Source: Candidatus Methanimicrococcus odontotermitis (GTDB lineage Archaea; Halobacteriota; Methanosarcinia; Methanosarcinales; Methanosarcinaceae). Taken from it: a stretch of 64,000 nucleotides of DNA. Positions within the stretch are counted from its first letter, which is position 1. Every line of letters begins with the position of its first letter. The notes under the pieces are model-generated. The model was not told the origin of the DNA. It worked only from the letters and a program-made list of their open reading frames with translations, and ran no database searches. Below, in pieces: positions 1 to 64,000 of the stretch. The translations under genes were made by a program, and so were the position numbers. The DNA lies in NCBI GenBank assembly GCA_031286065.1, contig JAITUZ010000017.1, positions 1 through 64,000 on the forward strand, given 5' to 3'.

Positions 1-100
1 TGTATCTGTCTCACCGCATGTGTATCTGTCTCACCGCATGTGTATCTGTCTCACCGCATGTGTATCTGTCTCACCGCATGTGTATCTGTCTCACCGCATG
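1..100. repeat. Tandem repeat, 5 perfect copies of 20-bp TGTATCTGTCTCACCGCATG, possibly continuing left of the window
   Basis: Direct reading of positions 1-100. Confidence 0.97.
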
Positions 101-398
101 CATCTGCTCTTTTTTATGACAGCCGTTCGCTGACGCGAACGTGACCGCTGCTGCCTTGCCGATTCCGTTTTGGTTGCCACCTTGCCAACTTCCGTTTTCG
201 CCGCCTTGCCGACTTCCGACCGCATGCCGCGCACAAGCCGCCGCGCGCGAGTCACCGCAATTCAAAAAATAATGAAAACCGCCCTGTGTTTTTACAAAAA
301 TTGAAGAAAGCAATGAAAAAAAGAGAAGGAAAAAAAGAGAAGGAAAAAAGAGAAGGAAAAAAAGAAGGAAAAAAGAGAATGAAAAAGAGAGGACGGAA

Positions 399-665
399 TT
401 AAAGATACTTTTCAATCTCCGCTTCTAATTTCTCTTTGGAGGTTAAGCCGACAAAACTGCTGACCGTATCGCCGTTTAATACAACCGCGATTGTCGGAAT
501 CGCATGAACTGAATACTGACGCGCCAATTCTTGATTGACGTCAACGTCAACGACACTGAACTTGACTTTGTCTTTGTATTTTGTTTCTAATTCTTCAATA
601 ATCGGTTTCTGCATTCTGCAAGGACCGCACCAAGCTGCTGTAAAATCAATAATTTCCAAACTCAT
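399..665 (-). CDS. Thioredoxin-family protein
   Basis: DFTAAWCGPCRMQKP active-site CGPC motif; 88 aa; TAA stop. Confidence 0.93.
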   Translation of the reverse strand: MSLEIIDFTAAWCGPCRMQKPIIEELETKYKDKVKFSVVDVDVNQELARQYSVHAIPTIAVVLNGDTVSSFVGLTSKEKLEAEIEKYL

Positions 666-746
666 TTTATCACCTGTTTTTATTTTTGAATAATAACATA
701 TTGCGCTTCTAAATTAATCTTTGCGTTTTTCAATTCGTTCAAAATT

Positions 747-1535
747 TCAGAGACCGTTCTTATTTTTCAATACGCCCCAATACATACATTCGTTTGGAGG
801 AATCGTCGTGATTCCAAACGCCTCTTTATCGAAAACGGCGTCCGCGTTTCGGATCAATGCGAACGGCGTGCTTTCATTCGTTTCGCCCATGACGGCTTCG
901 GCAGCGGATGCCAAATTATCGGCGACGGCGACACGTGTAACAGTCAGCGGACGCCCAAACAGATCCGTTTCACCGCGCTTGTCAACGGTTGCCAAAAAAC
1001 CGGCGGCGCCGATTGCGACGCCCGTGCAGCCGAGACGCAGCGGCTGTGTCCGGCTGTCGGCGATAATCACCCCGATATGAACGCCGAATTCATTGAAGAA
1101 AAATTCCGCGATGTTTCGGGCGCTCTCCGTCGGATTTTCCGGATATAAAATAACGCAGCCGTCGGGAGCGTTGGAATTGTCAATGCCGGCGTTCGGGCAG
1201 AGCAAACCGTCTTTGAGTGTCAGCAAAACCCCGAAAACCCCGCCGAAAACAACATCGGACTCCTGAATAACAAGTTCGGCTTCACGGGCATCGATTTGAT
1301 ATAACCTTTCATATGCCAAAGCTTCCGCTCCCGGACGAATATCCTCCAGCCGAACAACACGATTCTCCGCGGTTCCCAAAGCGGATTCAGCAATCACAAG
1401 AATATCACGCGCCATAGGCCGGAGATTTGCTTGATCAAACGCCGCTTTGATTTTTAAAAAAATGTCATCGCCGGGACGAATCAAATCACTTTTTAAGCCG
1501 AAAACTTCAAGCGGCTTTGAATTCTGAGAAGACAT
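747..1535 (-). CDS. cofE: Coenzyme F420-0:L-glutamate ligase family protein (CofE-like)
   Basis: IRPGDDI, IADSRTQPLRLGCTGVAIG and DLFGRPLTVTRVAVADNLASAAE motifs typical of the family. Confidence 0.8.
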   Translation of the reverse strand: MSSQNSKPLEVFGLKSDLIRPGDDIFLKIKAAFDQANLRPMARDILVIAESALGTAENRVVRLEDIRPGAEALAYERLYQIDAREAELVIQESDVVFGGVFGVLLTLKDGLLCPNAGIDNSNAPDGCVILYPENPTESARNIAEFFFNEFGVHIGVIIADSRTQPLRLGCTGVAIGAAGFLATVDKRGETDLFGRPLTVTRVAVADNLASAAEAVMGETNESTPFALIRNADAVFDKEAFGITTIPPNECMYWGVLKNKNGL

Positions 1536-1601
1536 AAAACCCCTTTAAAAAAATTGAATCCATATCAAACAATGACAAAATTGTCTTTCATTAAAAGAAT
1601 T

Positions 1602-1673
1602 TCGGAAATGAAAAGAATCGGAAAATGAAAGAAATCGGAAAATGAAAGGAATCGGAAAATGAAAGGAATCGGT
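1602..1673. repeat. Imperfect ~17-bp tandem repeat (TCGGAAAATGAAAGGAA)
   Basis: About four successive copies in the intergenic region. Confidence 0.85.
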
Positions 1674-1684
1674 AAAAGCGGCCG

Positions 1685-2566
1685 TTACTCAAAAACATTC
1701 GCTTTTTTTAGAATTTTTTCGGTATACGTGTGCAGCCCGACCGGCATCATATGAACGCCGCGGCAAATCGGTTTGAGCTGTTTGATTAAATCAGCGGCGA
1801 TCTTCATTCCTTCGGAAATCGGATCATCGGATGCCTGAATACGTTCATGGATTTCATTCGGGATCGTTATGCCCGGAATATTCGCATCCATATAGCAAGC
1901 CATCTGAGCCGATCGAATCGGAATAATTCCGGCAATAATCGGAATGTCCGATTGGATTTTCTCCAAAAATGCCTTGAACATTTCAATATCAAAAACAGCC
2001 TGCGTTTGAATAAAATCAACATCAAATGATATTTTTTTTTCAAGTTTCATAAGCTGCAGACGTTCGTTCGGGTCCGTGTTGGAAACAACGCCGACACAAA
2101 AATCAGGTGAAGCGGAAAGACGCGCGCCTGAGAAATCATACCCGTTTTTAAGATTCTGAATTGTTTTTAAAAGCTGAACGGAATCGAAATCATAGACGGG
2201 CTTTGCTGTCGGATGGTCGCCGCATTTGGGGTGGTCGCCGCTCATGACAAGAATATTGGGAATGCCGAGCGCCGCTGCGCCGAGCAAATCCGACTGAAGG
2301 CCGATTCGATTGCGGTCGCGGCAAGTCATTTGCATGACCGGATCAGAATAACCGTTTTCAATCATCAGACGCGCAAACGCCATGGACGACATATGAAGCG
2401 TTGCGCATTGGTTATCGGTCACATTGATCGCGTCGGCGAATCCTTGAATGGATTTCATGTTTTGGATCGCCGGCGAAAAATCAATGCCTTTAGGCGGGGA
2501 AACTTCACCTGTCACAAGAAACCGGGAAGAATTTAACTTATCCTTAAATGTGCCTTTTAAACTCAT
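1685..2566 (-). CDS. metF: Methylenetetrahydrofolate reductase (MetF)
   Basis: VTGEVSPPKG, NVTDNQ, GDHPK motifs; adjacent MetV-like gene and THF cluster. Confidence 0.88.
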   Translation of the reverse strand: MSLKGTFKDKLNSSRFLVTGEVSPPKGIDFSPAIQNMKSIQGFADAINVTDNQCATLHMSSMAFARLMIENGYSDPVMQMTCRDRNRIGLQSDLLGAAALGIPNILVMSGDHPKCGDHPTAKPVYDFDSVQLLKTIQNLKNGYDFSGARLSASPDFCVGVVSNTDPNERLQLMKLEKKISFDVDFIQTQAVFDIEMFKAFLEKIQSDIPIIAGIIPIRSAQMACYMDANIPGITIPNEIHERIQASDDPISEGMKIAADLIKQLKPICRGVHMMPVGLHTYTEKILKKANVFE

Positions 2567-2672
2567 AATTGCCCTCCGGGCACGGAAACATTTTCAGAAA
2601 TCGTCCTTGGAATGATTTTTACCGCCATTTAAACCGCAATCCTGAGAAACCATTTGACTTTTAACACGCTTT

Positions 2673-3284
2673 TCAAACTTTATGGTTTTTCGGCATTTGA
2701 ATATCATGAAGCTTGGGAATTGAATGGATTGAATCCATTTTCTTTTCAATCAGATACCACACGCATTCACTGTCTCGGGAAACTTCGCATTTGCCGTTTT
2801 TGGAGCCGCCGCACGGCCCGTTCATCTGCGCTTTCGGACAGCGCGCATTCGGGCAAATCCCGCTGAAGTCACCGATATTGCACTCACCGCAGAAAACACA
2901 AAGACGTTCGGAAAGGTCAAAGCCCGAACAACCGCCGAGTGAAACTGTTTCATTTGTCCCTGTCACGAAAATATCCGTTAGGGAAGAGACGATAGAAGTC
3001 CCGCTGCCGCAAGCCATAACTAAAATGCAGTCAGCGTCCTTAATTTTTTCATTTTTAGAGATCAAATGATCAAAGGAGCGGATGCTGCACGCGGCTGTCG
3101 GCAGCACCCAGCCGGTGATCGGGTGGCCGGCCTCCTCTAACTGCCCGACGAGCTTCAAAATCTCAGGCTCGCCGCCGGTCTTCATTTTCGCGGCGCAGAC
3201 ATTGCAGCCGAGAATGAAAATATTTTTCCGGCCTTCCGCAAAAGGCAGAATTGAATCAAACGGCTTCGCTTTTGTAACGATCAT
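2673..3284 (-). CDS. Methylene-THF reductase C-terminal/MetV-like zinc protein
   Basis: Cys-rich CVFCGECNIGDFSGICPNARCPKAQMNGPCGGSKNGKCEV; adjacent to metF. Confidence 0.8.
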   Translation of the reverse strand: MIVTKAKPFDSILPFAEGRKNIFILGCNVCAAKMKTGGEPEILKLVGQLEEAGHPITGWVLPTAACSIRSFDHLISKNEKIKDADCILVMACGSGTSIVSSLTDIFVTGTNETVSLGGCSGFDLSERLCVFCGECNIGDFSGICPNARCPKAQMNGPCGGSKNGKCEVSRDSECVWYLIEKKMDSIHSIPKLHDIQMPKNHKV

Positions 3285-3556
3285 AACAAATCATGAATAA
3301 TGGTGATTGAAAATATTATATTTGAAATTCCAAAACCGCCGTCTTCAGAAGAGCAGCGTCAGTTAATAAAGCTGAAAATTCAGAATGCAATGATATATGC
3401 TTTATTTGTATATAAAGTTAAGAGAAAAAAAAGAACAGAGAAAATACAAAAAAAATGGAAATAAACTTACAAAAAATTGAAATAGGCTTACAACAAAAAA
3501 AAGGAAATGAGTCGGCAAAAAAACGGAAATAATTCGTTGAAATGAGTTTTGATTTA

Positions 3557-3655
3557 CAGAAACGGAGTTTGATTCAAAATGGAATTTGATTACGGAAATG
3601 GAGTTTGATTCAAAATGGAGTTTGATTACGGAAACGGAGTTTGATTCAAAATGGC
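3557..3655. repeat. ~2.8 copies of a 36-bp tandem repeat (GAAACGGAGTTTGATTCAAAATGGAGTTTGATTACG)
   Basis: Direct reading; overlaps the 3' end of the DHPS gene. Confidence 0.9.
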
Positions 3656-4462
3656 GCAAACCGTCCGAACAGCGTCAACCGTTTCCGAAACATCGTGTGT
3701 CCGAACAATATGCCCGCCTTTGTACACGGCAATGCTCGCCGCGGCCAAACTCGAAATTAAGCGGTCTTCGGAAGGCTTGCCGGCAACCGAACTTAAAAAA
3801 GATTTACGGGATACGGCAACCAAAACAGGCATTTCGAAAACATTAAAACTTTCGAACCGATTAATGACATCAAAATCATATTCCGCCGTTTTCTCGGGAA
3901 TCCAATGACCGATTGCCGGGTCCAGAATGATTTTTTGCGGATCGATTCCGGCATGTTCCGCGTTAGAGATCGCCGCCGACAAAGAAGACAGGACCGCGTT
4001 CATGCCGAGCGGGTCGCCCGAAATTTTCTGCGTTGCCATCAAAACCGCGCAGGCATCGTGGTCGGCGATCATTTTTCCCATTCGAGTATCCGCTTTCAAA
4101 CCGGAGATGTCATTAATGATTTCCGCGCCGCGGTTCAGCGCGCCTTGAGCGATATCGGCATACATCGTATCCACCGAAATCGGAACGGAAATATTGCCGG
4201 AAAGTTCTTCCAGCGCGGAGAACAGGCGGATTTTTTCTTCTTCAACGCTGATATCTGCCGCCCACGGCGATGTCGAGCGCGCGCCGACATCCAAAAGCGT
4301 TGCGCCGTCATCGATCATTTTCAAAGCGGCATCCAATACGGAAGACGAATCGCGGACAGATTTTTTGTAAAACGATTCCGGACTGAGATTCAAAATACCC
4401 ATCACATGAGGCGGACGACTTCCGCCAAACGTCAGACCGCACATTTTTGCCGTAAAATTCAT
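3626..4462 (-). CDS. Dihydropteroate synthase-like protein
   Basis: VMGILNLSPESF, DDGATLLDVGARSTSP, PISVDT, DISGL motifs. Confidence 0.85.
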   Translation of the reverse strand: MNFTAKMCGLTFGGSRPPHVMGILNLSPESFYKKSVRDSSSVLDAALKMIDDGATLLDVGARSTSPWAADISVEEEKIRLFSALEELSGNISVPISVDTMYADIAQGALNRGAEIINDISGLKADTRMGKMIADHDACAVLMATQKISGDPLGMNAVLSSLSAAISNAEHAGIDPQKIILDPAIGHWIPEKTAEYDFDVINRFESFNVFEMPVLVAVSRKSFLSSVAGKPSEDRLISSLAAASIAVYKGGHIVRTHDVSETVDAVRTVCAILNQTPFP

Positions 4463-4505
4463 GATATCGCCGTATTCTTAAAAAATGAACTTAAAACCGT
4501 TTTTT

Positions 4506-5372
4506 TCAATTTTTACCGTGAATCATCTCGGCGCATTTGACGACATGAGTCATCAAAACCGCAATCGTCATCGGACCGACCCCGCCCGGAACAGGCGTGA
4601 TTAAAGAGACTTTGTGAATCGCGTTTTCAAAATCAACGTCTCCGTAAGTTCCGGTTGAATCCGTCGTGATTCCCGCGTCAAAAACGACGGCGCCGGCTTT
4701 CACCATGTCTTCTTTGATCAAATGCTTCACGCCTGTGCCGACAACCAAAATGTCGGCCTCTTTTGTGTATAATTTCAAATCTTTTGTGAAAACGTGGCAG
4801 ACAGAAACGGTCGCGTCGCGGTTGAGAAGCATGGCCGCCATCGGCTTTCCGACAATATTGCTGTGGCCGACAACAACAGCGTTTTTGCCTTTGATCTCCA
4901 CATGATACTCTTCCATCAGACGAATAATGCCTTTAGGCGTACACGGAACGAGACCTTCTTCATTGATCATCAGATTGCCCATGTTGAACGGATGGAAACC
5001 GTCAGGGTCTTTCATCGGCGAAATGGCGTTCATGATCGTCTGCGCGTTGATATGCGGCGGAAGCGGCAGCTGAACCAGAATGGAAGAAACAGAATCATCT
5101 TCATTTAAACCGCGGATGAGTTCTAAAAGTTCGGCTTCAGTGATGTCGGCCGGCGGCAAACAGTCTTCTGCTGAAATGCCGACGCGCTCACAGGCTTTGT
5201 GCTTCATGCGGACATACATTTGAGACGCGGGATTGTCGCCGACTAAAACAGTGACGAGTTTGGGGAAAATTCCTCTTTCTTTCAGTTTTAAAGCGGCGGC
5301 TGAAGCTTCTGCTTCGACTTTAGCGGCAACGGCTTTGCCGTTGATTATTTTAGAAGTGTCGATTTCGGACAA
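4506..5372 (-). CDS. folD: Bifunctional methylene-THF dehydrogenase/cyclohydrolase FolD
   Basis: VQLPLPPHIN, GHSNIVGKPMAAMLLNRDATVSVCH, TPVPGGVGPMTIA. Confidence 0.96.
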   Translation of the reverse strand: MSEIDTSKIINGKAVAAKVEAEASAAALKLKERGIFPKLVTVLVGDNPASQMYVRMKHKACERVGISAEDCLPPADITEAELLELIRGLNEDDSVSSILVQLPLPPHINAQTIMNAISPMKDPDGFHPFNMGNLMINEEGLVPCTPKGIIRLMEEYHVEIKGKNAVVVGHSNIVGKPMAAMLLNRDATVSVCHVFTKDLKLYTKEADILVVGTGVKHLIKEDMVKAGAVVFDAGITTDSTGTYGDVDFENAIHKVSLITPVPGGVGPMTIAVLMTHVVKCAEMIHGKN

Positions 5373-5444
5373 AAAATCACCTTAAGAAAACCGGAACTGA
5401 CATCCGGCTTTTTGAAAATAAAATTGAAAAAAGAAATCAAAAAA

Positions 5445-6686
5445 TTATTTGTAAACGGGGAAGCGTTCACACAGTTCTTTGATTTCCAGCCGGATCTTTT
5501 CGAGTTCAGCGTTGTTTCCCGCGTTTTTAATGGTGCCGGAAATCGCATCGCCGATAAATTCCATTTCTTTTTCTTTCATGCCGCGGGTGGTGGCCGCCGG
5601 CGTTCCGACACGGACACCGCTTGCGATGAAAGCTTTCTGCTTGTCGAACGGAATGGTGTTCATGTTCAAAACGATGCCGGCTTTAGCGCAAGCGGCTTCG
5701 GCATCCTTTCCGGTAATGTCAAAAGATGTTAAATCAATAAGCATCAAGTGATTGTCCGTGCCGCCGGAAACGATTCGAAAACCGTTTTCGGTCAACGTGT
5801 CGGAAACGACTTTCGCGTTTTTGACAGTTTGGAACTGGTCTTTTTTGAAGTCCCCAGAAAGCGCTTCTTTGAAAGCGACCGCTTTGGCCGCGATCGTATT
5901 CATCAGCGGACCGCCCTGGATTCCCGGAAAAACGGATTTGTTAATGGCTTTGGCGAATTCTTCTTTGCACATGACCATGCCGCCGCGGGGTCCGCGAAGC
6001 GTTTTATGAGTCGTCGTGGTCACGAAGTCGGCGTACGGAACCGGACTCGGATGCGCGTCGGCGACGATGAGGCCTGCGATATGCGCGACATCAGCCAATA
6101 AATAAGCACCGACAGCGTCAGCGATTTCTTTGAATCTCTTAAAGTCGATGGTTCGGGAATAAGCGGAAGCGCCGCAGACAATCATTTGCGGTTTGCGTTC
6201 CTTGGCAAGTTTCTCGAGTTCATCGTAGTCAATCCTTTCGGTTTCGCGGTTGACGCCGTACGGAACGATATTGTACAGCTGACCGGAGAAACTGACGGGG
6301 CTGCCATGGGATAAATGGCCGCCTTCGGACAGATTCATGGAGAGAATGGTGTCTCCCGGTTTCAAAACGGAGAAGTAGACAGCCATATTGGCGCCGGATC
6401 CGGAGTGGGGCTGAACGTTGACATGGTCTGCGCCGAAGAGTTTTTTCGCGCGCTCTATTGCCAGGATTTCAGCTTCATCGACAAACTCGCAGCCGCCGTA
6501 GTATCTGTTTCCGGGATAGCCTTCGGCATATTTGTTGGTCAAAACGCTGCCCATTGCTTCCATGACGGCTTTACTGGCGTAATTTTCGGAAGCGATTAAA
6601 TCCAAACGCGTTTCCTGGCGGTTGAGCTCTCTTTCGAAAACGGCCGCCATTTCGGGGTCTTCTTTCTGAATGTAAGACATAAACAT
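5445..6686 (-). CDS. glyA: Serine hydroxymethyltransferase
   Basis: [25 protein letters not shown]-lysine motif. Confidence 0.97.
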
Positions 6687-6995
6687 CCTCTAAACTTTAA
6701 GTGTCGGTATTGAAATTCCAGCCGCCGTCAATTTCGGCCGCAAAGAAAAAATGAAAACTAATTGGTAAAAATGGATTAAAATATAAATACATGACCGCAA
6801 AAAGTCGATGTCAAATTTCAAACGATTACGCTTCAATCATCGGCATCGCCCGCTGCGCGAAGCGTTCCGCAAACACCGCCGTCATCCGTTTCTGTTCAGA
6901 TTTAAAAAGCCGCCATCGGTTTATATTATATTTTAAAACCGGCGCTGTTACGCGCGGCGCAAGCTGCAAAAAATCATGAAAGGAAGATTTCAAAT

Positions 6996-7850
6996 TCAAT
7001 CCGCCTCATATGTTTTTTTCATTAAAAGAGCGTCCGCTTCCAAATTCGGGCTTTCGCAGATGATCGTGCCGCAAGCTTTGAATTCTTTAAAGACTTTCAT
7101 CAGGTCTTTATAATTCATATCGGAGTCTTCCAAAATCAAATGGCTGCGCTCGCCTTTTGCCGTGTATTCAATGCCCGATATGTGGCAGTGCATTGTTTTA
7201 AGTCCTTCTTTGCCGAGCTTTTTTTCAATTTTTTCAAAGATGACCGCGAATTCTTCATAAGTATTATGTTTGCCGTCACGGGCGTGAACGTGAGAGAAAT
7301 CGAAACAGGGCAAAACGCCGTCGATTTCCGCTGAAAGGGAAAGCAGTTCATCGACGTCGCCGAATTGTGTCGCCTTTCCCGTCGTTTCGGGGCGGAGCGT
7401 GACGGGAATGTTTTCATCCTCCAATCGTCCGGCCAACGCCTTCAGCAGATTAAAAACACGCCCGTAAACGATTTTTGGATCGTCTTTGAGATAGAAAGCC
7501 GGATGGAAAACAATATTGACTGCCGAACAGATATTGCCGATGCGCGCCGAGTCGTAAATGCGCTGAACGCTTGCGTCCAGCTTCTCTTTTTCAGCCGCGT
7601 TGAGATTAATGTAATACGGGCCGTGAACGCTGAGCGCGATATTCCCTTTGGCGGCGGCAGCGCTGACTTCTTCGGCGGTTTTTTCTCCCATGCGGACGCC
7701 TTGCACAAATTCCAATTCCATGCAGTCAAGACCGAGTTCACGGACGCGGGCGATGCCGTCAACGGTGCCGCGTCCTTTGGAACTGACCGGAACGCCGGCC
7801 GTCCCGAACAGCAATTTGCCGTGACGTTTCAGCTTGTTCGTGTTGACCAT
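6996..7850 (-). CDS. TIM-barrel endonuclease IV-like protein
   Basis: LFGTAGVP..., SVHGPYYINL, ETTGKATQFGDVDELL motifs. Confidence 0.8.
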   Translation of the reverse strand: MVNTNKLKRHGKLLFGTAGVPVSSKGRGTVDGIARVRELGLDCMELEFVQGVRMGEKTAEEVSAAAAKGNIALSVHGPYYINLNAAEKEKLDASVQRIYDSARIGNICSAVNIVFHPAFYLKDDPKIVYGRVFNLLKALAGRLEDENIPVTLRPETTGKATQFGDVDELLSLSAEIDGVLPCFDFSHVHARDGKHNTYEEFAVIFEKIEKKLGKEGLKTMHCHISGIEYTAKGERSHLILEDSDMNYKDLMKVFKEFKACGTIICESPNLEADALLMKKTYEAD

Positions 7851-7852
7851 TT

Positions 7853-8188
7853 TTATCCCACGATCCCGAGATGACGCGTGATTTCTTGCCGCTTGTTGAA
7901 AGAAATTCTTTCTTCAACCAACTCCAGGAAGCTTTCCATGTCCTCTTCATTTAAACTTGTGATTTCTTCCTGATTGGACAGAACCAAACCGGCCAAATAG
8001 TCGATTTCTTCGGTGCTCAGCCGTGAAAGCCGTTCTCTGAAATCTTCGCCGCTGTCCGCGAATCGATGAGAAACAGGTCTTAAAATAAACGGAAAAGAAT
8101 GACCTGCGCCGGAATTCGTGCTGCCGCCTGCCTCAGGCGCCAATTTATTGAAAATTTGAATATCGGTTTCTGAAAAAACGCGACCCAT
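7853..8188 (-). CDS. Conserved hypothetical protein
   Basis: ORF abutting the downstream gene; TAA stop. Confidence 0.6.
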   Translation of the reverse strand: MGRVFSETDIQIFNKLAPEAGGSTNSGAGHSFPFILRPVSHRFADSGEDFRERLSRLSTEEIDYLAGLVLSNQEEITSLNEEDMESFLELVEERISFNKRQEITRHLGIVG

Positions 8189-8274
8189 AGAACAATCCTC
8201 CTGTTTTAAAACAATGTGAGTGAAATATGTAAATCTGAATAAAAATGAGGCGCGCTGCTATATTAATTTTTCAC

Positions 8275-8757
8275 TTATTTTTTTCGGAGATGCCCGTGTT
8301 TATCAATTTCGCCGTTATAAATCCGCGTTGTTGAAATCGGAACCGTGTCTTCCGCCAAAACAAATTCAACAACGTGAACGGAAATTTCCGGCAGCCCGCT
8401 CCCACGGCGGATTTCATTTATTTTTTCGGCGCCGGCGCGGGTTTCGGGAGAAACGACAATATAATCATAATCGCCGGAAACGGAAGGGCCGAACGGATCA
8501 TCTAAGCGCGTTATTAAATAAGAATCGGCGGGCAAACCCAGTTCCTCCAAAAGGCTGAAAATGAAATCATTCAGCGTTTTTTCACGGGAAACATAATCGG
8601 AAACAGCATGATTTTTAGCCGCCGCCATTTCATCAGAAGTGAGACCGATGTGAACAACGCCACCGCCTTTTTTTAACATTCCGAACGCTTCTTTGAGCAA
8701 CTCGGAATGACCGGCATGCAGAGATTCGAATGTTCCGCCTAAAACGATTTTGGGCAT
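8275..8757 (-). CDS. Archaeal phosphopantetheine adenylyltransferase-like nucleotidyltransferase
   Basis: VLGGTFESLHAGH (T/HxGH class); start at MPKIVLGG preferred to the track's upstream start. Confidence 0.82.
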   Translation of the reverse strand: MPKIVLGGTFESLHAGHSELLKEAFGMLKKGGGVVHIGLTSDEMAAAKNHAVSDYVSREKTLNDFIFSLLEELGLPADSYLITRLDDPFGPSVSGDYDYIVVSPETRAGAEKINEIRRGSGLPEISVHVVEFVLAEDTVPISTTRIYNGEIDKHGHLRKK

Positions 8758-9225
8758 GAGCGAAAAACGGCAAGAGAGATTATTAAACTTGCGGCAAAAA
8801 TCAAGCGTGATCAAACCGCCCTCCGCTGAAGAGGGAAACTGCAAGAGCGGCTCATAAAATGATTTTAAAAATCGCGTGAAATATAAACCGAAAATATTTA
8901 AAAATAATGAAATAGGACACGTCTCATTCAATAACGGTGAGCCCGAATAAAAATCGAAAAAATAAAAAACAGAAAGAAAGGTTGAAAAAATAAAAAACAG
9001 AAAGAAAGTTGGAAAAACAGAAAAAAGGTTTGAAAAATCAAGAATTAAAAGCCGTTTAACGGCATTGAGACTGAAAAAACAGATACTTTCACATCGCTTA
9101 CTGCGGCTATTTATAAAAAACAGGCGTTTTAGGGATTGTAATACGCCTGTATCGTAAATCAGAATCGTACTTATAAAAATAAAACAATTACATGAATCAA
9201 CTGTTCATTTGAGAGGAGAAATAAC

Positions 9226-10203
9226 ATGACTGAAATGCTTTTAGAAGACCTGCCGGGTGTCGGGCCGGCAACAGCTGAAAAATTAAGAGAAGCGGGCTTC
9301 AGCTCTATTGAAGCCGTCGCCGTCGCGTCGCCGGCAGAACTCGGCGCAACCGCCGAAATCGGAGAAGCGACCGCCGCCAAAATTATCAACGCTGCCAGAC
9401 AGGCGGCCGATATCGGCGGTTTTGAAACCGGCGATATGGTCTTTGAAAGACGCCAGCACATCGGAAAAATCAAAACAAACTGCGCCGAATTCGATGAAAT
9501 GATGGGCGGCGGCATTGAAAGTCAATCGATCACGGAAATTTACGGAGAATTCGGCTCCGGAAAAACACAAGTGGCGCACCAATTGGCCGTTAACGTTCAA
9601 TTGGACCAAGAACGCGGCGGCCTCGGCGGCTCCGTCATCATCATTGACACGGAAAACACATTCCGCCCCGACAGAATCCAGCAGATGGTCGAAGGCAAAG
9701 CGAATGAACTCGGAATCGAGTTAAATTACGAGGATTTTTTGAAAAATATTCATGTCGCCCGCGCTTTCAACTCAAATCATCAGATCTTACTCATCGACTC
9801 GGCAATGGATCTCGCCAACGAATTAAAAGATTCCGACAAGCCGGTCCGCCTTTTAATCGTCGACTCTTTAACCGCGCATTTCAGAGCGGAATACATCGGC
9901 CGCGGAACATTGGCCGACCGCCAGCAGAAACTGAACAAACACCTTCACGGCATTCAGCGTTTCGCCAATTTAAACAACGCCGCCGTTTTGGTGACGAACC
10001 AAGTGATGTCAAAGCCCGACGCGTTCTTCGGCGACCCGACAAAACCCATCGGCGGACATATCCTCGGACATACGGCAACATTCAGATTGTATATCCGCAA
10101 ATCCAAAGGAGACAAAAGGATCGTCAAGCTTGTTGACTCTCCGAACCTGCCGGAAGGCGAAGCTGTATTGGCCGTGACAAAAGACGGTATCACTGACGCT
10201 TAA
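9226..10203 (+). CDS. radA: DNA repair and recombination protein RadA
   Basis: HhH N-terminus [12 protein letters not shown], Walker [14 protein letters not shown]. Confidence 0.97.
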
Positions 10204-10369
10204 ATAGAAAAGCGGCCGAAACATCCTGCCATGAAATGATCTCCGGCCGAAAAACAGAGACGGTTTTTTCGTCTCTGTTTGAATCACCTTTTCTTTTTTT
10301 GAATTTTAAATTAAATATTTCAAATCCGGCATACTCTTTTATATAATTCAAGCGACAAGTGAAACAGAC

Positions 10370-11443
10370 ATGTCCCCGGAAGAGCTTGCATTGTTCCCTT
10401 TTTTAACGGAAACGTCGGAATATGTCGAAAACCTGGATTTTTCCCTCGACGCGCTGATGACTTCCATGGTTTTTGAGTCCGTCAGAAGACGCGGTTTTGA
10501 GCGCATCATGCAGGCTTTTGACGGAGAAGTCTCCAAGCCGTCTTTCGGAAACGATAAAGAGGTTTTGTCAGAACTTTTGTCTTATCCGTACGCGCGTATT
10601 TTGGTTTCCTGCGTCAATGAACCTGCGTTTACGCGCCGCTATGCGCTTTCCGAAGCGACCGCCGCGTATTCCGTCATGAAAAAAGCAATCGAGAAAGATC
10701 CGGATTTCGTTTTAGACATCGGAAAAGATTTCGGCGTTTCCGCCGTATTGTCCGATGAACGCATCCGCATTTATTTTTCAGACTACGTCCGCTACGCGCT
10801 GTCTATGAAAGATTTGTCATGGAAATTGATCAACCGCCGCATCGAACACGGTTATGTAACGATCCGGCGCGAAGAGTTCGCGCGTCTGCTTCAGGAAGCG
10901 GTTCGAAAAAGAATAGAGGGATCGCTTCCGATCCGAGAAATTCCGGAGGAGATTCAAAACGCCTGCGGCGCGCAAACCGCGGAATTGAAAGCGAAATATG
11001 AAGAACAGCGCCAAAATCTCGGCGACGCGGATTTGGGCGAAGTGGATTTTTCCATGTTTCCGCCGTGCGTCAACAAAGCGCTTTCCAATGTCAGAGAAGG
11101 CGTCAACTTAGCCCACTCCATGCGTTTTGCGCTTGTGTCGTTTTTGCTCAATGCCGGCATGTCAACAGAAGACGTTGTCAAAGTTTTCAACGTGTCCCCC
11201 GATTTCAATGAAGAGAAAACGAGCTATCAAGTGACTCATATCGCGGGCAACCAATACAAAACGCCGTCCTGCGCGACAATGCAGACATACGGCAACTGCG
11301 CCGGCAAAGACAATATGTGCTCAAAAATCCGCCATCCTCTCGGCTATTACAGCGCGCTGAAGTTTTTAGCGGCAAAACGGAAAGCGGAAGAGGACAAATA
11401 CGGCAAGGACGAAGAAGCAAAAGAAGAAAAAATAAAAGAGTGA
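10370..11443 (+). CDS. priL: DNA primase large subunit PriL
   Basis: C-terminal Fe-S region YKTPSCATMQTYGNCAGKDNMCSKIRHPLGYY. Confidence 0.93.
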   Translation: MSPEELALFPFLTETSEYVENLDFSLDALMTSMVFESVRRRGFERIMQAFDGEVSKPSFGNDKEVLSELLSYPYARILVSCVNEPAFTRRYALSEATAAYSVMKKAIEKDPDFVLDIGKDFGVSAVLSDERIRIYFSDYVRYALSMKDLSWKLINRRIEHGYVTIRREEFARLLQEAVRKRIEGSLPIREIPEEIQNACGAQTAELKAKYEEQRQNLGDADLGEVDFSMFPPCVNKALSNVREGVNLAHSMRFALVSFLLNAGMSTEDVVKVFNVSPDFNEEKTSYQVTHIAGNQYKTPSCATMQTYGNCAGKDNMCSKIRHPLGYYSALKFLAAKRKAEEDKYGKDEEAKEEKIKE

Positions 11444-11470
11444 ACGATCAGAAGAACTTCTGAAATTGAC

Positions 11471-12799
11471 TTATTTTCTTTTATTCACGCGGCATTTCTC
11501 AACAAAATCCGCAATCGGAAAAGAACCCGGATGCATCTGCATGTAACCGGCCAAAACATTGTATTCATGCAGGCCGTCTTTTTTATCCGCGATGCCTTTG
11601 CCGCGAATCATTTCATAAGCGAATCCCGCGTCTTTGGACGGCTCCGTAACGGAATAATGGAATTCGTGCGCACGGATATTTTTTGAACCGAATTCAGAAG
11701 AGAGCGGCTTGGCTTCAGCGTAACCGAGACCTTGAAGTTTTTTCGTGATTCGGGATTCGGCCGGAAGAATGCCGGCCATTTTGAATGTCCCGTCTGCTGT
11801 TTCATAGGATTCGCATAAATAAGAAAGACCGGCGCCTTCGCCGAACATCGGGATACCGTCGGCGGCCAAATTTTTCAGTCTTTTCGTTGCTGAGGACTCA
11901 GAGAGTTCTTTAATATGGAATTCAGGATAGCCGCTTGCGAAATAATAGCCGTCGGCATCAGGCAGTTCGCCGGCCGTCGGGCTGAAAAATTCCAATTCGG
12001 CGCCGGCTTGTCTGAAAGCGTCAAACATGGCCGGATAATGGAAACAAAATGACGGTTCGCGGGCAACACCGATTTTAACATCCGGCGCATTTCGTTTGAC
12101 TTCTTTTGGCGCGGGGCGTTCTTTTTCATAATCGGCGGCAATTTGAAGCATCAAGTCGATATCCATGTTCTCTTCAATAAAATCAGCCAGCTGAGAATAA
12201 TCCAAATCTTTTTCTTCCGGCAGGTGAAGCCCCATGTATCTTTCGGGAACGGCGATATCGGGGTTTCGCGGAAGCGCGCCGACAATCGGGATTTTATTAT
12301 CCATTGCGCCTTTGATAAGTTCCAAATGCCGAGGACTGCCGATCTTGTTGAGAATGACGCCTGCGATGTGAACATCGGGGTCAAACTCGGCATATCCTTT
12401 CAGCATAGCGGCCGCGCTGCGCGACATGCCGTGCGTGTTGATGACTAAAAAAACGGGAATGTCAAGCGTCTTAGCAACGTGCGCCGCACCTGAAATTTCT
12501 GTAGAATCCATACCGTCGAACAGACCCATGACACCCTCGACAATAGAAATATCAGAGCCGGCGGAGGCGGACAGGAATTGATCAACGGCGCCGTCGGTTC
12601 CCATCATGTAAGTGTCCAGATTATAAGACGGGCGGCCGGAAATGACGGCGTGGTAAGCGGGATCGATATAATCGGGCCCCGTTTTAAATCCTTGAACGAT
12701 TTGGCCGCGCTTTTTAAGCGCCGCCATCAGCCCCATTGAAGAAGTCGTTTTGCCGACACCGCTGTTTGTCGCCGCGATTAAGAATCCTTTTGTCATCAT
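11471..12799 (-). CDS. cfbB: Cobyrinate/Ni-sirohydrochlorin a,c-diamide synthase (CbiA/CfbB family)
   Basis: NSGVGKTTSSMGLM, FKTGPDYIDPAYH, VEGVMGLFDG. Confidence 0.88.
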   Translation of the reverse strand: MMTKGFLIAATNSGVGKTTSSMGLMAALKKRGQIVQGFKTGPDYIDPAYHAVISGRPSYNLDTYMMGTDGAVDQFLSASAGSDISIVEGVMGLFDGMDSTEISGAAHVAKTLDIPVFLVINTHGMSRSAAAMLKGYAEFDPDVHIAGVILNKIGSPRHLELIKGAMDNKIPIVGALPRNPDIAVPERYMGLHLPEEKDLDYSQLADFIEENMDIDLMLQIAADYEKERPAPKEVKRNAPDVKIGVAREPSFCFHYPAMFDAFRQAGAELEFFSPTAGELPDADGYYFASGYPEFHIKELSESSATKRLKNLAADGIPMFGEGAGLSYLCESYETADGTFKMAGILPAESRITKKLQGLGYAEAKPLSSEFGSKNIRAHEFHYSVTEPSKDAGFAYEMIRGKGIADKKDGLHEYNVLAGYMQMHPGSFPIADFVEKCRVNKRK

Positions 12800-12923
12800 T
12801 TCACCTGAGCTTAAAAGATTCTTTTTTTGAATAAAATATTATTGGAAAAAACAGGCGGTTTTTTGGTTAAAAAAGCATTTTCCGCGGAAAAACCAAAAAA
12901 AGAGAAATAAAAAGGAAAAAAGA

Positions 12924-13952
12924 TTAAAGATATCCTTTTTCTTTGAGAAGCTCCGCGTTTAAAACGCTGGCGCCGGAAGCGCCGCGGATGGTGTTATGAC
13001 CGAGAGCGACATATCGAATGCCTTCTCGGATTCGCCCGACGGAGACGCTCATGCCTTTGCCCATATCGCGGTCTAATCGCGGCTGCGGCCTGTCAGGTTC
13101 GTCGCGGACGATGATTGGGTGTTTCGGCTCAGTCGGAAGATGAGAAAGCCCGGGGTCGAATTTCAAAAACGCGTCACGGACTTCTTCGGGCTTTGGGTTC
13201 TTTGAAAGCGTTGCCCAAATCGCTTCGGTGTGACCGTCAATAACGGGCACGCGGTTGCAGGAAGCGCTCACCTTGAAAGGCGCGTTTGTGACTTTGCCGC
13301 CGTCAAAGCTGCCGAAAATTTTCAGCGTCTCGGTTTGAATTTTTTCTTCTTCGCCGCCGATATACGGAACAACGTTGTCGTAAATGGACATGGCGTAAAT
13401 GCCGTTGTATCCGGCACCGGAAATCGCCTGCATCGTCGCGACATTGATGGATTCGATACCGAATTGGAGAAGCGGCTTTAAAGTGACCGCCATCATAATG
13501 GTCGAACAGTTCGGATTGGTAATAATGCAGCCGTCCCACTTTCTGTTCTTCTTCTGAACATCGATGAGTCCTAAATGGTCGGGGTTGACTTCCGGAATAG
13601 TGAGCGGTATATCTTCGTCCATTCGGAAAGAAGCGGCGTTGCTGGCGACAACGAAGCCTTCTTGCGCGAACGCCGGCTCAATCGTCTTTGCGAGATCAGC
13701 CGGAAGAGCGGAAAACACGATGTCGGCATCAATATTTTTCGGGTCGATTGCGGCAACTTCGATGTCTTCGACGGTTTTGGGGATTTCTGTACCGATTTTC
13801 CAATCGGCGACTTCGCCGTACTTTTTGCCCGCGCTTCTTTCGGAAGCGGCAAGCGCCGAGATTTCAAACCACGGATGATTATCCAGAGCCTGGATAAACC
13901 GCTGACCGACATTACCGGTCGCGCCGAGAACACCAACTTTAATCTTTGCCAT
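12924..13952 (-). CDS. asd: Aspartate-semialdehyde dehydrogenase
   Basis: [30 protein letters not shown]. Confidence 0.95.
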
Positions 13953-14167
13953 TTAAACGACCTCTTTTTTTAAATCCACTATATAAGTGTAAATACGGCT
14001 AATAAAATTAATGAGATTATTAAGGTTTCGCTGCAAAAAAAAGACAAAAAGCAAATCAGTATAATTTACAGGCGGAACAAAAAAACAGCCGCCGAACAAA
14101 ACGCTTTAGCAATAACAAAAAAGAAAAACAGACAAATTGCCTGGTTTAAATGAAATATGCCGCAAAA

Positions 14168-14341
14168 TTATAATGTGATGGCTGCGACAGGGCAAACATC
14201 AACGCAAGCGCCGCAATCAACGCAAGCGTCCGCATCGACGGTTGAGATTCCTTCCGCATTCAAGCTGAGCGCTTCAGACGGACATTCGTCAACGCAAAGA
14301 CCGCATCCTGTGCATTCGTCTTTGTCAATAATTACTGCCAT
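14168..14341 (-). CDS. 2[4Fe-4S] ferredoxin, 57 aa (absent from ORF track)
   Basis: MAVIIDKDECTGCGLCVDECPSEALSLNAEGISTVDADACVDCGACVDVCPVAAITL; two CxxCxxCxxxCP motifs. Confidence 0.96.
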   Translation of the reverse strand: MAVIIDKDECTGCGLCVDECPSEALSLNAEGISTVDADACVDCGACVDVCPVAAITL

Positions 14342-14562
14342 AGTTTTTTTCCTCCTGAAATGATGTGAGAAATAAATTCAATCTTTACAAAATTAATCTG
14401 CCGTTTTTCGTTTTGAATGCCTCGTTGTACAGCTCTCGCCCCGGCCCGCAGTACGCGTATTTCTGCAAACGGATTGAGACGGCATTCAACAAAACATGGA
14501 ATAAGAACTGTATGTATATAACTTTTAAGAAGAATAACTTTTAAAAGAAGAGAAAGAAGATT

Positions 14563-15003
14563 TTACTTTTTTTCATTAACGATGAAATCAAAACGTTTTC
14601 CTGTGTCTAAATTAAAGCCGGCGGAGAAGAAACAAACGCCGCCGCCTTCAACGTAAATGCGGCGCGTTTTCCAATCGCCGACAGGACGGCAGAACAAATT
14701 TATCCAAAGGCAGCGGTCGCCTTTTTCATTAAAATAAGAGAAATATTGGCGGTAATAGCGTTCAAGTTCGATGAAAAGGTCTGTCTGCGCCCAAGCCGAC
14801 GCCGGATTTTCCGTCATAAACGTGACAAAATCCTCCGTCCGTTTTTCATTAAAAACGGCGACCGCTTTTTCCAAAAGCTTTTCGGCGGCTTCAAAGTCCG
14901 TTTTGTCAAACTGTCTTGGCGCCGCTTCCGCCCGATAAGAAACCGGCAATTCGGAAAACGGAAGCAAAGCGTATTTTGAATCAATAAACATAAAAACCGC
15001 CAA
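14563..15003 (-). CDS. Hypothetical protein
   Basis: Intact ORF, TAA stop, gene-like spacing. Confidence 0.6.
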   Translation of the reverse strand: MAVFMFIDSKYALLPFSELPVSYRAEAAPRQFDKTDFEAAEKLLEKAVAVFNEKRTEDFVTFMTENPASAWAQTDLFIELERYYRQYFSYFNEKGDRCLWINLFCRPVGDWKTRRIYVEGGGVCFFSAGFNLDTGKRFDFIVNEKK

Positions 15004-15005
15004 AA

Positions 15006-16307
15006 TTATTCGACAGCCGGAGTGAGAAGCCCTTTGTCCGTTACAAGCACTTTGTCAATACGAGCCGAATCCATATCTACCACTTCGATCTCAAAATGAA
15101 GCCAATCCAATTTATCGCCGACGACCGGAATTTTGCCGAATGTGTCTAAAATCATCCCGCTGAGCGTATTGTAAGAATATTCGCTGCGGCAGTCCAGCAA
15201 ATCAAAATATTCCAAAAAATCATAAAACGGATACTGACCGTCAATGAGCCATGAATCGGGAGACCGTTTGAATATTTCATATTCCTCGTGAGACGGGCGG
15301 GAGGAAGTGTCGCCAGCAAGTGCTTCAAAGATGTCGCTGAGAGTGACCAAACCTGTGATGCTGCCGAATTCATCTGTGATGATCGCGTACGGATGCTGCG
15401 CTTCGCGGAAATTTTCCAAAACGGATAAAATCGTCATGTTTTCCGGCAGGAAACTGACAGGCTGCATCACGTTTTCCAAACGGAAATCAGGAGTGTTAAT
15501 TTCACCGATAAGTTCTTTGACGAGCAAAATGCCGACAATATTATCAATACCGCCGTCGGCGACAGGATATACAGAAAAAGGCGTTCTTTTAATCACCTTC
15601 AGAACTTCGGTCTGCGTCGCTGAAACATCAATGAAAACAAGGTCATTTTTATGTGTGATGAGGGAACTGACTTTGCGGTCATCCAAGCTGAAGACGCGTT
15701 CTACCAAATCCTGTTCAGTCTCATCAATCGAACCGCCGTCGATGCCTTCCTGAACCGCGGCGATGACATCTTCTTCAGTCGTTTCCGGCTCATAAGATTT
15801 TAAGCCGAAAATTTTGCCGGCGAAATCGGCCGAACCGTTAACAAACCATGTGAACGGCGACAGCAGAATGGAAAGCCAATGTATCGGACCGGCGACAAAA
15901 CTCGCGATCTGTTCCGGACAGGAATAACCGATTTTTTCCGGAATCAGAATGCCAAAAACGATCAATAAATAAGTGATAAACGAAACGGCAGCAATAAATG
16001 AAAGTGATTGTGCGTATGGTTCTAAAATTGAAACGCGTGAGAATATTTCAGCCAAACTGCCGGAAACGGCGGCGGCCGTGTAAATCGAAATAAAAACACT
16101 GATTACCGTGACGCTGAGGCGCACAGCCGACAACGCCCGGAACGGGTCATCAGCGAGCATAAAAGCTTTCTGATATCCGGATTGCCCGTTTTTGGCGGCG
16201 CTTTTCAGCCGGGATTTGCGCGAAGATGTAATGGAAACTTCCGACAAAGACAGAAAACCGCTGACCAGTATTAAAATGAGAATGATAATAAGTTCCGTAT
16301 AAGCCAT
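15006..16307 (-). CDS. CNNM/CorC (DUF21 + CBS + CorC_HlyC) membrane protein
   Basis: LSLSEVSITSSRKSRL; CBS pair; ITDEFGSITGLVTLSDIFEALAGD. Confidence 0.92.
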   Translation of the reverse strand: MAYTELIIILILILVSGFLSLSEVSITSSRKSRLKSAAKNGQSGYQKAFMLADDPFRALSAVRLSVTVISVFISIYTAAAVSGSLAEIFSRVSILEPYAQSLSFIAAVSFITYLLIVFGILIPEKIGYSCPEQIASFVAGPIHWLSILLSPFTWFVNGSADFAGKIFGLKSYEPETTEEDVIAAVQEGIDGGSIDETEQDLVERVFSLDDRKVSSLITHKNDLVFIDVSATQTEVLKVIKRTPFSVYPVADGGIDNIVGILLVKELIGEINTPDFRLENVMQPVSFLPENMTILSVLENFREAQHPYAIITDEFGSITGLVTLSDIFEALAGDTSSRPSHEEYEIFKRSPDSWLIDGQYPFYDFLEYFDLLDCRSEYSYNTLSGMILDTFGKIPVVGDKLDWLHFEIEVVDMDSARIDKVLVTDKGLLTPAVE

Positions 16308-16492
16308 GGTGTATCAAACCGATGCTCACCATTTTGTTCGGCTTTGGTCTTAAATCTTTCTTAAAATAAATAATCAGCGGAAAAACATCGAAAAAGGCGA
16401 AGGATGAAAGAATAAAAAAAGAGAAATAAATGAAAAGGCAGATGAAAAAAGATATATTAAAAGGAGACGAGTATAAAAAAAGGAGGATAAAT

Positions 16493-16816
16493 ATGAGCTA
16501 TAAAAGAGAATCTCCCGAAAAAATCCAAGTTTTGATTTCTGAAAAAGAACTCAATTTCATTGACGTTCGATCGCCGCCGGAAAGAAACACTGACGGATAT
16601 ATCGCCGGATCCGCTGAAATGGATATACGCGGTGCCGATTTTGACCAAAAATTAAACACGCTGGACAAAAACAAAACAACCGTTTTTTACTGCCGCGCCG
16701 GAAATCGCTCGGCTGCCGCTTGCCAAAAAGCGGAAAATTTTGGATTTAAAGATATTTACATGATCGAAGGCGGCATCATCGCTTGGGAATCGCGCGGTCT
16801 GCCGACCCGAAAATAA
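16493..16816 (+). CDS. Rhodanese-like protein
   Basis: FIDVRSPPE, FYCRAGNRSAAAC; GGAGG upstream of the ATG at 16493. Confidence 0.92.
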   Translation: MSYKRESPEKIQVLISEKELNFIDVRSPPERNTDGYIAGSAEMDIRGADFDQKLNTLDKNKTTVFYCRAGNRSAAACQKAENFGFKDIYMIEGGIIAWESRGLPTRK

Positions 16817-16846
16817 AACGGATCAAAAAAAGGGTTTTGAAAAAAA

Positions 16847-17695
16847 TTATTCAAAATCTTCCTTCACATTTTTTCTTTGAATCCTCTTTTGAAATTCGCT
16901 GACGCCGACGATGAACAAATAAACGACGCTCATCACGAGAATAATGGTGGCCCCCGACGGCAAATCGAAAGAGTAAGACAAAGTGAGGCCCGCCAAACTC
17001 AGAACCGCGCCGATAACGCTTGAATAAACCATCATCGTTTTCATATTATGCGAAAACTTGCGGCTGATAGATGCCGGAATCGAAAGCATCGCGATAATTA
17101 AGATGATGCCGACGACTTTGATCATCGCGACTGTGGAGAGCGCGAGCAGGCAAAGAAGGAGGAAATAGATTTTATCAGAAGATACGCCGACGACTTGCGT
17201 GTACTCTTCGTCAAAGCACATGGAAAGAAACTCTTTGAAGAAAAGGATGACTGTAATCAGAATGATGCCGTCGATTCCGACCATGAGCCAAATATCAGAG
17301 GCGGGAACCGTCAAAATGTTGCCGAAAAGATAAGTCATCAAATCCGGAGCGTAGCCCGGTGTCAGAGAAATGAAAATGACGCCGAGCGCGACGCCGAGCG
17401 ACCATAAAATACCAATCGCCGAATCTTCGGAAACGTTTGTTTTTTTGCTCAAGAAACCAAGCGCGCCCGCCGACAAAATACTGAAAGGCAATAAGCCGAT
17501 GAGCGGATTGAGACCGAGATAAAAACTGAGACCCAGACCGCCGAAACAGGCGTGAGAAATGCCGCCTGCAATAAAAACGATTTTCTTGGTAACAACATAA
17601 ACGCCGATAACGCCGCAGGCGACCGACGTTAAAATCGTCGCCAAGATCGCGCGCTGGATGAAAGTGTACTGAAGCGCGTCCAAAATTTCAAGCAT
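16847..17695 (-). CDS. Metal (Zn/Mn) ABC transporter permease
   Basis: Multi-TM, GGISHACFGGLGL ZnuB-family motif; adjacent ATPase and SBP. Confidence 0.93.
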   Translation of the reverse strand: MLEILDALQYTFIQRAILATILTSVACGVIGVYVVTKKIVFIAGGISHACFGGLGLSFYLGLNPLIGLLPFSILSAGALGFLSKKTNVSEDSAIGILWSLGVALGVIFISLTPGYAPDLMTYLFGNILTVPASDIWLMVGIDGIILITVILFFKEFLSMCFDEEYTQVVGVSSDKIYFLLLCLLALSTVAMIKVVGIILIIAMLSIPASISRKFSHNMKTMMVYSSVIGAVLSLAGLTLSYSFDLPSGATIILVMSVVYLFIVGVSEFQKRIQRKNVKEDFE

Positions 17696-18594
17696 TATTC
17701 CGCCTCTCCTTTTTTATCGTTTTGATCGTCGGCCGCCGGAATATTCGGCGCGGCGAGGTTTGAAATAAGAACAGGTGCGCCGCAGCCGCATGCGCTGCCA
17801 TCGGCGCCGTGCGCGTACGCGTGCGCGCCAAAGACACGATGCGGAACGCCGTGAGCGACCAAATCAATGGAACAGCCATAAGCGGAAACGAAATCTTCGC
17901 GGGACATTTCTTTGCTGTCGTGGAAAAAAAGACGGCGGTTCATGCACGCGATTTTATCCATGTGCGCGGAAACCGCGCCGACATCGTGGCTGATGACAAT
18001 AATAGACATTTTCTGTTTGAGTTCGGATAAAATGCGGTAAAGTTCATCCTGCATGAATGTGTCCAATCCGGTATTCGGCTCATCCATAAGCAAAAGTTTC
18101 GGGTCGCGGGAAAGCGCGCGGGCAATAAAAACACGCTGGCGCTGACCGCCGGATAATTGACCGATTTGCTTGTTTATGAACTCGGCCATGCCGACCGTCT
18201 CCAGAGCCCGCATCGCGGAGTTCTTATCTTCTTTGGAATAGCGGCGGAACAAGCCGGCCTGTTTCAGCCGGCCCGTCAGAACAACTTCCAGCACGCTGAT
18301 CGGAAAATCATAATCGTATTTACCGTACTGCGGAACGTAACCGATGAACGGCCGGGCCTTCTCAGGCGGCAATCCGAAAATGGAAATCCCGCCTTTAGAA
18401 ATCGGAACGAGCCCCAAGATCGACTTGAGAAAAGTCGTTTTGCCGCCGCCGTTGGGACCGATGATTCCGAGAATTTCACCGGGCGCGTCAATTCGAAGAG
18501 AGACTTCTTCAAGAACCGTATGCATATCGTACCGGACCCAAAGCTGCTTGACATCTAAGACGGGCGCGTTTGGGTCAAATTCTTTTTGGAGCAT
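17695..18594 (-). CDS. Metal ABC transporter ATP-binding protein
   Basis: GPNGGGKTT, LSGGQRQRVFIARAL, LLMDEP. Confidence 0.96.
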   Translation of the reverse strand: MLQKEFDPNAPVLDVKQLWVRYDMHTVLEEVSLRIDAPGEILGIIGPNGGGKTTFLKSILGLVPISKGGISIFGLPPEKARPFIGYVPQYGKYDYDFPISVLEVVLTGRLKQAGLFRRYSKEDKNSAMRALETVGMAEFINKQIGQLSGGQRQRVFIARALSRDPKLLLMDEPNTGLDTFMQDELYRILSELKQKMSIIVISHDVGAVSAHMDKIACMNRRLFFHDSKEMSREDFVSAYGCSIDLVAHGVPHRVFGAHAYAHGADGSACGCGAPVLISNLAAPNIPAADDQNDKKGEAE

Positions 18595-18615
18595 CCTGAT
18601 TTTCCTTAAATTTAA

Positions 18616-19557
18616 TTAAGACATTTTATCAGCCAAAGCATGACCGACTTCTCTCATATTTTCAATATAATTTTTCGCGAGCGGGTCAAGGACATAAACG
18701 CTGCCGCCGACGCCTTCGGCAATCGCGGAAGCGCCCGAGACACTGACTTGCTCCTGAACAAAAATGACGGAAACATTGTTATCTTTGGCAATCCCGATAA
18801 AGTTGACGACATCTTGAGGCGCAGGCTCCTTGCCATCAACTTCAATAGCGATTTGAGTCAAATTATAATCGCGGGCGAAATACCCCCAAGCCGGATGATA
18901 AACCATGAAATGGCGGGATTTCAAGCCGGAGAGATCAGTTGTCAATTCGGCGTCCAGCGCTTCTAATTCTTGAATGCAGGCGTCAGCGTTTGCGCGGTAA
19001 TAAGATTCGTTGGAAGCGTCAACGGAAACGAGCCCCTTATACGTATTTTCGGCCATCGTCATCGCGGCTTTCGGAGACGTCCAAATGTGAGAATCGCCTT
19101 GAATCAGCGCAATGCCTTTGGAAGAGTTGATAACGGTCATGTTCGGATTCAATTCTTTGAATGTCGGCATATTGTCCGTTTCAAACGGTTCGCCTGACCC
19201 GAGCTGCATGTAAAGGTCGGCTTTGGACAAATCTTCCAGCTGACGAGGAGACGGGTCATAAGTATGTCCGGCGCCCGAAGGGATCATGGAAATAGCAATG
19301 ACGTTGTCGCCGCCGATTTTTTCAATAAATTCCGTCTGCGGCACAACGCTGGCCGCAACCAGGATTTTACTGCCGTTTACAATCTGATGAACAGAAGCGT
19401 TGTCAAGCGGATCGTAAGCTGCGTTTTGGTCGCCGTGGCCGTGATCATGTTCATCAGCAGGGTCATCAGTGTTCAGGCATCCCGACAAAGAAACGGATGC
19501 AATTAAAAGGATGGCGATAACCGCCGAAAATAACGGGTATGATTTTTTGGAAGTCAT
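18616..19557 (-). CDS. Metal ABC transporter substrate-binding lipoprotein (ZnuA family)
   Basis: Lipobox LSGC, His-rich DEHDHGHGDQ, PSGAGHTYDPSPRQL. Confidence 0.94.
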   Translation of the reverse strand: MTSKKSYPLFSAVIAILLIASVSLSGCLNTDDPADEHDHGHGDQNAAYDPLDNASVHQIVNGSKILVAASVVPQTEFIEKIGGDNVIAISMIPSGAGHTYDPSPRQLEDLSKADLYMQLGSGEPFETDNMPTFKELNPNMTVINSSKGIALIQGDSHIWTSPKAAMTMAENTYKGLVSVDASNESYYRANADACIQELEALDAELTTDLSGLKSRHFMVYHPAWGYFARDYNLTQIAIEVDGKEPAPQDVVNFIGIAKDNNVSVIFVQEQVSVSGASAIAEGVGGSVYVLDPLAKNYIENMREVGHALADKMS

Positions 19558-19706
19558 AATTTCACTTTATTCAAAATGATTCGGGATTAATAAATTCGGA
19601 ATATATAATTTTCACAAATGTTTGGCATGAAACCAAAAATTTAAATCGGCATGAACGCTCCGTCAAAACAAACAGCGGAGAAGAACACACCTGATTTGAA
19701 GAGGGG

Positions 19707-20192
19707 TTAAAGTTTTTTAATCAGATTCGGGCGCGTTTCATGAAAGCAAGAGTCGTGCCGGATTTGCCGGATTTCGCCGGATTTCACACAGCACGAAACG
19801 GACGGATGCCCCATTGAAGAACACATGCGGTCAATCGCGTTTTTTGAAACGAAAGTTTCAATCCGCGAAGTTTCGTCACACGCTTCAGCCGGCGTTAAGC
19901 CGTAATGCGAAAGCATTAAGCCGAGTATTTGATGGCGTTTTAAACAAAACGCGGCGTACGTTTTTCCGTATGCCGTCAGTTTGACGCCGCGGTAAGGGAT
20001 ATGGTCGATGTAGCCTTCTTCCGCCAATTCCGCAATCAGTTTCGTGACGGTGGACGGATCGACTTCAAAGACCTCGGAAATCTGAGTCGTTCTGACTGTT
20101 TCCCCTTTTTCGAGAAGGAATTTCAAATAAGAAACTTTGCGCGGGCTCAGCTCAAGACCGGTTATTTCTCCTTTTTTTGTATTTTCAGCCAT
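19707..20192 (-). CDS. DtxR/MntR-family metal-dependent regulator
   Basis: wHTH VRTTQISEVFEVDPSTVTKLIAELAEEGYI, RHQILGLML, MGHP; next to metal transporter. Confidence 0.88.
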   Translation of the reverse strand: MAENTKKGEITGLELSPRKVSYLKFLLEKGETVRTTQISEVFEVDPSTVTKLIAELAEEGYIDHIPYRGVKLTAYGKTYAAFCLKRHQILGLMLSHYGLTPAEACDETSRIETFVSKNAIDRMCSSMGHPSVSCCVKSGEIRQIRHDSCFHETRPNLIKKL

Positions 20193-20374
20193 TAAAAGAA
20201 GAATGGCGATTCAGATTTATAAAGATATTGCAAATTTTGGCATCACCCCAAACTTTAAAAGCGGCCGGTCAGAAAACTTTAAATTTAAAAAAGAGAGCAA
20301 GAAAAGAAATATATAAAAGGGAAAAGGGCGGTTTCTTAAATTTAATTTGATTTTATAAAAAAAGGATAGACGGT

Positions 20375-21271
20375 ATGGCGCTGACTCCGATGAGAAAAGC
20401 AAGTTTTCTGCTTTTGTTGGTTGTTTTTGTTTGGGGGATGTCATATCTGTTCACAAAAAGAGGATTAGAAACACTGCCGCCGTTTACATTCCTGACATTC
20501 AGATTCTGCCTTGGATTCACTGCAGCCGGCCTCCTCTTTATGAAACATTTCTCAAAAATCAATAAAAAGACACTCATCGGCGGCGCCGTTCTCGGCTTCT
20601 TCCTATTTCTGACGCTGGGCTGCGTCTATTTCGGCCTCCGATACACGACGATTTCAAACGCCGGTTTTCTCGGCAGCTTGTCCGTTGTTTTTGTCCCGAT
20701 TCTTTCCGCAATCGTTTATCGGAAACTCCCGGAAAAAAAGATACTTATCGGAAGCACGGCCGCAGCCATTGGAATTGCGCTTCTGACATTGGAAAGCAAA
20801 GCCGGATTCAGTATCGGCGATTTTATATGCATAGGGGCGGCGGTTGCTTATGCCGGCCATATTTTAATGACAAAGCACTTGACAAGCATCAAGGAAATCG
20901 ACGCGCTTAACCTCGGCATTGTCCAGCTCGGATTCACCGGCATTTATGGAGCGGTCTGCGCGCTTCTCTTTGAAGAGCCGTATTTGCCGACAGCCGCAGA
21001 AGAGTGGACAGCCATTCTCTTTTTAGCTTTCTTCTGCACCGCGTTTGGTTTTACCGGACAGGTGGTCGCTCAAAAACACATAACTCCGGCGCATGTCGGC
21101 TTACTCTTCTCGCTGGAGCCTGTTTTTGCGGCTCTCTTCGCTTACTTATTCGCGTCAGAACAGCTCCTTCCGATACAAATTATCGGCGCAGCGATTGTTT
21201 TTTGCAGTGTTTTGTATGTAGAGGCGGATTTGAAAGGGTTCAAAAGAAAAAGCGGCCGAGAAACGGGATAA
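20375..21271 (+). CDS. EamA/DMT family transporter
   Basis: 10-TM pattern; FTFLTFRF and LEPVFAALFAYLFASEQLLPIQIIGAAIV repeats. Confidence 0.92.
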   Translation: MALTPMRKASFLLLLVVFVWGMSYLFTKRGLETLPPFTFLTFRFCLGFTAAGLLFMKHFSKINKKTLIGGAVLGFFLFLTLGCVYFGLRYTTISNAGFLGSLSVVFVPILSAIVYRKLPEKKILIGSTAAAIGIALLTLESKAGFSIGDFICIGAAVAYAGHILMTKHLTSIKEIDALNLGIVQLGFTGIYGAVCALLFEEPYLPTAAEEWTAILFLAFFCTAFGFTGQVVAQKHITPAHVGLLFSLEPVFAALFAYLFASEQLLPIQIIGAAIVFCSVLYVEADLKGFKRKSGRETG

Positions 21272-21354
21272 CGGGCAAGGGCAGATCTGAAAAAAAGAAA
21301 AGCGATATTGAGATCCATTCAAAAGAATCACTTTGAAAGAAACGCTTTTTAAGA

Positions 21355-22434
21355 TCATTTTTCCGCGTCTGCCGCTAACTGTTTGCCGTAAGCCGCAGCA
21401 TCATTTTCGGACGGAACAGGCGTTTCTTCGCACGCTTTGACAAAAGCGCGGATATTTTCAAGCGGCGTGGTTTCGGGAACGTCGCAGGCGGATCCGGCGA
21501 TGTTAATTCCTTGGCGGATGACTTCGGCGGTTGCGCTGTACACGTCTTCAGGCGTTCCGTTCGGGAACAGTTCGATGACATCCAAATTGCCGTAAGCGGA
21601 CACGTTTCCGAGTTTTTGTTTGGCGTACCAAACCGGAACGGCTTTGTCAAAGGAGAAGCCTTCGACGCCGGAGACGGCAATATGCTCAAGCATCGGCTTT
21701 GTGTTGCCGCAGATGTGCAGAATCGTCGGTGCGCCGGTTCCTTTTCTCATCTTTTTGATTGCCGGCAGAACGAATTCGGCGTACATGTCTCCGGACAGTA
21801 AATCTCCGGACGATGTCGGATCAATCGCAAAAAGAATGTCAGCCCCGTTTGCGGCCAGCAGTTTTTGATAATCAATGACGAAATCAGTGATTTTGTCAAC
21901 CAGCGTATGCACTTTGTCCGGATCGCTCAAAATCCACATGAACAATTCATCCACGCTTGCCATGTGGCCGGCAATCGTAAACGGGCAGACCGTTGTCGGA
22001 AGAAGTGCTAAGTCGCTGCCGTATTTTGATTTCAGAAGGTCAAGCGCTTTCAAAACGACCGGAATGCGCCCGCGCTCTTCAATTTTTTCGGGAACCGTAA
22101 AATCATCCGGATTCATCACGGAATGTTTTTGAATCGGCGGGCGGTCGATTTTGCGCCAATCAAGAACGGCCCCAAGCACTTCGGCTTCAAGAGAAATATC
22201 AAACGGCAGCGTGGTTCCGTCAACGCCGCACATGTCATGAGGCGCGGCCGCCATATCCGCCATCATCTGCGGATCATAATGCACTTTCGGATACGCCGCA
22301 CCGACAGCGTTCATCATTTCAGCCGTCGTCATCACAAGACCGTTCGCGGACGACGTACGGTCTACTTGTTGACCGCAGACGGCGGCAAGTGCTCTCTCTG
22401 CGGCTGTCATTTGTTTAACCATATTGAAACACAT
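21355..22434 (-). CDS. Methylcobamide:CoM methyltransferase family protein (MtaA/MtbA/UroD family)
   Basis: TAAERALAAVCGQQVDR, HICGNTKPMLEHI, GNLDVIELFPNGTPEDV. Confidence 0.9.
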   Translation of the reverse strand: MCFNMVKQMTAAERALAAVCGQQVDRTSSANGLVMTTAEMMNAVGAAYPKVHYDPQMMADMAAAPHDMCGVDGTTLPFDISLEAEVLGAVLDWRKIDRPPIQKHSVMNPDDFTVPEKIEERGRIPVVLKALDLLKSKYGSDLALLPTTVCPFTIAGHMASVDELFMWILSDPDKVHTLVDKITDFVIDYQKLLAANGADILFAIDPTSSGDLLSGDMYAEFVLPAIKKMRKGTGAPTILHICGNTKPMLEHIAVSGVEGFSFDKAVPVWYAKQKLGNVSAYGNLDVIELFPNGTPEDVYSATAEVIRQGINIAGSACDVPETTPLENIRAFVKACEETPVPSENDAAAYGKQLAADAEK

Positions 22435-22764
22435 CTCCTTTTTTGAACAAAGTTTGAATGTATTTTTTTGGATTATTTAATAGAAGGCACAAAAATCGCT
22501 CTTGGTTCTCTCAAAACGTCCGAAGAAAGATCAAAATAATTTTTTTTGAAGAGAGCTTTTTGTTGTTGGCGATTTTATTAATTTATAAATGGGGGTTTGG
22601 GGTATTTATATTTTGGGAAGGGGACGGTGTTGGAAAAAATGCGAAGAGATGGTGGAGAGGATTTATTTGGATTTGAGAAGAGAGAATTGAAAAAAGTTCT
22701 ATTTCACCCATAATTAAAATATTTGATTTAACTATTTGAATTAAATAAAATCGAAGAAATTCAA

Positions 22765-23276
22765 ATGAATTACACATTTACTTTTGACGCCTTAAAAGAT
22801 GCACCTTTGATAATTGACGCCATTTATGAAGGAGGAAATGAAAACAATCTTTCGGGGGAACCGATATCAAAACTACTACAAAATGTTGGCAACATGGGAG
22901 GATTTAGAAAAACAAATAGAAAAGATAAATCAAATCTACCTGCATATGTTATCATTTATACACCCATGGAAGAACTGGAATGGCCAGATCTTTTAGATGT
23001 TGAAATCGGGGTTTTTAGATATTAGGGGGATAATAGAAAAGCTGGAAAAGAGTTACATGAAACACAAAAAGGTGGAAACTTTCTATTAAAAGAGGTATTT
23101 CGTTGGCTTCATGAAAATGGCGATTCACTTAAAAAGATTCCCCCATTTTTGATTTTTAAAAGGACAGGAAAAGGAAAAATGTGCAATTTGGGGGTTTAGC
23201 CGCGCCGGAAAAATACAAATATTCCATCGAATGGACATAATTCAATGAATATTATTGAATGGTTAAATTCTATTTA
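22765..23276 (+). pseudogene. Remnant of an McrA-like (ScoMcrA-type N-terminal head) restriction endonuclease, with in-frame TAG at 23023 and a downstream frameshift
   Basis: ...VFRY-TAG-GDNRKAGKELHETQKGGNFLLKEVF...FLIFKRTGKGK, then VQFGGLAAPEKYKYSIEWT continues in another frame; C-terminal nuclease domain absent. Confidence 0.7.
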
Positions 23277-24188
23277 ACTAATTTCTCTAACTTTAGATTC
23301 AAGCTTTTCAAGATTTTCTTTATGTTTTCGAATATTCTGTCGAATTTCTTTGCATTTTTCAGAATTGAAAACAATATTTTCTTTTTTATTTTCGAAAAAG
23401 TCATTTTTATCATCATTACATAAAACAGCATGAGCAAAAAGATTGCGAGTTTTCGTAATTTCATCATTATAATCCGTAGAGAAATCGTCTAATTCTAATT
23501 GTTTTAAAACTTCACCAATGGCTTGGGCTTGTTGATATGATGAAAAAAGCACATTGTCCCCCATTAACTTATCAATTGACTTATTTTGTTTGTATTTTTC
23601 AAATTTATTAAATTTCTCATTGATATGAGTGCTTACAGCATCAAAAATTTTATCAGATATGCATTCTGTATCCAATTTAATACAGGACATACATAAATTA
23701 ATGATGTTCATTTTAGTGGCATCCAATAAACTTGTTTCATGCATAATCATTCCACGCATGACAATAATATGTTGAAATTTTCGAATTGTTAAATCTATGA
23801 GTTTTATTATTTCATTATAAACAGATTTATGATGGCCGTCTTGCAAAGAATGTGTCTCTAAAAAGGTAATTCGATTAATTTGACCAATATCTCCTAACTT
23901 ATGTGCTGTATAAAATAAAATTTCTGTAGAGACATTTGAGTTACGAATTTCTTTAATTATTTGATCTCCATTTTTTTCAATGGTTGGATATGATGCAAGA
24001 TTATAATCAGTTAGAATGAGATCAAAATCTCCAGTGAAATGTGAAAAATCATTGAATTTAGGAATAGGACATATTTTTGGTTCAAATCCATTAATATTTA
24101 GATGGTCTGAAACTTTTTGAAGCCAGCCATCGCTAATAAATTCATCGATATGATCGTCAATCCACAAAATATTGTAATCTAACTTCAT
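23274..24188 (-). CDS. Receiver-like (response-regulator-like) protein
   Basis: NILWIDDHID, DFDLILTDYNLA, EILFYTAH; 4-bp overlap with the upstream ATPase gene. Confidence 0.72.
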   Translation of the reverse strand: MKLDYNILWIDDHIDEFISDGWLQKVSDHLNINGFEPKICPIPKFNDFSHFTGDFDLILTDYNLASYPTIEKNGDQIIKEIRNSNVSTEILFYTAHKLGDIGQINRITFLETHSLQDGHHKSVYNEIIKLIDLTIRKFQHIIVMRGMIMHETSLLDATKMNIINLCMSCIKLDTECISDKIFDAVSTHINEKFNKFEKYKQNKSIDKLMGDNVLFSSYQQAQAIGEVLKQLELDDFSTDYNDEITKTRNLFAHAVLCNDDKNDFFENKKENIVFNSEKCKEIRQNIRKHKENLEKLESKVREIS

Positions 24189-26662
24189 TTTTTCAACTCT
24201 ATTCTAAATTTAGTTCCAACGTTTTCCGTAGATGATACCGAGATGAATCCACCCATATCTCTCTCAATAACGGATTTGATAGTAAATAATCCGATACCAG
24301 ACCCATCTGTTGTTGTAAAACCTAAATCAAAAATGTTATCTAAATTTTGATTAGATATTCCTTTCCCATCATCTTTAATTGTAAAAATTAAGTCATCATT
24401 AGAAATATTAAAATCAAATAATATCTCGTTAGCATTTGCCTTTTCTGCATTAGTTATAAAATTATCAATAATAATTGTAACTTCTAGCGGACTAAAATCC
24501 ATGACAAATACTTCATTGCTATTATCCAACCGGATGTTCAGATTTGTTTTAAGTGCCGGATCAGTAGAAAGATAAATTTCTTCAATGTATTCTTTAATAA
24601 ATTGAACCACATCTCCACTCAATGATTTTGCTTCCACACCGAAATTAGCACGAGTTATGAAATTCGAAACAGATCTAATTTTTGTAGCCTCTTTTATTAT
24701 TGTATAAATTTTGTTCAATTCTTTTTCAGAAACATTCTTACTCCTCAATAAATCATTAGCATTGGTAATTATTCTACTAGAGGAATGACCAATATTATGT
24801 TGTAAACCAACGATTTGTTCTTTTTCTCTTCCAATGATTGAACTTTGGAATAACCTTATTTTCTTCTCTTCTTCGAGTTTTACGACTGCGACTTCTTTTT
24901 CTTTTTCTGCATTTGCCCGCTTTTCTGCCTCTTCCTTGGCTTTTTGTTCTGCATCTTTGCGAGCGATTTCTTCTTTTAGCTTTTTAATTTCAGCCTCTTT
25001 TTGAGCGAATTCTGCTTTTTTACGAGCTTCTTCCTCAATTTTTGCCCGTTCTTCTGCCACTTTTCGTTTTTGTTCCTCTTCAACTAATTTCCGCTCAGTG
25101 TCTATTTTTTGTTTCAATATAGTATTGTACTCTGCCTCAGCATCTTCAACATTTTGAAAAAGTTGAGGATCATTAATATTAGTTGCAAATTTAGATAAAT
25201 CTCTAAAAACATCGGGGTTTATCTTTTCCAGATTATTATCAATAATAGAAATTAAATCATGATTGTAATCCAAGATCTCAATATTTTTATTATCAGATAA
25301 TTTCCGGATAATTTCAATGTAATGAGCACGGCTTCCTAAACTTCCTTTTATTACAGAAATATCTTCAGATTGTTTATCCCTTTCCCGAAATGGTTCTTTT
25401 TCATCTCCATACCCTTTTTTATCCCATCCAAGCCCCCATTGAACAAAACCCAAATACCTTTCTAAGGGCTTGATTGCAACATTCATAAATAATTTTATAA
25501 GAAGGTGGACGCCTTCGGTTTCAACTAATCCCCCATCTCGACTAGAAACTTCCTTAAACATTAGATTATCGTCTGTAAATAATTCAATTCGTCCTAGTAA
25601 ATCGCGTGTTCCAAGAAAACGTCGATTTCCTTGCTGGTGCCTGTAATCAATGCCTAAACTATCATCACCAATATTTCCAAAAGGATAAACTCTGAACCCA
25701 TTTTTAAAGAAAAAAATCGAACCAAAGTTTACATTATCAACTCCCATTTGCTTAGTAAAATTGGATTTTGCAACAGTATTTAAATAAAAAATGTGAAAAG
25801 AAACATCGGTTAAAATATTGCTATAAGAGTTAGCTTCTCGAGTCTTGTAAATTAATGCATCCCTATCCATCAACTCAGAAATAATCCAATGTTTTGAAAC
25901 AGTAATTTTTATTTGAGTTGTTTTTAATCCAAGATTTTCAAAAATAAAATTACCTACGAATCCGTTCACTTTATTTCGTGTTAACCCCTCAACATCATCA
26001 TTACCTATTTCATCAATACATTCAATTTCAATTTCAAATTCATTAGAACTAAAAGGATTAATGAGCTTTTCAAGAGAATGTTTTAGCTTTTGCATCTTTT
26101 TCCGGTCCCATGTAGAATGCAGCTTTGAAATTTCAAGTTTAGTTCCAAATTCAAATTCATTTGAAATTGTTTCATGCTGAACCATTATTTGAATAAATTC
26201 CGATATAGAACTTTTTTCAAACTCATTCCAATCAACATCAATCTTTTCCGTAAAATTTGTATTCTTCTTTCGAGAGATTAGAATCAAATGACTTCCTAAA
26301 CGATCACATGAAAAACGTCCAATACCTTTTGCTCCTGCATAATGTTTCCTCCGAATATTATCACGATAATTTTGATTTTGTGATAAGCCAATATCATCCG
26401 AGTCCTCAATACCATCTCTTTTTGCAGAATATGCAACAAAAAGCCATTTATTTTTGATGTCGTCTAATGACATACCTTTACCATTGTCAAAAACAGTGAT
26501 TTTATCTTTTTCAAAAATTATTTTGACCTGAGTCGCACTAGCATCATAAGAATTCTTCACCAACTCAAAAATTGCAATATTATCATCGGTAATTAAATCC
26601 TTTCCAATAATGTTTTTCAAAGCAGAACTAACTTTAAAAGATAACTCATTCATCCATTTCAC
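24185..26662 (-). CDS. Dual GHKL ATPase: N-terminal MORC/Hsp90-like ATPase, coiled coil, C-terminal histidine-kinase-type HATPase
   Basis: N-term ELVKNSYDA / VFDNGKGM / AKGIGRFS; C-term NFITNAEKANA / IKDDGKGI / GSGIGLFTIKSVIE; long charged coiled coil between. Confidence 0.85.
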   Translation of the reverse strand: MKWMNELSFKVSSALKNIIGKDLITDDNIAIFELVKNSYDASATQVKIIFEKDKITVFDNGKGMSLDDIKNKWLFVAYSAKRDGIEDSDDIGLSQNQNYRDNIRRKHYAGAKGIGRFSCDRLGSHLILISRKKNTNFTEKIDVDWNEFEKSSISEFIQIMVQHETISNEFEFGTKLEISKLHSTWDRKKMQKLKHSLEKLINPFSSNEFEIEIECIDEIGNDDVEGLTRNKVNGFVGNFIFENLGLKTTQIKITVSKHWIISELMDRDALIYKTREANSYSNILTDVSFHIFYLNTVAKSNFTKQMGVDNVNFGSIFFFKNGFRVYPFGNIGDDSLGIDYRHQQGNRRFLGTRDLLGRIELFTDDNLMFKEVSSRDGGLVETEGVHLLIKLFMNVAIKPLERYLGFVQWGLGWDKKGYGDEKEPFRERDKQSEDISVIKGSLGSRAHYIEIIRKLSDNKNIEILDYNHDLISIIDNNLEKINPDVFRDLSKFATNINDPQLFQNVEDAEAEYNTILKQKIDTERKLVEEEQKRKVAEERAKIEEEARKKAEFAQKEAEIKKLKEEIARKDAEQKAKEEAEKRANAEKEKEVAVVKLEEEKKIRLFQSSIIGREKEQIVGLQHNIGHSSSRIITNANDLLRSKNVSEKELNKIYTIIKEATKIRSVSNFITRANFGVEAKSLSGDVVQFIKEYIEEIYLSTDPALKTNLNIRLDNSNEVFVMDFSPLEVTIIIDNFITNAEKANANEILFDFNISNDDLIFTIKDDGKGISNQNLDNIFDLGFTTTDGSGIGLFTIKSVIERDMGGFISVSSTENVGTKFRIELKK

Positions 26663-27860
26663 CCATTTCTTTTAATGCCAATCCTGCAAGCTCACCGAAT
26701 AATGGAGGAATTGCGTTTCCAATTTGAGTATATCGAGGAACCTCAAACTTTCGCAACTTTCCCCCCGTTGTATATTTTTCTTTAATTTTATAAGAATCTG
26801 GAAATGTCTGAATTCGTGCATATTCCCTAACAGTTAAAATACGTGGTTCAGAATAATGAATATAATCATCGGGATGAGTTGTTAATGTAGGGCATTTAGA
26901 ATTACCATCCAAAACTGTGATTCCTCTTTTTTTGACACCCCATTCATCTCTTTCTTTACTTGTAAGTCTTTTATTTCGAGCAGGGTATTTTTTCAAAAGG
27001 GTTGAAAATAACATTTTTGTTTCAAGATTATGTTTTGCAAAACTGTGACTATCTGCAACAACTCCTTTCTTTGCAACTTGGTCCCGCATTAATTTTTGAT
27101 AAGAACTTTGAGGAGTACCGTATTTTCCAGCAGCAAAATTTTTACGGTCAGGGCATTGAGTTGTTCCATTTTGTTCAAGTAAATCGGAAATGGCCTCATC
27201 AACCGTCACGTTTTCAGAAATACCTTTCTCTAAAAGAAAATCGTATTTCATCTTTTCAATTAATTCAAAAAACTCTTCAGCTTTTCTGTTTGAAGAATTT
27301 TTTAAAACACCTACTAAAATGAAACGTTCACGCCTTTGAGGAACACCATAATTTGAAAAATCGATAACTTTGGATTTAATATCATATCCAAAATCTTCCA
27401 GTTTTTCTACAACAATTTTGGAGTAAGGAATACCTCGCTTATCCTCTGTAACAAAAGAGTAAGTAAACCCCTTAACATTTTCAAAAAAAATAAGTTTTGG
27501 GCGAACTAAATCAATGAACTTGATATAAGAATAGACAAGTTTATTTCTTTCATCCTCTTCAATGCGTTTACCTGCCATTGAAAATCCTTGGCATGGGGGC
27601 CCGCCAGCCACTAAATCAACCTGTCCACGCAATGACAGTAATTGATCTTTATTTTTTAAAAGTAATTCATTTATGTCATGATTCGTTTCTTCAAGCCAAT
27701 CTGGAAAATAAAAATGCTTCCGCTCCTCGATCAAATTAGATTTCAAAGTAGAAAATGCAAAAGGACTTTTTTCGACTGCAAATAGACCGGTCCAACCTGC
27801 ATTATGCAATCCGAGAGATAACCCTCCGCAACCAGCAAATATGTCAATATAATTTGGCAT
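26646..27860 (-). CDS. DNA (cytosine-5) methyltransferase, Dcm type
   Basis: DIFAGCGGLSLGL, GGPPCQGFS, FENVKG, C-terminal RxxARIQTFPD and QIGNAIPP. Confidence 0.96.
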   Translation of the reverse strand: MPNYIDIFAGCGGLSLGLHNAGWTGLFAVEKSPFAFSTLKSNLIEERKHFYFPDWLEETNHDINELLLKNKDQLLSLRGQVDLVAGGPPCQGFSMAGKRIEEDERNKLVYSYIKFIDLVRPKLIFFENVKGFTYSFVTEDKRGIPYSKIVVEKLEDFGYDIKSKVIDFSNYGVPQRRERFILVGVLKNSSNRKAEEFFELIEKMKYDFLLEKGISENVTVDEAISDLLEQNGTTQCPDRKNFAAGKYGTPQSSYQKLMRDQVAKKGVVADSHSFAKHNLETKMLFSTLLKKYPARNKRLTSKERDEWGVKKRGITVLDGNSKCPTLTTHPDDYIHYSEPRILTVREYARIQTFPDSYKIKEKYTTGGKLRKFEVPRYTQIGNAIPPLFGELAGLALKEMGEMDE

Positions 27861-27962
27861 ATAATCATAAAAAGGAACAAGAGATATAAAAGTATATCAG
27901 TAGAGCAAATGTACGAAATAATATAAATTGGGAGAAATATAATTTGGATTTCAATTCCTTCT

Positions 27963-29425
<1,463 letters not shown>

Positions 29426-29429
<4 letters not shown>

Positions 29430-30490
29430 ACCTTCCTGTTTGCCGCGATTTCGCGAATCTTTTCCATGACTTTACTGATTTCAATGATATTTCCGCCGAG
29501 ACGGCTGACCAAATCAACCGGCCGCTTGCACCGAATCGCGAGCATAATATCATCGCGCATCTGCCCCGCGCTCATTTCAACGGAAATAAACACGCAGTCA
29601 CGTTCCGCGATTTTCTGCAATTCCTTTTCAGGGAAAGGAGAAAGCGTAATCGGACGGAACAGACCGACTTTTAGACCTTCTTTGCGGGCTTCATCGGCGG
29701 AGCTTTTGGAAATGCGGCTGCTGATGCCGTAAGAAACCAAAATGATTTCCGCGTCATCCGTCAGATATTCTTCAAAAAGCGGCTCTTTGTCAGCGATTTC
29801 CTGATACTTCTTCTGAAGCTTCATATTGAAGGCTTCCTGCTGCGCGAAATCCAGGAAAATGGATGTGACGAGATTCTTCTTCGTGTCTTCCGTTCCCGAG
29901 ACCGCCCATGCCGTGTCAATGACAGGTTCGATCGCTTTTTCCGGAAAAACGACGGGCTCCATCATTTGCCCCAAAACGCCGTCCGACAAAATAATAACAG
30001 GATTTCTGTACTTGAACGCTAAATCAAAGCCTTTGTACGTCAAATCACACATTTCCTGAACCGAATTCGGCGCCAGAACAATATTTTTATAGTTTCCGTG
30101 GCCGCCGCCTTTAACAGCCTGATTGTAATCGGCCTGCTCGGGGCCGATATTTCCCAAACCCGGACCGGCGCGCTGGATATCAACGATGACTGCCGGCAAT
30201 TCGGCGCCGGCCAAATAAGAAATGCCTTCCTGTTTCAAACTCATTCCGGGACCCGAAGATGCCGTCAAGACGCGGTGTCCCGCTGCGGCCGCGCCGTAAA
30301 CCATATTGACAGCCGCTTCTTCAGATTCCGCCTGAACAAACTTGCGTCCGGCTTGTGGGAAATAAGAGGACGCCTCGTGCAGAATTTCACTGGCGGGCGT
30401 GATCGGGTATCCGAAATAACAGTCACAGCCGGCATACATCGCGCCGATGATAACGGCCGTATTTCCTTTAATCAATTGAGCAGACATCAT
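29426..30490 (-). CDS. 2-oxoacid:ferredoxin oxidoreductase alpha subunit (VOR/KOR type)
   Basis: [29 protein letters not shown]; operonic with 27963-29429. Confidence 0.93.
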
Positions 30491-30742
30491 TCAGGTCTCC
30501 GCTTTTGCTTTTTTCGGAACGTGAACTTCAATCGCATTCGGCTCGGGGCAGGTATAATAACAGTTTCCGCAGCCGCTGCAGCCTTCACCTTTATAGGCCG
30601 CGTACATGTAACCGCGTTCGTTCAAAACCGTTCCCGGCTCCAAAACATTTCTCGGGCAATCCAAAATGCACCGGCCGCAGGCTTTGCATTCAAGCGCGTG
30701 AATCACCGGATAAGGAGACTGTTTTTCTTGTAATTCAGACAT
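30491..30742 (-). CDS. 4Fe-4S ferredoxin subunit of 2-oxoacid oxidoreductase
   Basis: [12 protein letters not shown] and [19 protein letters not shown]. Confidence 0.93.
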
Positions 30743-30877
30743 TCATCCACCTCTTAAAAAATAACTTGAAAAGAATAAACTCATTCATTTGACATTATTG
30801 GAAGAAATGACTGTATTTATAATTAATGACAATGAGAGACGAACAGTGCCGTCAGAATGACAAATCAAATAAAAGAA

Positions 30878-31399
30878 TTATTTTTTGGAGGCAAGAGATT
30901 TCCAAACAATAAATATGAAAAGAAACACCAAAACAATCAATGAGATGAATTGAATTAAAATTGAATAACTGATACTGGGGAACTGCACCATATCACTGCT
31001 TACAAATACAATATTTGCTTTATCTATCGAAACATGTGACGCGTATTTGTTTATAATATCAGAAACTGCTTTAAAATCATTATCATCTATCTCATCCGCA
31101 ATTTTGTAATAACATTCAATCAAAATGAGACCATCGGACGTGACTCCGGCAGAAATAATAAATCCGCCATTCTCATACAGATAATCGTTTAATTCATTTT
31201 CATTATAAAGAGATTCAAGAATAAAACCTAATTTTTCAATATCTTGGGCTTCTGAAGACGATGGGATGTCACCATATAAAATAGGACTGCCGAAATAAGT
31301 CAGATTATTTTGAGTACAATATATCGGTGTAATCAGAAACAGAATAACGGAAAAAAAGCATAAGAAATGCATCAGAGAGAAAGATTTCAATTGATTCAC
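30878..31399 (-). CDS. Exported, C-terminally membrane-anchored protein, paralogous to the N-terminal part of the adjacent protease-like gene
   Basis: Signal peptide, YGDIP...GFIL...LYENGG shared with 31439-32671, C-terminal TM. Confidence 0.65.
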   Translation of the reverse strand: MNQLKSFSLMHFLCFFSVILFLITPIYCTQNNLTYFGSPILYGDIPSSSEAQDIEKLGFILESLYNENELNDYLYENGGFIISAGVTSDGLILIECYYKIADEIDDNDFKAVSDIINKYASHVSIDKANIVFVSSDMVQFPSISYSILIQFISLIVLVFLFIFIVWKSLASKK

Positions 31400-31438
31400 C
31401 TTTATAAAAAATTAAAATGATATCTTTAATAGATATCA

Positions 31439-32671
31439 TCACTCCCTAAAGAGTGGAACATACCCCAGTTTTGTAATTTCAGTACAAGGCGTATAATATG
31501 TTCGTCCATTTATACCCAATGTTCCACTTCCGCCTGTGATAGTACCCATTAAATAAGCTTTACCATCCTCACGAATATGGAAAATTGGACCACCGCTATC
31601 ACCACCGGTTCCGATACATGGTTCAACAACACCCAATCGATCAAGTTTGACTCCAACAAATGTATAATTATTGTAATATCCAATTGTTGTACCAGATGTT
31701 AATCCAGTCGCTTTCCCAGATTTTAAAACAGTATAATTGTTTCCAATCGTTCCATAATATCCTCCAACCGAATGATTAATTTCGGTACCATTGGCATATT
31801 GTCTGACACTGCTGTTATTTAATACTTTAGAATAAAATTTAGTACCATTGACATTATTACATGGAACGAATGCTGCGTCAATATTTGTGTAATTAACATT
31901 CATCGATCCGACACTTCCATTCGGATGGAGCAACAGCGGTTGATAAACGGTGGCACGGGAGAAATTGGAAAGATGAGCAGCTGTTACAAAGCCTTTTTGA
32001 TTTGTACCATTTTGTATTGCTGCAAAACCAACGGTTCCTGAAAGAAGTTTAGAAGTCTCCATACCAACGCCCCCAATAACAGGTCTGAAGCTGCTGTTGT
32101 AACCCAACACTGCTAAAGCAGAAGCTTTCTCCATAGTCTCCGTGGCCTCCGAAACAGAGAACGAAGGCGTCTTTTCAATAGAAAATATCACAGGTACATC
32201 TGACATATCTTCTTTAAAAGCATATATTTCAAAAATGTCATAAATCTCTTTCAGATTACTTTGGCTTATATTGCCACATTCCTCATGAATTAGAATATTG
32301 ATGTAACCTTTGTTAAATGGTCCATACCCAACAACAGGACCACCATTCTCATAAAGATATTTTTCTAATGCGGAATCCTCAGCAATCTTGTCTGAGACAT
32401 TACACAAAATAAACCATCAATCAGCTGATTCCCTTCCAGCATTTTTTTGAGGAATAGAACCATAAGTAGCAAGGGTATTATCAGGAGTTCCTTTTAGATT
32501 ATTTAAAGAAACAAAAAAATTAGAATCTAAAGAAAAACCACTTTGAATCATATCCTCGTAAACAATTTCTTGTGTAATGACTCCATCTTCCGGAAGTTGA
32601 CCAACCGCCTGAGAAATCAAGCACATAAGGAACAACAGCGTTATTAAGTAAATACACGCATTTTTTATCAT
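31439..32671 (-). pseudogene. Secreted chymotrypsin-like (S1) serine protease-like gene interrupted by in-frame TGA at 32417-32419
   Basis: Signal peptide at 32671; FVTAAHL, NIDAAFV, GTGGDSGGP triad context; both ORF-track pieces are in the same frame separated only by TGA. Confidence 0.72.
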
Positions 32672-32850
32672 ATTTTAACCTCCCAATTAAAACTGCGAAA
32701 TTTAAAAAATCGCAAGTATATTTTGCTGACTTAATACAGCAAATAAAAAAGAGATCTGAACTGTATAAAAAACTTATTAAATAATCGCCAATAAAAAAAT
32801 GTTAAAATTATACATTCATAAGAATGTATAAATATTGAATTAAATTCAGA

Positions 32851-34569
32851 TTATATACCTTTAGTATGCTCATCCTCTTCACGAATCTCAACACGCCGGA
32901 TTTTACCGCTGATGGTTTTCGGAAGCTCGTCAACAAATTCGATGATTCTCGGATATTTGTAAGGTGCCGTGATCTTTTTGGTATGGTTCTGAAGCTCTTT
33001 TTTAAGTTCATCGGACGCTTTGTCTTTATATTCTTTCGTTAAAATGACCGTCGCTTTCACGACCTGACCGCGGACGGGGTCCGGAACGCCCGTAATGGCG
33101 CATTCCAGTACGGCAGGATGCTGAATGAGCGCGCTTTCAACTTCAAACGGACCGATTTTATAGCCGGAACTTTTGATGATGTCATCCGTTCTGCCGACAA
33201 ACCAGAAATAACCGTCTTCATCTTTCCAGGCCGTATCTCCGGTATGATAATAACCGTCATGCCAAGACTCGCGCGTTTTTTCATCGTCAAATTTGTAGCC
33301 CGAGAAAAAGCCCGGCGGCAGCGCCGAAAGATTCGTTGACCCGGGATTTTCGGAAACGGCGACAACGATTTCGCCTTCTTCGCCGACATCGCATTCGCTG
33401 CCTTCGAGATTGATGATTTTAATATCGTAGCAAGGGACGGGTTTTCCCATAGATCCCGGCTTGGGGGTCATCCACGGCAGCGTGGCGATACAGACAATCA
33501 ATTCCGTCTGGCCGTAGCCTTCCATAAGCTGCATGCCCGTAAATTCTTTGAATTTTTCAAACACTTCCGGATTCAGCGGCTCGCCCGCGACGACGCAATA
33601 TCGAAGCGTGCTGAAATTGTACTTGGACAACTCTTCTTTGATGAAAAAACGATAAGTTGTCGGCGGCGCGCAGAATGTCGTCACGCCGTATTGAGCGATT
33701 TTTGTCATCATACTGCCGGCATCAAACCGATCATAATCATAAATGAAAACGGATGTTCCCCAAATCCACTGCCCGTAGATTTTGCCCCAGACACATTTTG
33801 CCCATCCGCTGTCAGCCATCGTATAGTGAAGACCGTCATCAGAAACATTCTGCCAGTAGCCGGCCGTTAAAATATGCCCGAGCGGATAAGCGAAGTTGTG
33901 GCAGACCATTTTCGGAAAACCGGTCGTGCCCGATGAGAAATAATAAAGCATGTCGTCGGTGTTTTTTGTCGCGCCGCTGCCGGCCGGCCGGACAAAATCA
34001 GCGGAAGACGCGGCCAGTTCCGCTTCAAAATCCGTCCATCCTTCGGCACCCTTTGAATTGCCGCCGACATTCCATTTCAAGAAACCGGATTTCCCCATTT
34101 TTTGAAGCGCGGCGTCAAAAATCAGATCCAATCCGCCCTCATTGATTCCGACGACACCGCATGCGCCCGATTTTTCAAGACGGTAAATAATGTCGCGCTC
34201 TTTAAGCATGTGCGTTGCGGGAACGGCGATCGCGCCGATTTTATGAAGCGCGGGAAGACATATCCAGAAAGTATAGTGGCTCTTGAGCGTCAAAATGATT
34301 GCGGACCCTTTTTTAACGCCGTGTTTTTTGAAAAGATTGGCGGCTTTGTCGGTTTGTATTTTAAGCGCGCCGAAAGTCATAATTTTTTCATTGCCGCAAT
34401 CGTCGCACCACACAAAAGCGACTTTTTCCGGATCAATTTCCGCGTAGCGGTCAAGCACATCGTAAGCGAAATTAAAATTTTCGGGAATACTGAGTTTGAA
34501 ATTTTCTTTAAAATCATCATACGATTCAAACTCGGTTTTTGAAACAAAATCATGGATAAGATTACTCAT
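32851..34569 (-). CDS. AMP-forming acyl-CoA synthetase
   Basis: [60 protein letters not shown]. Confidence 0.95.
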
Positions 34570-34622
34570 AAATAACTCTCGTCAAGGATAATTGTGAATA
34601 AAGAACATCAGAAACGATGTTT

Positions 34623-35171
34623 TCAAAGGATGACGGCCAAAAACTTCGCCGGCTTGCCGTCAAGCGCTTTCATGGCGTGCGGATAGTTGGAATCAAAATA
34701 AATCGAGTCGCCCGGATTTAAAATGACTTCATTGCTGTGGATGTAGATTTTTAAACAGCCTTCTAATATGTAGTTGAATTCCTGTCCGGGGTGAGAGTGA
34801 AGCGCAGGCTCGCCGTCTTTGGGCTCGGCCGTCACGATAAACGGTTCGATTTTCTTGCCGATGAATTTCTCCGCGAGCGCCTGATATTTATATTGACTGC
34901 GGCGTTCAACGGAAACGCCTTTATCGTCACGCGTCACCGTAAAAACATTCATGCGCGGCGATTCGCCCGTTAAAAGAAGAGACATGTCGACTTTGAAGAA
35001 ATTGGCGATTTCCAAAAGGACACCGGCCGGAATGTCGGCTTCCGCGTTTTCATATGTCAAATAAGTCTCGACCGAGATGTCCAGCTCAGACGCGATCTCA
35101 TCGGGCGCAATATCGGAAACTTCACGAAGCTCCTTAATGCGGTTTGCAATTTCAATAATTTTTTCCTGCAT
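34623..35171 (-). CDS. XRE-family regulator with C-terminal cupin domain
   Basis: [33 protein letters not shown]; cupin [20 protein letters not shown]...[12 protein letters not shown]. Confidence 0.9.
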
Positions 35172-35362
35172 AATTAAACACCAAATATTAAGATAATGGA
35201 AAAGAACAAAGGGACATAAAAAATAATCGGTGAATCAAAATAGAAAAGGAACGAAAATTTTTTGACATTTGAATAAAACGGAAATAATTAAAAAAATGAA
35301 AGAAAAATAAAAAGAGAAAATGAAAAGAAAAAAATGAAAAGAGAAAAATGAAAAGCCTAAAC

Positions 35363-37042
35363 TCAATAGCGCGGCTTTTCTTGTTTTAAATAATTCACCG
35401 GATTATAAGCCGGAAAACCGCGGCGCTCCAGCTCATCCAAAGCCAGCCGCCTGTGCTCTTCAAAAGAAAGCGTAAATGAAGAAATCACATTGCCTGCCGG
35501 GTCCGTCTGCGTAATCTCCAAATCTTTTTTACGAGAAATCAAATGCAAAAGGTTGCTTGTCGTCGGCGTGTTGGCGGAGCGCAGACGGTTGATTGCGGCC
35601 GCGATTTCTTTGTGAGAAAGAATCGGCGTGTTCTCACCGCTTTCGTAACTGTAAGTAAATCCGATGGCTTTAATGAAAGAATTCATAACGGGCGCTTCGA
35701 ATCCGACAAGTTCGGAGATTCCAAGAAGCATGTTTTCAGAATACTTCGCCTTGAAACCGATGCCGTAAGAATCAAAGATGCGCTTAAACGACCACTCGAT
35801 AACATCGGCAAGCTCTTCAGGAGCGAGCAGCGCCATAACTTCCGTCGGCGTGTCTAAATCGTTCTGCGTGCAGTAATCGCGCATTTTTTTGGCGAGCGCG
35901 GAAGCTGAAGCGTCTTCGGCGCAGTTGGCTTTCATCATTGCCGCGATGACGGCAAAAGCGGAATAGCCGGCGCGGTCAAAAAGAAGCGCGGCGTCGGAGA
36001 CATAAACGCTCAAAAGTTCGCGGCAGAGACGCGGTCCTTCTTCTTTCATAAACCCGACGCACTGAAAAGCGCAGACGATTTCCGAAGAGGTGCCTTTTTG
36101 GGCGTAATGAACGATCAGCGGCCGGACAGTCTTTTCAATTCGGCCGAAAAACTTCATGCCGCGCTCTTTCGTGAGCGGCGAATCGGTGCTGACCAAAATC
36201 ATCCAGACCAAGTCCATTTGATCAGGGCGGAGCGTCTCTTTTTTCTCTAAGACTTCAAGGATGCGGGTGCGAGCGGATTCATCGGCGGAAATGGCTTTTT
36301 CAAGAAGCGCATAAACTTCCGAATTGTCTTCCGCCAGCGGGACCGCGATTTGAATCGCTCTTTTCTGAGCCCGGGAACTGAAATCCGCCAGATATCGGCT
36401 CAGCTTTCCAATATTGGGCTCCAGCCGGCCGCGCATTTCCAAAATGGCTTGGGCGGCATTGTCACCGAGCGGATAAAGGTCAAGCATGTCGTAAAGCGCT
36501 TCGGAGACGGGAGACAAATCGCCGTCCGCTTGCGGAATCAAAATCAAAGCTTCCGGCGCGTAATCGGATTCGCGGTTCAAAAAAGACGCGAGGATCGGAA
36601 GAATGGAAGGCGGCAGATGAATTTTATCAAAAAACGGAACGACTTTTCTCTTTGTTTCGATATCCGCGTCCCGAAGCACCGCTTCGAGAAACGGGTAACT
36701 GTTAACGACGACGGCGGCCGGAAGATCATCAAGAACGAATTCGAGATTATCGGGCGCATTCAGAAGCGTTTCGGCGAAAGGCGTACACAGTTCGCCCGGC
36801 AGTTCGGCACCGCATAAAAGAACATACAGATTTTCGGCAGCAGCTTGATGTTTTTTAGAACGCGCCGCCTGTAAAGTGATTTCACCGAAACGCTTGACCA
36901 TAAGCGGCAGCAGTTCCGGCCCGCCGCTGACCAAAAACGCTTTGCCCTGTTCAACCTTTTGCTCTTTATCAGAACTGAGCGCCTCAATCGCTTTTTCAGG
37001 CGTCATTTCGGAATTAAATAATCCCATTTTTGCATCCTCCAA
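35363..37042 (-). CDS. Hypothetical HEAT-like repeat protein
   Basis: Intact 559-aa alpha-helical ORF, TGA stop. Confidence 0.6.
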   Translation of the reverse strand: MEDAKMGLFNSEMTPEKAIEALSSDKEQKVEQGKAFLVSGGPELLPLMVKRFGEITLQAARSKKHQAAAENLYVLLCGAELPGELCTPFAETLLNAPDNLEFVLDDLPAAVVVNSYPFLEAVLRDADIETKRKVVPFFDKIHLPPSILPILASFLNRESDYAPEALILIPQADGDLSPVSEALYDMLDLYPLGDNAAQAILEMRGRLEPNIGKLSRYLADFSSRAQKRAIQIAVPLAEDNSEVYALLEKAISADESARTRILEVLEKKETLRPDQMDLVWMILVSTDSPLTKERGMKFFGRIEKTVRPLIVHYAQKGTSSEIVCAFQCVGFMKEEGPRLCRELLSVYVSDAALLFDRAGYSAFAVIAAMMKANCAEDASASALAKKMRDYCTQNDLDTPTEVMALLAPEELADVIEWSFKRIFDSYGIGFKAKYSENMLLGISELVGFEAPVMNSFIKAIGFTYSYESGENTPILSHKEIAAAINRLRSANTPTTSNLLHLISRKKDLEITQTDPAGNVISSFTLSFEEHRRLALDELERRGFPAYNPVNYLKQEKPRY

Positions 37043-37100
37043 AATATCATGAATTGTTAAAAAAAGAAAAGCGGTTAAAATTAAAAGATTTTGTTACCGC

Positions 37101-38216
37101 TTACTCCGCTTTTTTTGAAAAGTATTTGTGCGCTCTTTCAATTGCGGCAACTGTTAACTCTACGCCTTCTTCGATATCGTTCAAATCAATGACTTCAACA
37201 GGAGAGTGGATATAGCGCGTCGCGATTTGAATCGTTCCCGTCGGAATGCCGTCTTTTGTCAAATGAATCGCGGAAGCGTCAGTCGTGCCGCCTTCGCCGA
37301 CATTTAATTGGACACGCATATTTTGTTTATCAGCGGCGTCACGGAGCCATTTGACGACCTGCGGATGCGCAATCAAACCGCGGCCGGAGGCGTCCGAAAT
37401 AGAAATGATCGGACCCGCGCCGATTTCAAGCGGAGAATCGAGTTTGGTAATGCCGGGGTGGTCACCCGGAATGGTCGTGTCAAGAGCGACGGCAACGTCG
37501 GCGGCAACGGCGTAAGCCGCGGTTTTGGCGCCTTTTAAGCCGACTTCTTCCTGAACGGTTCCGACAGCGCAGACGGTGGCCTTGATGTCTTTTCCTTTCA
37601 GGCGGCGCATGACTTCGACCATTAAAGCGATGCCGGCGCGGTTGTCAAAACATTTTCCGGTCGCGCGGTCATTGGCAAGCTTTACGAATCGGCGGTCAGG
37701 GGTAATCCAAGTGCCGACTTCAACGCCGAGATTTTTGACCTCTTCGGCATTTTTTGCGCCGATGTCAATAAATAAGTCTTTGTGTTTGACGGGAGACTTC
37801 GCGTCTTCGGGTGTCATGACATGCGGCGGTTTTGAGCCGATAACGCCGTAAAGATCGCCTTTGGTGCCGTGGAGAACGACCCGCTGATTGAGAAGCGTCG
37901 GGTCAAACCAGCCGCCGAACTTGGCGAACCTGAGAAAACCGCTGTCGTCAATGTATTTAACCATCAGACCGATTTCATCCATATGGGCGGCCAGCATAAG
38001 GGTCGGACCGTTTGGAGAGCTGCCTTTGCGAACGGCAATCAAACTGCCGAGAGCGTCGAATTTGATTTCATCCGTACAGTCTTTCAAATCTTCTTTAAGG
38101 AGGCGGCAGATGTCATCTTCATTTCCGGAAATGCCGTGAGCGTTTGAATATTTTTCAAGCAGAGACGCGACAGCGTCCAATGATTTCGAATCGTTTGTCA
38201 AATTAAATCCCTTCAT
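37101..38216 (-). CDS. M42-family metallopeptidase (glutamyl aminopeptidase/endoglucanase-like)
   Basis: LAAHMDEIGLMVKYID, CFDNRAGIALMVEVMRRL, GTVQEEVGLKGAKTAA. Confidence 0.94.
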   Translation of the reverse strand: MKGFNLTNDSKSLDAVASLLEKYSNAHGISGNEDDICRLLKEDLKDCTDEIKFDALGSLIAVRKGSSPNGPTLMLAAHMDEIGLMVKYIDDSGFLRFAKFGGWFDPTLLNQRVVLHGTKGDLYGVIGSKPPHVMTPEDAKSPVKHKDLFIDIGAKNAEEVKNLGVEVGTWITPDRRFVKLANDRATGKCFDNRAGIALMVEVMRRLKGKDIKATVCAVGTVQEEVGLKGAKTAAYAVAADVAVALDTTIPGDHPGITKLDSPLEIGAGPIISISDASGRGLIAHPQVVKWLRDAADKQNMRVQLNVGEGGTTDASAIHLTKDGIPTGTIQIATRYIHSPVEVIDLNDIEEGVELTVAAIERAHKYFSKKAE

Positions 38217-38228
38217 TTTCTTTTTAAA

Positions 38229-39533
38229 TCACAAATATTTTTCAACTTCCCACGCGTGAACGCACCCGATGTAATCGCTCCATTCAAGCGTTCCCGTTTG
38301 GTAAATAGACGTTGAGACGGATTCGCCGAGGGCTACTTGGATCAAAGCGTCCCCTTTAAAAGCGAGCAGCGCCTCGCGTAATGTGTTTGGGAGCGCGCCG
38401 GCGGAAAGCGCCTGCTTTTCGGATTCGGAATAATCATGCGTTTCAAAATTAACCGCCGCTATCAGCGTTAAATTTTCATCAATGCCGGAAATGCCGGCGG
38501 CCAATAAAACCAGAAGCGAAAGATACGGATTGCAGGAAGAATCGGCATTTTGGATATCGACTCTTGTCGCGCGCCCGCGGGACGACGGCAGGCGGACGAG
38601 AGAATTGCGGTCAACGGCGGACCAGGAAACATAATAAGGCGCCTTTCCTTTTTGAACAATTCGCTTATAAGAGTTGACGGTCGGATTAGTGACAGCGCAA
38701 ATCGCGCGGATGTGTTTGAAAATTCCCGCGATAAATCCGCGGGCTTTGTCTGAAATCATCATATCCTGCTCAGGATGGTAAAATTCGTTGAATTCGTCCT
38801 TCATCAGCATAAAGCCGAATGTCGTCGTCAGACCTTCCATTGAAGTCGCAGGCTTCGGCATAAAAGAAGCGTGCAGATTATGGCGGCGGGCGACATCGGA
38901 GACGAGATATTTCGCGGTCATGATGTTGTCAGCCGTCCGAAGAACGCTGCCTTCTTTAAAAACAATCGTAATCGGTCCTTTTTGATGTGTCTGCCTTAAG
39001 GATACGATCTCGATTTCAGCCGCGCGAAACGCAGAGAGGAGCTCGCACAGAGCGGTTTCTGTTTTAAGGATCGTCTCGGGGCCGAGAGAAAATGAACCGC
39101 CGCCCGAAGCAGATGAGGCGTCAAAAAGATAAAAGCTGAGGGAAGAAGAAACTGAAAAGGTGTAGCCGGATTGGTAAATTTTGCGGACGAATAATTTCAG
39201 CGCGCTTCTGACGCAGCCTTCAAAAGACTGACCGTCCAAAAAAGTCAATTCACAAATGACACGCCCGTATTTTTGTTTTGCGTTTCCGTAATCTAAAATG
39301 GAAAAAGTTCTCGGGTCAGCCTTGAGCATCAAATCCGCGCCGGTCGGTTTAAAAGTGCCGCCGGCGGAATTATCAAACGGCAATCCTTTCGAAAAAGCGT
39401 TTTCAAGAAGCGCGGAAGGGACATTGATTTCTTTAAAAACGCCGTTGGTGTCTGAAAAATGGAATTTGACAAAATCAAGCTCCTGCTCTTCAACGGCTTC
39501 AAGAATTTCAGAAATAGTTGTAAATTGAGGCAT
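38229..39533 (-). CDS. Glutamine synthetase-like protein
   Basis: KADPRTFSILDYG, HASFMPKP, RIVQKGKAPYYVSWS...RLPSSRGRATRVDIQNADSSCNPYLSLLVLLAAG. Confidence 0.8.
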   Translation of the reverse strand: MPQFTTISEILEAVEEQELDFVKFHFSDTNGVFKEINVPSALLENAFSKGLPFDNSAGGTFKPTGADLMLKADPRTFSILDYGNAKQKYGRVICELTFLDGQSFEGCVRSALKLFVRKIYQSGYTFSVSSSLSFYLFDASSASGGGSFSLGPETILKTETALCELLSAFRAAEIEIVSLRQTHQKGPITIVFKEGSVLRTADNIMTAKYLVSDVARRHNLHASFMPKPATSMEGLTTTFGFMLMKDEFNEFYHPEQDMMISDKARGFIAGIFKHIRAICAVTNPTVNSYKRIVQKGKAPYYVSWSAVDRNSLVRLPSSRGRATRVDIQNADSSCNPYLSLLVLLAAGISGIDENLTLIAAVNFETHDYSESEKQALSAGALPNTLREALLAFKGDALIQVALGESVSTSIYQTGTLEWSDYIGCVHAWEVEKYL

Positions 39534-39772
39534 AATCAACACTCTGCAGTAATGTATACTTAATAAATTTAGAAGTATAAGCTGATTATAAGTATAAAAT
39601 TTTGCACTCCGAAAAAACAGCAAAACCGCCGCGAACCAAAAAAACGGAGGAATTGAAAATTCCGTTTATAAAATATAAAAAAACGGCGCAGTCCGCGCGC
39701 AGCGGCCGGTTCCCGATGCGCGGCGATTAAAAATAAACACCGCCTTCAGCCCTTTTCGGGCGAAGGAGCGGA

Positions 39773-39858
39773 AAAATGACGAGCGGAGTGAGGCATTTTC
39801 TGAAAACGCCGTCCACCCTCACCCGTTTGAAATTCTGTGAGCGAAGCGAGCAGAATTT
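39773..39858. repeat. Two stem-loops with similar AGCG(A/G)AG(C/T)GAG loop sequences
   Basis: AAAATG(39773)/CATTTT(39794) and AAATTCTG(39830)/CAGAATTT(39851). Confidence 0.7.
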
Positions 39859-39860
39859 TT

Positions 39861-40586
39861 TTACGTGAACTTAATGCCGGCGTGGCGCAGTTCTTTGTTC
39901 ATTTTTGCGACATTGAGCAGCAGCGGCGTAATCGGCTCGGTCAGCGCGGCCGCTTCGAGGGGGCCGACATCGACAGGGTTCAAGCCGGGAATGTCGCGGA
40001 CAAGCTGCATGACGACATCTTTGGTCTGCTTGTTGTTGCCGCAGACAGCGATATCCAAGTTCATTTCCTTGTCAAAGTCTTCCAACCGTTTTGCAGAAAC
40101 ATTATGGAAAGAGGCCACCAAGTCAATTCCCGAAGGAAGAAGAGCCTGAATTTCTTTTGCGGCGCTGCCGGTTTTCGGAACAGCGTAGCAGAAGTAATCC
40201 GCATTGTATTCTTCGGGGTCAACGTCGATTCTGACCGGTTCTGAACCCATATTGAGGTAGCAGCGGTCTTTGATCATCGGAACAACGACTGACAAAACGG
40301 TCTGCCCGTTGCGGAGCGACGGTTTAATGTGTTCCATGACAGACGGGATTTGATCGTAGCGGATCGCGATCACGATGATATCGGCGGCTTCCGCGGCGGC
40401 TTTGTTTTCATCTCCCGTAATTTTTGAAGGTAAGGATCTTTCTTTCAAAAAAGCGGCGTATTCATTTGCCGCTTCCTGTGCTCTCTCTTTTTCTCTGGAA
40501 CCCACAATAACGTCATGGATTTGGCCCCAACGAAGCGCAAATCCTTTGCCGATATTACCTGTTCCTCCTAAAATTGCAATCTTCAT
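39861..40586 (-). CDS. npdG: F420H2:NADP oxidoreductase (NpdG)
   Basis: ILGGTGNIGKGFALRWG, VIAIRYDQIPSV; family organisation. Confidence 0.9.
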   Translation of the reverse strand: MKIAILGGTGNIGKGFALRWGQIHDVIVGSREKERAQEAANEYAAFLKERSLPSKITGDENKAAAEAADIIVIAIRYDQIPSVMEHIKPSLRNGQTVLSVVVPMIKDRCYLNMGSEPVRIDVDPEEYNADYFCYAVPKTGSAAKEIQALLPSGIDLVASFHNVSAKRLEDFDKEMNLDIAVCGNNKQTKDVVMQLVRDIPGLNPVDVGPLEAAALTEPITPLLLNVAKMNKELRHAGIKFT

Positions 40587-40842
40587 AATTTATCACCGAA
40601 TTATCACAAATAAATGTGACTAATCACGGACTTTAAAGGCGGACATATATAAATCATTCGGATGGAAGCGCGTTTGCTGAAAAAGATGAGAAACCGTTCG
40701 GAAAAAGAAAAACAGAACAGAAAAGCAAGACCGAGAAAAATGAAAGAATGAAAATGAAAGAATGAAAAAATGAAAATGAAAGAATGAAAATGAAAGCATG
40801 AATAAATAAAAAATAAAAAGTAAAAGTCGTGACAGGACGATT

Positions 40843-41652
40843 TTACTTTTTAAGATCAAATTCGCGAAGCAGCTCTTCCTTAACGGTTGTCGCGATCGTG
40901 ATGATGTCTTCGGTTCCGGTCCAGGCGCGGATCTGCAAATCAACGGTTGCGTCCGTCAAATTCGAGATATAGATTTTCGGTTCAGGCGCCTGAAGAACGG
41001 CAGGATTCCGTTTCAAAACATCTGTCACGGCGCGGATTGTACCGTCAGCGTCGCCGACCAGATTGAATGTCATGGTGACTTCAAAGCGGCGTGTCGGCAA
41101 ATGAGACATGTTGATGATAGCGCTGTTCCAAACCATTTTATTCGGAAGCATGATATAAGTGTTGTCTTGTGAAATCAATTCGGTCGACATGAGACCGACA
41201 TCTTTGACATAGCCGGTTTGACCGGAAACCGTGACATAATCACTTTTCTTAAAGGGTTCCAAAACGGCAATCCAAATGCCTGCGCCCAGATTGGTCAATG
41301 TGTCCTGCATACCAAAGCCTAAAATCAAACCGATGACAGCGGAAAGACCGAGAATGATAGAGCCGACAGTAATGCCGAGCGCCGAAAAAAAAGCCAGCAA
41401 AACGGCGACATATAAAAGCGCTGTGAGAAACTGGATCAAAAAGCCGGCAGCCAATTCCGGAAACTTTGTGTGTTTTAAGAGTCGTTTGAAAATACTGATC
41501 AAAATGCGAGCGATGATGAATGCCGCAATAAGAACAATAAGTGCAAAGACAATATCAGAAACTTGCCATGGTGTGTAAGGAATCGCGGTTTCTAAAACGT
41601 CTGATAGAGTAATCGTATCCCCTCCGGGGGTTATTTGATATGGATTCGACAT
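40843..41652 (-). CDS. MscS-type mechanosensitive channel
   Basis: GLGMQDTLTNLGAGIWIAVLEPFKKSDYV. Confidence 0.93.
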   Translation of the reverse strand: MSNPYQITPGGDTITLSDVLETAIPYTPWQVSDIVFALIVLIAAFIIARILISIFKRLLKHTKFPELAAGFLIQFLTALLYVAVLLAFFSALGITVGSIILGLSAVIGLILGFGMQDTLTNLGAGIWIAVLEPFKKSDYVTVSGQTGYVKDVGLMSTELISQDNTYIMLPNKMVWNSAIINMSHLPTRRFEVTMTFNLVGDADGTIRAVTDVLKRNPAVLQAPEPKIYISNLTDATVDLQIRAWTGTEDIITIATTVKEELLREFDLKK

Positions 41653-41949
41653 TCAAAACTATAAAGTCAATTGAATGAAAGAGGTCGTCATATTGGCGGA
41701 GTCATTTTCGCCAAATGCGGCGACTCAATAAAGACAAATATATTTCAAAAAATATATATGTTTCTGAAAAATGATATTTAAATTCCGGAAAGAAAGAAAA
41801 AACAGGCATACATGAATCGGCGATAACAGGACTGAGAATCAACGAATGAATTACCCGATTCGTATATGACTGAATGTATTTATAATAAAATGTGTTTATC
41901 AGGTATATTTCACATATATTTTTTAATTAAAAGATCAGAGACCAGAAAT

Positions 41950-43182
41950 ATGAAACAGGAATTAATGCGGCTTCTTTTAGAAATGTTCAAATCTTACGGA
42001 TATGAAACAAGCGAAGGCACATTCTGCGATATTGTCGGCAAACGTCAGGATTATGAAATTTGGGTCAAATGCGACATGGAAGGCAATTTAAATACGCTGG
42101 AACGATTTACGCAGCAAGCGAACGGTAAAAACAGTCTTTACATCACGATCAAAAAAATAAAAGGCGGCGAGGAAACTGTCCGAAAATATGCGGAAGACAC
42201 CGGCGTAATGATTTGGGACAGAGACGCACTCGCCCGCTACGTCGGCGCGTTCATGGTCGCCAACTTAAGCCGCGAAACACTGGAAAGCGTTGTCGGGAAC
42301 TACTGTTTGGAATCACTGTTAGATCAAAAAAAAAACTTTGACCCCGTAAGCGCTTTCGCCAATTCGAAAAATCCGAACAGCGGCGTTTTACCGGAATTTT
42401 ATGAAAAAGAGCAGGCAGAAAGGCACACGCCGATTCAGACGCATGATTTCAGTGATATTTTTGAAGCACCTGAAAATGAAACAAGCGCGGGAGCACATTT
42501 ATTCGGCGCGGCGATTGACCCCGCCCGCAGAGGATCGGAATACATTGAAGCGCCGAGACCGCTGCCGCAGTCATATGATATTCCCGAGCCGGAGCCGGAA
42601 AGATTTCATGCCGACAAAAAAGAAACGCTCGGGATTCGGGCGTCTGCAATCAACATGCCTATTGAGCGCGCTGCCGCCGCAGGCAAATCAACATTCGGTG
42701 AAGTCAAAAACGTTATTTTGAAATTTGTTCCTTATTGGAAATACACATACACGCTGAAAGTCGACCGAAAAATCGGCAGCGAACACATAAAAATGGCGGC
42801 ATCCGGCGAAGGACTCTACAACGCTGTAAACGGCAATGAGGACGATATCGAACTGGGCGACATCGGCACACAGACAGTGATTCCGGACATTGAATATATC
42901 ATGAAGCAGCCGAAGATGACAAAGGAAGAAACCCAAAAAGTGATTCTGGAGCAATTGAAACGCCGGCATACGCAAGAAATCAAATCAAATGACACGGACG
43001 CGCAGTCCATTATTTATCAAAACAAAACATTCCGCCCGCAGGACAAAGACTTTGAAATCAAAGTGTTCCAAGTCTTTGCTTCCGTTTGGGAAGTTCAGGG
43101 CAAAAAAGCCGCTTTGGAACTGAACGCTTACAACGGCAGGCCGCTGACAAATCCGGCGGATGACGGCGCCGAATTTGTATAA
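41950..43182 (+). CDS. Conserved hypothetical protein (restriction-endonuclease-like N-terminus possible)
   Basis: Intact ORF; MKQELMRLL start preferred. Confidence 0.55.
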   Translation: MKQELMRLLLEMFKSYGYETSEGTFCDIVGKRQDYEIWVKCDMEGNLNTLERFTQQANGKNSLYITIKKIKGGEETVRKYAEDTGVMIWDRDALARYVGAFMVANLSRETLESVVGNYCLESLLDQKKNFDPVSAFANSKNPNSGVLPEFYEKEQAERHTPIQTHDFSDIFEAPENETSAGAHLFGAAIDPARRGSEYIEAPRPLPQSYDIPEPEPERFHADKKETLGIRASAINMPIERAAAAGKSTFGEVKNVILKFVPYWKYTYTLKVDRKIGSEHIKMAASGEGLYNAVNGNEDDIELGDIGTQTVIPDIEYIMKQPKMTKEETQKVILEQLKRRHTQEIKSNDTDAQSIIYQNKTFRPQDKDFEIKVFQVFASVWEVQGKKAALELNAYNGRPLTNPADDGAEFV

Positions 43183-43283
43183 CCGCCAGATAAATTAAAA
43201 AGTGCAAAAGGATTTTATACAGGATTTACCGCTATGTTGTTTATTGAAAAAACTTTCAATAAGAATTAAAAAAGGAGAAAAAC

Positions 43284-43604
43284 ATGTTAACAATTACAGA
43301 CGCGGCGGTTGCTGCTTTAAGAGATGTTTTGGCTGAACAAAACAAAAAGGACCACTATCTTCGTGTCTTTATCGCAGGTATCGGGTGCAGCGGCCCGTCC
43401 TTCGGTTTGGCTTTGGAAGACAAAGTCGGCGAAGCGGACACCGCCGCCGAAATCGGCGCAACCAAAGTCATTTACGACACCGAACTTGAAAAAACCGTTG
43501 AAAATTTAGTCATTGATTATATTGACAATGAAATGGGAACAGGATTTGTCGTCGAAGACCCGACCGCGGAAGGCTGCGGCTGCAGCTGCGCAGGCTGCCA
43601 TTAA
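43284..43604 (+). CDS. HesB/IscA-family iron-sulfur protein
   Basis: LTITDAAVAALRDVL, GIGCSGPSFGLALED, C-terminal GCGCSCAGCH; SD AAAGGAG. Confidence 0.88.
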   Translation: MLTITDAAVAALRDVLAEQNKKDHYLRVFIAGIGCSGPSFGLALEDKVGEADTAAEIGATKVIYDTELEKTVENLVIDYIDNEMGTGFVVEDPTAEGCGCSCAGCH

Positions 43605-43695
43605 ATCGGGCGGAATGAAAAAAAAGAAATATATACGAACACGGTCTGCCGTGATATCGTATCTTTTTTATTTTACAAATTTCAGAATTAAATAA

Positions 43696-44076
43696 TTGTA
43701 TTTAGAACAGGTGAGAATGATGTTTCCGGGAATGGGCGGCGGACGCGGCGGAATGAATCCGAAAAAAATGCAGGGAATGATGAAGCAGCTCGGCATTGAG
43801 ATGAATGAGATCAGCAATGCGGAACTGGTAATCATTAAAACAACTGACGGTGACATAATCATTGACAATCCGTCAATTTCAATAATGCGCGCGCAGGGCG
43901 TTGACACTTACCAAATCAACGGCGATGTCAGAACGGCGCCTAAAGAATTAATTATTCCCGAGGAAGATGTCCGCTTGGTCTGCGAGCAGACCGGCGTTTC
44001 CGAAGAGGACGCTAAAAAAGCGCTGGAAGAAAACAACGGTGATTTGGCTGAAGCGATTTTATCGCTTTCAAGCTGA
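43696..44076 (+). CDS. nac: Archaeal nascent polypeptide-associated complex protein (NAC)
   Basis: FPGMGGGRGGMNPKKMQGMMKQLGIEM; C-terminal UBA TGVSEEDAKKALEENNGDLAEAI. Confidence 0.95.
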   Translation: MYLEQVRMMFPGMGGGRGGMNPKKMQGMMKQLGIEMNEISNAELVIIKTTDGDIIIDNPSISIMRAQGVDTYQINGDVRTAPKELIIPEEDVRLVCEQTGVSEEDAKKALEENNGDLAEAILSLSS

Positions 44077-44337
44077 TTTGAAAAACTTAGATTAAACTTT
44101 TCCCGGCAGACAAACACACCGAGATCAGGTCCTCCCGCCATCATTTAATTTTTAAATTTTATAGAGACGGGTTTTCATTTTATTTTCTTTTTTTGAACAA
44201 ATGCTTTTAATTTATCTTGGTTTTTTATCTTGGTTTTTTTGGTTTAATCCGGCCTGTAAAAGCATTACCGCTCAATGAGATAACATTTAAAAAATTGAGA
44301 TTGAAAAAGCGCCAAACAATATAAAAAAAGACAATGT

Positions 44338-44353
44338 AAGCCAACGTCCGGAT
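44338..44353. repeat. attL candidate (tRNA-Cys 3'-end fragment)
   Basis: AAGCCAACGTCCGGAT identical to 63366-63381. Confidence 0.85.
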
Positions 44354-44563
44354 GTGGACTGATTTGCATCAGCAAAATCGCCACGAGACGGACGACATAA
44401 AACTCATTTTGTAATTCGTCATTAGTCGCCGTTTCCGGACAAGGCTTAATTTAATACCACTTTTGTTTTCATAATCAGCCCTCGATAAAACACTGATTTG
44501 AAAACAATCCGGTTACCAGCCGGGGTATATTATTAAATACTGTTTATTGTAATATATAATTTT

Positions 44564-45376
44564 ATGCCATTTCTAATTCCGGTTTATTATTACAGACAAT
44601 GGAGATATGCGCAGCATTTAATTGAAACCGGCTATTGTAAGCGTGTAAAATGCATATATTTAAAAGGAAGAAGATGCGGTCATGGTCACCGACCACTTAT
44701 CATGGAAGAAGAACACGTATTTACATGCTTAAGTGTGAAAAAATCAAATCCTGCAAAAAAAGCCATTCGCCGAGTAAAAAGATTAATAAGGAATCTAAAA
44801 TCAGATATTGTTTATGGAACAAAAATCCGAAATCGCGGAACAGTAATCCTGAAAAACGAGCACGGAATAATTGTAGTACAGGAACCAAACGGAAGCTGGA
44901 GTTTGCCTGGCGGCGGGATAAACATAAATGAATCAGATATGGAATGCGCATTGAGGGAATTAAGAGAAGAAACCACAGTAAAAGGAAAAAATTCAAATTA
45001 TCAATTTGAAATTAAAGGTCGAATTCACAGAGATCGACATGGGAAACGTTATATAAATTTATATAAAATATTTGAAATCACCGAATATGAAAACAAACCG
45101 AGGCCATCAAACGAAATTAGAAAAATCGGATATTGGAGATCGGGAAAATACATGAGATTAACATCTACAACTAAAAAAATCCTGGATATATATCAAAGAC
45201 CATGGAGAACACCGCAATTCAGACAATATTGCAAGTCGGTAAACTGTGCGTATGGAGATGAGAACGGTTGCGGAATAGATAGACCGGAGTTAAATCCGCC
45301 GGATGAACCGTCAACATGTTTTGAAGATGGCGTTCCATGTTGTTATGATATGCGTTCATTGGATGACGGCCATTAA
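44564..45376 (+). CDS. Nudix hydrolase flanked by two related Cys-rich (putative Zn) modules
   Basis: Nudix box GGININESDMECALRELREETTV; YCKRVKC...CGHGHRP...TC and YCKSVNC...CGIDRP...TC. Confidence 0.9.
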   Translation: MPFLIPVYYYRQWRYAQHLIETGYCKRVKCIYLKGRRCGHGHRPLIMEEEHVFTCLSVKKSNPAKKAIRRVKRLIRNLKSDIVYGTKIRNRGTVILKNEHGIIVVQEPNGSWSLPGGGININESDMECALRELREETTVKGKNSNYQFEIKGRIHRDRHGKRYINLYKIFEITEYENKPRPSNEIRKIGYWRSGKYMRLTSTTKKILDIYQRPWRTPQFRQYCKSVNCAYGDENGCGIDRPELNPPDEPSTCFEDGVPCCYDMRSLDDGH

Positions 45377-45480
45377 TTAACAACAATTCGGCAGAAAATA
45401 CTTATATAAAGATGAAAATAATAACGTATTGAAATGAATTGGCTTTACCAGAGCCAAAACATCTTTAAAACCAAACCTCG

Positions 45481-45852
45481 ATGAATATGACACAAACAAC
45501 AATTAGCGGAGCTCCCGCTGTAGATTTTACAGGTAAAGTCATTGAATACATTGCATATGGCGCAGGCGCCAAAGGCAAAAGAGACGGACGATACGAAATT
45601 CTGAAAATGTCCGGAATTTCAAGCACACATTTTTTAGTACTCGGCCAAAATATCAATACAAAACTGTATGTTGTTTTTGAAGCCGACCTTTACTCATTTA
45701 ATACTGCTCCCACCCTTGTTTATCCGTCGTATTTAATCAAAAGTCCAGAATTTGCGGAACAAAATTATAATAACCGTCTAAACAAAATCAATCGGCTGAA
45801 AACTCCGATGGATGAAGTCCGAAATATTGACAGATTGCCGGCGGTGGTCTGA
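45481..45852 (+). CDS. Provirus hypothetical protein
   Basis: Operonic ORF, TGA stop, adjoining next gene. Confidence 0.65.
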   Translation: MNMTQTTISGAPAVDFTGKVIEYIAYGAGAKGKRDGRYEILKMSGISSTHFLVLGQNINTKLYVVFEADLYSFNTAPTLVYPSYLIKSPEFAEQNYNNRLNKINRLKTPMDEVRNIDRLPAVV

Positions 45853-46281
45853 ATGGTTCAGGATTTGGCAACATTGTGCCGGGATCTCGGAACAATTTTG
45901 GAAATGAAGGAATCCGTGTCTCTTTTAGAAATAGTCGCATTGACGGAGGAAAAGCAGCTTCGAATTAAGGCTGTCATAGATTTACTCATGCTGAAGGACA
46001 AAAGCATTGAAGTGAAAGGAACGACATACACCTACAAACCGATAAAACAAGATGCCATCGTTTTGTATCTTGTATTCACAACGAACTCAATCGTTGACTC
46101 ATTTTATTTTGACCCGGAAGAACCATCTCCGACTGCGGCAGAAATTGCTGAAAAGAATTTTGTGGCCGCTTTTCGGGATGAAAATGAAGCCATGGGTTTT
46201 GCGCACAACAATGGTTTTCAAGTGCTTAAAATTGAAGAATTTATTCCTGAAGAAGATGATGAGCGTCTGTTGGTGATATGA
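45853..46281 (+). CDS. Provirus hypothetical protein
   Basis: Operonic, end-to-start contiguous with neighbours. Confidence 0.65.
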   Translation: MVQDLATLCRDLGTILEMKESVSLLEIVALTEEKQLRIKAVIDLLMLKDKSIEVKGTTYTYKPIKQDAIVLYLVFTTNSIVDSFYFDPEEPSPTAAEIAEKNFVAAFRDENEAMGFAHNNGFQVLKIEEFIPEEDDERLLVI

Positions 46282-48753
46282 ATGACCATCAGACCAAATG
46301 GGAAAAAAGTTTCAACTCCGAATCCGGATGAAATTTTCAAAGACATGAATCCGAGAGTTTACACTAAAGAGGATTTAAAAAAACACGAAGACCGATTGAA
46401 AGAAATTTCAAAAGCCGAAACTGGATGGAAATTAGAAATCGTTGCTGTCCAGGAACAAACCATTGCTACATGTATCGGCTTTGAAACGCCACACAAAGGG
46501 CTTTAGGATATTCTTGTTGAATTTGAATATAATAAGAAAAAGAAAGGAAAAGCAAAATACACATTCAATTTCACAATTAACGAATTTAATGACAAACTGC
46601 AGCATGTTGAGAAAAATCTCAAAATCAATACCATAAACCCGATTGCAAAAGATGAAAAGTTTGAAAATGAACTGAAGACTTTTTTAACCGAAGCAGGCTA
46701 CAGCAAAAAGTATCTTCACATAAAAATGGCAACAGGAAGTATTCTGAGCATCTGGCAAGAATGGGAACCAAAAGAATTTCAAGCCTTATTTCCAGAAATG
46801 GTTTATAAATCTCCAAAATTAGATTACGCACCGGAAGATTGGATTTACCAAGACTGGATTATTGATTATCCGTATGATATCGATACGAGGAATGGCAAGC
46901 TTTACCGTTACATCATCAACAAAACAGAAGATGGCGATGACATCAAAGTACTGATTTCGGATTTGGTACTGGTTACAGCTGAGTACCAAGATATGGCCAA
47001 GGAAAATGAAATTTATTTCCGGTACCTAATCAGAAATGGCAAACGGAAAGTACAGACATTCATGATGTCAGCCGGAAAAATTTCAGACAAGGAATTCATG
47101 GATGACATTCGCCGCTGCATCATTGTGATTTATGGAGAGGAGAAGCATTTCAACCGATTTTTAACACTGTTCGCAATGCGGAACCGTGATGAAAAGAAAT
47201 TAGCCCATTATTACTTCAGTTCCCGGACAGGTTGGATCACACTTGAAGGAAAACAGTATTTCTTACTCGGAAGCCGTTTTTTTGACATAGAAGATAATTA
47301 TATGAGTCCGGCAGTTCCGACCGATGAGCTGGCCGGTCATGAGGAGTTTTTTGCCGGCATTGCAGATTCCGGAAACTATAGCGAATGGATTAAAGAATGG
47401 ATACCGGCTATTCAAGCTGAGGATCCGACCGGCTGTCAAATCTTCCTTGAGAACACAAACCTTTGGTTTACCGTTTATGCTCTTTCCGCTTCATTTTTAA
47501 TGAATATGTTTCCGGGAATGGAAAATACATTAATCATTAATAGCGGCACCACGTCTCGCGGAAAATCTACGATCGCAAAAATTGCGGCCAGCATGTTCGG
47601 AGACCCGAAAAAATTCATCACGCTCGGCAGCGGAACAGAAAACGGAATTTGGAATGCCTGGCTGAAATGGAATTATTTGCCGTCAATCATGGACGAATTC
47701 ACAAATACGAAACAAGAAATCAAAAACAAGATTCCGTATTGGTTCAGTGACGGGAAGGAAAAAGCGCGCTTAAATAAAGACGCGACAGCCAAAAGAACGA
47801 ATGAATTCCGTAAAATCGGCTATATTTCACTTGAGAATGATTTTGTGAATCAAGTCATGCGGTCAGGAGTCGATGCCCGTGTGATTCCCATTTATGACGG
47901 TTTGAATCTTCCGGACACTGAAGATGAAGAAGTCAACACCGCACGCGCAACACTCATTGATGATCTGGCCAGAGTGAAATCTCACAAATATTTCGGTTTT
48001 TACAAATATGAACTGCTCAAAACCATCAGCGAGGTGGGAACAGACAGAATAAATGAGATTTATGAAAGTGTTTCAAAAACATATACGACAACAAATGACA
48101 CTTTAACAGCGCGTCTGGGAGCAAGTTTCGCTCTGTTTCATGTTTCGGGGATCCTCGTTGAAATGACAAATGAACGGCTGCAGATCCGCAACCAAACTTC
48201 ATCTGAAGAACTTCATGAAATGGTTGAAACTCGCTGCAAAGAAATTCTGGATCAAGTCGTTCAAAATATCGGTGATCATGATTGGCAGGTTGTTCTGGCT
48301 GATGTCTTGGCCCGTGCGGACAACTCTGAAACTCGCACGCGCTGGCTGACGGACGAGCAATTGATGTACCCGTACCGCCCCGATGATGAATGTTCAATCC
48401 GATATCCGGACAAAATTGAGGCCTGGTTTTGCAATGATGGCATGATTGAATATGTCGATGTGGCACCGGATATTCTCAAAACGGTCTGCATATCAACAGT
48501 GGGAAAACCGTCAATGAATAATGTTTTAAAAGAATGGACGGACAAAAAAATAATCAAACCATTAAGAGATGACCAAAAAACAGTCATGCAACGCCATTAT
48601 GATGTTCAAGGCGGCAAAAAAGTCAGGACACCGGTTTATCGGATTAACCTTCAGAAAGCCAAAGAATTGACCGGATATGATCTGATGTATCGCCGGCGGG
48701 AATTGCTGGATGAAATTCAAAGTGATTTAGAAGATTTTGATTCTACAAATTGA
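46282..48753 (+). CDS. DUF927-like helicase/primase-type ATPase containing an in-frame TAG at codon 75 (candidate pyrrolysine)
   Basis: Track ORFs 46282-46506 and 46726-48753 share one frame with no other stop between; Walker A NSGTTSRGKSTIAKIAASMFGDP; DEFTNT. Confidence 0.82.
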
Positions 48754-48836
48754 GGGATTAAAAGTGACAATAACAGTCGAATAAGGAATCTAATGTTATA
48801 AATTAAGGAATTTAAGGAACAGAGATATTTTGTTTT

Positions 48837-49874
48837 TCACTCCTGTTCCGATAAATTATACTTTGATTTAACTCTTTTTTCAATATCCTCAATCGAAGGA
48901 AGAGTATCTTCAAACTCTTTTGGCAAGTATTCTGTTAATTTATATTCACTTACACCAATGGGTTTTGTCATATCTTTCAAGGCATATTCAGCAATTGTTT
49001 TATTTTTGTTCCGGCATAAAATAAGCCCGATAGAAGGATTATCTTTTTCCTTTTTTAAAAGTTCATCTACGGCTGAGAGATAAAAATTCAACTTGCCGGC
49101 ATATTCCGGTTTAAACATCCCTGCTTTTAACTCTATCACAAAATAACAATGCAGATTCGTATTATAAAAAAGTAAATCAATATAAAAGTCTTCACCGCCG
49201 ACTTCTAAATGATACTGATTTCCAAGAAAAGCAAAACCCGTTCCAAGTTCCAAAAGCAATTTGGAAATATTTGAAACCATCTCATTTTCAATGTCACGTT
49301 CAACCATCTGATCTTTTGCCTCAATAAAATCAAACCAATATGGGTCTTTGAGTGTTTGAACAGCAAGTTCGCTTTGTGCCATATCAAGCCGTGCCGGATA
49401 ATTCGTTGTTTTAGATGCTGAAATTTGGCGCTGGTATAAGTGGGATTCGAGTTGATGTTCTAATACTCCGACTGACCAGTTGTTTTCCGCAGTTTTTAAA
49501 ATATACCACTCCATTTGCCCTCGATCTTTCACTTTATCCAAAATGGACTTATTATGCGTCCACGGAATTTGTGCAGTCACTGACTGCACAAATTCAAGGT
49601 CATTATATGTTGACGCAAATTTTTGCATGTATTTTAAATTCCTCACGGAATAACCTGTAACATTTGGAAAGTCAGCTTTAATGTCCCGCGACAGATTTTC
49701 CACAAATTTATTGCCCCACCGCTTATTTTCAAGTATGATATTTCCGATATTCCAATATAGAGTAAGCAATTCCCGATTCGCGCCGACAACAGCCCTATAC
49801 TGTGCGGTTCTAATTTGAGACTTGATCTCCTCTAAAATACTAAAATATTCGGAATTATTTATCAGCATATGCAT
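48837..49874 (-). CDS. PDDEXK nuclease-domain protein (DUF1016/YhcG family)
   Basis: ARTAQYRAVVGANRELLTLYWNIGNII-like N-term, AQIPWTHN, FYIDLLFYNTNLHCYFVIELKAG...GLILCRNKN. Confidence 0.93.
   Translation of the reverse strand: MHMLINNSEYFSILEEIKSQIRTAQYRAVVGANRELLTLYWNIGNIILENKRWGNKFVENLSRDIKADFPNVTGYSVRNLKYMQKFASTYNDLEFVQSVTAQIPWTHNKSILDKVKDRGQMEWYILKTAENNWSVGVLEHQLESHLYQRQISASKTTNYPARLDMAQSELAVQTLKDPYWFDFIEAKDQMVERDIENEMVSNISKLLLELGTGFAFLGNQYHLEVGGEDFYIDLLFYNTNLHCYFVIELKAGMFKPEYAGKLNFYLSAVDELLKKEKDNPSIGLILCRNKNKTIAEYALKDMTKPIGVSEYKLTEYLPKEFEDTLPSIEDIEKRVKSKYNLSEQE
49565..49595. repeat. Perfect 15-bp inverted repeat (31-bp near-complete palindrome) inside the DUF1016 gene
   Basis: GAATTTGTGCAGTCA-C-TGACTGCACAAATTC. 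Confidence 0.95.
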
Positions 49875-49948
49875 TCTCCAGATATTTTCAACGCATCATT
49901 CATATAAAAACCAAATTGGAATAATTGAAGAATTTATAATCTGAAGAG

Positions 49949-50275
49949 TTAAATTATCTCTTCATCACAATACTCTTTTTCTTCTAATTTTGCCCAGCTA
50001 CGGACAGCCTTGTAAAGTTTCCAAACGGAAAGAAAAAGTAAAATAGGTCCAGCAATCGGACTAAGCATCCGAATGGAAAAACTGGAAAGGTCTTCTAATG
50101 CCAGTTCCATGAGGGTGCTAAACTCCCAATCCCAATAAATGATGGCGAGAAGCACTAAGATATACCAAAACAATAAAATTAAAGATAAAAAAAACAAAGA
50201 AACATAAATCAAAATTGTTCTTTTTATTTTCTTTTTTTCATTGATGACTTCCTGATCAGTGTCTGCAATTGTCAT
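49949..50275 (-). CDS. Small two-TM hypothetical protein
   Basis: 108-aa ORF with two hydrophobic helices. Confidence 0.55.
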   Translation of the reverse strand: MTIADTDQEVINEKKKIKRTILIYVSLFFLSLILLFWYILVLLAIIYWDWEFSTLMELALEDLSSFSIRMLSPIAGPILLFLSVWKLYKAVRSWAKLEEKEYCDEEII

Positions 50276-50420
50276 AAGTATAAAAATACCGGTACAGATA
50301 TAAAATGGTTATGTGAAAATAAAGGAAACTGCAATCATTTTTCAAAAAGTGTTATTTTATAATAAAATAATACTTTGAATTCACACTTGATAAAAAACTT
50401 ACAAAAATTGAAAAAAATAA

Positions 50421-50721
50421 CCATGACAACCATGACAACTTAAAAAATAGGCATATTGCTATTGATAGTTCACTGATGCTTTTTTGATTTACTGTTATTG
50501 TTTTTTTTGTCATGGTTGCATACCATGACAATACCATGACAACCATGACAGAACCATGACAACACCACGACAAAAACAAAGTTGTCATGGTTGTCATGGT
50601 AAAAAATAATGTTGTCATGGTTCCAAACCATGACAAAAAAACAAGCATTAGAAGGATGAAAAGAGAGCGGCAAAAAACAGAATCTGACGGAATCATTTAA
50701 TGTTGTCATGGTTGTCATGGT
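50421..50721. repeat. Iteron-like array: 13 exact CCATGAC/GTCATGG copies plus one variant, in nested inverted arrangement
   Basis: Copies at 50421,50430,50509(-),50523,50534,50543,50554,50584(-),50593(-),50614(-),50628,50705(-),50714(-); variant CCACGAC at 50565. Confidence 0.95.
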
Positions 50722-51025
50722 GAAAAACACATCATTTTTATTTTTTTGAAAAAACTGAAAAAAGCTGAAAAACCGATTTGTGTTACTCCGGAAAAATAAA
50801 AAGACGAACGAATGAGACTTTTAAAAAATAGAGATTCAGAAAAAAGACAAAAAAATTCTGCATTTTATTCAAAAAAAAGACGAAAATTTGATAAAAAATT
50901 GATTTTTTATTATTACAAAAAATAACCGATTGCGTTTTTAAAAATTTTATTCAGGATTTTATTTCGGAAAGAATAAAAAAGAGATGAGGAGACACGAAAG
51001 TATAAAACAGGAACAGGAGAGCATA

Positions 51026-51535
51026 TTATAAAAAATAAACCAAAACTGACAATAAAATATTTCCAAACGTGCAGCTGATCAAAGCGGCCGGTAAAAATCC
51101 GACAAGTCCGGGCGCCGGGCGGTCAGGCTGAAGAAACCGGAACAAAAGCAAGATAGGAACTGACAGAATCATAAAATTGCAAACAATGTCAAGAGCCGGA
51201 AGTGTCCCGATTCCGGGCAAAATCAAACCATCCGGATAAACCGGCAAAAATAGAATTAACCCGGAAAAGATTTTGACATCAGCCGCGCCGATTGAACCGA
51301 ACATGACAGCACCAGCAGAAAAAACATAAGATAGGACAAAAAGAATGATACCGATTATTATTTCGTGAAATGTCACCGATTTTAAAAACAAAAAATCAAT
51401 AAAAATAAAACAAGATACGCAAATCAAAAAAACGCTTAAAAGCAACTTATTTGGAACGCGCCGGGTCTTAATATCCAGCGGCATGAAAATAAAAGCAATC
51501 GACATCATAAATAAAACTGAAGCAATTGTGAACAT
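51026..51535 (-). CDS. Prepilin/preflagellin peptidase-like aspartic protease (A24 type)
   Basis: DIKTRRVPNKL and GxHyD-type GAADVK motif in multi-TM protein. Confidence 0.8.
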   Translation of the reverse strand: MFTIASVLFMMSIAFIFMPLDIKTRRVPNKLLLSVFLICVSCFIFIDFLFLKSVTFHEIIIGIILFVLSYVFSAGAVMFGSIGAADVKIFSGLILFLPVYPDGLILPGIGTLPALDIVCNFMILSVPILLLFRFLQPDRPAPGLVGFLPAALISCTFGNILLSVLVYFL

Positions 51536-51541
51536 GATTTA

Positions 51542-51907
51542 TTACTCCCGGATTCGGACTTCTTTTAAAAACGCTTCAAGGGTTTCCCTCAAAAGGCAGC
51601 TCATTGAACAGCCGATCTTCTCGGCATCACGCTTCAGATCATCCCGCATCTCGGGCGAAACCTGCACCAAGAGAACTTTCCATTTTTTGGCCGAAATTTG
51701 ATCCTTTTGATTGCCGGTGTCGGTCGAAAAATCATGGTCATAATTTTGAAGTTCTTGATGTACCCGATTCCAAACCAGCCTGCAGACGGCTGCCCGGCTC
51801 ATGTTCATCAACTTTGCTTTTCGGTCCAGCTCCGCGGCAGTTGAGCGGCTGATCATGATTCTTATCTGGACTTTTTTGTTCGTTTCAGGCGCCGGTGTTC
51901 CGGCCAA
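51542..51907 (-). CDS. DNA-binding regulator with two tandem ribbon-helix-helix-like domains
   Basis: VQIRIMISRSTAAELDRKAKLMNMSRAAVCRLVWNRV and KVLLVQVSPEMRDDLKRDAEKIGCSMSCLLRETLEAFL. Confidence 0.72.
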   Translation of the reverse strand: MAGTPAPETNKKVQIRIMISRSTAAELDRKAKLMNMSRAAVCRLVWNRVHQELQNYDHDFSTDTGNQKDQISAKKWKVLLVQVSPEMRDDLKRDAEKIGCSMSCLLRETLEAFLKEVRIRE

Positions 51908-51972
51908 AATGACTGCGGTTTCCGTTTGAAATTCCCCCGGGAAAAGCGATTCAAAAATCTCATTGTCTCAAA

Positions 51973-52080
51973 ATTATACAATGCGGTTTAAATAGGAAAT
52001 ATCAGCATTATTGTAATATAATGAATTTTGAAGATTAACATTATACAATATTGTATAAATGCATTCGTTATTGTATTAAT
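51973..52080. promoter_or_regulatory. Divergent regulatory region with perfect 18-bp palindrome TTATACAATATTGTATAA (52041-52058) and extra half-sites
   Basis: ATTATACAAT at 51973, palindrome at 52041, ATTGTA motifs near 52010 and 52069. Confidence 0.7.
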
Positions 52081-52220
52081 ATTGTTTGCCTGAAAGGGCA
52101 GGAGTGATACAAATGACCGTATTAGTCAACAAATCAACAATATTGACGGAAATTTATTGTTCAATTCTCATGATTTGGACAACAGTTCAAAGGAAGGTAA
52201 CAAATAAACTGAAACAGACG

Positions 52221-52559
52221 ATGTCAAACTGGAGAACAGTCATGAGCATCGCTGTTGCGAACGCTTATTCACCGATTAACGGCGCAAAGACCATTTACAA
52301 AACATTTTATGCGGAAGATGCCGTTGAGCGAGGATCTCTAACCGATGCTGTTGTCGGCCTATTCGTTTTTGGTATGGTTTTGGTTGCGGCATACATCGGT
52401 ATCGGCATGGTTGAGCCCTATTTACCAACAAGTGATGGAACGCTTGATGCCGATGCACAGAAGACGCTTGACACCATCCGCGCAGCTCTCGGCATTGCCG
52501 GCGTCTGTATGATTTTCATTTCACTTGGTTTATTGATTGCGACATTGCGCAGCTGGTAA
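52221..52559 (+). CDS. Candidate major capsid protein (two-TM, spindle-virus VP1-like); the track start 52086 is also possible
   Basis: ERGSLTDAVVGLFVFGMVLVAAYIGIGMVEPYLP...AALGIAGVCMIFISLGLLIATLRSW: two hydrophobic helices with short loop. Confidence 0.55.
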   Translation: MSNWRTVMSIAVANAYSPINGAKTIYKTFYAEDAVERGSLTDAVVGLFVFGMVLVAAYIGIGMVEPYLPTSDGTLDADAQKTLDTIRAALGIAGVCMIFISLGLLIATLRSW

Positions 52560-52575
52560 TATCAAGAAGGAAGAG

Positions 52576-52869
52576 ATGGCGATGGATGGAATTCTTTATT
52601 CTTTATTTTCGGCAGTCGCGATTCTCGGCGTCTGGATCGGCATAATTGAATTCCGGCTTTCCCGGTCAACTGACGCGGTCATTTTTCCCGGGACATCTCT
52701 CCTTTTAACAATTTTATTGATGATTTCATCAAAATTTGTAGAAACCGAACTGTTCAGTCCGGCTGAAAGTAATTTCATATTTGCTTTTTGGCTCTGCATG
52801 TTCATTTTAAGCTTTGGATTAATGTTTGTCATGGCTGCCGGAACATTCCGGTCTGAAGGAGTTAAATAA
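52576..52869 (+). CDS. Small three-TM provirus protein
   Basis: Start at MAMDGILYS with upstream AAGGAAG; TAATG overlap with next gene. Confidence 0.7.
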   Translation: MAMDGILYSLFSAVAILGVWIGIIEFRLSRSTDAVIFPGTSLLLTILLMISSKFVETELFSPAESNFIFAFWLCMFILSFGLMFVMAAGTFRSEGVK

Positions 52870-53336
52870 TGTCTGAAATGGGAAATCAATCGGATTACGC
52901 CGGACAAATTACACCGGAAGATATTGTGAAATTGAGGCAAGCCGGCCTCGGAGCCGAAATTTCGAAGTTGTTTCTGGAAGATGAATTTGTCGAAGATATG
53001 ATCTCTCCGGAAGTCAAACCTTATTTTGATGCAATCCGAAAAGTCGGCATCGGACAGTATGATAAAAAAGATGTCGAGAAGCTGTTGAAAAAAATTGACT
53101 CGATGAAAACGACATTCATCATGTCATCAATGGAATCAGAATACACATGGCAGCATGAGCGTGAATTTACGATGCTGAGTGTCCTCGCGATTAAAAACAC
53201 AAGCATGGGAATTGACGGCACATTCCTGAAACGTGCATTCGGCAGCATTCAGGAAACGAATTTGGTTCAGACCATGAACAGTCCGCAGCAAGCGCGGCCC
53301 GGATTAATCGCTTCATTTTTCAGTAAAAAACGATAA
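52869..53336 (+). CDS. Provirus hypothetical protein
   Basis: Operonic ORF with start/stop overlap. Confidence 0.7.
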   Translation: MSEMGNQSDYAGQITPEDIVKLRQAGLGAEISKLFLEDEFVEDMISPEVKPYFDAIRKVGIGQYDKKDVEKLLKKIDSMKTTFIMSSMESEYTWQHEREFTMLSVLAIKNTSMGIDGTFLKRAFGSIQETNLVQTMNSPQQARPGLIASFFSKKR

Positions 53337-53361
53337 TTGAAAAACCTCCGGACGGATTAAA

Positions 53362-54384
53362 ATGGATTCATTGTGGATTTGGACAACGTTTTTCTTTGGA
53401 ATGGCATGCGGACTGTTGTTTATTTTTTCCATCGTTTATATAAAATGGAGCGGCCCTTACAGCTGGGTTATTTTTAAGGCAAGGCTGAACGGATACCGCG
53501 TCAGTTGGTTTATTGATAATCATGGTGAAGTCCATCCGGAAGCCGTAAAAGGAGAATTCGGCTATCATGCGGCTGATGCAGGAATTTTCCTCCCGGATCC
53601 GGACAATCCGGTTTCAACCGACCGTGGAAGACACAAAGGCGGTGTTTTTGACACAAACATGGCCGCCGGAATCAATTTTATTTTGATGAAAGCCGCAAAA
53701 AAACTTTCAAAAACAAATACTAACGGGCACACAGAAACAGTCAGCGGAATAAATCAAACGATTATTGAGTCGAATGAACTGGCGGAAGTCAAAGCCGGAG
53801 AGTTCGAAGAAGAAATGTTAGAGGAGCTGGCTGATGCCGGCGGACAAGCTGACGCAATGATTGTTTCGGCGAGAGAAAAAGCGTTGGATGAGCTGAAAAG
53901 TATCAGAGAAGAATTTTATAACTCAGAGGAAGTTACCGATGAGGATTTAAAAAAGAGACTTGAAGACGCTTTTGAAATTATTTATGCTTCAGTGACCGAA
54001 GAATTCACTGAGGAGTCATCGAGTGAAAAAATTGCCGAGAAATTAACGCCGGTTATTGAAAAATATACAAACAAAGTCGAAAAGCTTAAAAAAGAGTTTG
54101 GAGACCGGCTTCTTTTGAGCGACACTGAAATTAAAGCGCTCCGTCATTATTATGTATTGAACCAGCCGCAATACGTTGAGAAAAAGCTTCAGGCATCGGT
54201 CAATGAAGCTGTTTCGCGCGAAAAGAACAATATGAAGACATTCATGATGATTGCCGCGTTTGTCATTGTTGCATTTCTTGCCGTCGTTTTGGCAATTTAC
54301 TTACTCGGCAACGACCCGACTGTAATCATTCAAAACGGCTCGGATTTTATAACGGCCAATAATTCAACAACTCTTCCGATGTGA
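53362..54384 (+). CDS. Provirus membrane protein, TM at both ends with coiled-coil middle
   Basis: N-term FFFGMACGLLFIFSIVYI; C-term FMMIAAFVIVAFLAVVLAIYLL. Confidence 0.72.
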   Translation: MDSLWIWTTFFFGMACGLLFIFSIVYIKWSGPYSWVIFKARLNGYRVSWFIDNHGEVHPEAVKGEFGYHAADAGIFLPDPDNPVSTDRGRHKGGVFDTNMAAGINFILMKAAKKLSKTNTNGHTETVSGINQTIIESNELAEVKAGEFEEEMLEELADAGGQADAMIVSAREKALDELKSIREEFYNSEEVTDEDLKKRLEDAFEIIYASVTEEFTEESSSEKIAEKLTPVIEKYTNKVEKLKKEFGDRLLLSDTEIKALRHYYVLNQPQYVEKKLQASVNEAVSREKNNMKTFMMIAAFVIVAFLAVVLAIYLLGNDPTVIIQNGSDFITANNSTTLPM

Positions 54385-54869
54385 TAGACATGTCAGATAG
54401 TTTATTCTCTCAAAACCCGCATGGCGGTCTTTATTCCTCAGTCGGTCAGAAAGGGCTGTACCGGCAGGAAATATCAGTTGATGTTTTAATGTTTCTGGAT
54501 GCGAAAAAGAGTTTTTATTCTGATTTAAAAATAAAACATCGTTTTCCGGATTGTATTGAATCATACGAAGACCTGTGCAGTGAGATGTACGGAATTGTTG
54601 AAAAAGTGAAACCGATCCTGCTTGTCAAAAATAACAAAAAGGATGTTGATCCGCTTGGAATTGCCCTCGTTGATGAACTCGAACAATTCTTTGCATAGAA
54701 GGATTCGGGATTTGATCATAAAAAAATTGAATTAGCCGCAACAAATGCGAATTTGATTATTGAAATGGCGGATTCACTACTGAAAATGCTTTACAGTAAA
54801 GAGATTTACGATCCATCGATCATGTTTAAAATGGACAGTCCGGGAACTGCATACAGGAGGTCTATGTGA
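54381..54869 (+). CDS. Provirus hypothetical protein with in-frame TAG at 54696-54698 (162 residues if TAG is sense)
   Basis: Open frame continues KDSGFDHKKIELAATNANLIIEMADSLLKMLYSKEIYDPSIMFKMDSPGTAYRRSM to TGA overlapping the next ATG. Confidence 0.72.
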
Positions 54870-55783
54870 TGCCGAGCGTATTCTTGCGTGACGCTCTTGT
54901 GAAATAGAGAAAGGAATGCGAAGTAAAAGAACGGGAAGATGCCGAGGGAACGAAAAAACCTGTTCTTCGTTTGCTTCAAAAAAATTTGGAAGGGATTGTC
55001 CGCGTTTGCAAAGAAAATCGGCTCGATTGGCCGATTAACGTCGTCGGTGCGGAAGGTTCGGGAAAGTCAACGCTTGCCGCACATATTTCTCAAAAGCTGG
55101 CCGAGATGACCGGGCAAGAGTTGGATTTGGCAGAATCGATGATTTATTCGTTTGACGAGCGTGATCGCCATGGAGCTCCGCTTAAAAACTCATTGGTCGG
55201 ATTCGTTGACAAGTATCAATCAACGGAATTTAAAATATTATGGTATGATGAAGCTGTCACTGTTCTTTTTTCGGACGAACACGCAACGAGAGAATCAAAA
55301 GAGGCGAAAAAACTGTTTATCACGAAGCGTGACATGTGCCATTTTGATATTTTAGTATCACCGTCACCGTTTCACATCATCAAGGATATTCGGAGCCGCC
55401 GCGTTAAAACAATGATTTATTGCTTCATCATGGAAGATCCGGAAACAAAACGCTTCAAGCACAAATATGCCTGGTACTCGGCCGATAAAATCGTTTCAAT
55501 GTCATACGGTTCGAATCAGAAAAAAGCTGAAGTTCTGTTCCGCCGGCCGAAACAATTTATAAACGCGTTTCCGCCGGATTTTATTGAAGATTTCCCGAAA
55601 ATGACGCAAGAATTCGAAGAAAAATATCTTTTGACAAAGCGCACATTCATGAAAACGTATATTGACTCACTCGTCGGCGGCGAAAAAACAGCTGCTGATT
55701 TAGTGCTTCCTGAGAATTTCAGCTTTATACCGGTCTTTGACAAGCTGGTCGGCAAAACTGCCGGCGGCGAGGAGGCCGTCTGA
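54869..55783 (+). CDS. P-loop ATPase (candidate viral packaging/AAA-type) with in-frame TAG at codon 13
   Basis: AGGAGGT SD at 54855-54861, ATG 54869, MPSVFLRDALVK-TAG-RKECEVKEREDAEGTKKPVLRLLQKNLEG...; Walker A GAEGSGKST, Walker B-like ILWYDE. Confidence 0.82.
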
Positions 55784-58569
55784 TGGCATACGGAAAAGCA
55801 ACTGTTGTGGATTCGGGAAACTCATCGGGATCGCTTACCAATACCGTCCGCGAAGCCGCCGGAAACGCTGTACGAAATGCGCAGAATTCCGGCGCAAGCA
55901 AAGCCGATGTAATTAAAGCACGAGATGCGGCGAAAGAAAGTGTTTATGCCGGTGCTGTTCAAGCCATCAATACCGGTGGCAGTTATAAAGGGATGAGTGC
56001 ACAGCAGCTGCATAATGAGCTTTACGGCGGACTGGAACAAACGGCGACTCAACACGGAACACCGATTGCACTGGTTCAGAGCCGCAACCATTTGCAGAAC
56101 ATGCAAAATGCCGGCTTCTATGACGCTGAATGGAATCCCACAAACAAAGCATTGCAAGGGCAGATACAGAAGAACCAAAGCCAACCGCCAATAACTGTAA
56201 TAGATTTTAAGCCGGCGGCCGTCCAACCAAAAGAACTCAGCATCAGAGAGCGCATTAATTACGAATCGATGAGACTTAAAGAATCAAAGATTCCAATAAT
56301 AAGAGGAGCTGCGGCTTACCTTCCGAATTATTATGATCCGGAAGTTATGGAGAAAGCGAAAGAAAACAACATTGATTTTAATGAGGTTGCTTCGTCAGTT
56401 TCTTCCTTGATGGGCCCGATCGGTATTCTGAATATTTCAGAAAGTGATAAAAATCCGTTTCGAACTGACAAAAACAAATTGGTGGATGCGACTTTAGAGG
56501 GTCTTTTTTATGGATTTACCGGTGAAGATGTTTCCGGAAAAAGTGAAATCGTCCAAGCGGCCGGCAATCGCGGAACAAACTGGATTGATGCGAAGACAGG
56601 TGCTTTGCATGAGTGGTCTATGCGAAATTTGGACGGGCGATTCTATGAGATTGGATCATTTGTTCGCGGCATGGTTCCGGATTCAATTGTCGGTGTCGGC
56701 ACATTGATTAGTGAAGGGACAAAGACAATTACAGCCGGCTTCCGGGAAGCGAAAAAATCAGGAGCAAACCTGACAGGAATCACCCGTGGTCAAGCGATGT
56801 CAACGTCTTTTGCCGGCATGCTCGGGTTCGGTATCGGCACAATTGCCGGCGGAACAGTAAGAGGAGCAATAGACGACCCGATTGCCTTTGCCGGCGGATT
56901 GATTGGAACCGGCGGTGCAGGCGGTATTGGGAAGTTGGGCATGGGAGTTGGGAAATTCAGATTGAAAGCTTTCAAACAAGCCGCAGGTAAAATTGATGTT
57001 TCACTCAAAGATTTGGGCGTTGATCCTAAAGTGATTAAGATGGGAGGAGATGTTTACAGACTTGAGGGGAAAGCAGCGTTTCCGGATGCTTATCCTGTTA
57101 AGACTGGAATTAAAATGCATGAAGGAGTTTCGATGCTGGAAAATGCAAAAAATCTCTACCCGGGGGAGAAATCCGGAAGCACCGCGATTATTCACTCAAG
57201 TCCAAAAAACAGAGGAGATATTTACAGTCCGCATGTCGGAAAGTCTTCGGAACCAGGCATGTTTGGAGCAGAATCACCTTCAATCCGATTTATGAAGATT
57301 CCATATTTTAAAAATGCAAAATTGGTCGGATTTTCAAATCCTTTCAGCCCATCTAAGTTAAATGAACTCAGTCCAAGAATTATGTTTATTGAGGGGAAAG
57401 GAATTAGATCACCAGAAGTCACATCAGGGGTTAAAACAAATAAGTTTTTACTAAATGATGCAGATGCTGGTTATTTCTGGACAACTCATAAGATGAGACA
57501 AAGAATTGAGAGCGGAAAGCTTGTAGAAGTAGAAGCTGTCGTTTCTCCAAAAACCACAATTTCGACCTACGACAATAAACCGTATTCTGATGCAACTCTT
57601 TACAGAATCGAATCAAAATACCGAACAACAGTTAAACAGCCGATTGATTTCCCCGGAATTAAAATGGATGTTGATTTAAAAGTGCCTGTTGAAAAATATA
57701 TTATGGTCACGGCTGATGATATGGCCTTAGTTCCAGTTTCGGCGCCGGCAAAAAAATCCAAGTTTTTTTCTCCAGATTCGCATGGAAAAGACGGTTCTTT
57801 GACTTATCCGGTCGGAACGAATATGAATCTTCACACGGGACCGAAACCGATTAGAACGGTCACCGAAATTTCAAAAAAAAACGGCAGCATCAAAGAAATG
57901 TTTACAGCCCGCCGAACAGCTTCAGCTGATGTTGTCAATAGGCATAAAGCCGGCATGGCTTCAAAAAATTATGATGCGAAAAAATTGTTTGAATCCGCCA
58001 AATCTAAAAAGACCGCGTCTGCCGAATCTAAACCGATTACATCTGCCGCGTCTCCAACCGCTGCGCGGATCAGCGAGCTGACGGACGGGAAAAATGCCGG
58101 CGATCTGATAAAAAAAACATCAAACACACAAAGCATCGAGGACTTGATTCGAAAAAAAGCACCACCGAAAACAAAAAAGTCGGACTCCGGAAGCAGCCGC
58201 AAATCACCAAAACAGCCGGCATATCCTCTTGTCGATTTAACATACAGCCCTTTGGGTGTCTCACGCGGCGCCAAATCCAAATCAAAGCCCTCTAATTCTC
58301 GCGGCGGTTACTACAGCCCGACCTCGGGGTATGGATACGGCAGCAGTAAAAGTTCATCTCCCGGTTATTCCGGATATGGAGGCGGCAAAAGTTCATCATC
58401 AAAAACGGCACCGTCTAAAGCAACAACTCGACCGATTGTACATAAACAGACATCAAAGAAATTAAAGAAAGAAGAACCAATCAGTCCCGCTAAACGGACA
58501 AAGAAAACCACGAAAAAATCAACAAAGAAAGAATTTAGGGTTAACCCGCTCAGGGGGCTGAAAATCTAA
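55783..58569 (+). CDS. Large provirus structural-type protein with Ser/Lys/Gly/Tyr-rich basic C-terminus
   Basis: 928 aa; central Gly-rich hydrophobic segment; TGATG start overlap. Confidence 0.7.
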   Translation: MAYGKATVVDSGNSSGSLTNTVREAAGNAVRNAQNSGASKADVIKARDAAKESVYAGAVQAINTGGSYKGMSAQQLHNELYGGLEQTATQHGTPIALVQSRNHLQNMQNAGFYDAEWNPTNKALQGQIQKNQSQPPITVIDFKPAAVQPKELSIRERINYESMRLKESKIPIIRGAAAYLPNYYDPEVMEKAKENNIDFNEVASSVSSLMGPIGILNISESDKNPFRTDKNKLVDATLEGLFYGFTGEDVSGKSEIVQAAGNRGTNWIDAKTGALHEWSMRNLDGRFYEIGSFVRGMVPDSIVGVGTLISEGTKTITAGFREAKKSGANLTGITRGQAMSTSFAGMLGFGIGTIAGGTVRGAIDDPIAFAGGLIGTGGAGGIGKLGMGVGKFRLKAFKQAAGKIDVSLKDLGVDPKVIKMGGDVYRLEGKAAFPDAYPVKTGIKMHEGVSMLENAKNLYPGEKSGSTAIIHSSPKNRGDIYSPHVGKSSEPGMFGAESPSIRFMKIPYFKNAKLVGFSNPFSPSKLNELSPRIMFIEGKGIRSPEVTSGVKTNKFLLNDADAGYFWTTHKMRQRIESGKLVEVEAVVSPKTTISTYDNKPYSDATLYRIESKYRTTVKQPIDFPGIKMDVDLKVPVEKYIMVTADDMALVPVSAPAKKSKFFSPDSHGKDGSLTYPVGTNMNLHTGPKPIRTVTEISKKNGSIKEMFTARRTASADVVNRHKAGMASKNYDAKKLFESAKSKKTASAESKPITSAASPTAARISELTDGKNAGDLIKKTSNTQSIEDLIRKKAPPKTKKSDSGSSRKSPKQPAYPLVDLTYSPLGVSRGAKSKSKPSNSRGGYYSPTSGYGYGSSKSSSPGYSGYGGGKSSSSKTAPSKATTRPIVHKQTSKKLKKEEPISPAKRTKKTTKKSTKKEFRVNPLRGLKI

Positions 58570-58805
58570 TGGTCAGTTATCAGCTCCTCGTCTTCGGAAT
58601 CGGTCTTGTTGTATTCGGAATAGCGTTTACTTTCATTAATGACCAGTTATATGACATGACGGCAGCCGGTCTGATCGGATATACCGGGATTAATGAAACA
58701 TTCCTATTCGGCCAATATTGGCTGGATTTTTTATGGGGACTCTTCCCTTCATTGGTTTTTGTCACAGGTGGTCTGTGGTGTTCAGCAAGGGCAATGAAAG
58801 GGTGA
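58569..58805 (+). CDS. Small two-TM provirus protein
   Basis: TAATG overlap; hydrophobic helices. Confidence 0.68.
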   Translation: MVSYQLLVFGIGLVVFGIAFTFINDQLYDMTAAGLIGYTGINETFLFGQYWLDFLWGLFPSLVFVTGGLWCSARAMKG

Positions 58806-58811
58806 TTCAAA

Positions 58812-61220
58812 ATGAAATTAATAAAAACACTCCTCACCCTTTTATTTTTATTCATATTGATGCAGACAGCGAACGCCGAAACGGGTTTGTATGAATTCCC
58901 TGTCGGAGTCGGCGACAACACGCTAGACTTAGGAAACGCATACAACGGCTCATATGTCAATTCCATAACCGGAACTGTTTATGAATCTTCTTTGCATTAT
59001 CAGGAAGTAACAATTAATGTTCCGGACACTGATAAGATAGGAACAAAAAGAACGCTGAAGCTGGATGTTCTGTTTACTGACGGAATGAAATTGGATTTTT
59101 CAGATGTTTATTTCACGGATCGGAATTTTAATATTATTCCGATATATCGTGACATGAATTCGACTGTCAATGGGAGCAATGCTACTTTTTATTTGTATTT
59201 CGACAGCATCGCGGCTCAAAACGATTTATACATGTGCTGGGGAGTCGGGTCGAATCCAAAACAAGATTCGTATGTTTTTTTGGCAAATTTTGGAAATGGG
59301 GAGACATATACCACCAGTGTCAATTTCAACGTGTATCGTCCGGAGAGTTTATACAATATTTCGACATCGCCTGCGTCTACTTTTAATTATACGAATGCTG
59401 AAGTTATTTTCTCGATGAGTGGTTCCGGCTCGAATCATAATACAGCGCCATGGCTAAGACTGAAAATAAATTCATCAAATAGTTCTGCTCTCACTAATTC
59501 TGTCGGTACATGGGTTGAGGGCGGCCGATTGTTTTTAATAACGTTTCCAGGTTGGATGCAGACAGAAATTCGTCCAATTTCCACAACTATCATCAAACTT
59601 GAATCTTCTCTGATAAATTCGACTTTAGTTGGAAATGCAAATAATATAACATCAATCTGGGATCTTACAAATAATGACTGGACTAATGTTTTTAGTTTTA
59701 ATCGCGGGTCCGGTTCCATAACCATTTATTCATTTAAAACATATAATTCTACAAATTTTACCGCAAGTTTCGGAGAAATTAATAAACTCGTAGCTTCGGA
59801 ACATCCGATTACAATCTCTTATCCAGCTTCCGATTTTTCGACATTGGATTTTGAATCAGAGTGGGTCGGAAATTTAGAATTTAGAATAAATTATGACCCC
59901 CATGCCGTTTTGTCAACGCCGAACGATGCAACATTCCAAGAAACCGCCATTCTGCAATTTGAAATAAACCCGCAAAATCTGCAGCTGCCATATCAGATCG
60001 CTCTTGACGACACTTTTTTCAGCATCGTCAATTCCGGATCATCGTCCGGAATCATTTCAGTAAAGTTGCCGGCAAACAATTATTACTGGAGAGTGATGCA
60101 GCCGGACGGAAATTATTCGGATATTCGGACGTTTACGGTCACAGAACCGGGACCGATTCAGGGGTCATTAAATTTTACAATAAGAAATGAACTGACAAAC
60201 ACATCTGTGTCGGCAACCGTTACGATTTCAAACAACACAACAACTTTACAAAAAACAGGTTCTACTGTTACATTTAACAGTTCCGAAGTCACGGCCGGCA
60301 ATTACTCGGTTCGTGTCAATTCAACAAACAATTCAACGCGGTTTTATGAAGTCGTTAGTCCGGGAGATTATACTCTTTATATTTTACCGATAACGGTGAA
60401 CACATCCGTTGTTTATTTTTCGTTGATTGACAACACAAATCAGTTTCAATACAATTCGACCAAACTCGAAATCATAAAACAGACAACGAACGGTTCAATT
60501 GTTGTCACAAGCAATTATTTTGATGCGTCCGGCTTTGTTGTCACAACTCTTAATCAATTCGATAATTATATTCTTAAAGTCGTTTCGGATTCAGGAACTG
60601 AAAGAATTTTGGGAAACTACATTCAGGCCGGTCAAACATCAATCCAACTTGTCATTTCAGAAATTATCTTGAAGGATCCTGATGTTAACATACACGGAGG
60701 ATTCACTTACAATCTGAAGAAATCTCTGGAAGGAATTAAACTTGAGTGGCGGAATCCGAACAGTGATGCATTAACTGAGCCATTTACGTTCAAAATCTTA
60801 AAGGATGGGGAGCAGGTGATGAACATTACATCGACCGCACCTTTCGGCCTAATTCATTATATTGATACAGGCGGCGGCGAACTTGATCCGAATGCGACAT
60901 ATGAGATCATCTTTGAGGCCGAAACAACCGGCGGAAAAATTAGGGTTCACGAATTCTACAAAATCAGCGGTGAAATAACCGGAATTAACTTTGACATTAT
61001 CCCGGCACCAGTGAGAATCATTGTGACAATTGGACTGCTCGTTCTTGTGGCCAGCCAATTCAACACAACAAACGCTAAATTTGCAGCGGTTGTCGTATCA
61101 GTTATTGCATTATTCTTATCGTTTGTTTCATTCTTTCCGGTCGGAAATGCAATATTGGTTTTCGTTTGGCTGCTGTTCATTGCAGTCGTTGCACTGAAGA
61201 CGAGCAGGAGGTTCGGATAA
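58812..61220 (+). CDS. Large exported adhesin/spike-like protein with C-terminal TM segments
   Basis: Signal peptide, N/T/S-rich ectodomain with Ig-like repeats, C-terminal hydrophobic helices. Confidence 0.75.
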   Translation: MKLIKTLLTLLFLFILMQTANAETGLYEFPVGVGDNTLDLGNAYNGSYVNSITGTVYESSLHYQEVTINVPDTDKIGTKRTLKLDVLFTDGMKLDFSDVYFTDRNFNIIPIYRDMNSTVNGSNATFYLYFDSIAAQNDLYMCWGVGSNPKQDSYVFLANFGNGETYTTSVNFNVYRPESLYNISTSPASTFNYTNAEVIFSMSGSGSNHNTAPWLRLKINSSNSSALTNSVGTWVEGGRLFLITFPGWMQTEIRPISTTIIKLESSLINSTLVGNANNITSIWDLTNNDWTNVFSFNRGSGSITIYSFKTYNSTNFTASFGEINKLVASEHPITISYPASDFSTLDFESEWVGNLEFRINYDPHAVLSTPNDATFQETAILQFEINPQNLQLPYQIALDDTFFSIVNSGSSSGIISVKLPANNYYWRVMQPDGNYSDIRTFTVTEPGPIQGSLNFTIRNELTNTSVSATVTISNNTTTLQKTGSTVTFNSSEVTAGNYSVRVNSTNNSTRFYEVVSPGDYTLYILPITVNTSVVYFSLIDNTNQFQYNSTKLEIIKQTTNGSIVVTSNYFDASGFVVTTLNQFDNYILKVVSDSGTERILGNYIQAGQTSIQLVISEIILKDPDVNIHGGFTYNLKKSLEGIKLEWRNPNSDALTEPFTFKILKDGEQVMNITSTAPFGLIHYIDTGGGELDPNATYEIIFEAETTGGKIRVHEFYKISGEITGINFDIIPAPVRIIVTIGLLVLVASQFNTTNAKFAAVVVSVIALFLSFVSFFPVGNAILVFVWLLFIAVVALKTSRRFG

Positions 61221-61589
61221 ATGGAAACTTATAAAATTACAGTTTTTTTGATAATTTTGAATTATACAATCTTCGCATTTGCGGCACTTGGTGTTTTCCC
61301 GATAGAGTATCCGTATATCAGCGAATATATCGACCCGTCAACATTTTCCGGAAACGTTCCCGAAAATATCAGTTATGACAGTATCAGCTACGGCAATTAT
61401 ATTTTTGGCGATTTCATTCGAGCGCTTGTCATGATTGCCGCACTGCTGGTCATTGCACCGTTTGCGCTTGCGTTTTTATTAAACTCATTGGGCATTCCGA
61501 CATTGATTTCAACACTTTTGATCATCATGCTGTCAATTATTTATATCAAAGATTTGGCTGAGTTCATTGGAAACCGCATTATAAAATAA
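61221..61589 (+). CDS. Small multi-TM provirus protein
   Basis: Operonic, hydrophobic segments. Confidence 0.68.
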   Translation: METYKITVFLIILNYTIFAFAALGVFPIEYPYISEYIDPSTFSGNVPENISYDSISYGNYIFGDFIRALVMIAALLVIAPFALAFLLNSLGIPTLISTLLIIMLSIIYIKDLAEFIGNRIIK

Positions 61590-61604
61590 CAGGCGGCGAT
61601 TAAA

Positions 61605-61916
61605 ATGCTTGAATACTTCGGAGTTTATGATATGATGCAGACAGGCGATTACATGGATATCGCACTCCTTGCTTACATCCATACATACGGCATTGTATTC
61701 TGGCTTGCTATTTGGGCCGTGTTGATGATCATCCTGTACATTAAAAATGAAGATTTGACTTCCGTTATGGTTTTAACAGCGATAATGCTTACGGCAACCG
61801 GCGTTTATTCATCCCAATATGATTTCTTCCCGATTCAGGCGGTAGCCTTCGGCATCATCATTATCTGCCTGATTTCCGCTGGTGTTTTGTACAGATATTA
61901 TAACACAATGGAGTGA
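61605..61916 (+). CDS. Small multi-TM provirus protein
   Basis: Operonic, hydrophobic segments. Confidence 0.68.
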   Translation: MLEYFGVYDMMQTGDYMDIALLAYIHTYGIVFWLAIWAVLMIILYIKNEDLTSVMVLTAIMLTATGVYSSQYDFFPIQAVAFGIIIICLISAGVLYRYYNTME

Positions 61917-62194
61917 TTAATTTGGTTGTAGCTTCAAGACGAAAAGTGACATGGATAGAAGCCATTGCCGGCACACTTGTTGGTTGGACAGTCCTCTATA
62001 TCCTTTACAGCGCAATCATCCCGCACTTTGACAATTTAATGACAATGGCTTTGGGTTACGGCGTCCCGGAAGAAATATTGAATCAAATCCGGCTTTATTT
62101 AGTCATCGCGCTGATTATAATCGGCATTGTGCTTTTTTTGTATATGTTTCTGGCTGCATTACTGGTTGAGTTTGATCAATATCAAAGCTACTGA
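61913..62194 (+). CDS. Small two-TM provirus protein
   Basis: ATG/TG overlap with previous gene; hydrophobic segments. Confidence 0.65.
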   Translation: MINLVVASRRKVTWIEAIAGTLVGWTVLYILYSAIIPHFDNLMTMALGYGVPEEILNQIRLYLVIALIIIGIVLFLYMFLAALLVEFDQYQSY

Positions 62195-62288
62195 CAAGTA
62201 CCGGTTTTGACAATAAACTTTTTTTATTTTTTCCAAATGTATGGGATGTGGCGGGCTACCGCCGCATGAACAATTCGGAGATATAAAA

Positions 62289-63233
62289 ATGGAAAAAATT
62301 CTAAACCAATTCCATGTTTTTTTAATAAAACAAGGCAAAGACAAAAGAGTATGCAATTCATACAGAAATGATGTCCGGACATTCTGCGAAGTTTGCAAAA
62401 TAACAAATGTTGAACAATTGAATTTTAAAAAAGCTTCGGAATATGATCCGATTTTTTTGACTTATATCAATTGGCTGAAGGATGTCCGGAAAAACAAATA
62501 CAAAACAATGTGCAGAAAGCTTTCAGCCCTTGAAAAATTCTTTGCGTTTTTGGTCAGATATGATTTTATCATCATGGATCCTGTTCCAAGCTTCAGGCAA
62601 TTTAACATGCAAGAACACAAAACAGAAGATTCTGAAATGAGAATGCTGCCGGAACCAAAAGAAGTAAAAGTTACCCTAAAAAACAGTAACAACATCAAAC
62701 TTTTTTTCATGATCGCCCTATTGGCAAAATCCGGTGCACGCCGGCAAGAAGTCATTGATGCCGACCACGAAGATTTCAAAATCGAACGCAAAATCTGGGA
62801 AGTGAAAAGCCATCCGAAACGAACAGGCAAAAAAATACCACTTGATGATGAATTGATTGCCATTTTCAAAATATATATGAAAACCAGAACGGACGATTGC
62901 CCTGCACTGTTCATTGGGAAAAGAGGGCGGCGAATAAATAAAGACGCACTGCGTGAAGACCTGACGGATGTATTCAGGAGATGCGGACTGTATAAAGACG
63001 GCGGTAAACTGGACGAACGTCTGACGCCGCATTGCTTCAGACATTTCCAAAATACACAATTGGATTTAAGCGGCCTCCCGAGAGGAATTTTAACAGAGAT
63101 TCGAGGAGATCAGCGGAAAGACATTGACAGCTGCGAAAGATACATCCATTACAATGAAAAGAACCTCGTGAAGATTTATAACCAACATAAAATAAAGCTT
63201 GTTGGAAAAAGCATGCGATTACCGAGAAAATGA
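62289..63233 (+). CDS. Tyrosine recombinase/integrase
   Basis: AKSGARRQEVIDA (catalytic R), HCFRH (HxxR), CERYIHYN (Y); adjoins tRNA; start at MEKILNQF preferred. Confidence 0.92.
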   Translation: MEKILNQFHVFLIKQGKDKRVCNSYRNDVRTFCEVCKITNVEQLNFKKASEYDPIFLTYINWLKDVRKNKYKTMCRKLSALEKFFAFLVRYDFIIMDPVPSFRQFNMQEHKTEDSEMRMLPEPKEVKVTLKNSNNIKLFFMIALLAKSGARRQEVIDADHEDFKIERKIWEVKSHPKRTGKKIPLDDELIAIFKIYMKTRTDDCPALFIGKRGRRINKDALREDLTDVFRRCGLYKDGGKLDERLTPHCFRHFQNTQLDLSGLPRGILTEIRGDQRKDIDSCERYIHYNEKNLVKIYNQHKIKLVGKSMRLPRK

Positions 63234-63365
63234 CAAAATCATTTTGTTAAAAAACTGCAAAAAAATAAGACAGCAAGAGAACGTTTTTCAAAAAGCTTTC
63301 AAAGAGTCTCTTGCTGCAATGGTTTTGTGGGAACCGCTGGCAACCGTTTTTATGGTACATGAATC

Positions 63366-63381
63366 AAGCCAACGTCCGGAT
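63366..63381. repeat. attR candidate overlapping 3' end of tRNA-Cys
   Basis: AAGCCAACGTCCGGAT identical to 44338-44353. Confidence 0.85.
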
Positions 63382-63438
63382 TTGAACCGGAGTAGATTCG
63401 CTCTGCAGGCGAACGCATAGCCGCTCTGCCACGTTGGC
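63367..63438 (-). tRNA. tRNA-Cys (GCA)
   Basis: Cloverleaf: acceptor GCCAACG/CGTTGGC, anticodon stem TTCGC-CTGCAGA-GCGAA, T-arm CCGGTTCAAATCCGG, U73 discriminator. Confidence 0.95.
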
Positions 63439-63547
63439 ATTTGTTATAAAAATCATCTCTCAAAGAGAGTTTCTTAAAGGGTTTTTTAGTATTTAAAAGG
63501 AACGGAGAGATTTTTAAAGTGGAAAACAATATTCATACGGTTAAAGA

Positions 63548-64000
63548 ATGACATCAGAGAAGAAACAAAACGAGGATAAAACATTAATTATCATCATCGG
63601 CGGATTTTTGGGAAGCGGCAAGACGACTTTAATTAAAGAGCTGGGAAAGCATTACGCTGCCGCCGGAGAAATTATCACATATTTCACAAATGAAGCGGGA
63701 GAAGAGTCAATAGACGGAGACTTACTGGGATATGATGTGGAAACGAAAGAAATAACAACCGCGTGTGTCACATGCAATCTGAAAGAAGTGATGTCAGCCG
63801 CCGTCGAACAACTGATTGAGCGTGTCCGGCCGGATATTTTGTTTATCGAACCGAAAGAAACTGTTTCACCGTTGGTTGTCAGAGAAGAACTGAATAAAAT
63901 GTCATTAAAATCAGGGTCGGAAGAACATAAATTCGCGCCGCTTATTACTTTAATTGACAGTTCGCGCTTTTTTAAAAATGTTAAAGAGAAAAAGAAAATA
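63548..64000 (+). CDS. CobW/G3E-type P-loop GTPase, partial (runs off window)
   Basis: MTSEKKQNEDKTLIIIIGGFLGSGKTTLIKEL...ITTACVTCNLKEV; open to window end. Confidence 0.88.
   Translation, partial: MTSEKKQNEDKTLIIIIGGFLGSGKTTLIKELGKHYAAAGEIITYFTNEAGEESIDGDLLGYDVETKEITTACVTCNLKEVMSAAVEQLIERVRPDILFIEPKETVSPLVVREELNKMSLKSGSEEHKFAPLITLIDSSRFFKNVKEKKKI

Follow-up and report, generated by a model that had tools for sequence, protein, structure and literature searches.

An in-frame amber codon in the DUF927-type ATPase gene of a probable provirus of Candidatus Methanimicrococcus odontotermitis is predicted to encode pyrrolysine

Results

An amber codon within a single coding frame

In the window, a 64,000-nucleotide stretch of a Candidatus Methanimicrococcus odontotermitis contig, we examined a gene for a DUF927-type ATPase that is interrupted by an in-frame TAG at codon 75. 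Judged from the sequence, this TAG is very probably a sense codon, so that the gene would encode a single protein of 823 residues in which residue 75 is pyrrolysine. A single product of this length, favored by the initial annotation, is the better model in light of the pyl cluster of the source genome, the rarity of TAG terminators, the coding signature around the TAG, and a Shine-Dalgarno motif found only at 46282. The relevant features are as follows.

46272-46277 (+): Shine-Dalgarno-like GGTGAT, 4 nt before ATG 46282, able to pair with the usual 16S rRNA tail
46282-48753 (+): DUF927-type replication ATPase/helicase gene, 823 residues, assigned from its translation, PF06048, phrog_8841, and codon usage
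46504-46506 (+): in-frame amber codon 75, predicted to be read as sense, as pyrrolysine, from the frame, the coding signature, and the rarity of TAG terminators
46507-46725 (+): 73 codons after the TAG, with a coding signature and free of start codons, which would be translated only with read-through

Translation of 46282-48753 (+) gives 74 residues, the TAG at 46504-46506, 748 further residues, and TGA 48753. The ORFs 46282-46506 and 46726-48753 had been placed in the same frame, and this is correct: the TAG is the single interruption from ATG 46282 to TGA 48753 and the only disruption within the 823 codons. The residues quoted after the TAG match exactly, and 46507-46725 runs stop-free into the 675-aa ORF, the sole in-frame start between the TAG and this ORF being ATG 46726. 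Base shuffling of the 73-codon segment 46507-46725 left it open in 0.16% of cases, and none of 5000 shuffles was both open and free of start codons.

A codon-usage log-odds model was trained on 246 genes of the source genome. The 74-codon part (46282-46503) scored +10.2, which is the 36th percentile of real coding chunks, and the 73-codon part (46507-46725) scored +12.0, the 47th percentile; genuine 73-codon coding chunks have a mean log-odds of 11.8. Open wrong-frame stretches scored as high in 1.0% (74-codon part) and 0.6% (73-codon part) of cases, and all five other frames scored negative for both parts. Codon usage is typically coding before and after TAG 46504.

ATG 46282 abuts the TGA of the preceding gene. 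The internal ATG 46726 was said to lack a Shine-Dalgarno sequence, and indeed no match of at least 4 nt was found there. As a control, the motif is missing at the first start codon in 23 of 45 window genes, and its absence at 46726 is therefore weak evidence.

Pyrrolysine machinery and TAG usage in the source genome

The source genome carries a complete pylTSBCD cluster on contig C4, in which pylT is tRNA-Pyl with the anticodon CUA and the pylS, pylB, pylC, and pylD proteins all exceed curated cut-offs. Its PylRS and the one from Methanimicrococcus blatticola share 85% identity. The gene for the release factor aRF1 is present and normal, so some termination at UAG is expected.

TAG usage was surveyed in 358 kb sampled from the genome, a draft assembly of 59 contigs that is 79% complete. 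Of the 271 ORFs with 120 aa or more, 146 terminate in TAA, 115 in TGA, and 10 in TAG. Seven of the 10 terminal TAGs sit within longer coding frames, and true TAG terminators number at most 3 of ∼264 ORFs; two of the three remaining TAG-ended ORFs have a TGA 4 or 6 codons further on. In three sampled relatives TAG ends 9/130 ORFs, a rate from which the source genome's ≤3/264 differs with p values of 9e-6 (binomial) and 0.003 (Fisher). Within the window, TAG ends one of the 62 called ORFs (at least 90 aa), and that TAG (54698) is in-gene. TAG is nearly gone as a terminator in this genome.

The seven in-frame TAGs occur in MtmB, MttB, MtbB, a CobN-like protein (two), an SDH protease, and a surface-like protein, and Pfam domains bridge the TAG in CobN (PF02514) and the SDH protease (PF01972). 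The CobN-like gene (L037, 5276-11473, +) has its in-frame TAGs at codons 246 and 1093, with another at codon 6 if translation starts that early. We also observed an MtmB-like gene lacking the pyrrolysine site (L041, 6599-7909, +) that is interrupted by a TGA near codon 96, which may mark a pseudogene or another form of recoding.

Homologs of the ATPase

The identification of the gene as a DUF927-like ATPase was upheld by a match to PF06048 (6.5e-21, 75.7 bits against a gathering cut-off of 22.6) and by a P-loop, GTTSRGKS, at residue 422. The protein also matches phrog_8841 (DNA primase/helicase, 1e-26) and, distantly, the SCCmec replicative helicase Cch1; a primase domain was not found. The DUF927 domain falls entirely within the 675-aa ORF, which is about as large as the shorter homologs.

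DUF927 relatives were detected in 18 other genomes of the order, all of them distant and with significant matches (22-28% identity) in the core only. In these relatives the P-loop lies at residue 229 to 527, so that ∼230 to ∼530 residues precede it, as compared to 274 in the shorter model of the present protein and 421 in the longer one. No relative from the order matches residues 1-206, and a comparison with 19 relatives from the order, phmmer and hhalign runs with residues 1-215, and a search of 397 genomes of the phylum returned chance matches only. The best of these N-terminal matches, at loci L125 and L127, look by eye like a regulator and a methylase and were set aside. The comparison of homologous N-termini that had been proposed as a check was carried out, but it provided no relative with the matching N-terminal residues, and the N-terminal lengths fit either model. 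Because their N-termini vary, the homologs are indecisive between one protein and two. With residues 1-206 lacking a homolog, the N-terminal part of the model depends on codon usage, on the open frame, and on the start signals; this lack is the weakest point of the one-protein model.

AlphaFold predictions without an alignment were poor (mean pLDDT 40 and 32) and were left out of the evidence. Scans of IMG/VR for the helicase, the spike-like protein described below, and the ATPase revealed no close relative, nor was one found among phages and plasmids. Elsewhere in the source genome, a 56-residue stretch at L007 1501-1668 (contig C13) shares 45% identity with the helicase C-terminus. It is an apparent remnant of a related gene and lies near genes resembling CRISPR-associated ones.

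The gene lies in a 19-kb integrated element

A 22-bp repeat, of which none would be expected by chance, flanks 44338-63387 (19 kb). The features of this element that bear on its nature are as follows.

44338-44359 (+): left attachment repeat, a copy of the tRNA-Cys 3' end, 20/22 identical
45481-46281 (+): a pair of small genes (123 and 142 aa) immediately before 46282, which they abut
54381-54869 (+): 162-aa element protein with a second in-frame TAG at 54696-54698 (codon 106), bridged by TAG-free homologs
54869-55783 (+): 304-aa P-loop ATPase, with a third in-frame TAG at 54905-54907 (codon 13) if the start is ATG 54869
55783-58569 (+): 928-aa element protein with distant relatives in Methanosarcina elements
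58812-61220 (+): 802-aa spike-like protein with a relative in Haloferax virus LSV-48N
61221-61589 (+): 122-aa membrane protein, conserved beside the spike-like gene in Methanosarcina elements
62241-63233 (+): tyrosine integrase adjoining tRNA-Cys (PF00589, 1.7e-13)
63366-63387 (+): right attachment repeat, at the tRNA-Cys 3' end

The element contains a module of 155-aa, 340-aa, and 162-aa proteins, the P-loop ATPase, the 928-aa protein, the 802-aa spike-like protein, and small membrane proteins. Methanosarcina-type genomes (genus g13, same family) share as many as six of these genes in conserved order, and incomplete copies of the module are present on contig C34 of the source genome and in another genome of the genus. 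The copy on contig C34 (L114) is a divergent, partial second one whose shared genes have no in-frame TAG. A Methanimicrococcus element (L098) encodes a relative of the 142-aa protein, whose gene lies upstream of that for the ATPase. By eye, the spike-like protein has a signal peptide and C-terminal membrane segments. It resembles a large protein of Haloferax virus LSV-48N (PP151251; 802 aa here and 904 aa there, E ∼5e-11), and the run of gene sizes around it is similar in both. The other element proteins, in contrast, have no recognizable relation to that virus, and the replication genes and the host are different. Since only one protein is related to LSV-48N, a full assignment to the lemon-shaped viruses was rejected. 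No capsid protein was recognized by sequence in the element. Because its module is common to Methanosarcina elements and one of its proteins is shared with a Haloferax virus, the element is probably a provirus integrated in tRNA-Cys.

Three further observations were made in the window. A NUDIX hydrolase (44564-45376, +) with extra cysteine-containing N- and C-terminal regions lies just inside the left attachment repeat. The element also encodes a YhcG/DUF1016 PDDEXK nuclease (48837-49874, -) that matches the PADLOC candidate defense family PDC-S02. Short AT-rich tandem repeats with a 14-nt unit are found at 40737-40822.

Further amber codons in genes of probable proviruses

TAG 54696 in the gene for the 162-aa protein is a sense codon, because TAG-free homologs, from Methanosarcina-type genomes and from contig C34 of the source genome, span it and share the conserved IYDP motif, which falls after the TAG. 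For the neighboring P-loop ATPase, the homologs have ∼47 residues before the P-loop, as compared to 59 from ATG 54869 and ∼25 from TTG 54971. This favors the longer form starting at ATG 54869, which would place TAG 54905 inside the gene. TAG is the terminator of none of the 21 listed genes of the element. A provirus-like element in a different genome of the genus (G086) has an integrase gene (L098 1366-2340, -) with two in-frame TAGs, one of which falls inside the catalytic domain (Phage_integrase).

Discussion

Our current model for the expression of this gene is that ribosomes start at ATG 46282, that the host PylRS charges tRNA-Pyl(CUA) so that pyrrolysine would be inserted at residue 75, and that translation would run on to TGA 48753. 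The resulting 823-residue protein would begin with ∼150 to 200 N-terminal residues specific to the element, continue into a DUF927-type P-loop ATPase, and most likely be the replicative helicase of the element. Because TAG is almost absent as a terminator, an amber codon arising in a gene could be tolerated or fixed. We infer that insertion at codon 75 is efficient. Since TAG looks like a sense codon genome-wide, pyrrolysine at this position is most likely a neutral, tolerated replacement, with the residue itself having no required function.

The frame could alternatively hold two genes, encoding a 74-aa protein that ends at the TAG and a 675-aa helicase that starts at ATG 46726. There is a start codon at 46726, and the 675-aa ORF retains the complete DUF927 domain and has an N-terminus that equals those of the shorter homologs in length. 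However, the 73 codons from the TAG to this ATG look coding and would nonetheless stay untranslated, 46726 has no preceding Shine-Dalgarno sequence, and TAG is scarcely a terminator in the source genome, which together make two genes improbable. We regard as still less probable that the TAG at 46504 arose by nonsense mutation as the gene decayed, or that it reflects a sequencing error. The draft state of the assembly (59 contigs, 79% complete) and the frequency of decay in proviruses would allow for it, yet the 823 codons hold no further disruption and have normal codon usage throughout, and the element contains two additional in-frame TAGs, as does a provirus in a different genome of the genus.

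A rather unlikely reading, though one to be taken more seriously, is that UAG acts as a partial stop, yielding a 74-aa peptide along with less of the 823-residue protein, in proportions that the supply of pyrrolysine might tune. The presence of aRF1 speaks for such dual use, as does an amber reporter in Methanosarcina acetivorans that gave only 20 to 30% full-length product (PMC2933860). Against it, TAG terminators are strongly depleted, as in Ca. Methanomethylophilus alvus, for which insertion has been inferred to be efficient (PMC4153887), and the full-length product comes without any sign of a functional 74-aa piece. Moreover, an Rfam search of 46200-47200 did not find a pyrrolysine insertion element, and no known structured element is recognized downstream. 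Dual use is compatible with pyrrolysine at residue 75 of a single protein, which requires only that the full product is made.

Archaea in which all TAG codons are read as pyrrolysine were reportedly described in 2025. In pyl-bearing archaea, UAG is used as a sense codon and also as a stop (PMC2933860), and TAG makes up 1.6% of stops in Ca. M. alvus, for which 16 pyrrolysine proteins besides the methyltransferases, Cas1 among them, have been predicted (PMC4153887). Methanosarcina Thg1 and transposases with amber codons are likewise predicted pyrrolysine proteins (PMC2933860), and read-through of CobN has been predicted in M. acetivorans (PMC1242214). Like these cases, the present gene is unrelated to the methylamine methyltransferases, has a TAG in frame, and belongs to a methanogen with pyl genes and few TAG terminators; the homologs of the known cases lack the TAG. 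It differs in that its product is a replication ATPase and its location an integrated virus-like element with two further in-frame TAGs. As compared to the DUF927/phage primase-helicase family (PF06048, phrog_8841), it shares the P-loop ATPase core and the position in a mobile element, but its N-terminal 150 to 200 residues have no detectable relatives and it has a TAG at codon 75. Pyrrolysine outside the methylamine methyltransferases is already known; the present gene would add a virus-borne case. Among the listed titles and abstracts that pair pyrrolysine with viruses or proviruses of archaea, a partial coverage that leaves novelty unproven, none reported a viral pyrrolysine protein.

The replication ATPase, the module protein, its neighboring ATPase, and the integrase of the other element raise a broader idea, quite possible although still tentative, that Methanimicrococcus proviruses have adopted the TAG-as-pyrrolysine code of their hosts. 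If true, propagation of these proviruses would depend on the supply of pyrrolysine, and their hosts would be limited to those that decode TAG. Gene callers using table 11 split such TAG-containing genes, and because TAG behaves almost wholly as sense in the genus, its proteomes and proviruses carry annotation errors. If a replication protein requires pyrrolysine, it would bind the virus to pyl-bearing hosts, and it would provide a clean test of whether pyrrolysine outside the methyltransferases is merely tolerated or is used.

Follow-up and report, generated by a model that had tools for sequence, protein, structure and literature searches.

What function is served by a dense cluster of short repeats inside an integrated element of Candidatus Methanimicrococcus odontotermitis, and which protein would act on it? 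The stretch of DNA analyzed here (64 kb of contig JAITUZ010000017.1, referred to as the window) contains 24 heptamers of the form CCATGAC/GTCATGG, while shuffled versions of the same sequence average 5.0 and never exceed 11. Thirteen of the 24 are packed into 302 bp (50420-50721), in agreement with an initial annotation, made from the letters alone, that had counted 13 exact heptamers and one variant in about 300 bp. The unit of the array is a 9-mer, ACCATGACA, which is followed by an A at 13 of 14 sites; 13 of the sites are exact copies and one is the variant ACCACGACA (50564-50572). The array and its parts are as follows.

50420-50721, no strand: iteron array, candidate replication origin, 14 sites of ACCATGACA (pattern search, repeats, symmetry and DUF927 association)
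50420, 50429, 50522, 50533, 50542, 50553, 50564 (variant) and 50627, plus strand: the eight plus-strand sites
50508-50516, 50583-50591, 50592-50600, 50613-50621, 50704-50712 and 50713-50721, minus strand: the six minus-strand sites
50439-50506, no strand: left spacer, 68 bp and 75% AT by base composition, separating the left outermost pair of iterons from the sites further in
50636-50703, no strand: right spacer, 68 bp and 66% AT, at the position that mirrors the left spacer

The layout of the array is nearly mirror-symmetric. Twelve of the 14 sites have a partner within 3 bp of the mirrored position; when spacings and orientations were permuted 5000 times, 11 of the permutations reached this degree of symmetry (computed with the minus-strand site at 50508 placed at 50507, inside the tolerance). 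The left outer arm is CCATGACAACCATGACAAC (50421-50439) and the right one its exact reverse complement, GTTGTCATGGTTGTCATGG (50702-50720), as the initial annotation had stated; the inner pair that it described likewise exists as an exact pair, but at 50532-50550 and 50583-50601 rather than at 50543 and 50582. Its view of the surroundings also held, since the flanks are 75–80% AT and the open reading frames spanning the array are repeat artifacts of the MTTMTT/LSWLSW type. The left AT-rich spacer is a possible melting region.

The array appears to be peculiar to this locus. Its presence at unrelated chromosomal loci had been named in the initial annotation as an argument against an origin; the double unit (ACCATGACA N0-3 ACCATGACA) has no further copy in its own genome, and among 184 other genomes of the order the pattern is absent, the window locus being the sole match. 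A search for the ACCATGACA word in other genomes and in viral contigs returned only unrelated tandem runs and coding repeats. The exact 18-mer is present in unrelated genomes, where the runs of at least four units that were examined are tandem and single-orientation, several of them sitting in coding HDN-type frames. A CRISPR array was ruled out: the unit is 9 bp long, in mixed orientation and at spacings of 9–78 bp, as opposed to direct repeats of 25–40 bp with unique spacers of similar size. A separate cluster of direct repeats, ACAGATACA.../GGTGAGACA in five to six copies, is found at the left end of the window (1-260).

The host element and its DUF927 gene

A 16-bp att repeat, AAGCCAACGTCCGGAT, present at 44338 and 63366, delimits the 19.04-kb element (44338-63381) in which the array lies. 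The features of the element that bear on the array are listed below.

44338-44353, no strand: attL, the 16-bp repeat AAGCCAACGTCCGGAT
46282-46725, plus strand: possible N-terminal extension of rep, candidate coding sequence, in frame from ATG 46282, with a TAG at 46504-46506
46726-48753, plus strand: rep, DUF927 (PF06048) AAA+ helicase of 675 aa, proposed origin-binding initiator (Pfam, PHROG and PDB matches)
48837-49874, minus strand: YhcG/DUF1016 PDDEXK nuclease gene, between rep and the array
49949-50275, minus strand: predicted membrane protein of 108 aa with no Pfam match, starting 145 bp from the array
51026-51535, minus strand: A24-type (prepilin/preflagellin) peptidase-like protein (PF01478, E 2.8e-6)
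51542-51907, minus strand: 121-aa protein with two ribbon-helix-helix (RHH)-like segments (RHH_1 and NikA-like matches weak and below cut-off; PHROG repressor families)
62241-63233, plus strand: tyrosine integrase, adjoining attR (PF00589, E 1.7e-13)
63366-63381, no strand: attR, the 16-bp repeat, overlapping the 3' end of a tRNA-Cys gene (63367-63438, minus strand)

The remaining genes include a NUDIX gene, small ORFs, a series of membrane proteins, a P-loop ATPase and large proteins of unknown function; no separate primase gene was recognized in the element. A second, diverged relative lies on another contig of the same genome (C34; L103, 1-9516), with matching ATPase, 105-aa and 928-aa-type genes, double-RHH and A24-like peptidase genes in the opposite orientation, and an Abi-like gene. 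At the edge of contig C50 (L104, 143-361), about 220 bp are 87% identical to the window's integrase-tRNA-Cys interval and may mark the insertion of a second element at a different tRNA-Cys gene. Contig C13 (L105, 14473-14916) carries remnants of another DUF927 gene in pieces that are 40–50% identical and mostly from the C-terminal end, which suggests a decayed relative.

The rep product falls into PF06048 (Pfam E 5e-21, above the cut-off) and matches a PHROG primase/helicase (E 2.6e-27). When searched alone against the PDB, it matched 8TCH ('Pathogenicity island protein', E 7.4e-13) and 5DGK ('Active helicase', E 2.5e-4), and a profile of 13 archaeal DUF927 proteins matched the same two structures at E 1.6e-63 (profile positions 45-579 of 608) and E 6.7e-47, respectively, extending into the C-terminal part of both. 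A profile built without the window protein spans rep from its N-terminal part through its C-terminal domain, and the alignment contains a Walker A motif (GTTSRGKS), a conserved DE and a C-terminal domain with a conserved Trp604. Judged from these matches, the rep helicase is homologous to the solved staphylococcal island helicases, and by homology it would be a DUF927 helicase of the self-loading type. Relatives of the protein were not found in the viral contigs searched.

Extended upstream, the rep frame (to 48753) reaches back to ATG 46282, which immediately follows the TGA of the preceding ORF, with a single TAG (46504-46506, codon 75) as its only interruption; no start codon (ATG, GTG or TTG) occurs between this TAG and ATG 46726. 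Because the host genome encodes PylS (368.6 bits, cut-off 178), pyrrolysine could be inserted at the TAG, and the initiator would then have 823 residues.

Repeat arrays on the 3' side of DUF927 genes

A set of 28 DUF927 loci, the window and 27 taken from further genomes of the class, was scored for clusters within 2.5 kb of the gene in which a non-palindromic 8-mer recurs four or more times in 350 bp, with two or more copies per strand. The threshold was a score of 9.5, and both the score and the threshold were chosen after the first 20 loci had been seen. Mixed-orientation clusters were found 3' of the DUF927 gene at 14 of the 28 loci (13 of 27 without the window) versus 1 of 228 control stretches (Fisher 1.4e-14, a value that overstates independence because the loci are partly related, L140 and L175 sharing a unit), and at none of the 28 within 2.5 kb on the 5' side. 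Of the loci fetched after the score had been designed, 5 of 7 from the class passed, as did 5 of 10 from bacterial phages that encode DUF927 helicases; in a second control set, 1 of 72 passed. Nearly all clusters at control loci are single-orientation tandem repeats. One control locus of genome G155 (L180, ~11079-11245) has eight mixed-orientation copies of AGTTTCTG, far from the DUF927 gene of that genome. Half of the class loci fall below the score threshold, and several of these have short arrays immediately downstream of the DUF927 gene, for example six copies of TGTCACA at L124, three direct and three inverted around an AT-rich gap (>>> AT-rich <<<). The sole DUF927 locus outside the class in a phylum-wide search (L202) has no array.

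The units of these arrays are mostly unrelated (ATTATGAA, GTTACCAA, GTGGTATA, ATAACCAC, CGCCGGAC, AAATGATA, GGTACGAC, CTAATCCA, ACCTTACC, CCCGTAAC, AAGTAATA, GCTAATCC and AAGGGATA), the one common to L140 and L175 apart, and direct sequence homology of the arrays is absent because the units differ between elements. Over all arrays the spacing between same-strand neighbors peaks at 9 bp (42 cases), followed by 11 bp (17 cases); the same-strand spacings of the window array are exactly 9 and 11 bp. Among the phages, FP_Epona has ten copies of AGGTGAAA at +7 to +293, THSA-485A nine copies of CGGTTACC and PT1028 six copies of AGTTCCCG. In most relatives the array is found within 0–700 bp of the gene, or at about 1.7–1.9 kb where another gene follows rep. 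In the window it starts 1.67 kb past the rep stop codon, so that the iterons lie 3' of rep yet not directly downstream, because two opposite-strand genes displace them. The YhcG/DUF1016 gene in this interval is probably cargo, having a counterpart of 59% identity on contig C32, and its insertion between rep and the array would plausibly account for the displacement. Of the 63 genes near arrays (L125-L176, alignment A2), four matched family A DNA polymerase; bacterial polymerase-SSB pairs occur with DUF927 helicases (PMC10061031).

Relatives that share other parts of the element lack the array. Methanosarcina-type loci (L117-L121) have the ATPase (40–46% identity), the C-terminal half of the 802-aa protein and the 122-aa membrane protein, and no array was found at such loci, which carry the ATPase and other structural-type genes without DUF927. 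One of them (L119) encodes an apparent HUH-type Rep, so the structural module seems to travel with differing replication modules. On contig C34, with its ATPase, RHH and peptidase genes, no ACCATGACA array was found in 9.5 kb, and the replication module may lie beyond the contig. RHH families are absent from the 25 families most often matched by the 63 genes near 13 comparable arrays, so RHH proteins are not a shared neighbor of arrays. Taken with the array-less Methanosarcina-type loci and contig C34, the array therefore tracks the DUF927 gene and not the structural or RHH genes.

Candidate origin function and competing explanations

The recurrence of arrays 3' of DUF927 genes therefore supports the reading of the array as an origin and weakens its reading as an RHH-bound operator. 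We put the probability at about 0.86 that the array is the replication origin of the 19-kb integrated element and that the DUF927 helicase encoded by this element binds the iterons through its C-terminal domain. The initial annotation had left the choice between an origin and a multi-site operator; the arrays linked to DUF927 (14/28 vs 1/228 in the class, 5/10 in phages) favor the former half of that proposal, while the latter finds no support among relatives. The comparison thus supports both an origin function and the DUF927 protein as the probable binder. By this account, the C-terminal domain of the helicase would bind the fourteen 9-bp iterons, and by analogy with SaPI/PICI Rep the helicase would assemble as opposed rings on the two mirror halves, the loading of a double hexamer being modeled on a proposal for SaPI Rep. 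The helicase would then melt the AT-rich stretches, and replication of the excised element would start.

Many replicons combine an origin with a regulatory or partition site in one region, and the array could similarly be a DUF927-bound origin that also serves another protein of the element. The number of sites exceeds that of most relatives and the leftward gene at 49949-50275 begins only 145 bp away, both of which would suit such a dual role, but with no second motif or second binder identified we consider it unlikely. RHH proteins are known to bind short repeats in tandem or inverted arrangement, and the double RHH protein (51542-51907), encoded 0.8 kb from the array, could in the style of the omega repressor and its heptads bind it as a multi-site operator or a partition site (centromere). 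This is quite unlikely, however, given the absence of RHH families from the 25 most often matched near comparable arrays, the lack of an array in the 9.5 kb of contig C34 despite its double-RHH gene and the same neighboring genes, and the absence of a ACCATGACA cluster from the promoter of the RHH gene itself. The array strand folds far better than shuffled sequences (z -9.8), as a hairpin origin, a packaging signal or a structured RNA acting in single-stranded form might, yet a strong fold follows automatically because the iterons are inverted. A search of Rfam gave no match, and relatives retain the iteron pattern with unrelated sequences, often as tandem runs, which makes a role for the fold very unlikely. 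Least credible of all is a neutral, functionless repeat expansion, for although the exact 18-mer also forms tandem runs in unrelated genomes, those runs have a single orientation and are often coding, whereas the window array is of mixed orientation, mirror-symmetric and tied to a DUF927 gene.

Relation to known origins and implications

The RepA/TrfA/pi-type initiators of iteron plasmids bind repeated short sites next to AT-rich DNA, and to this extent the favored reading of the array as a DUF927-bound origin resembles them; the difference is that these initiators are winged-helix Rep proteins that have no helicase domain and recruit the host helicase. SaPI Rep recognizes iterons directly downstream of its own gene through its C-terminal domain, and Cch, a DUF927 helicase, is related to SaPIbov1 Rep (PMC7581432). 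In PICIs the origin directly follows the 3' end of the initiator gene and invariably contains an AT-rich region with one iteron set on either side (PMC6092414). With these rep-ori modules the window element shares a DUF927 helicase homologous to the pathogenicity-island protein and to Cch, iterons 3' of rep, iteron sets around AT-rich DNA and a unit sequence of its own. It differs in its archaeal host, in the displacement of the array by 1.67 kb with two opposite-strand genes and in having no recognizable separate primase gene. Instead of the simple two-block form it has 14 sites in nested mirror halves with two spacers (75% and 66% AT). PICIs are phage satellites that depend on a helper phage and are packaged in its capsids; the window element is integrated, carries a structural-type module of its own with membrane and ATPase genes, and has no known helper.

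The likeness to SCCmec lies in Cch, the DUF927 helicase whose 5DGK entry was matched by the archaeal profile. Cch2 has a putative origin with short direct repeats downstream of its gene (PMC7581432), but it belongs to another helicase family and has three AAGTG iterons, and SCCmec elements use serine recombinases rather than a tyrosine integrase. Among archaeal replicons, the minimal replicon of crenarchaeal pRN1 requires sequence downstream of the replication operon, and the abstract describes no DUF927 protein or comparable iteron array (PMC4234260).

The principle of a helicase-iteron origin is thus known from bacteria, and the new part is its proposed extension to archaea together with the displaced, dyad-symmetric layout; no description of DUF927-linked iteron origins in archaea was found in the open-access literature searched, outside of which lie most subscription papers. 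More tentatively, and with more doubt than confidence, the elements of Methanosarcinales might form a class with SaPI-type iteron origins, each with its own iteron word and a self-loading DUF927 helicase that would bypass host Orc1/Cdc6 and MCM loading; here the initiator might read the in-frame UAG as pyrrolysine, which would tie replication to the supply of this amino acid. An origin function of the arrays would extend the SaPI/PICI type of helicase-iteron origin to archaeal integrated elements. At least 13 further archaeal loci provide natural pairs of initiator and iteron word, and therefore the recognition code of the C-terminal domain becomes testable. The arrays are also candidate origins for methanogen vectors, and they suggest a simple rule for finding origins in unannotated elements, which is to inspect the DNA 3' of the DUF927 gene.

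Follow-up and report, generated by a model that had tools for sequence, protein, structure and literature searches.

Pilin leaders must come off before pili can form. Archaeal prepilin processing sites sit before the hydrophobic domain, and a G, A or S at position -1 is apparently needed (PMC4371748). N-terminal cleavage is also known from a viral coat protein. The VP1 protein of SSV1 is cleaved in virions and has a glutamate as its mature N-terminus, while the protease was reported as unknown; the N-terminus is required for infectivity, and a scaffolding role has been proposed for it (PMC5748691). Read from the SSV1 genome, the bond is LTKG/EATNIG (a slash marks the cut), with a helix directly after it. 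In all eight fusellovirus VP1 precursors examined, the published start of the mature protein reads [KR][GA]/E, and the helix comes next. The seven others read RG/EA, KG/EG, KA/EG, RA/EA or RA/EG, and several of the leaders are short and basic, for example MRWQIRKLRRA/EGFNVG in SSV19. This is the textbook class III layout, and host prepilin peptidase PibD is therefore the natural candidate for the protease. An S. islandicus pibD mutant blocks SSV9 ahead of genome replication (PMC7217056), so this mutant is no test of VP1 processing.

Methanosarcina spindle-shaped virus 1 (PQ167755) of the Eurekaviridae, a spindle-type virus with VP1-like coat proteins, has been assigned to Methanosarcina (PMC12451623). 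It is likened to the present elements by its published description.

The window is the whole stretch of DNA analysed here, 64,000 nucleotides from Candidatus Methanimicrococcus odontotermitis (family Methanosarcinaceae; a 1.75-Mb draft, G000). Exact 16-bp direct repeats at 44338 and 63366, the latter at a tRNA-Cys gene, occur together with a tyrosine integrase, which means that the 19.0 kb between them is an integrated element. Its features are listed in Table 1. The preliminary description spoke of a virus-encoded peptidase, and the gene in question, at 51026-51535, does lie inside this att-bounded provirus. Prepilin peptidases also occur in conjugative elements of Thaumarchaeota (PMC6563490). 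A conjugative element was considered here and rejected, as the element genes examined include none recognisable as serving secretion or conjugation.

Table 1 Features of the provirus and its insertion site, in window positions.
Feature	Position	Strand	Basis
attL, 16-bp direct repeat AAGCCAACGTCCGGAT, left end of provirus	44338..44353	+	identical 16 bp at 63366-63381
DUF927 primase/helicase-like replication protein	46726..48753	+	PF06048 E 5e-21; phrog_8841 DNA primase/helicase E 2.6e-27
Short A24 prepilin peptidase, 169 aa	51026..51535	-	PF01478 above Pfam cut-off
Ribbon-helix-helix (RHH) regulator between A24 and MCP genes	51542..51907	-	phrog_876 transcriptional repressor E 1.3e-5
Divergent intergenic region with repeats TTATACAAT/ATTGTATAA	51970..52080		possible RHH operator for A24 and MCP operons
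Predicted major capsid protein (MCP) precursor, two transmembrane helices	52113..52559	+	MCP-like relatives in 12 other proviruses
Predicted leader processing site V-E-R-G/S-L (cut between G and S)	52323..52340	+	alignment with relatives; host prepilin sites
Small membrane protein, always after MCP	52579..52869	+	weak match to L015; position shared with other elements
Conserved soluble element protein	52869..53336	+	E 7e-4 to 2e-9 against L013-L018
Conserved membrane-anchored element protein, syntenic	53362..54384	+	position and helix pattern as in L013, L016, L018, L019
P-loop ATPase, distant relative of fusellovirus B251/DnaA-like family	54971..55783	+	phrog_5484 E 1.3e-4; 33-42% identity to other elements
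Large element protein, Ser/Gly-rich C-terminus, possible structural protein	55783..58569	+	E 1e-6 against L016 and L017
Large secreted protein, C-terminal helices, possible spike/tail protein	58812..61220	+	E 1e-31 to 1e-43 against other elements
Conserved membrane protein, structural operon	61221..61589	+	31-40% identity to five elements
Tyrosine integrase	62241..63233	+	PF00589 E 1.7e-13
attR (63366-63381) and target gene tRNA-Cys (63367-63438)	63366..63438	-	repeat in tRNA-Cys 3' end

The provirus also holds a gene for a YhcG/DUF1016 PD-(D/E)XK nuclease (48837-49874), possibly serving defence or competition. The AT-rich stretch at 50352-50730 has repetitive minus-strand ORFs rich in His, Asn and Asp (HDNHDN), and is probably a repeat array rather than genes.

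The gene at 51026-51535 was first described as encoding an A24-type protein with the motifs DIK and GAADVK. This holds up: the protein carries both aspartate motifs and scores 28.1 bits for Peptidase_A24, against a cut-off of 26.5 (34.5 bits in a six-frame search). The catalytic codons are those of D21 (DIK), at 51473-51475, and D86 (GAADVK), at 51278-51280. Short A24s are found in six elements (window, L013, L019, L018, L075 and L076), and a profile scan of the element loci gave beyond these only a host gene. D-x-[KR] and G-[AG]-[AG]-D-x-K are present in all six. In their alignment D21, G83, D86 and K88 are invariant, and both aspartates are also found in one host copy. PF01478 scores elsewhere are 61.1 bits (L018), 60.4 (L076), 35.6 (L075) and 26.7 (L019); the L013 copy, at 20.4, is under the cut-off. 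A profile of the six element A24s and one host A24 matched M. maripaludis FlaK in the PDB (3s0x) at E 2.2e-10. A fold search with a low-confidence AlphaFold model of the A24 (pLDDT 59) matched nothing. By sequence the protein is an A24 family member with a FlaK-like core, and its proteolytic activity is predicted.

The proviral A24s have both aspartate motifs, the membrane core and the family match in common with PibD, FlaK and EppA (PF01478). They differ in length (131-170 aa, against 200-300 aa in the host copies) and are divergent in sequence. They are also borne by proviruses and paired with a capsid-like gene, unlike PibD, FlaK and EppA, which go with pilins.

A PF01478 search of 11 genomes found 21 A24 genes. 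In sixteen the frame is 216 aa or longer, and all sixteen lie outside the elements; the other five, whose frames measure 133-175 aa, are without exception inside proviruses, for which a rough Poisson estimate gives p about 1.5e-7. The window genome has two further A24s, one chromosomal with a 216-aa frame and one short; the latter is on contig C34, where a paralogous ATPase of the element type lies 3.6 kb away. A maximum-likelihood tree places the element A24s outside the host clades, on long branches and with weak deep support. An early worry was that the peptidase might simply be a host gene, but the host A24 turns out to be separate and longer, and the element copies are not nested among the host copies.

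The partner gene had been placed at 52221-52559. It probably starts upstream of this, at the ATG at 52113, which has AGGAG 8 nt upstream; the ATGs at 52221 and 52242 are also possible. The R-G-S-L followed by a hydrophobic helix that was read in the partner is present, as VERG/SL with a transmembrane helix behind it. The predicted cut falls between codons 52332-52334 and 52335-52337, just N-terminal to helix 1. An alternative site in the window, AEDA/VE, is four residues upstream of VERG/SL.

The MCP-like proteins of the related elements are some 13-20% identical to the window MCP, and their leaders are unalignable apart from their ends. These ends read E-x-[A/G] directly ahead of helix 1 in 11 of 12 MCP-like proteins, the window included: DESG, NEAG, DESA, DEKA, HEGA, NEKA, NEQA, NEGG and DERA, with VERG in the window. 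A small G or A at -1 ahead of the hydrophobic helix is likewise found in 11 of the 12. The window VERG deviates from the [NDH]E.[AG] of the other elements. Beside a hydrophobic segment, [NDH]E.[AG] occurs 10 times among 409 segments (371 ORFs of the element loci), each time in an MCP-like protein, a count that is partly circular, these proteins being the source of the pattern, and that speaks of specificity rather than independent discovery.

At -2 there is R or K in the window, L018, L077 and L080, and S, A, G or Q in the rest, so that the charged residue favoured by prediction rules is absent from 7 of the 11 sites with a leader. Host prepilins in the same genomes also have S, Q, N and I at this position. 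PF07790 prepilin sites there are DERG/IA, DEKG/IA, DCQA/VS, DCSA/VS and NDKA/VS, and in the window's own genome DNSG/IS. The leader layout matches that of these class III prepilins. A class III signal context had been suspected from the start, and besides matching the host prepilin layout it is like the published VP1 cleavage point (PMC5748691).

Euryarchaeal type IV pilins (PF07790) and the MCPs share the leader and site layout, and within the same genomes their local motifs are nearly identical. However, the pilins have one helix and a globular head, where the MCPs have two helices and a short loop. Hydropathy gives these two hydrophobic helices and the short loop for the MCP-like proteins of all elements. 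A Pfam search found no match of the window MCP to the pilin family. An AlphaFold model of the MCP has two long helices at low confidence (pLDDT 66), and a fold search with it matched nothing. Of the initial choice between a capsid-like and a pilin-like or surface-filament protein, the capsid half is the best reading, and the pilin half finds no family match. A scan of the element ORFs for prepilin-like sites, as a sign of a second substrate, gave none that was convincing.

The comparison with VP1 has several parts. Both in fusellovirus VP1 (SSV1, SSV19) and in the MCPs, a leader ends in a [G/A]/ site right before the first of two helices. The fusellovirus sites differ from the methanogen ones in combining a basic -2 residue with E at +1. 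Fuselloviridae and the methanogen elements, the latter known here from their genes, both have a small membrane-protein-rich operon and a B251-family ATPase. The ATPases are distant members of phrog_5484 (B251 family), at E 1.3e-4 in the window, 1.9e-5 in L016 and 5.4e-6 in L080; SSV1 B251 belongs to this family at E 5e-101. Direct comparison of MCP and VP1 profiles is not significant (hhalign probability 2.7%), and a profile built without fusellovirus sequences gave no VP1 match. One VP1 match was discarded, as VP1 itself had been in the profile. What is proposed to link the MCPs to VP1 is their architecture, the layout of the genomes and the distantly related ATPase of B251 type. SSV1 has no recognised viral protease gene, whereas the window provirus has its A24.

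Roughly a dozen genomes in the family were found to hold related proviruses. Starting from the window ATPase, a further element of the window's own genome was reached (L013), as were elements in a congener (L019) and in five Methanosarcina genomes (L014-L018). An MCP profile search added elements in G086, G096, G098 and G060 and a second one in G080; an A24 search added that of G011 (L075). The shared gene order is MCP-like, small membrane, soluble and membrane-anchored protein, ATPase, and large proteins. Searched singly, the window MCP and ATPase gave nothing useful in viral and genome contig collections or phage records. A scan with an ATPase alignment gave one Methanosarcina contig and nothing viral, and other MCPs and an A24 searched in viral contigs gave nothing.

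The A24 is beside capsid-like genes in five of the six elements that have one. The preliminary description had the A24 just across from its partner. The arrangement is indeed divergent, but the RHH gene lies in between, separated from the A24 by a 6-bp gap in an apparent operon. Conservation of the pair was checked, and the window, L013, L019 and L018 all have an RHH-A24 operon facing the MCP operon. In L075 the A24 adjoins two-helix genes, and in L076 it is about 4 kb off, near the integrase. The provirus of the Methanosarcina genome G074 has its short A24 at 3226414-3226809 and its MCP gene at 3225273-3225656, with a predicted cut behind TDEKA. RHH_1 and NikA-like matches of the regulator are under the cut-off. 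TTATACAAT has 6 copies in the window where 0.6 would be expected, three of them between the RHH and MCP genes, where the TTATACAAT/ATTGTATAA repeats include one palindrome. These repeats are a plausible operator coupling A24 and MCP expression.

A24 is not detectable in 8 of the 13 elements with an MCP-like gene, and the leader is kept in seven of these eight. A viral A24 copy is therefore not obligatory. The eighth, L014, has a leaderless MCP-like protein that starts MADITDG and has its own ribosome-binding site. It is like His1 ORF21 of the Halspiviridae, a two-helix protein starting almost at helix 1; being leaderless, ORF21 has no need of a peptidase.

The pairing of a proviral prepilin-type peptidase with a probable capsid substrate is well supported by comparison of the elements. 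The sequences show to which family the peptidase belongs, with its catalytic motifs, where the provirus ends, that the genes are paired, and that site and layout are conserved; from there on, we infer the capsid identity, the cleavage, its site and a role in assembly. The element would be a spindle-shaped-virus-type provirus, its two-helix coat protein made as a leadered precursor. The leader would be cytoplasmic and of class III layout, with the processing site immediately N-terminal to helix 1. The short A24, expressed from the divergent operon with the RHH regulator, would enter the membrane and cut VERG/SL by means of its two aspartates. Loss of the leader would then free the N-terminal helix, and the hairpin could pack into the virion shell. 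Where a related element lacks the A24, the prepilin peptidase of the host would do the work, or, as in one element, the protein would be made leaderless; in fuselloviruses the host enzyme would cleave VP1. That a spindle-type provirus removes its MCP leader with its own A24, while A24-less elements turn to the host and one does without a leader, is considered likely.

It is improbable that the targets of the proviral A24 are instead prepilins or archaellins of the host, and that it changes the cell surface in this way, say as a block on superinfection, with the MCP processed by the host or not at all. The hosts do encode PF07790 pilins, pilins and PibD matter in SSV infection (PMC7217056), and the leader persists in seven elements that have no A24. 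However, the A24 is found by the MCP in four elements and by two-helix genes in a fifth, and not with pilin or receptor genes. To a host that already owns an A24, an extra copy adds little.

The leader end could also be an uncleaved topology or scaffolding signal, with the A24 a passenger unimportant to the virion. The patchy presence of A24 (6 of 14 elements) would fit this, as would the need for the SSV1 VP1 N-terminus in infectivity and its suggested scaffolding role. But VP1 is cleaved in SSV1 virions (PMC5748691), the site is conserved where the remainder of the leader is not, and both catalytic motifs persist in element A24s that have diverged very strongly, which makes this reading unlikely. 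It is very doubtful that the two-helix protein is some other A24-matured membrane protein, in an element that is not spindle-shaped-virus-like: although the VP1 profile match is not significant and the fold search with a low-confidence model gave nothing, the protein resembles VP1 and His1 ORF21 in having two helices with a short polar loop between them, its gene is first in a conserved membrane-protein-rich operon with a B251-family ATPase, and the recognised viruses include a spindle-shaped one of Methanosarcina whose coat protein is of a similar type (PMC12451623).

Cleavage of the MCP by the proviral A24 may be one case of something wider. There is a slight lean towards prepilin peptidase cleavage as a general maturation step of leadered spindle-virus coat proteins, with fuselloviruses borrowing PibD and methanogen proviruses often carrying an A24. 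If so, spindle virions would be built through a pilin-like maturation pathway, and virion assembly would be tied to the type IV pilus system. With a candidate enzyme beside a candidate substrate, the question of the VP1-type protease (PMC5748691) becomes testable in tractable archaea. No earlier proposal of a prepilin peptidase for archaeal virus coat proteins was found in the open literature, most subscription papers being outside this search.

Some of the related elements have features of their own. In L015 (15761-16051) and L016 (7313-7603), the A24's place behind the RHH and small membrane genes is occupied by a conserved protein of 96 aa, unrelated and with a single predicted helix, which could be a functional replacement. 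The divergent G011 element, L075, seems to encode a number of small, coat-like proteins with two helices in the surroundings of its A24 (10112-10381, 10887-11237 and 15782-16888), two of which share the motif GALLTVGL.(I/V)N.GL. The G080 provirus L014 encodes TatC (PF00902 E 9e-40) and TatA (E 2e-14) at 6354-9253, in addition to two chromosomal TatC genes in G080. It also encodes a protein with a polysaccharide-deacetylase domain, whose N-terminus (RRKFLKYMG) is twin-arginine-like. A virion or surface enzyme may be exported here by a route that the provirus itself supplies.

Follow-up and report, generated by a model that had tools for sequence, protein, structure and literature searches.

Which protein is encoded by the short open reading frame (ORF) at positions 52,221 to 52,559 of a 64,000-nt stretch of Candidatus Methanimicrococcus odontotermitis DNA (in what follows, the window), and how would the polar N-terminus of that protein be removed? 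Spindle-shaped viruses are, to our knowledge, unique to archaea, and according to our analysis, it is very probable that the ORF codes for the coat protein of such a lemon-shaped virus, integrated in the genome of a methanogen. In the open-access literature, we found no description of spindle-type proviruses in Methanosarcinaceae. The trimming and assembly of the coat proteins of these viruses are an open question, the protease that cuts SSV1 VP1 being stated as unknown (PMC5748691), and a prepilin/preflagellin-type peptidase (A24) gene that neighbours the ORF suggests the kind of enzyme that may trim them.

Start and architecture of the probable capsid gene

The translation of 52,221 to 52,559 reproduces, letter for letter, the protein quoted in the preliminary description, whose reading frame was correct. 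The start assigned there had to be revised: the frame is open back to 52,086, a ribosome-binding site was looked for directly upstream of 52,221 and not found, and the ATG at 52,113 is preceded, 4 nt upstream, by the Shine-Dalgarno-like sequence GGAGTGAT. Based on this sequence, the gene probably starts at 52,113 rather than at 52,221, so that the major capsid protein (MCP) precursor (52,113 to 52,559, + strand) would comprise 148 aa instead of 112 aa. In the 112-aa version, hydrophobic segments begin near residues 43 and 88, with a polar loop between them, and the protein stops after the second helix, with no globular C-terminal domain. The two hydrophobic helices and short polar loop noted earlier are evident in the translation and recur in the syntenic homologues, and the protein has the small size and high hydrophobicity of a VP1-like MCP. 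The predicted mature protein (52,335 to 52,559, + strand), delimited by the motif RG|SLTD, would consist of 74 aa with both hydrophobic helices.

A conserved module headed by the capsid gene

The comparison of the capsid ORF with Pfam, PHROG and NCBIfam gave nothing above cut-off; a pilin or non-structural family, either of which had been named beforehand as evidence against a capsid protein, did not appear above cut-off in the profile searches. As a single query, the window protein retrieved only itself from its own genome and nothing from the viral contigs (viral_contigs), and the capsid family profile gave chance matches only in the PDB. Syntenic capsid homologues were found both elsewhere in the Methanosarcinaceae and in several further families of the same phylum. 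A leave-one-out profile, from which the window protein was excluded, recovered this protein with E=3.4e-4 among 1010 ORFs, the homologues being statistically dependent on one another; the runner-up ORF of the window (E=1.6) was about four orders behind.

Downstream of the capsid gene, and also on the + strand, lie the genes for a small membrane protein, which is the conserved next gene (52,579 to 52,869; three hydrophobic segments in most homologues, 3TM), a soluble protein of 155 aa that is conserved in the relatives (52,869 to 53,336), a membrane-anchored protein of 340 aa (53,362 to 54,384), a protein of 160 aa (54,390 to 54,869) and a P-loop ATPase (54,869 to 55,783). These are followed by the genes for a 928-aa protein with weak similarity to 730-aa proteins at the loci L010-L012 (55,783 to 58,569), a 78-aa protein (58,569 to 58,805), a secreted spike-like protein of 802 aa with a C-terminal membrane anchor (58,812 to 61,220) and three small membrane proteins of 122, 103 and 93 aa (61,221 to 62,194), of which the 122-aa one is well conserved.

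A search with the module ATPase identified five relatives and a second element within the same host genome, and gave no match in the viral contigs and phages. The order MCP-3TM-155-340-160-ATPase is kept at L009, L010, L011, L013, L014 and L093, and parts of it in other families; after the ATPase, the 78-aa, spike and 122-aa proteins are present in the neighbourhoods of the ATPase relatives, the short L014 contig excepted. The two-helix protein is invariably first in the module of these relatives, so that the description of the ORF as the first gene of a structural operon is true of the provirus and of the relatives with the full module. The L014 single-sequence search, together with the profile search, detected the capsid family in 30 of 392 genomes and 17 of 137 genera of the phylum, a large addition to the spindle-type proviruses; among the relatives, the family was present in 19 of 199. 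Several of these genomes and relatives keep further module genes. An IMG/VR match (L032), where the other module genes were not found, was judged spurious, and a match in G446 (L048) was set aside as noise.

Several of these loci have features of their own. The second element of the host genome (L014; G000:C34:1-9516) is also of the spindle type but distinct from the first, and it carries an A24 gene of its own. In the G088 element (L009:6354-9934), TatC-like and TatA-like ORFs and a 673-aa ORF with a Tat-type signal were recognized by sequence reading, all of them inserted within the structural module. Tandem capsid-type genes in one element, which recall the fusellovirus VP1/VP3 pair, are located at L047:9656-11273 and at L115:7411-8289. 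The region L043:1336-4159, which covers the spike gene of that element, reads X/N (masked in the collection).

Relationship to His1 and to the fuselloviruses

Compared directly, the window protein shows weak similarity to any known MCP, and the link runs through intermediates. The homologue at L014 aligned with His1 ORF21, which we take to be the His1 coat protein, with a score of 90 and z=11.8 relative to shuffles that keep the hydrophobic pattern, and the other family members gave z values of 2.0-3.6, all six members tested reaching at least 2.0. Among 50,697 phage records, His1 was the only match of the L014 homologue at E<=10, with an E of 4 that is not significant alone. When the capsid family profile was built without His1, ORF21 was the top match (hhalign 28%, E 6.4e-4; hmmsearch 6.8e-5), whereas no significant profile match was obtained to SSV VP1 (hhalign probability 2-4%). 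At the family level, the homology thus reaches an established spindle capsid, that of His1, to which the capsid protein is nearer. The likeness to fusellovirus VP1 proposed in the preliminary description holds for the architecture and for the presence of [KR][GA] before helix 1, but not for the sequence statistics.

The module ATPase aligned with His1 ORF16 and with SSV B251. In the comparison with B251/DnaA-like ATPases, it matched phrog_5484 (E=6.8e-5) and gave an hhalign probability of 61% (E 8e-5 over the length), a result that general P-loop similarity could also explain. Among the viruses compared, the His1 ORF16 ATPase and the His1 ORF27 spike are the best matches of the corresponding module proteins, the spike weakly and at its C-terminus. 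With capsid homology to His1 at the family level and a position as first gene of a conserved module that includes a related ATPase, the label of spindle-virus MCP appears well supported. The best explanation, in which we have considerable confidence, is that the ORF encodes the MCP precursor of a spindle-shaped provirus; the A24 step is graded apart.

Two other assignments within a viral element were weighed. In the first, the MCP would be the two-helix protein of 78 aa (from 58,569) or of 93 aa (from 61,913), and the product of 52,113 would be a minor, VP3-like protein. Both of these families are conserved with two hydrophobic segments each, and in the comparison with the His1 capsid protein, z rises to about 3 for two of the five 78-aa homologues. 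However, z was at least 2.0 in six of the six capsid-family members tested, with one at 11.8, and in none of the 93-aa family; the enlarged capsid-family profile has His1 ORF21 at its top; and the capsid gene resembles that of SSV VP1 in coming first, ahead of a multi-TM gene, all of which makes this assignment improbable. Pleolipoviruses combine small membrane proteins with a C-terminally anchored spike, and both are present here, so that a pleomorphic virus, with the 52,113 product as a small envelope membrane protein, was also considered. This reading seems still less probable, since no PHROG match to named structural families was found and the capsid, ATPase and spike match His1 best (the spike weakly, and with pleolipoviruses outside the comparison set).

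The preferred spindle-virus reading does not place the element in a described family. Like the window protein, His1 ORF21 has two hydrophobic helices, a short polar loop and sequence similarity at the family level; the His1 capsid protein, however, is leaderless, and the His1 genome is linear with its own PolB, whereas the window element is integrated as a provirus and encodes a tyrosine integrase and a DUF927 protein. The VP1 proteins of fuselloviruses (SSV1, SSV2, SSV19, ASV1 and others) likewise have a variable leader, [KR][GA] and two hydrophobic helices, and their gene is likewise followed by a multi-TM gene and, some genes later, by a P-loop ATPase gene. The 340-aa protein resembles SSV B277 in position and architecture; the pairs 340/B277, 160/A153 and 3TM/A82 were not significant by profile, and the fusellovirus-style gene order was therefore not used as proof. 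Unlike in fuselloviruses, no VP2-type gene was identified and the att site does not split the integrase gene. We filed the element in neither Fuselloviridae nor Halspiviridae because the defining features of each are absent: instead of an integrase split on integration, there is a complete gene within the att repeats (62,241 to 63,233, + strand; PF00589, E=1.7e-13), and instead of a protein-primed PolB and a linear genome with terminal repeats, there is an element integrated with att repeats and no polymerase family among the proviral genes.

The leader and its predicted cleavage site

The mature N-terminus of SSV1 VP1 is a conserved Glu, and the residues just before it are essential (PMC5748691). 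The recognition motif of PibD is (Lys/Arg)-(Gly/Ala)-cut (PMC7347861). In all the leadered SSV-type VP1s examined, we identified [KR][GA], with the conserved Glu next and the helix after it, and in SSV1 the motif coincides exactly with the known cleavage point; the Glu at +1 of SSV VP1 departs from the PibD consensus. The capsid protein of the window has a class III signal of this kind, [KR][GA] ahead of a hydrophobic helix, and no other protein of its provirus has the motif in front of a hydrophobic helix at the N-terminus. Within the family, 7 of 10 members with a leader have [KR][GA] immediately ahead of helix 1, compared with 4 of 107 control helices of other proteins (Fisher p=7e-7, relatedness left uncorrected), and the motif is also found in many wider homologues, in forms that include RDERA, KDKKG and DEKA. 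Because RA also stands ahead of helix 2 in the window protein, a lone instance of the motif carries little weight. Counting against the cleavage model, L014 and L093 have their own A24 yet no K/R at -2 (DESAA, DESG), the leader site of L010/L011 is NEAG, and a leader is absent in His1 and L009. The suggestion that the N-terminus is removable was strengthened by the SSV1-like cleavage motif and by the homologue at L009, which, as His1, is without a leader; the cut itself is predicted.

Archaeal type IV prepilins and archaellins likewise have a [KR][GA] motif directly before a hydrophobic helix and are A24-processed (PMC7347861). The class III-like signal and the neighbouring prepilin peptidase would also suit a type IV pilin encoded by a mobile element. 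Unlike the archaeal prepilins and archaellins, however, the window protein has a second membrane helix, no globular domain past it and no Pfam pilin match: the best Pilin_N score was 13.6 bits, in one homologue, below the cut-off of 25.2, on which ground an ordinary pilin was rejected. Families of the pilus motor and platform are absent among the proviral proteins scanned, and, together with the family-level homology to the His1 capsid gene, this makes such a type IV pilin very improbable.

A prepilin-type peptidase gene beside the capsid gene

The A24 gene (51,026 to 51,535, - strand; PF01478, E=2.8e-6, 34.5 bits with a cut-off of 26.5) is divergent from the capsid gene and forms one operon with the gene of a ribbon-helix-helix regulator (51,542 to 51,907, - strand), both being transcribed away from the capsid gene. 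Between the divergent operons, we identified a perfect 14-bp palindrome, ATACAATATTGTAT (52,043 to 52,056), a candidate site of the regulator, of which this is the sole exact copy in the window; a copy with three mismatches is located at 52,063-52,076. Like PibD/FlaK, the proviral A24 matches PF01478, is multi-TM and has two catalytic aspartates (the D of DIKTRRVPN and the D of GAADVK), which are invariant in 18 of 18 aligned A24 sequences; the proviral copies differ from PibD/FlaK in being short, with 127-170 aa. The L014 copy is under the PF01478 cut-off (20.4 bits), and the proviral A24 profile had no match in the PDB; the assignment was based on PF01478 and the catalytic residues. In the A24 tree, the host copies form a clade (support 0.85) with the proviral copies outside it, and a single-sequence search found no A24 in the phage records.

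Comparison of approximately 36 loci revealed an A24 gene at seven MCP loci, window included. At six of them (window, L013, L014, L093, L113 and L115), it lies at most about 1.2 kb from the MCP gene, where 0.05 would be expected (P about 1e-11; 2e-5 if counted as three lineages), and at L104 the distance is 4.4 kb. The pair of A24 and regulator is also present in L014 and L093, and in L013 a CopG-like ORF precedes the A24 gene (sequence reading). In these three loci and in the window, A24 is on the regulator side, outside the structural operon, whereas in L113 and L115, which belong to a different family of the order, it is located directly upstream of the capsid genes on the same strand.

Proposed maturation of the capsid precursor

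Based on these observations, the leader would be cut at RG|SLTD by a prepilin-type peptidase, probably the product of the divergent 51,026-51,535 gene; the mature 74-residue two-helix protein would leave the membrane and, with the ATPase and other module proteins, would form the flexible, spindle-shaped shell. We somewhat favour removal of the leader at this site by an A24 enzyme. It is less likely, though by no means far-fetched, that the protein is a capsid protein and that A24 has a different function, for example the modification of host pili or archaella against superinfection, the leader being cut by the host or left uncut. The placement of A24 beside a ribbon-helix-helix-like regulator on the opposite strand in the window, L013, L014 and L093, in the fashion of lysogeny genes, would suit such a role, as would the two A24-bearing elements with no K/R in the leader and the requirement of pilins for SSV9 infection (PMC7217056). 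On the other hand, the same-strand position of A24 immediately before the MCP genes in L113 and L115, the restriction of the motif to the capsid protein in the window provirus and the exact coincidence of motif and cleavage in SSV1 argue for processing of the capsid precursor. The disruption of pibD has been studied for SSV9 (PMC7217056), and its result fits the model of A24 processing but is confounded because infection needs pilins.

This provirus family offers a concrete enzyme candidate and an exactly predicted cleavage position, and its Methanosarcina relatives can be worked with. A broader reading would extend the model to the capsid precursors of spindle-shaped viruses in general, fuselloviruses included: they would carry a class III signal like that of prepilins, and a type IV prepilin peptidase would mature them, in most viruses the PibD/FlaK of the host and in some, such as the present one, a dedicated A24 encoded by the virus. 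The chances of this reading as a whole seem to us even. All 11 genomes tested carry one A24 gene or more, so viruses without their own copy could use that of the host. On the broader reading, spindle capsid proteins would follow the route of pilins in trafficking and in extraction from the membrane, and the two may have a common origin.

Borders, genetic code and further genes of the provirus

The host genome (1.75 Mb, 79% complete) is that of a small-genome Methanosarcinaceae. The provirus spans approximately 19.05 kb, with a 22-nt repeat (20 identical positions, 16 of them consecutive) at both ends and the tyrosine integrase gene adjoining. The left attachment-site-like repeat (44,338 to 44,359) is identical at 20 of 22 positions to the 3' end of tRNA-Cys, and the right one (63,366 to 63,387) lies inside tRNA-Cys (63,367-63,438, - strand). 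Three proviral genes contain an in-frame TAG: those of the ATPase (54,869-55,783) and the 160-aa protein (54,390-54,869), whose homologues align on either side of the TAG, with one each, and that of a DUF927 helicase-like replication protein of 823 aa (46,282-48,753, + strand; PF06048, E=6.5e-21), where one is read through. The host genome encodes PylS, and none of 39 long ORFs of the window ends in TAG; from these observations, TAG is probably decoded as an amino acid, presumably pyrrolysine, and the provirus seems to have adapted to a code of the pyrrolysine type.

Two small genes of no family (123 and 142 aa; 45,481 to 46,281, + strand) precede the DUF927 gene, and a NUDIX gene (44,564-45,376) is located just within the left border. 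The provirus carries a DUF1016/YhcG PDDEXK nuclease gene (48,837-49,874, - strand) as cargo. At 50,420-50,727, direct and inverted copies of ACCATGACAACCATGACA/TGTCATGGT are clustered in an iteron-like arrangement, possibly a replication origin or a regulator site.
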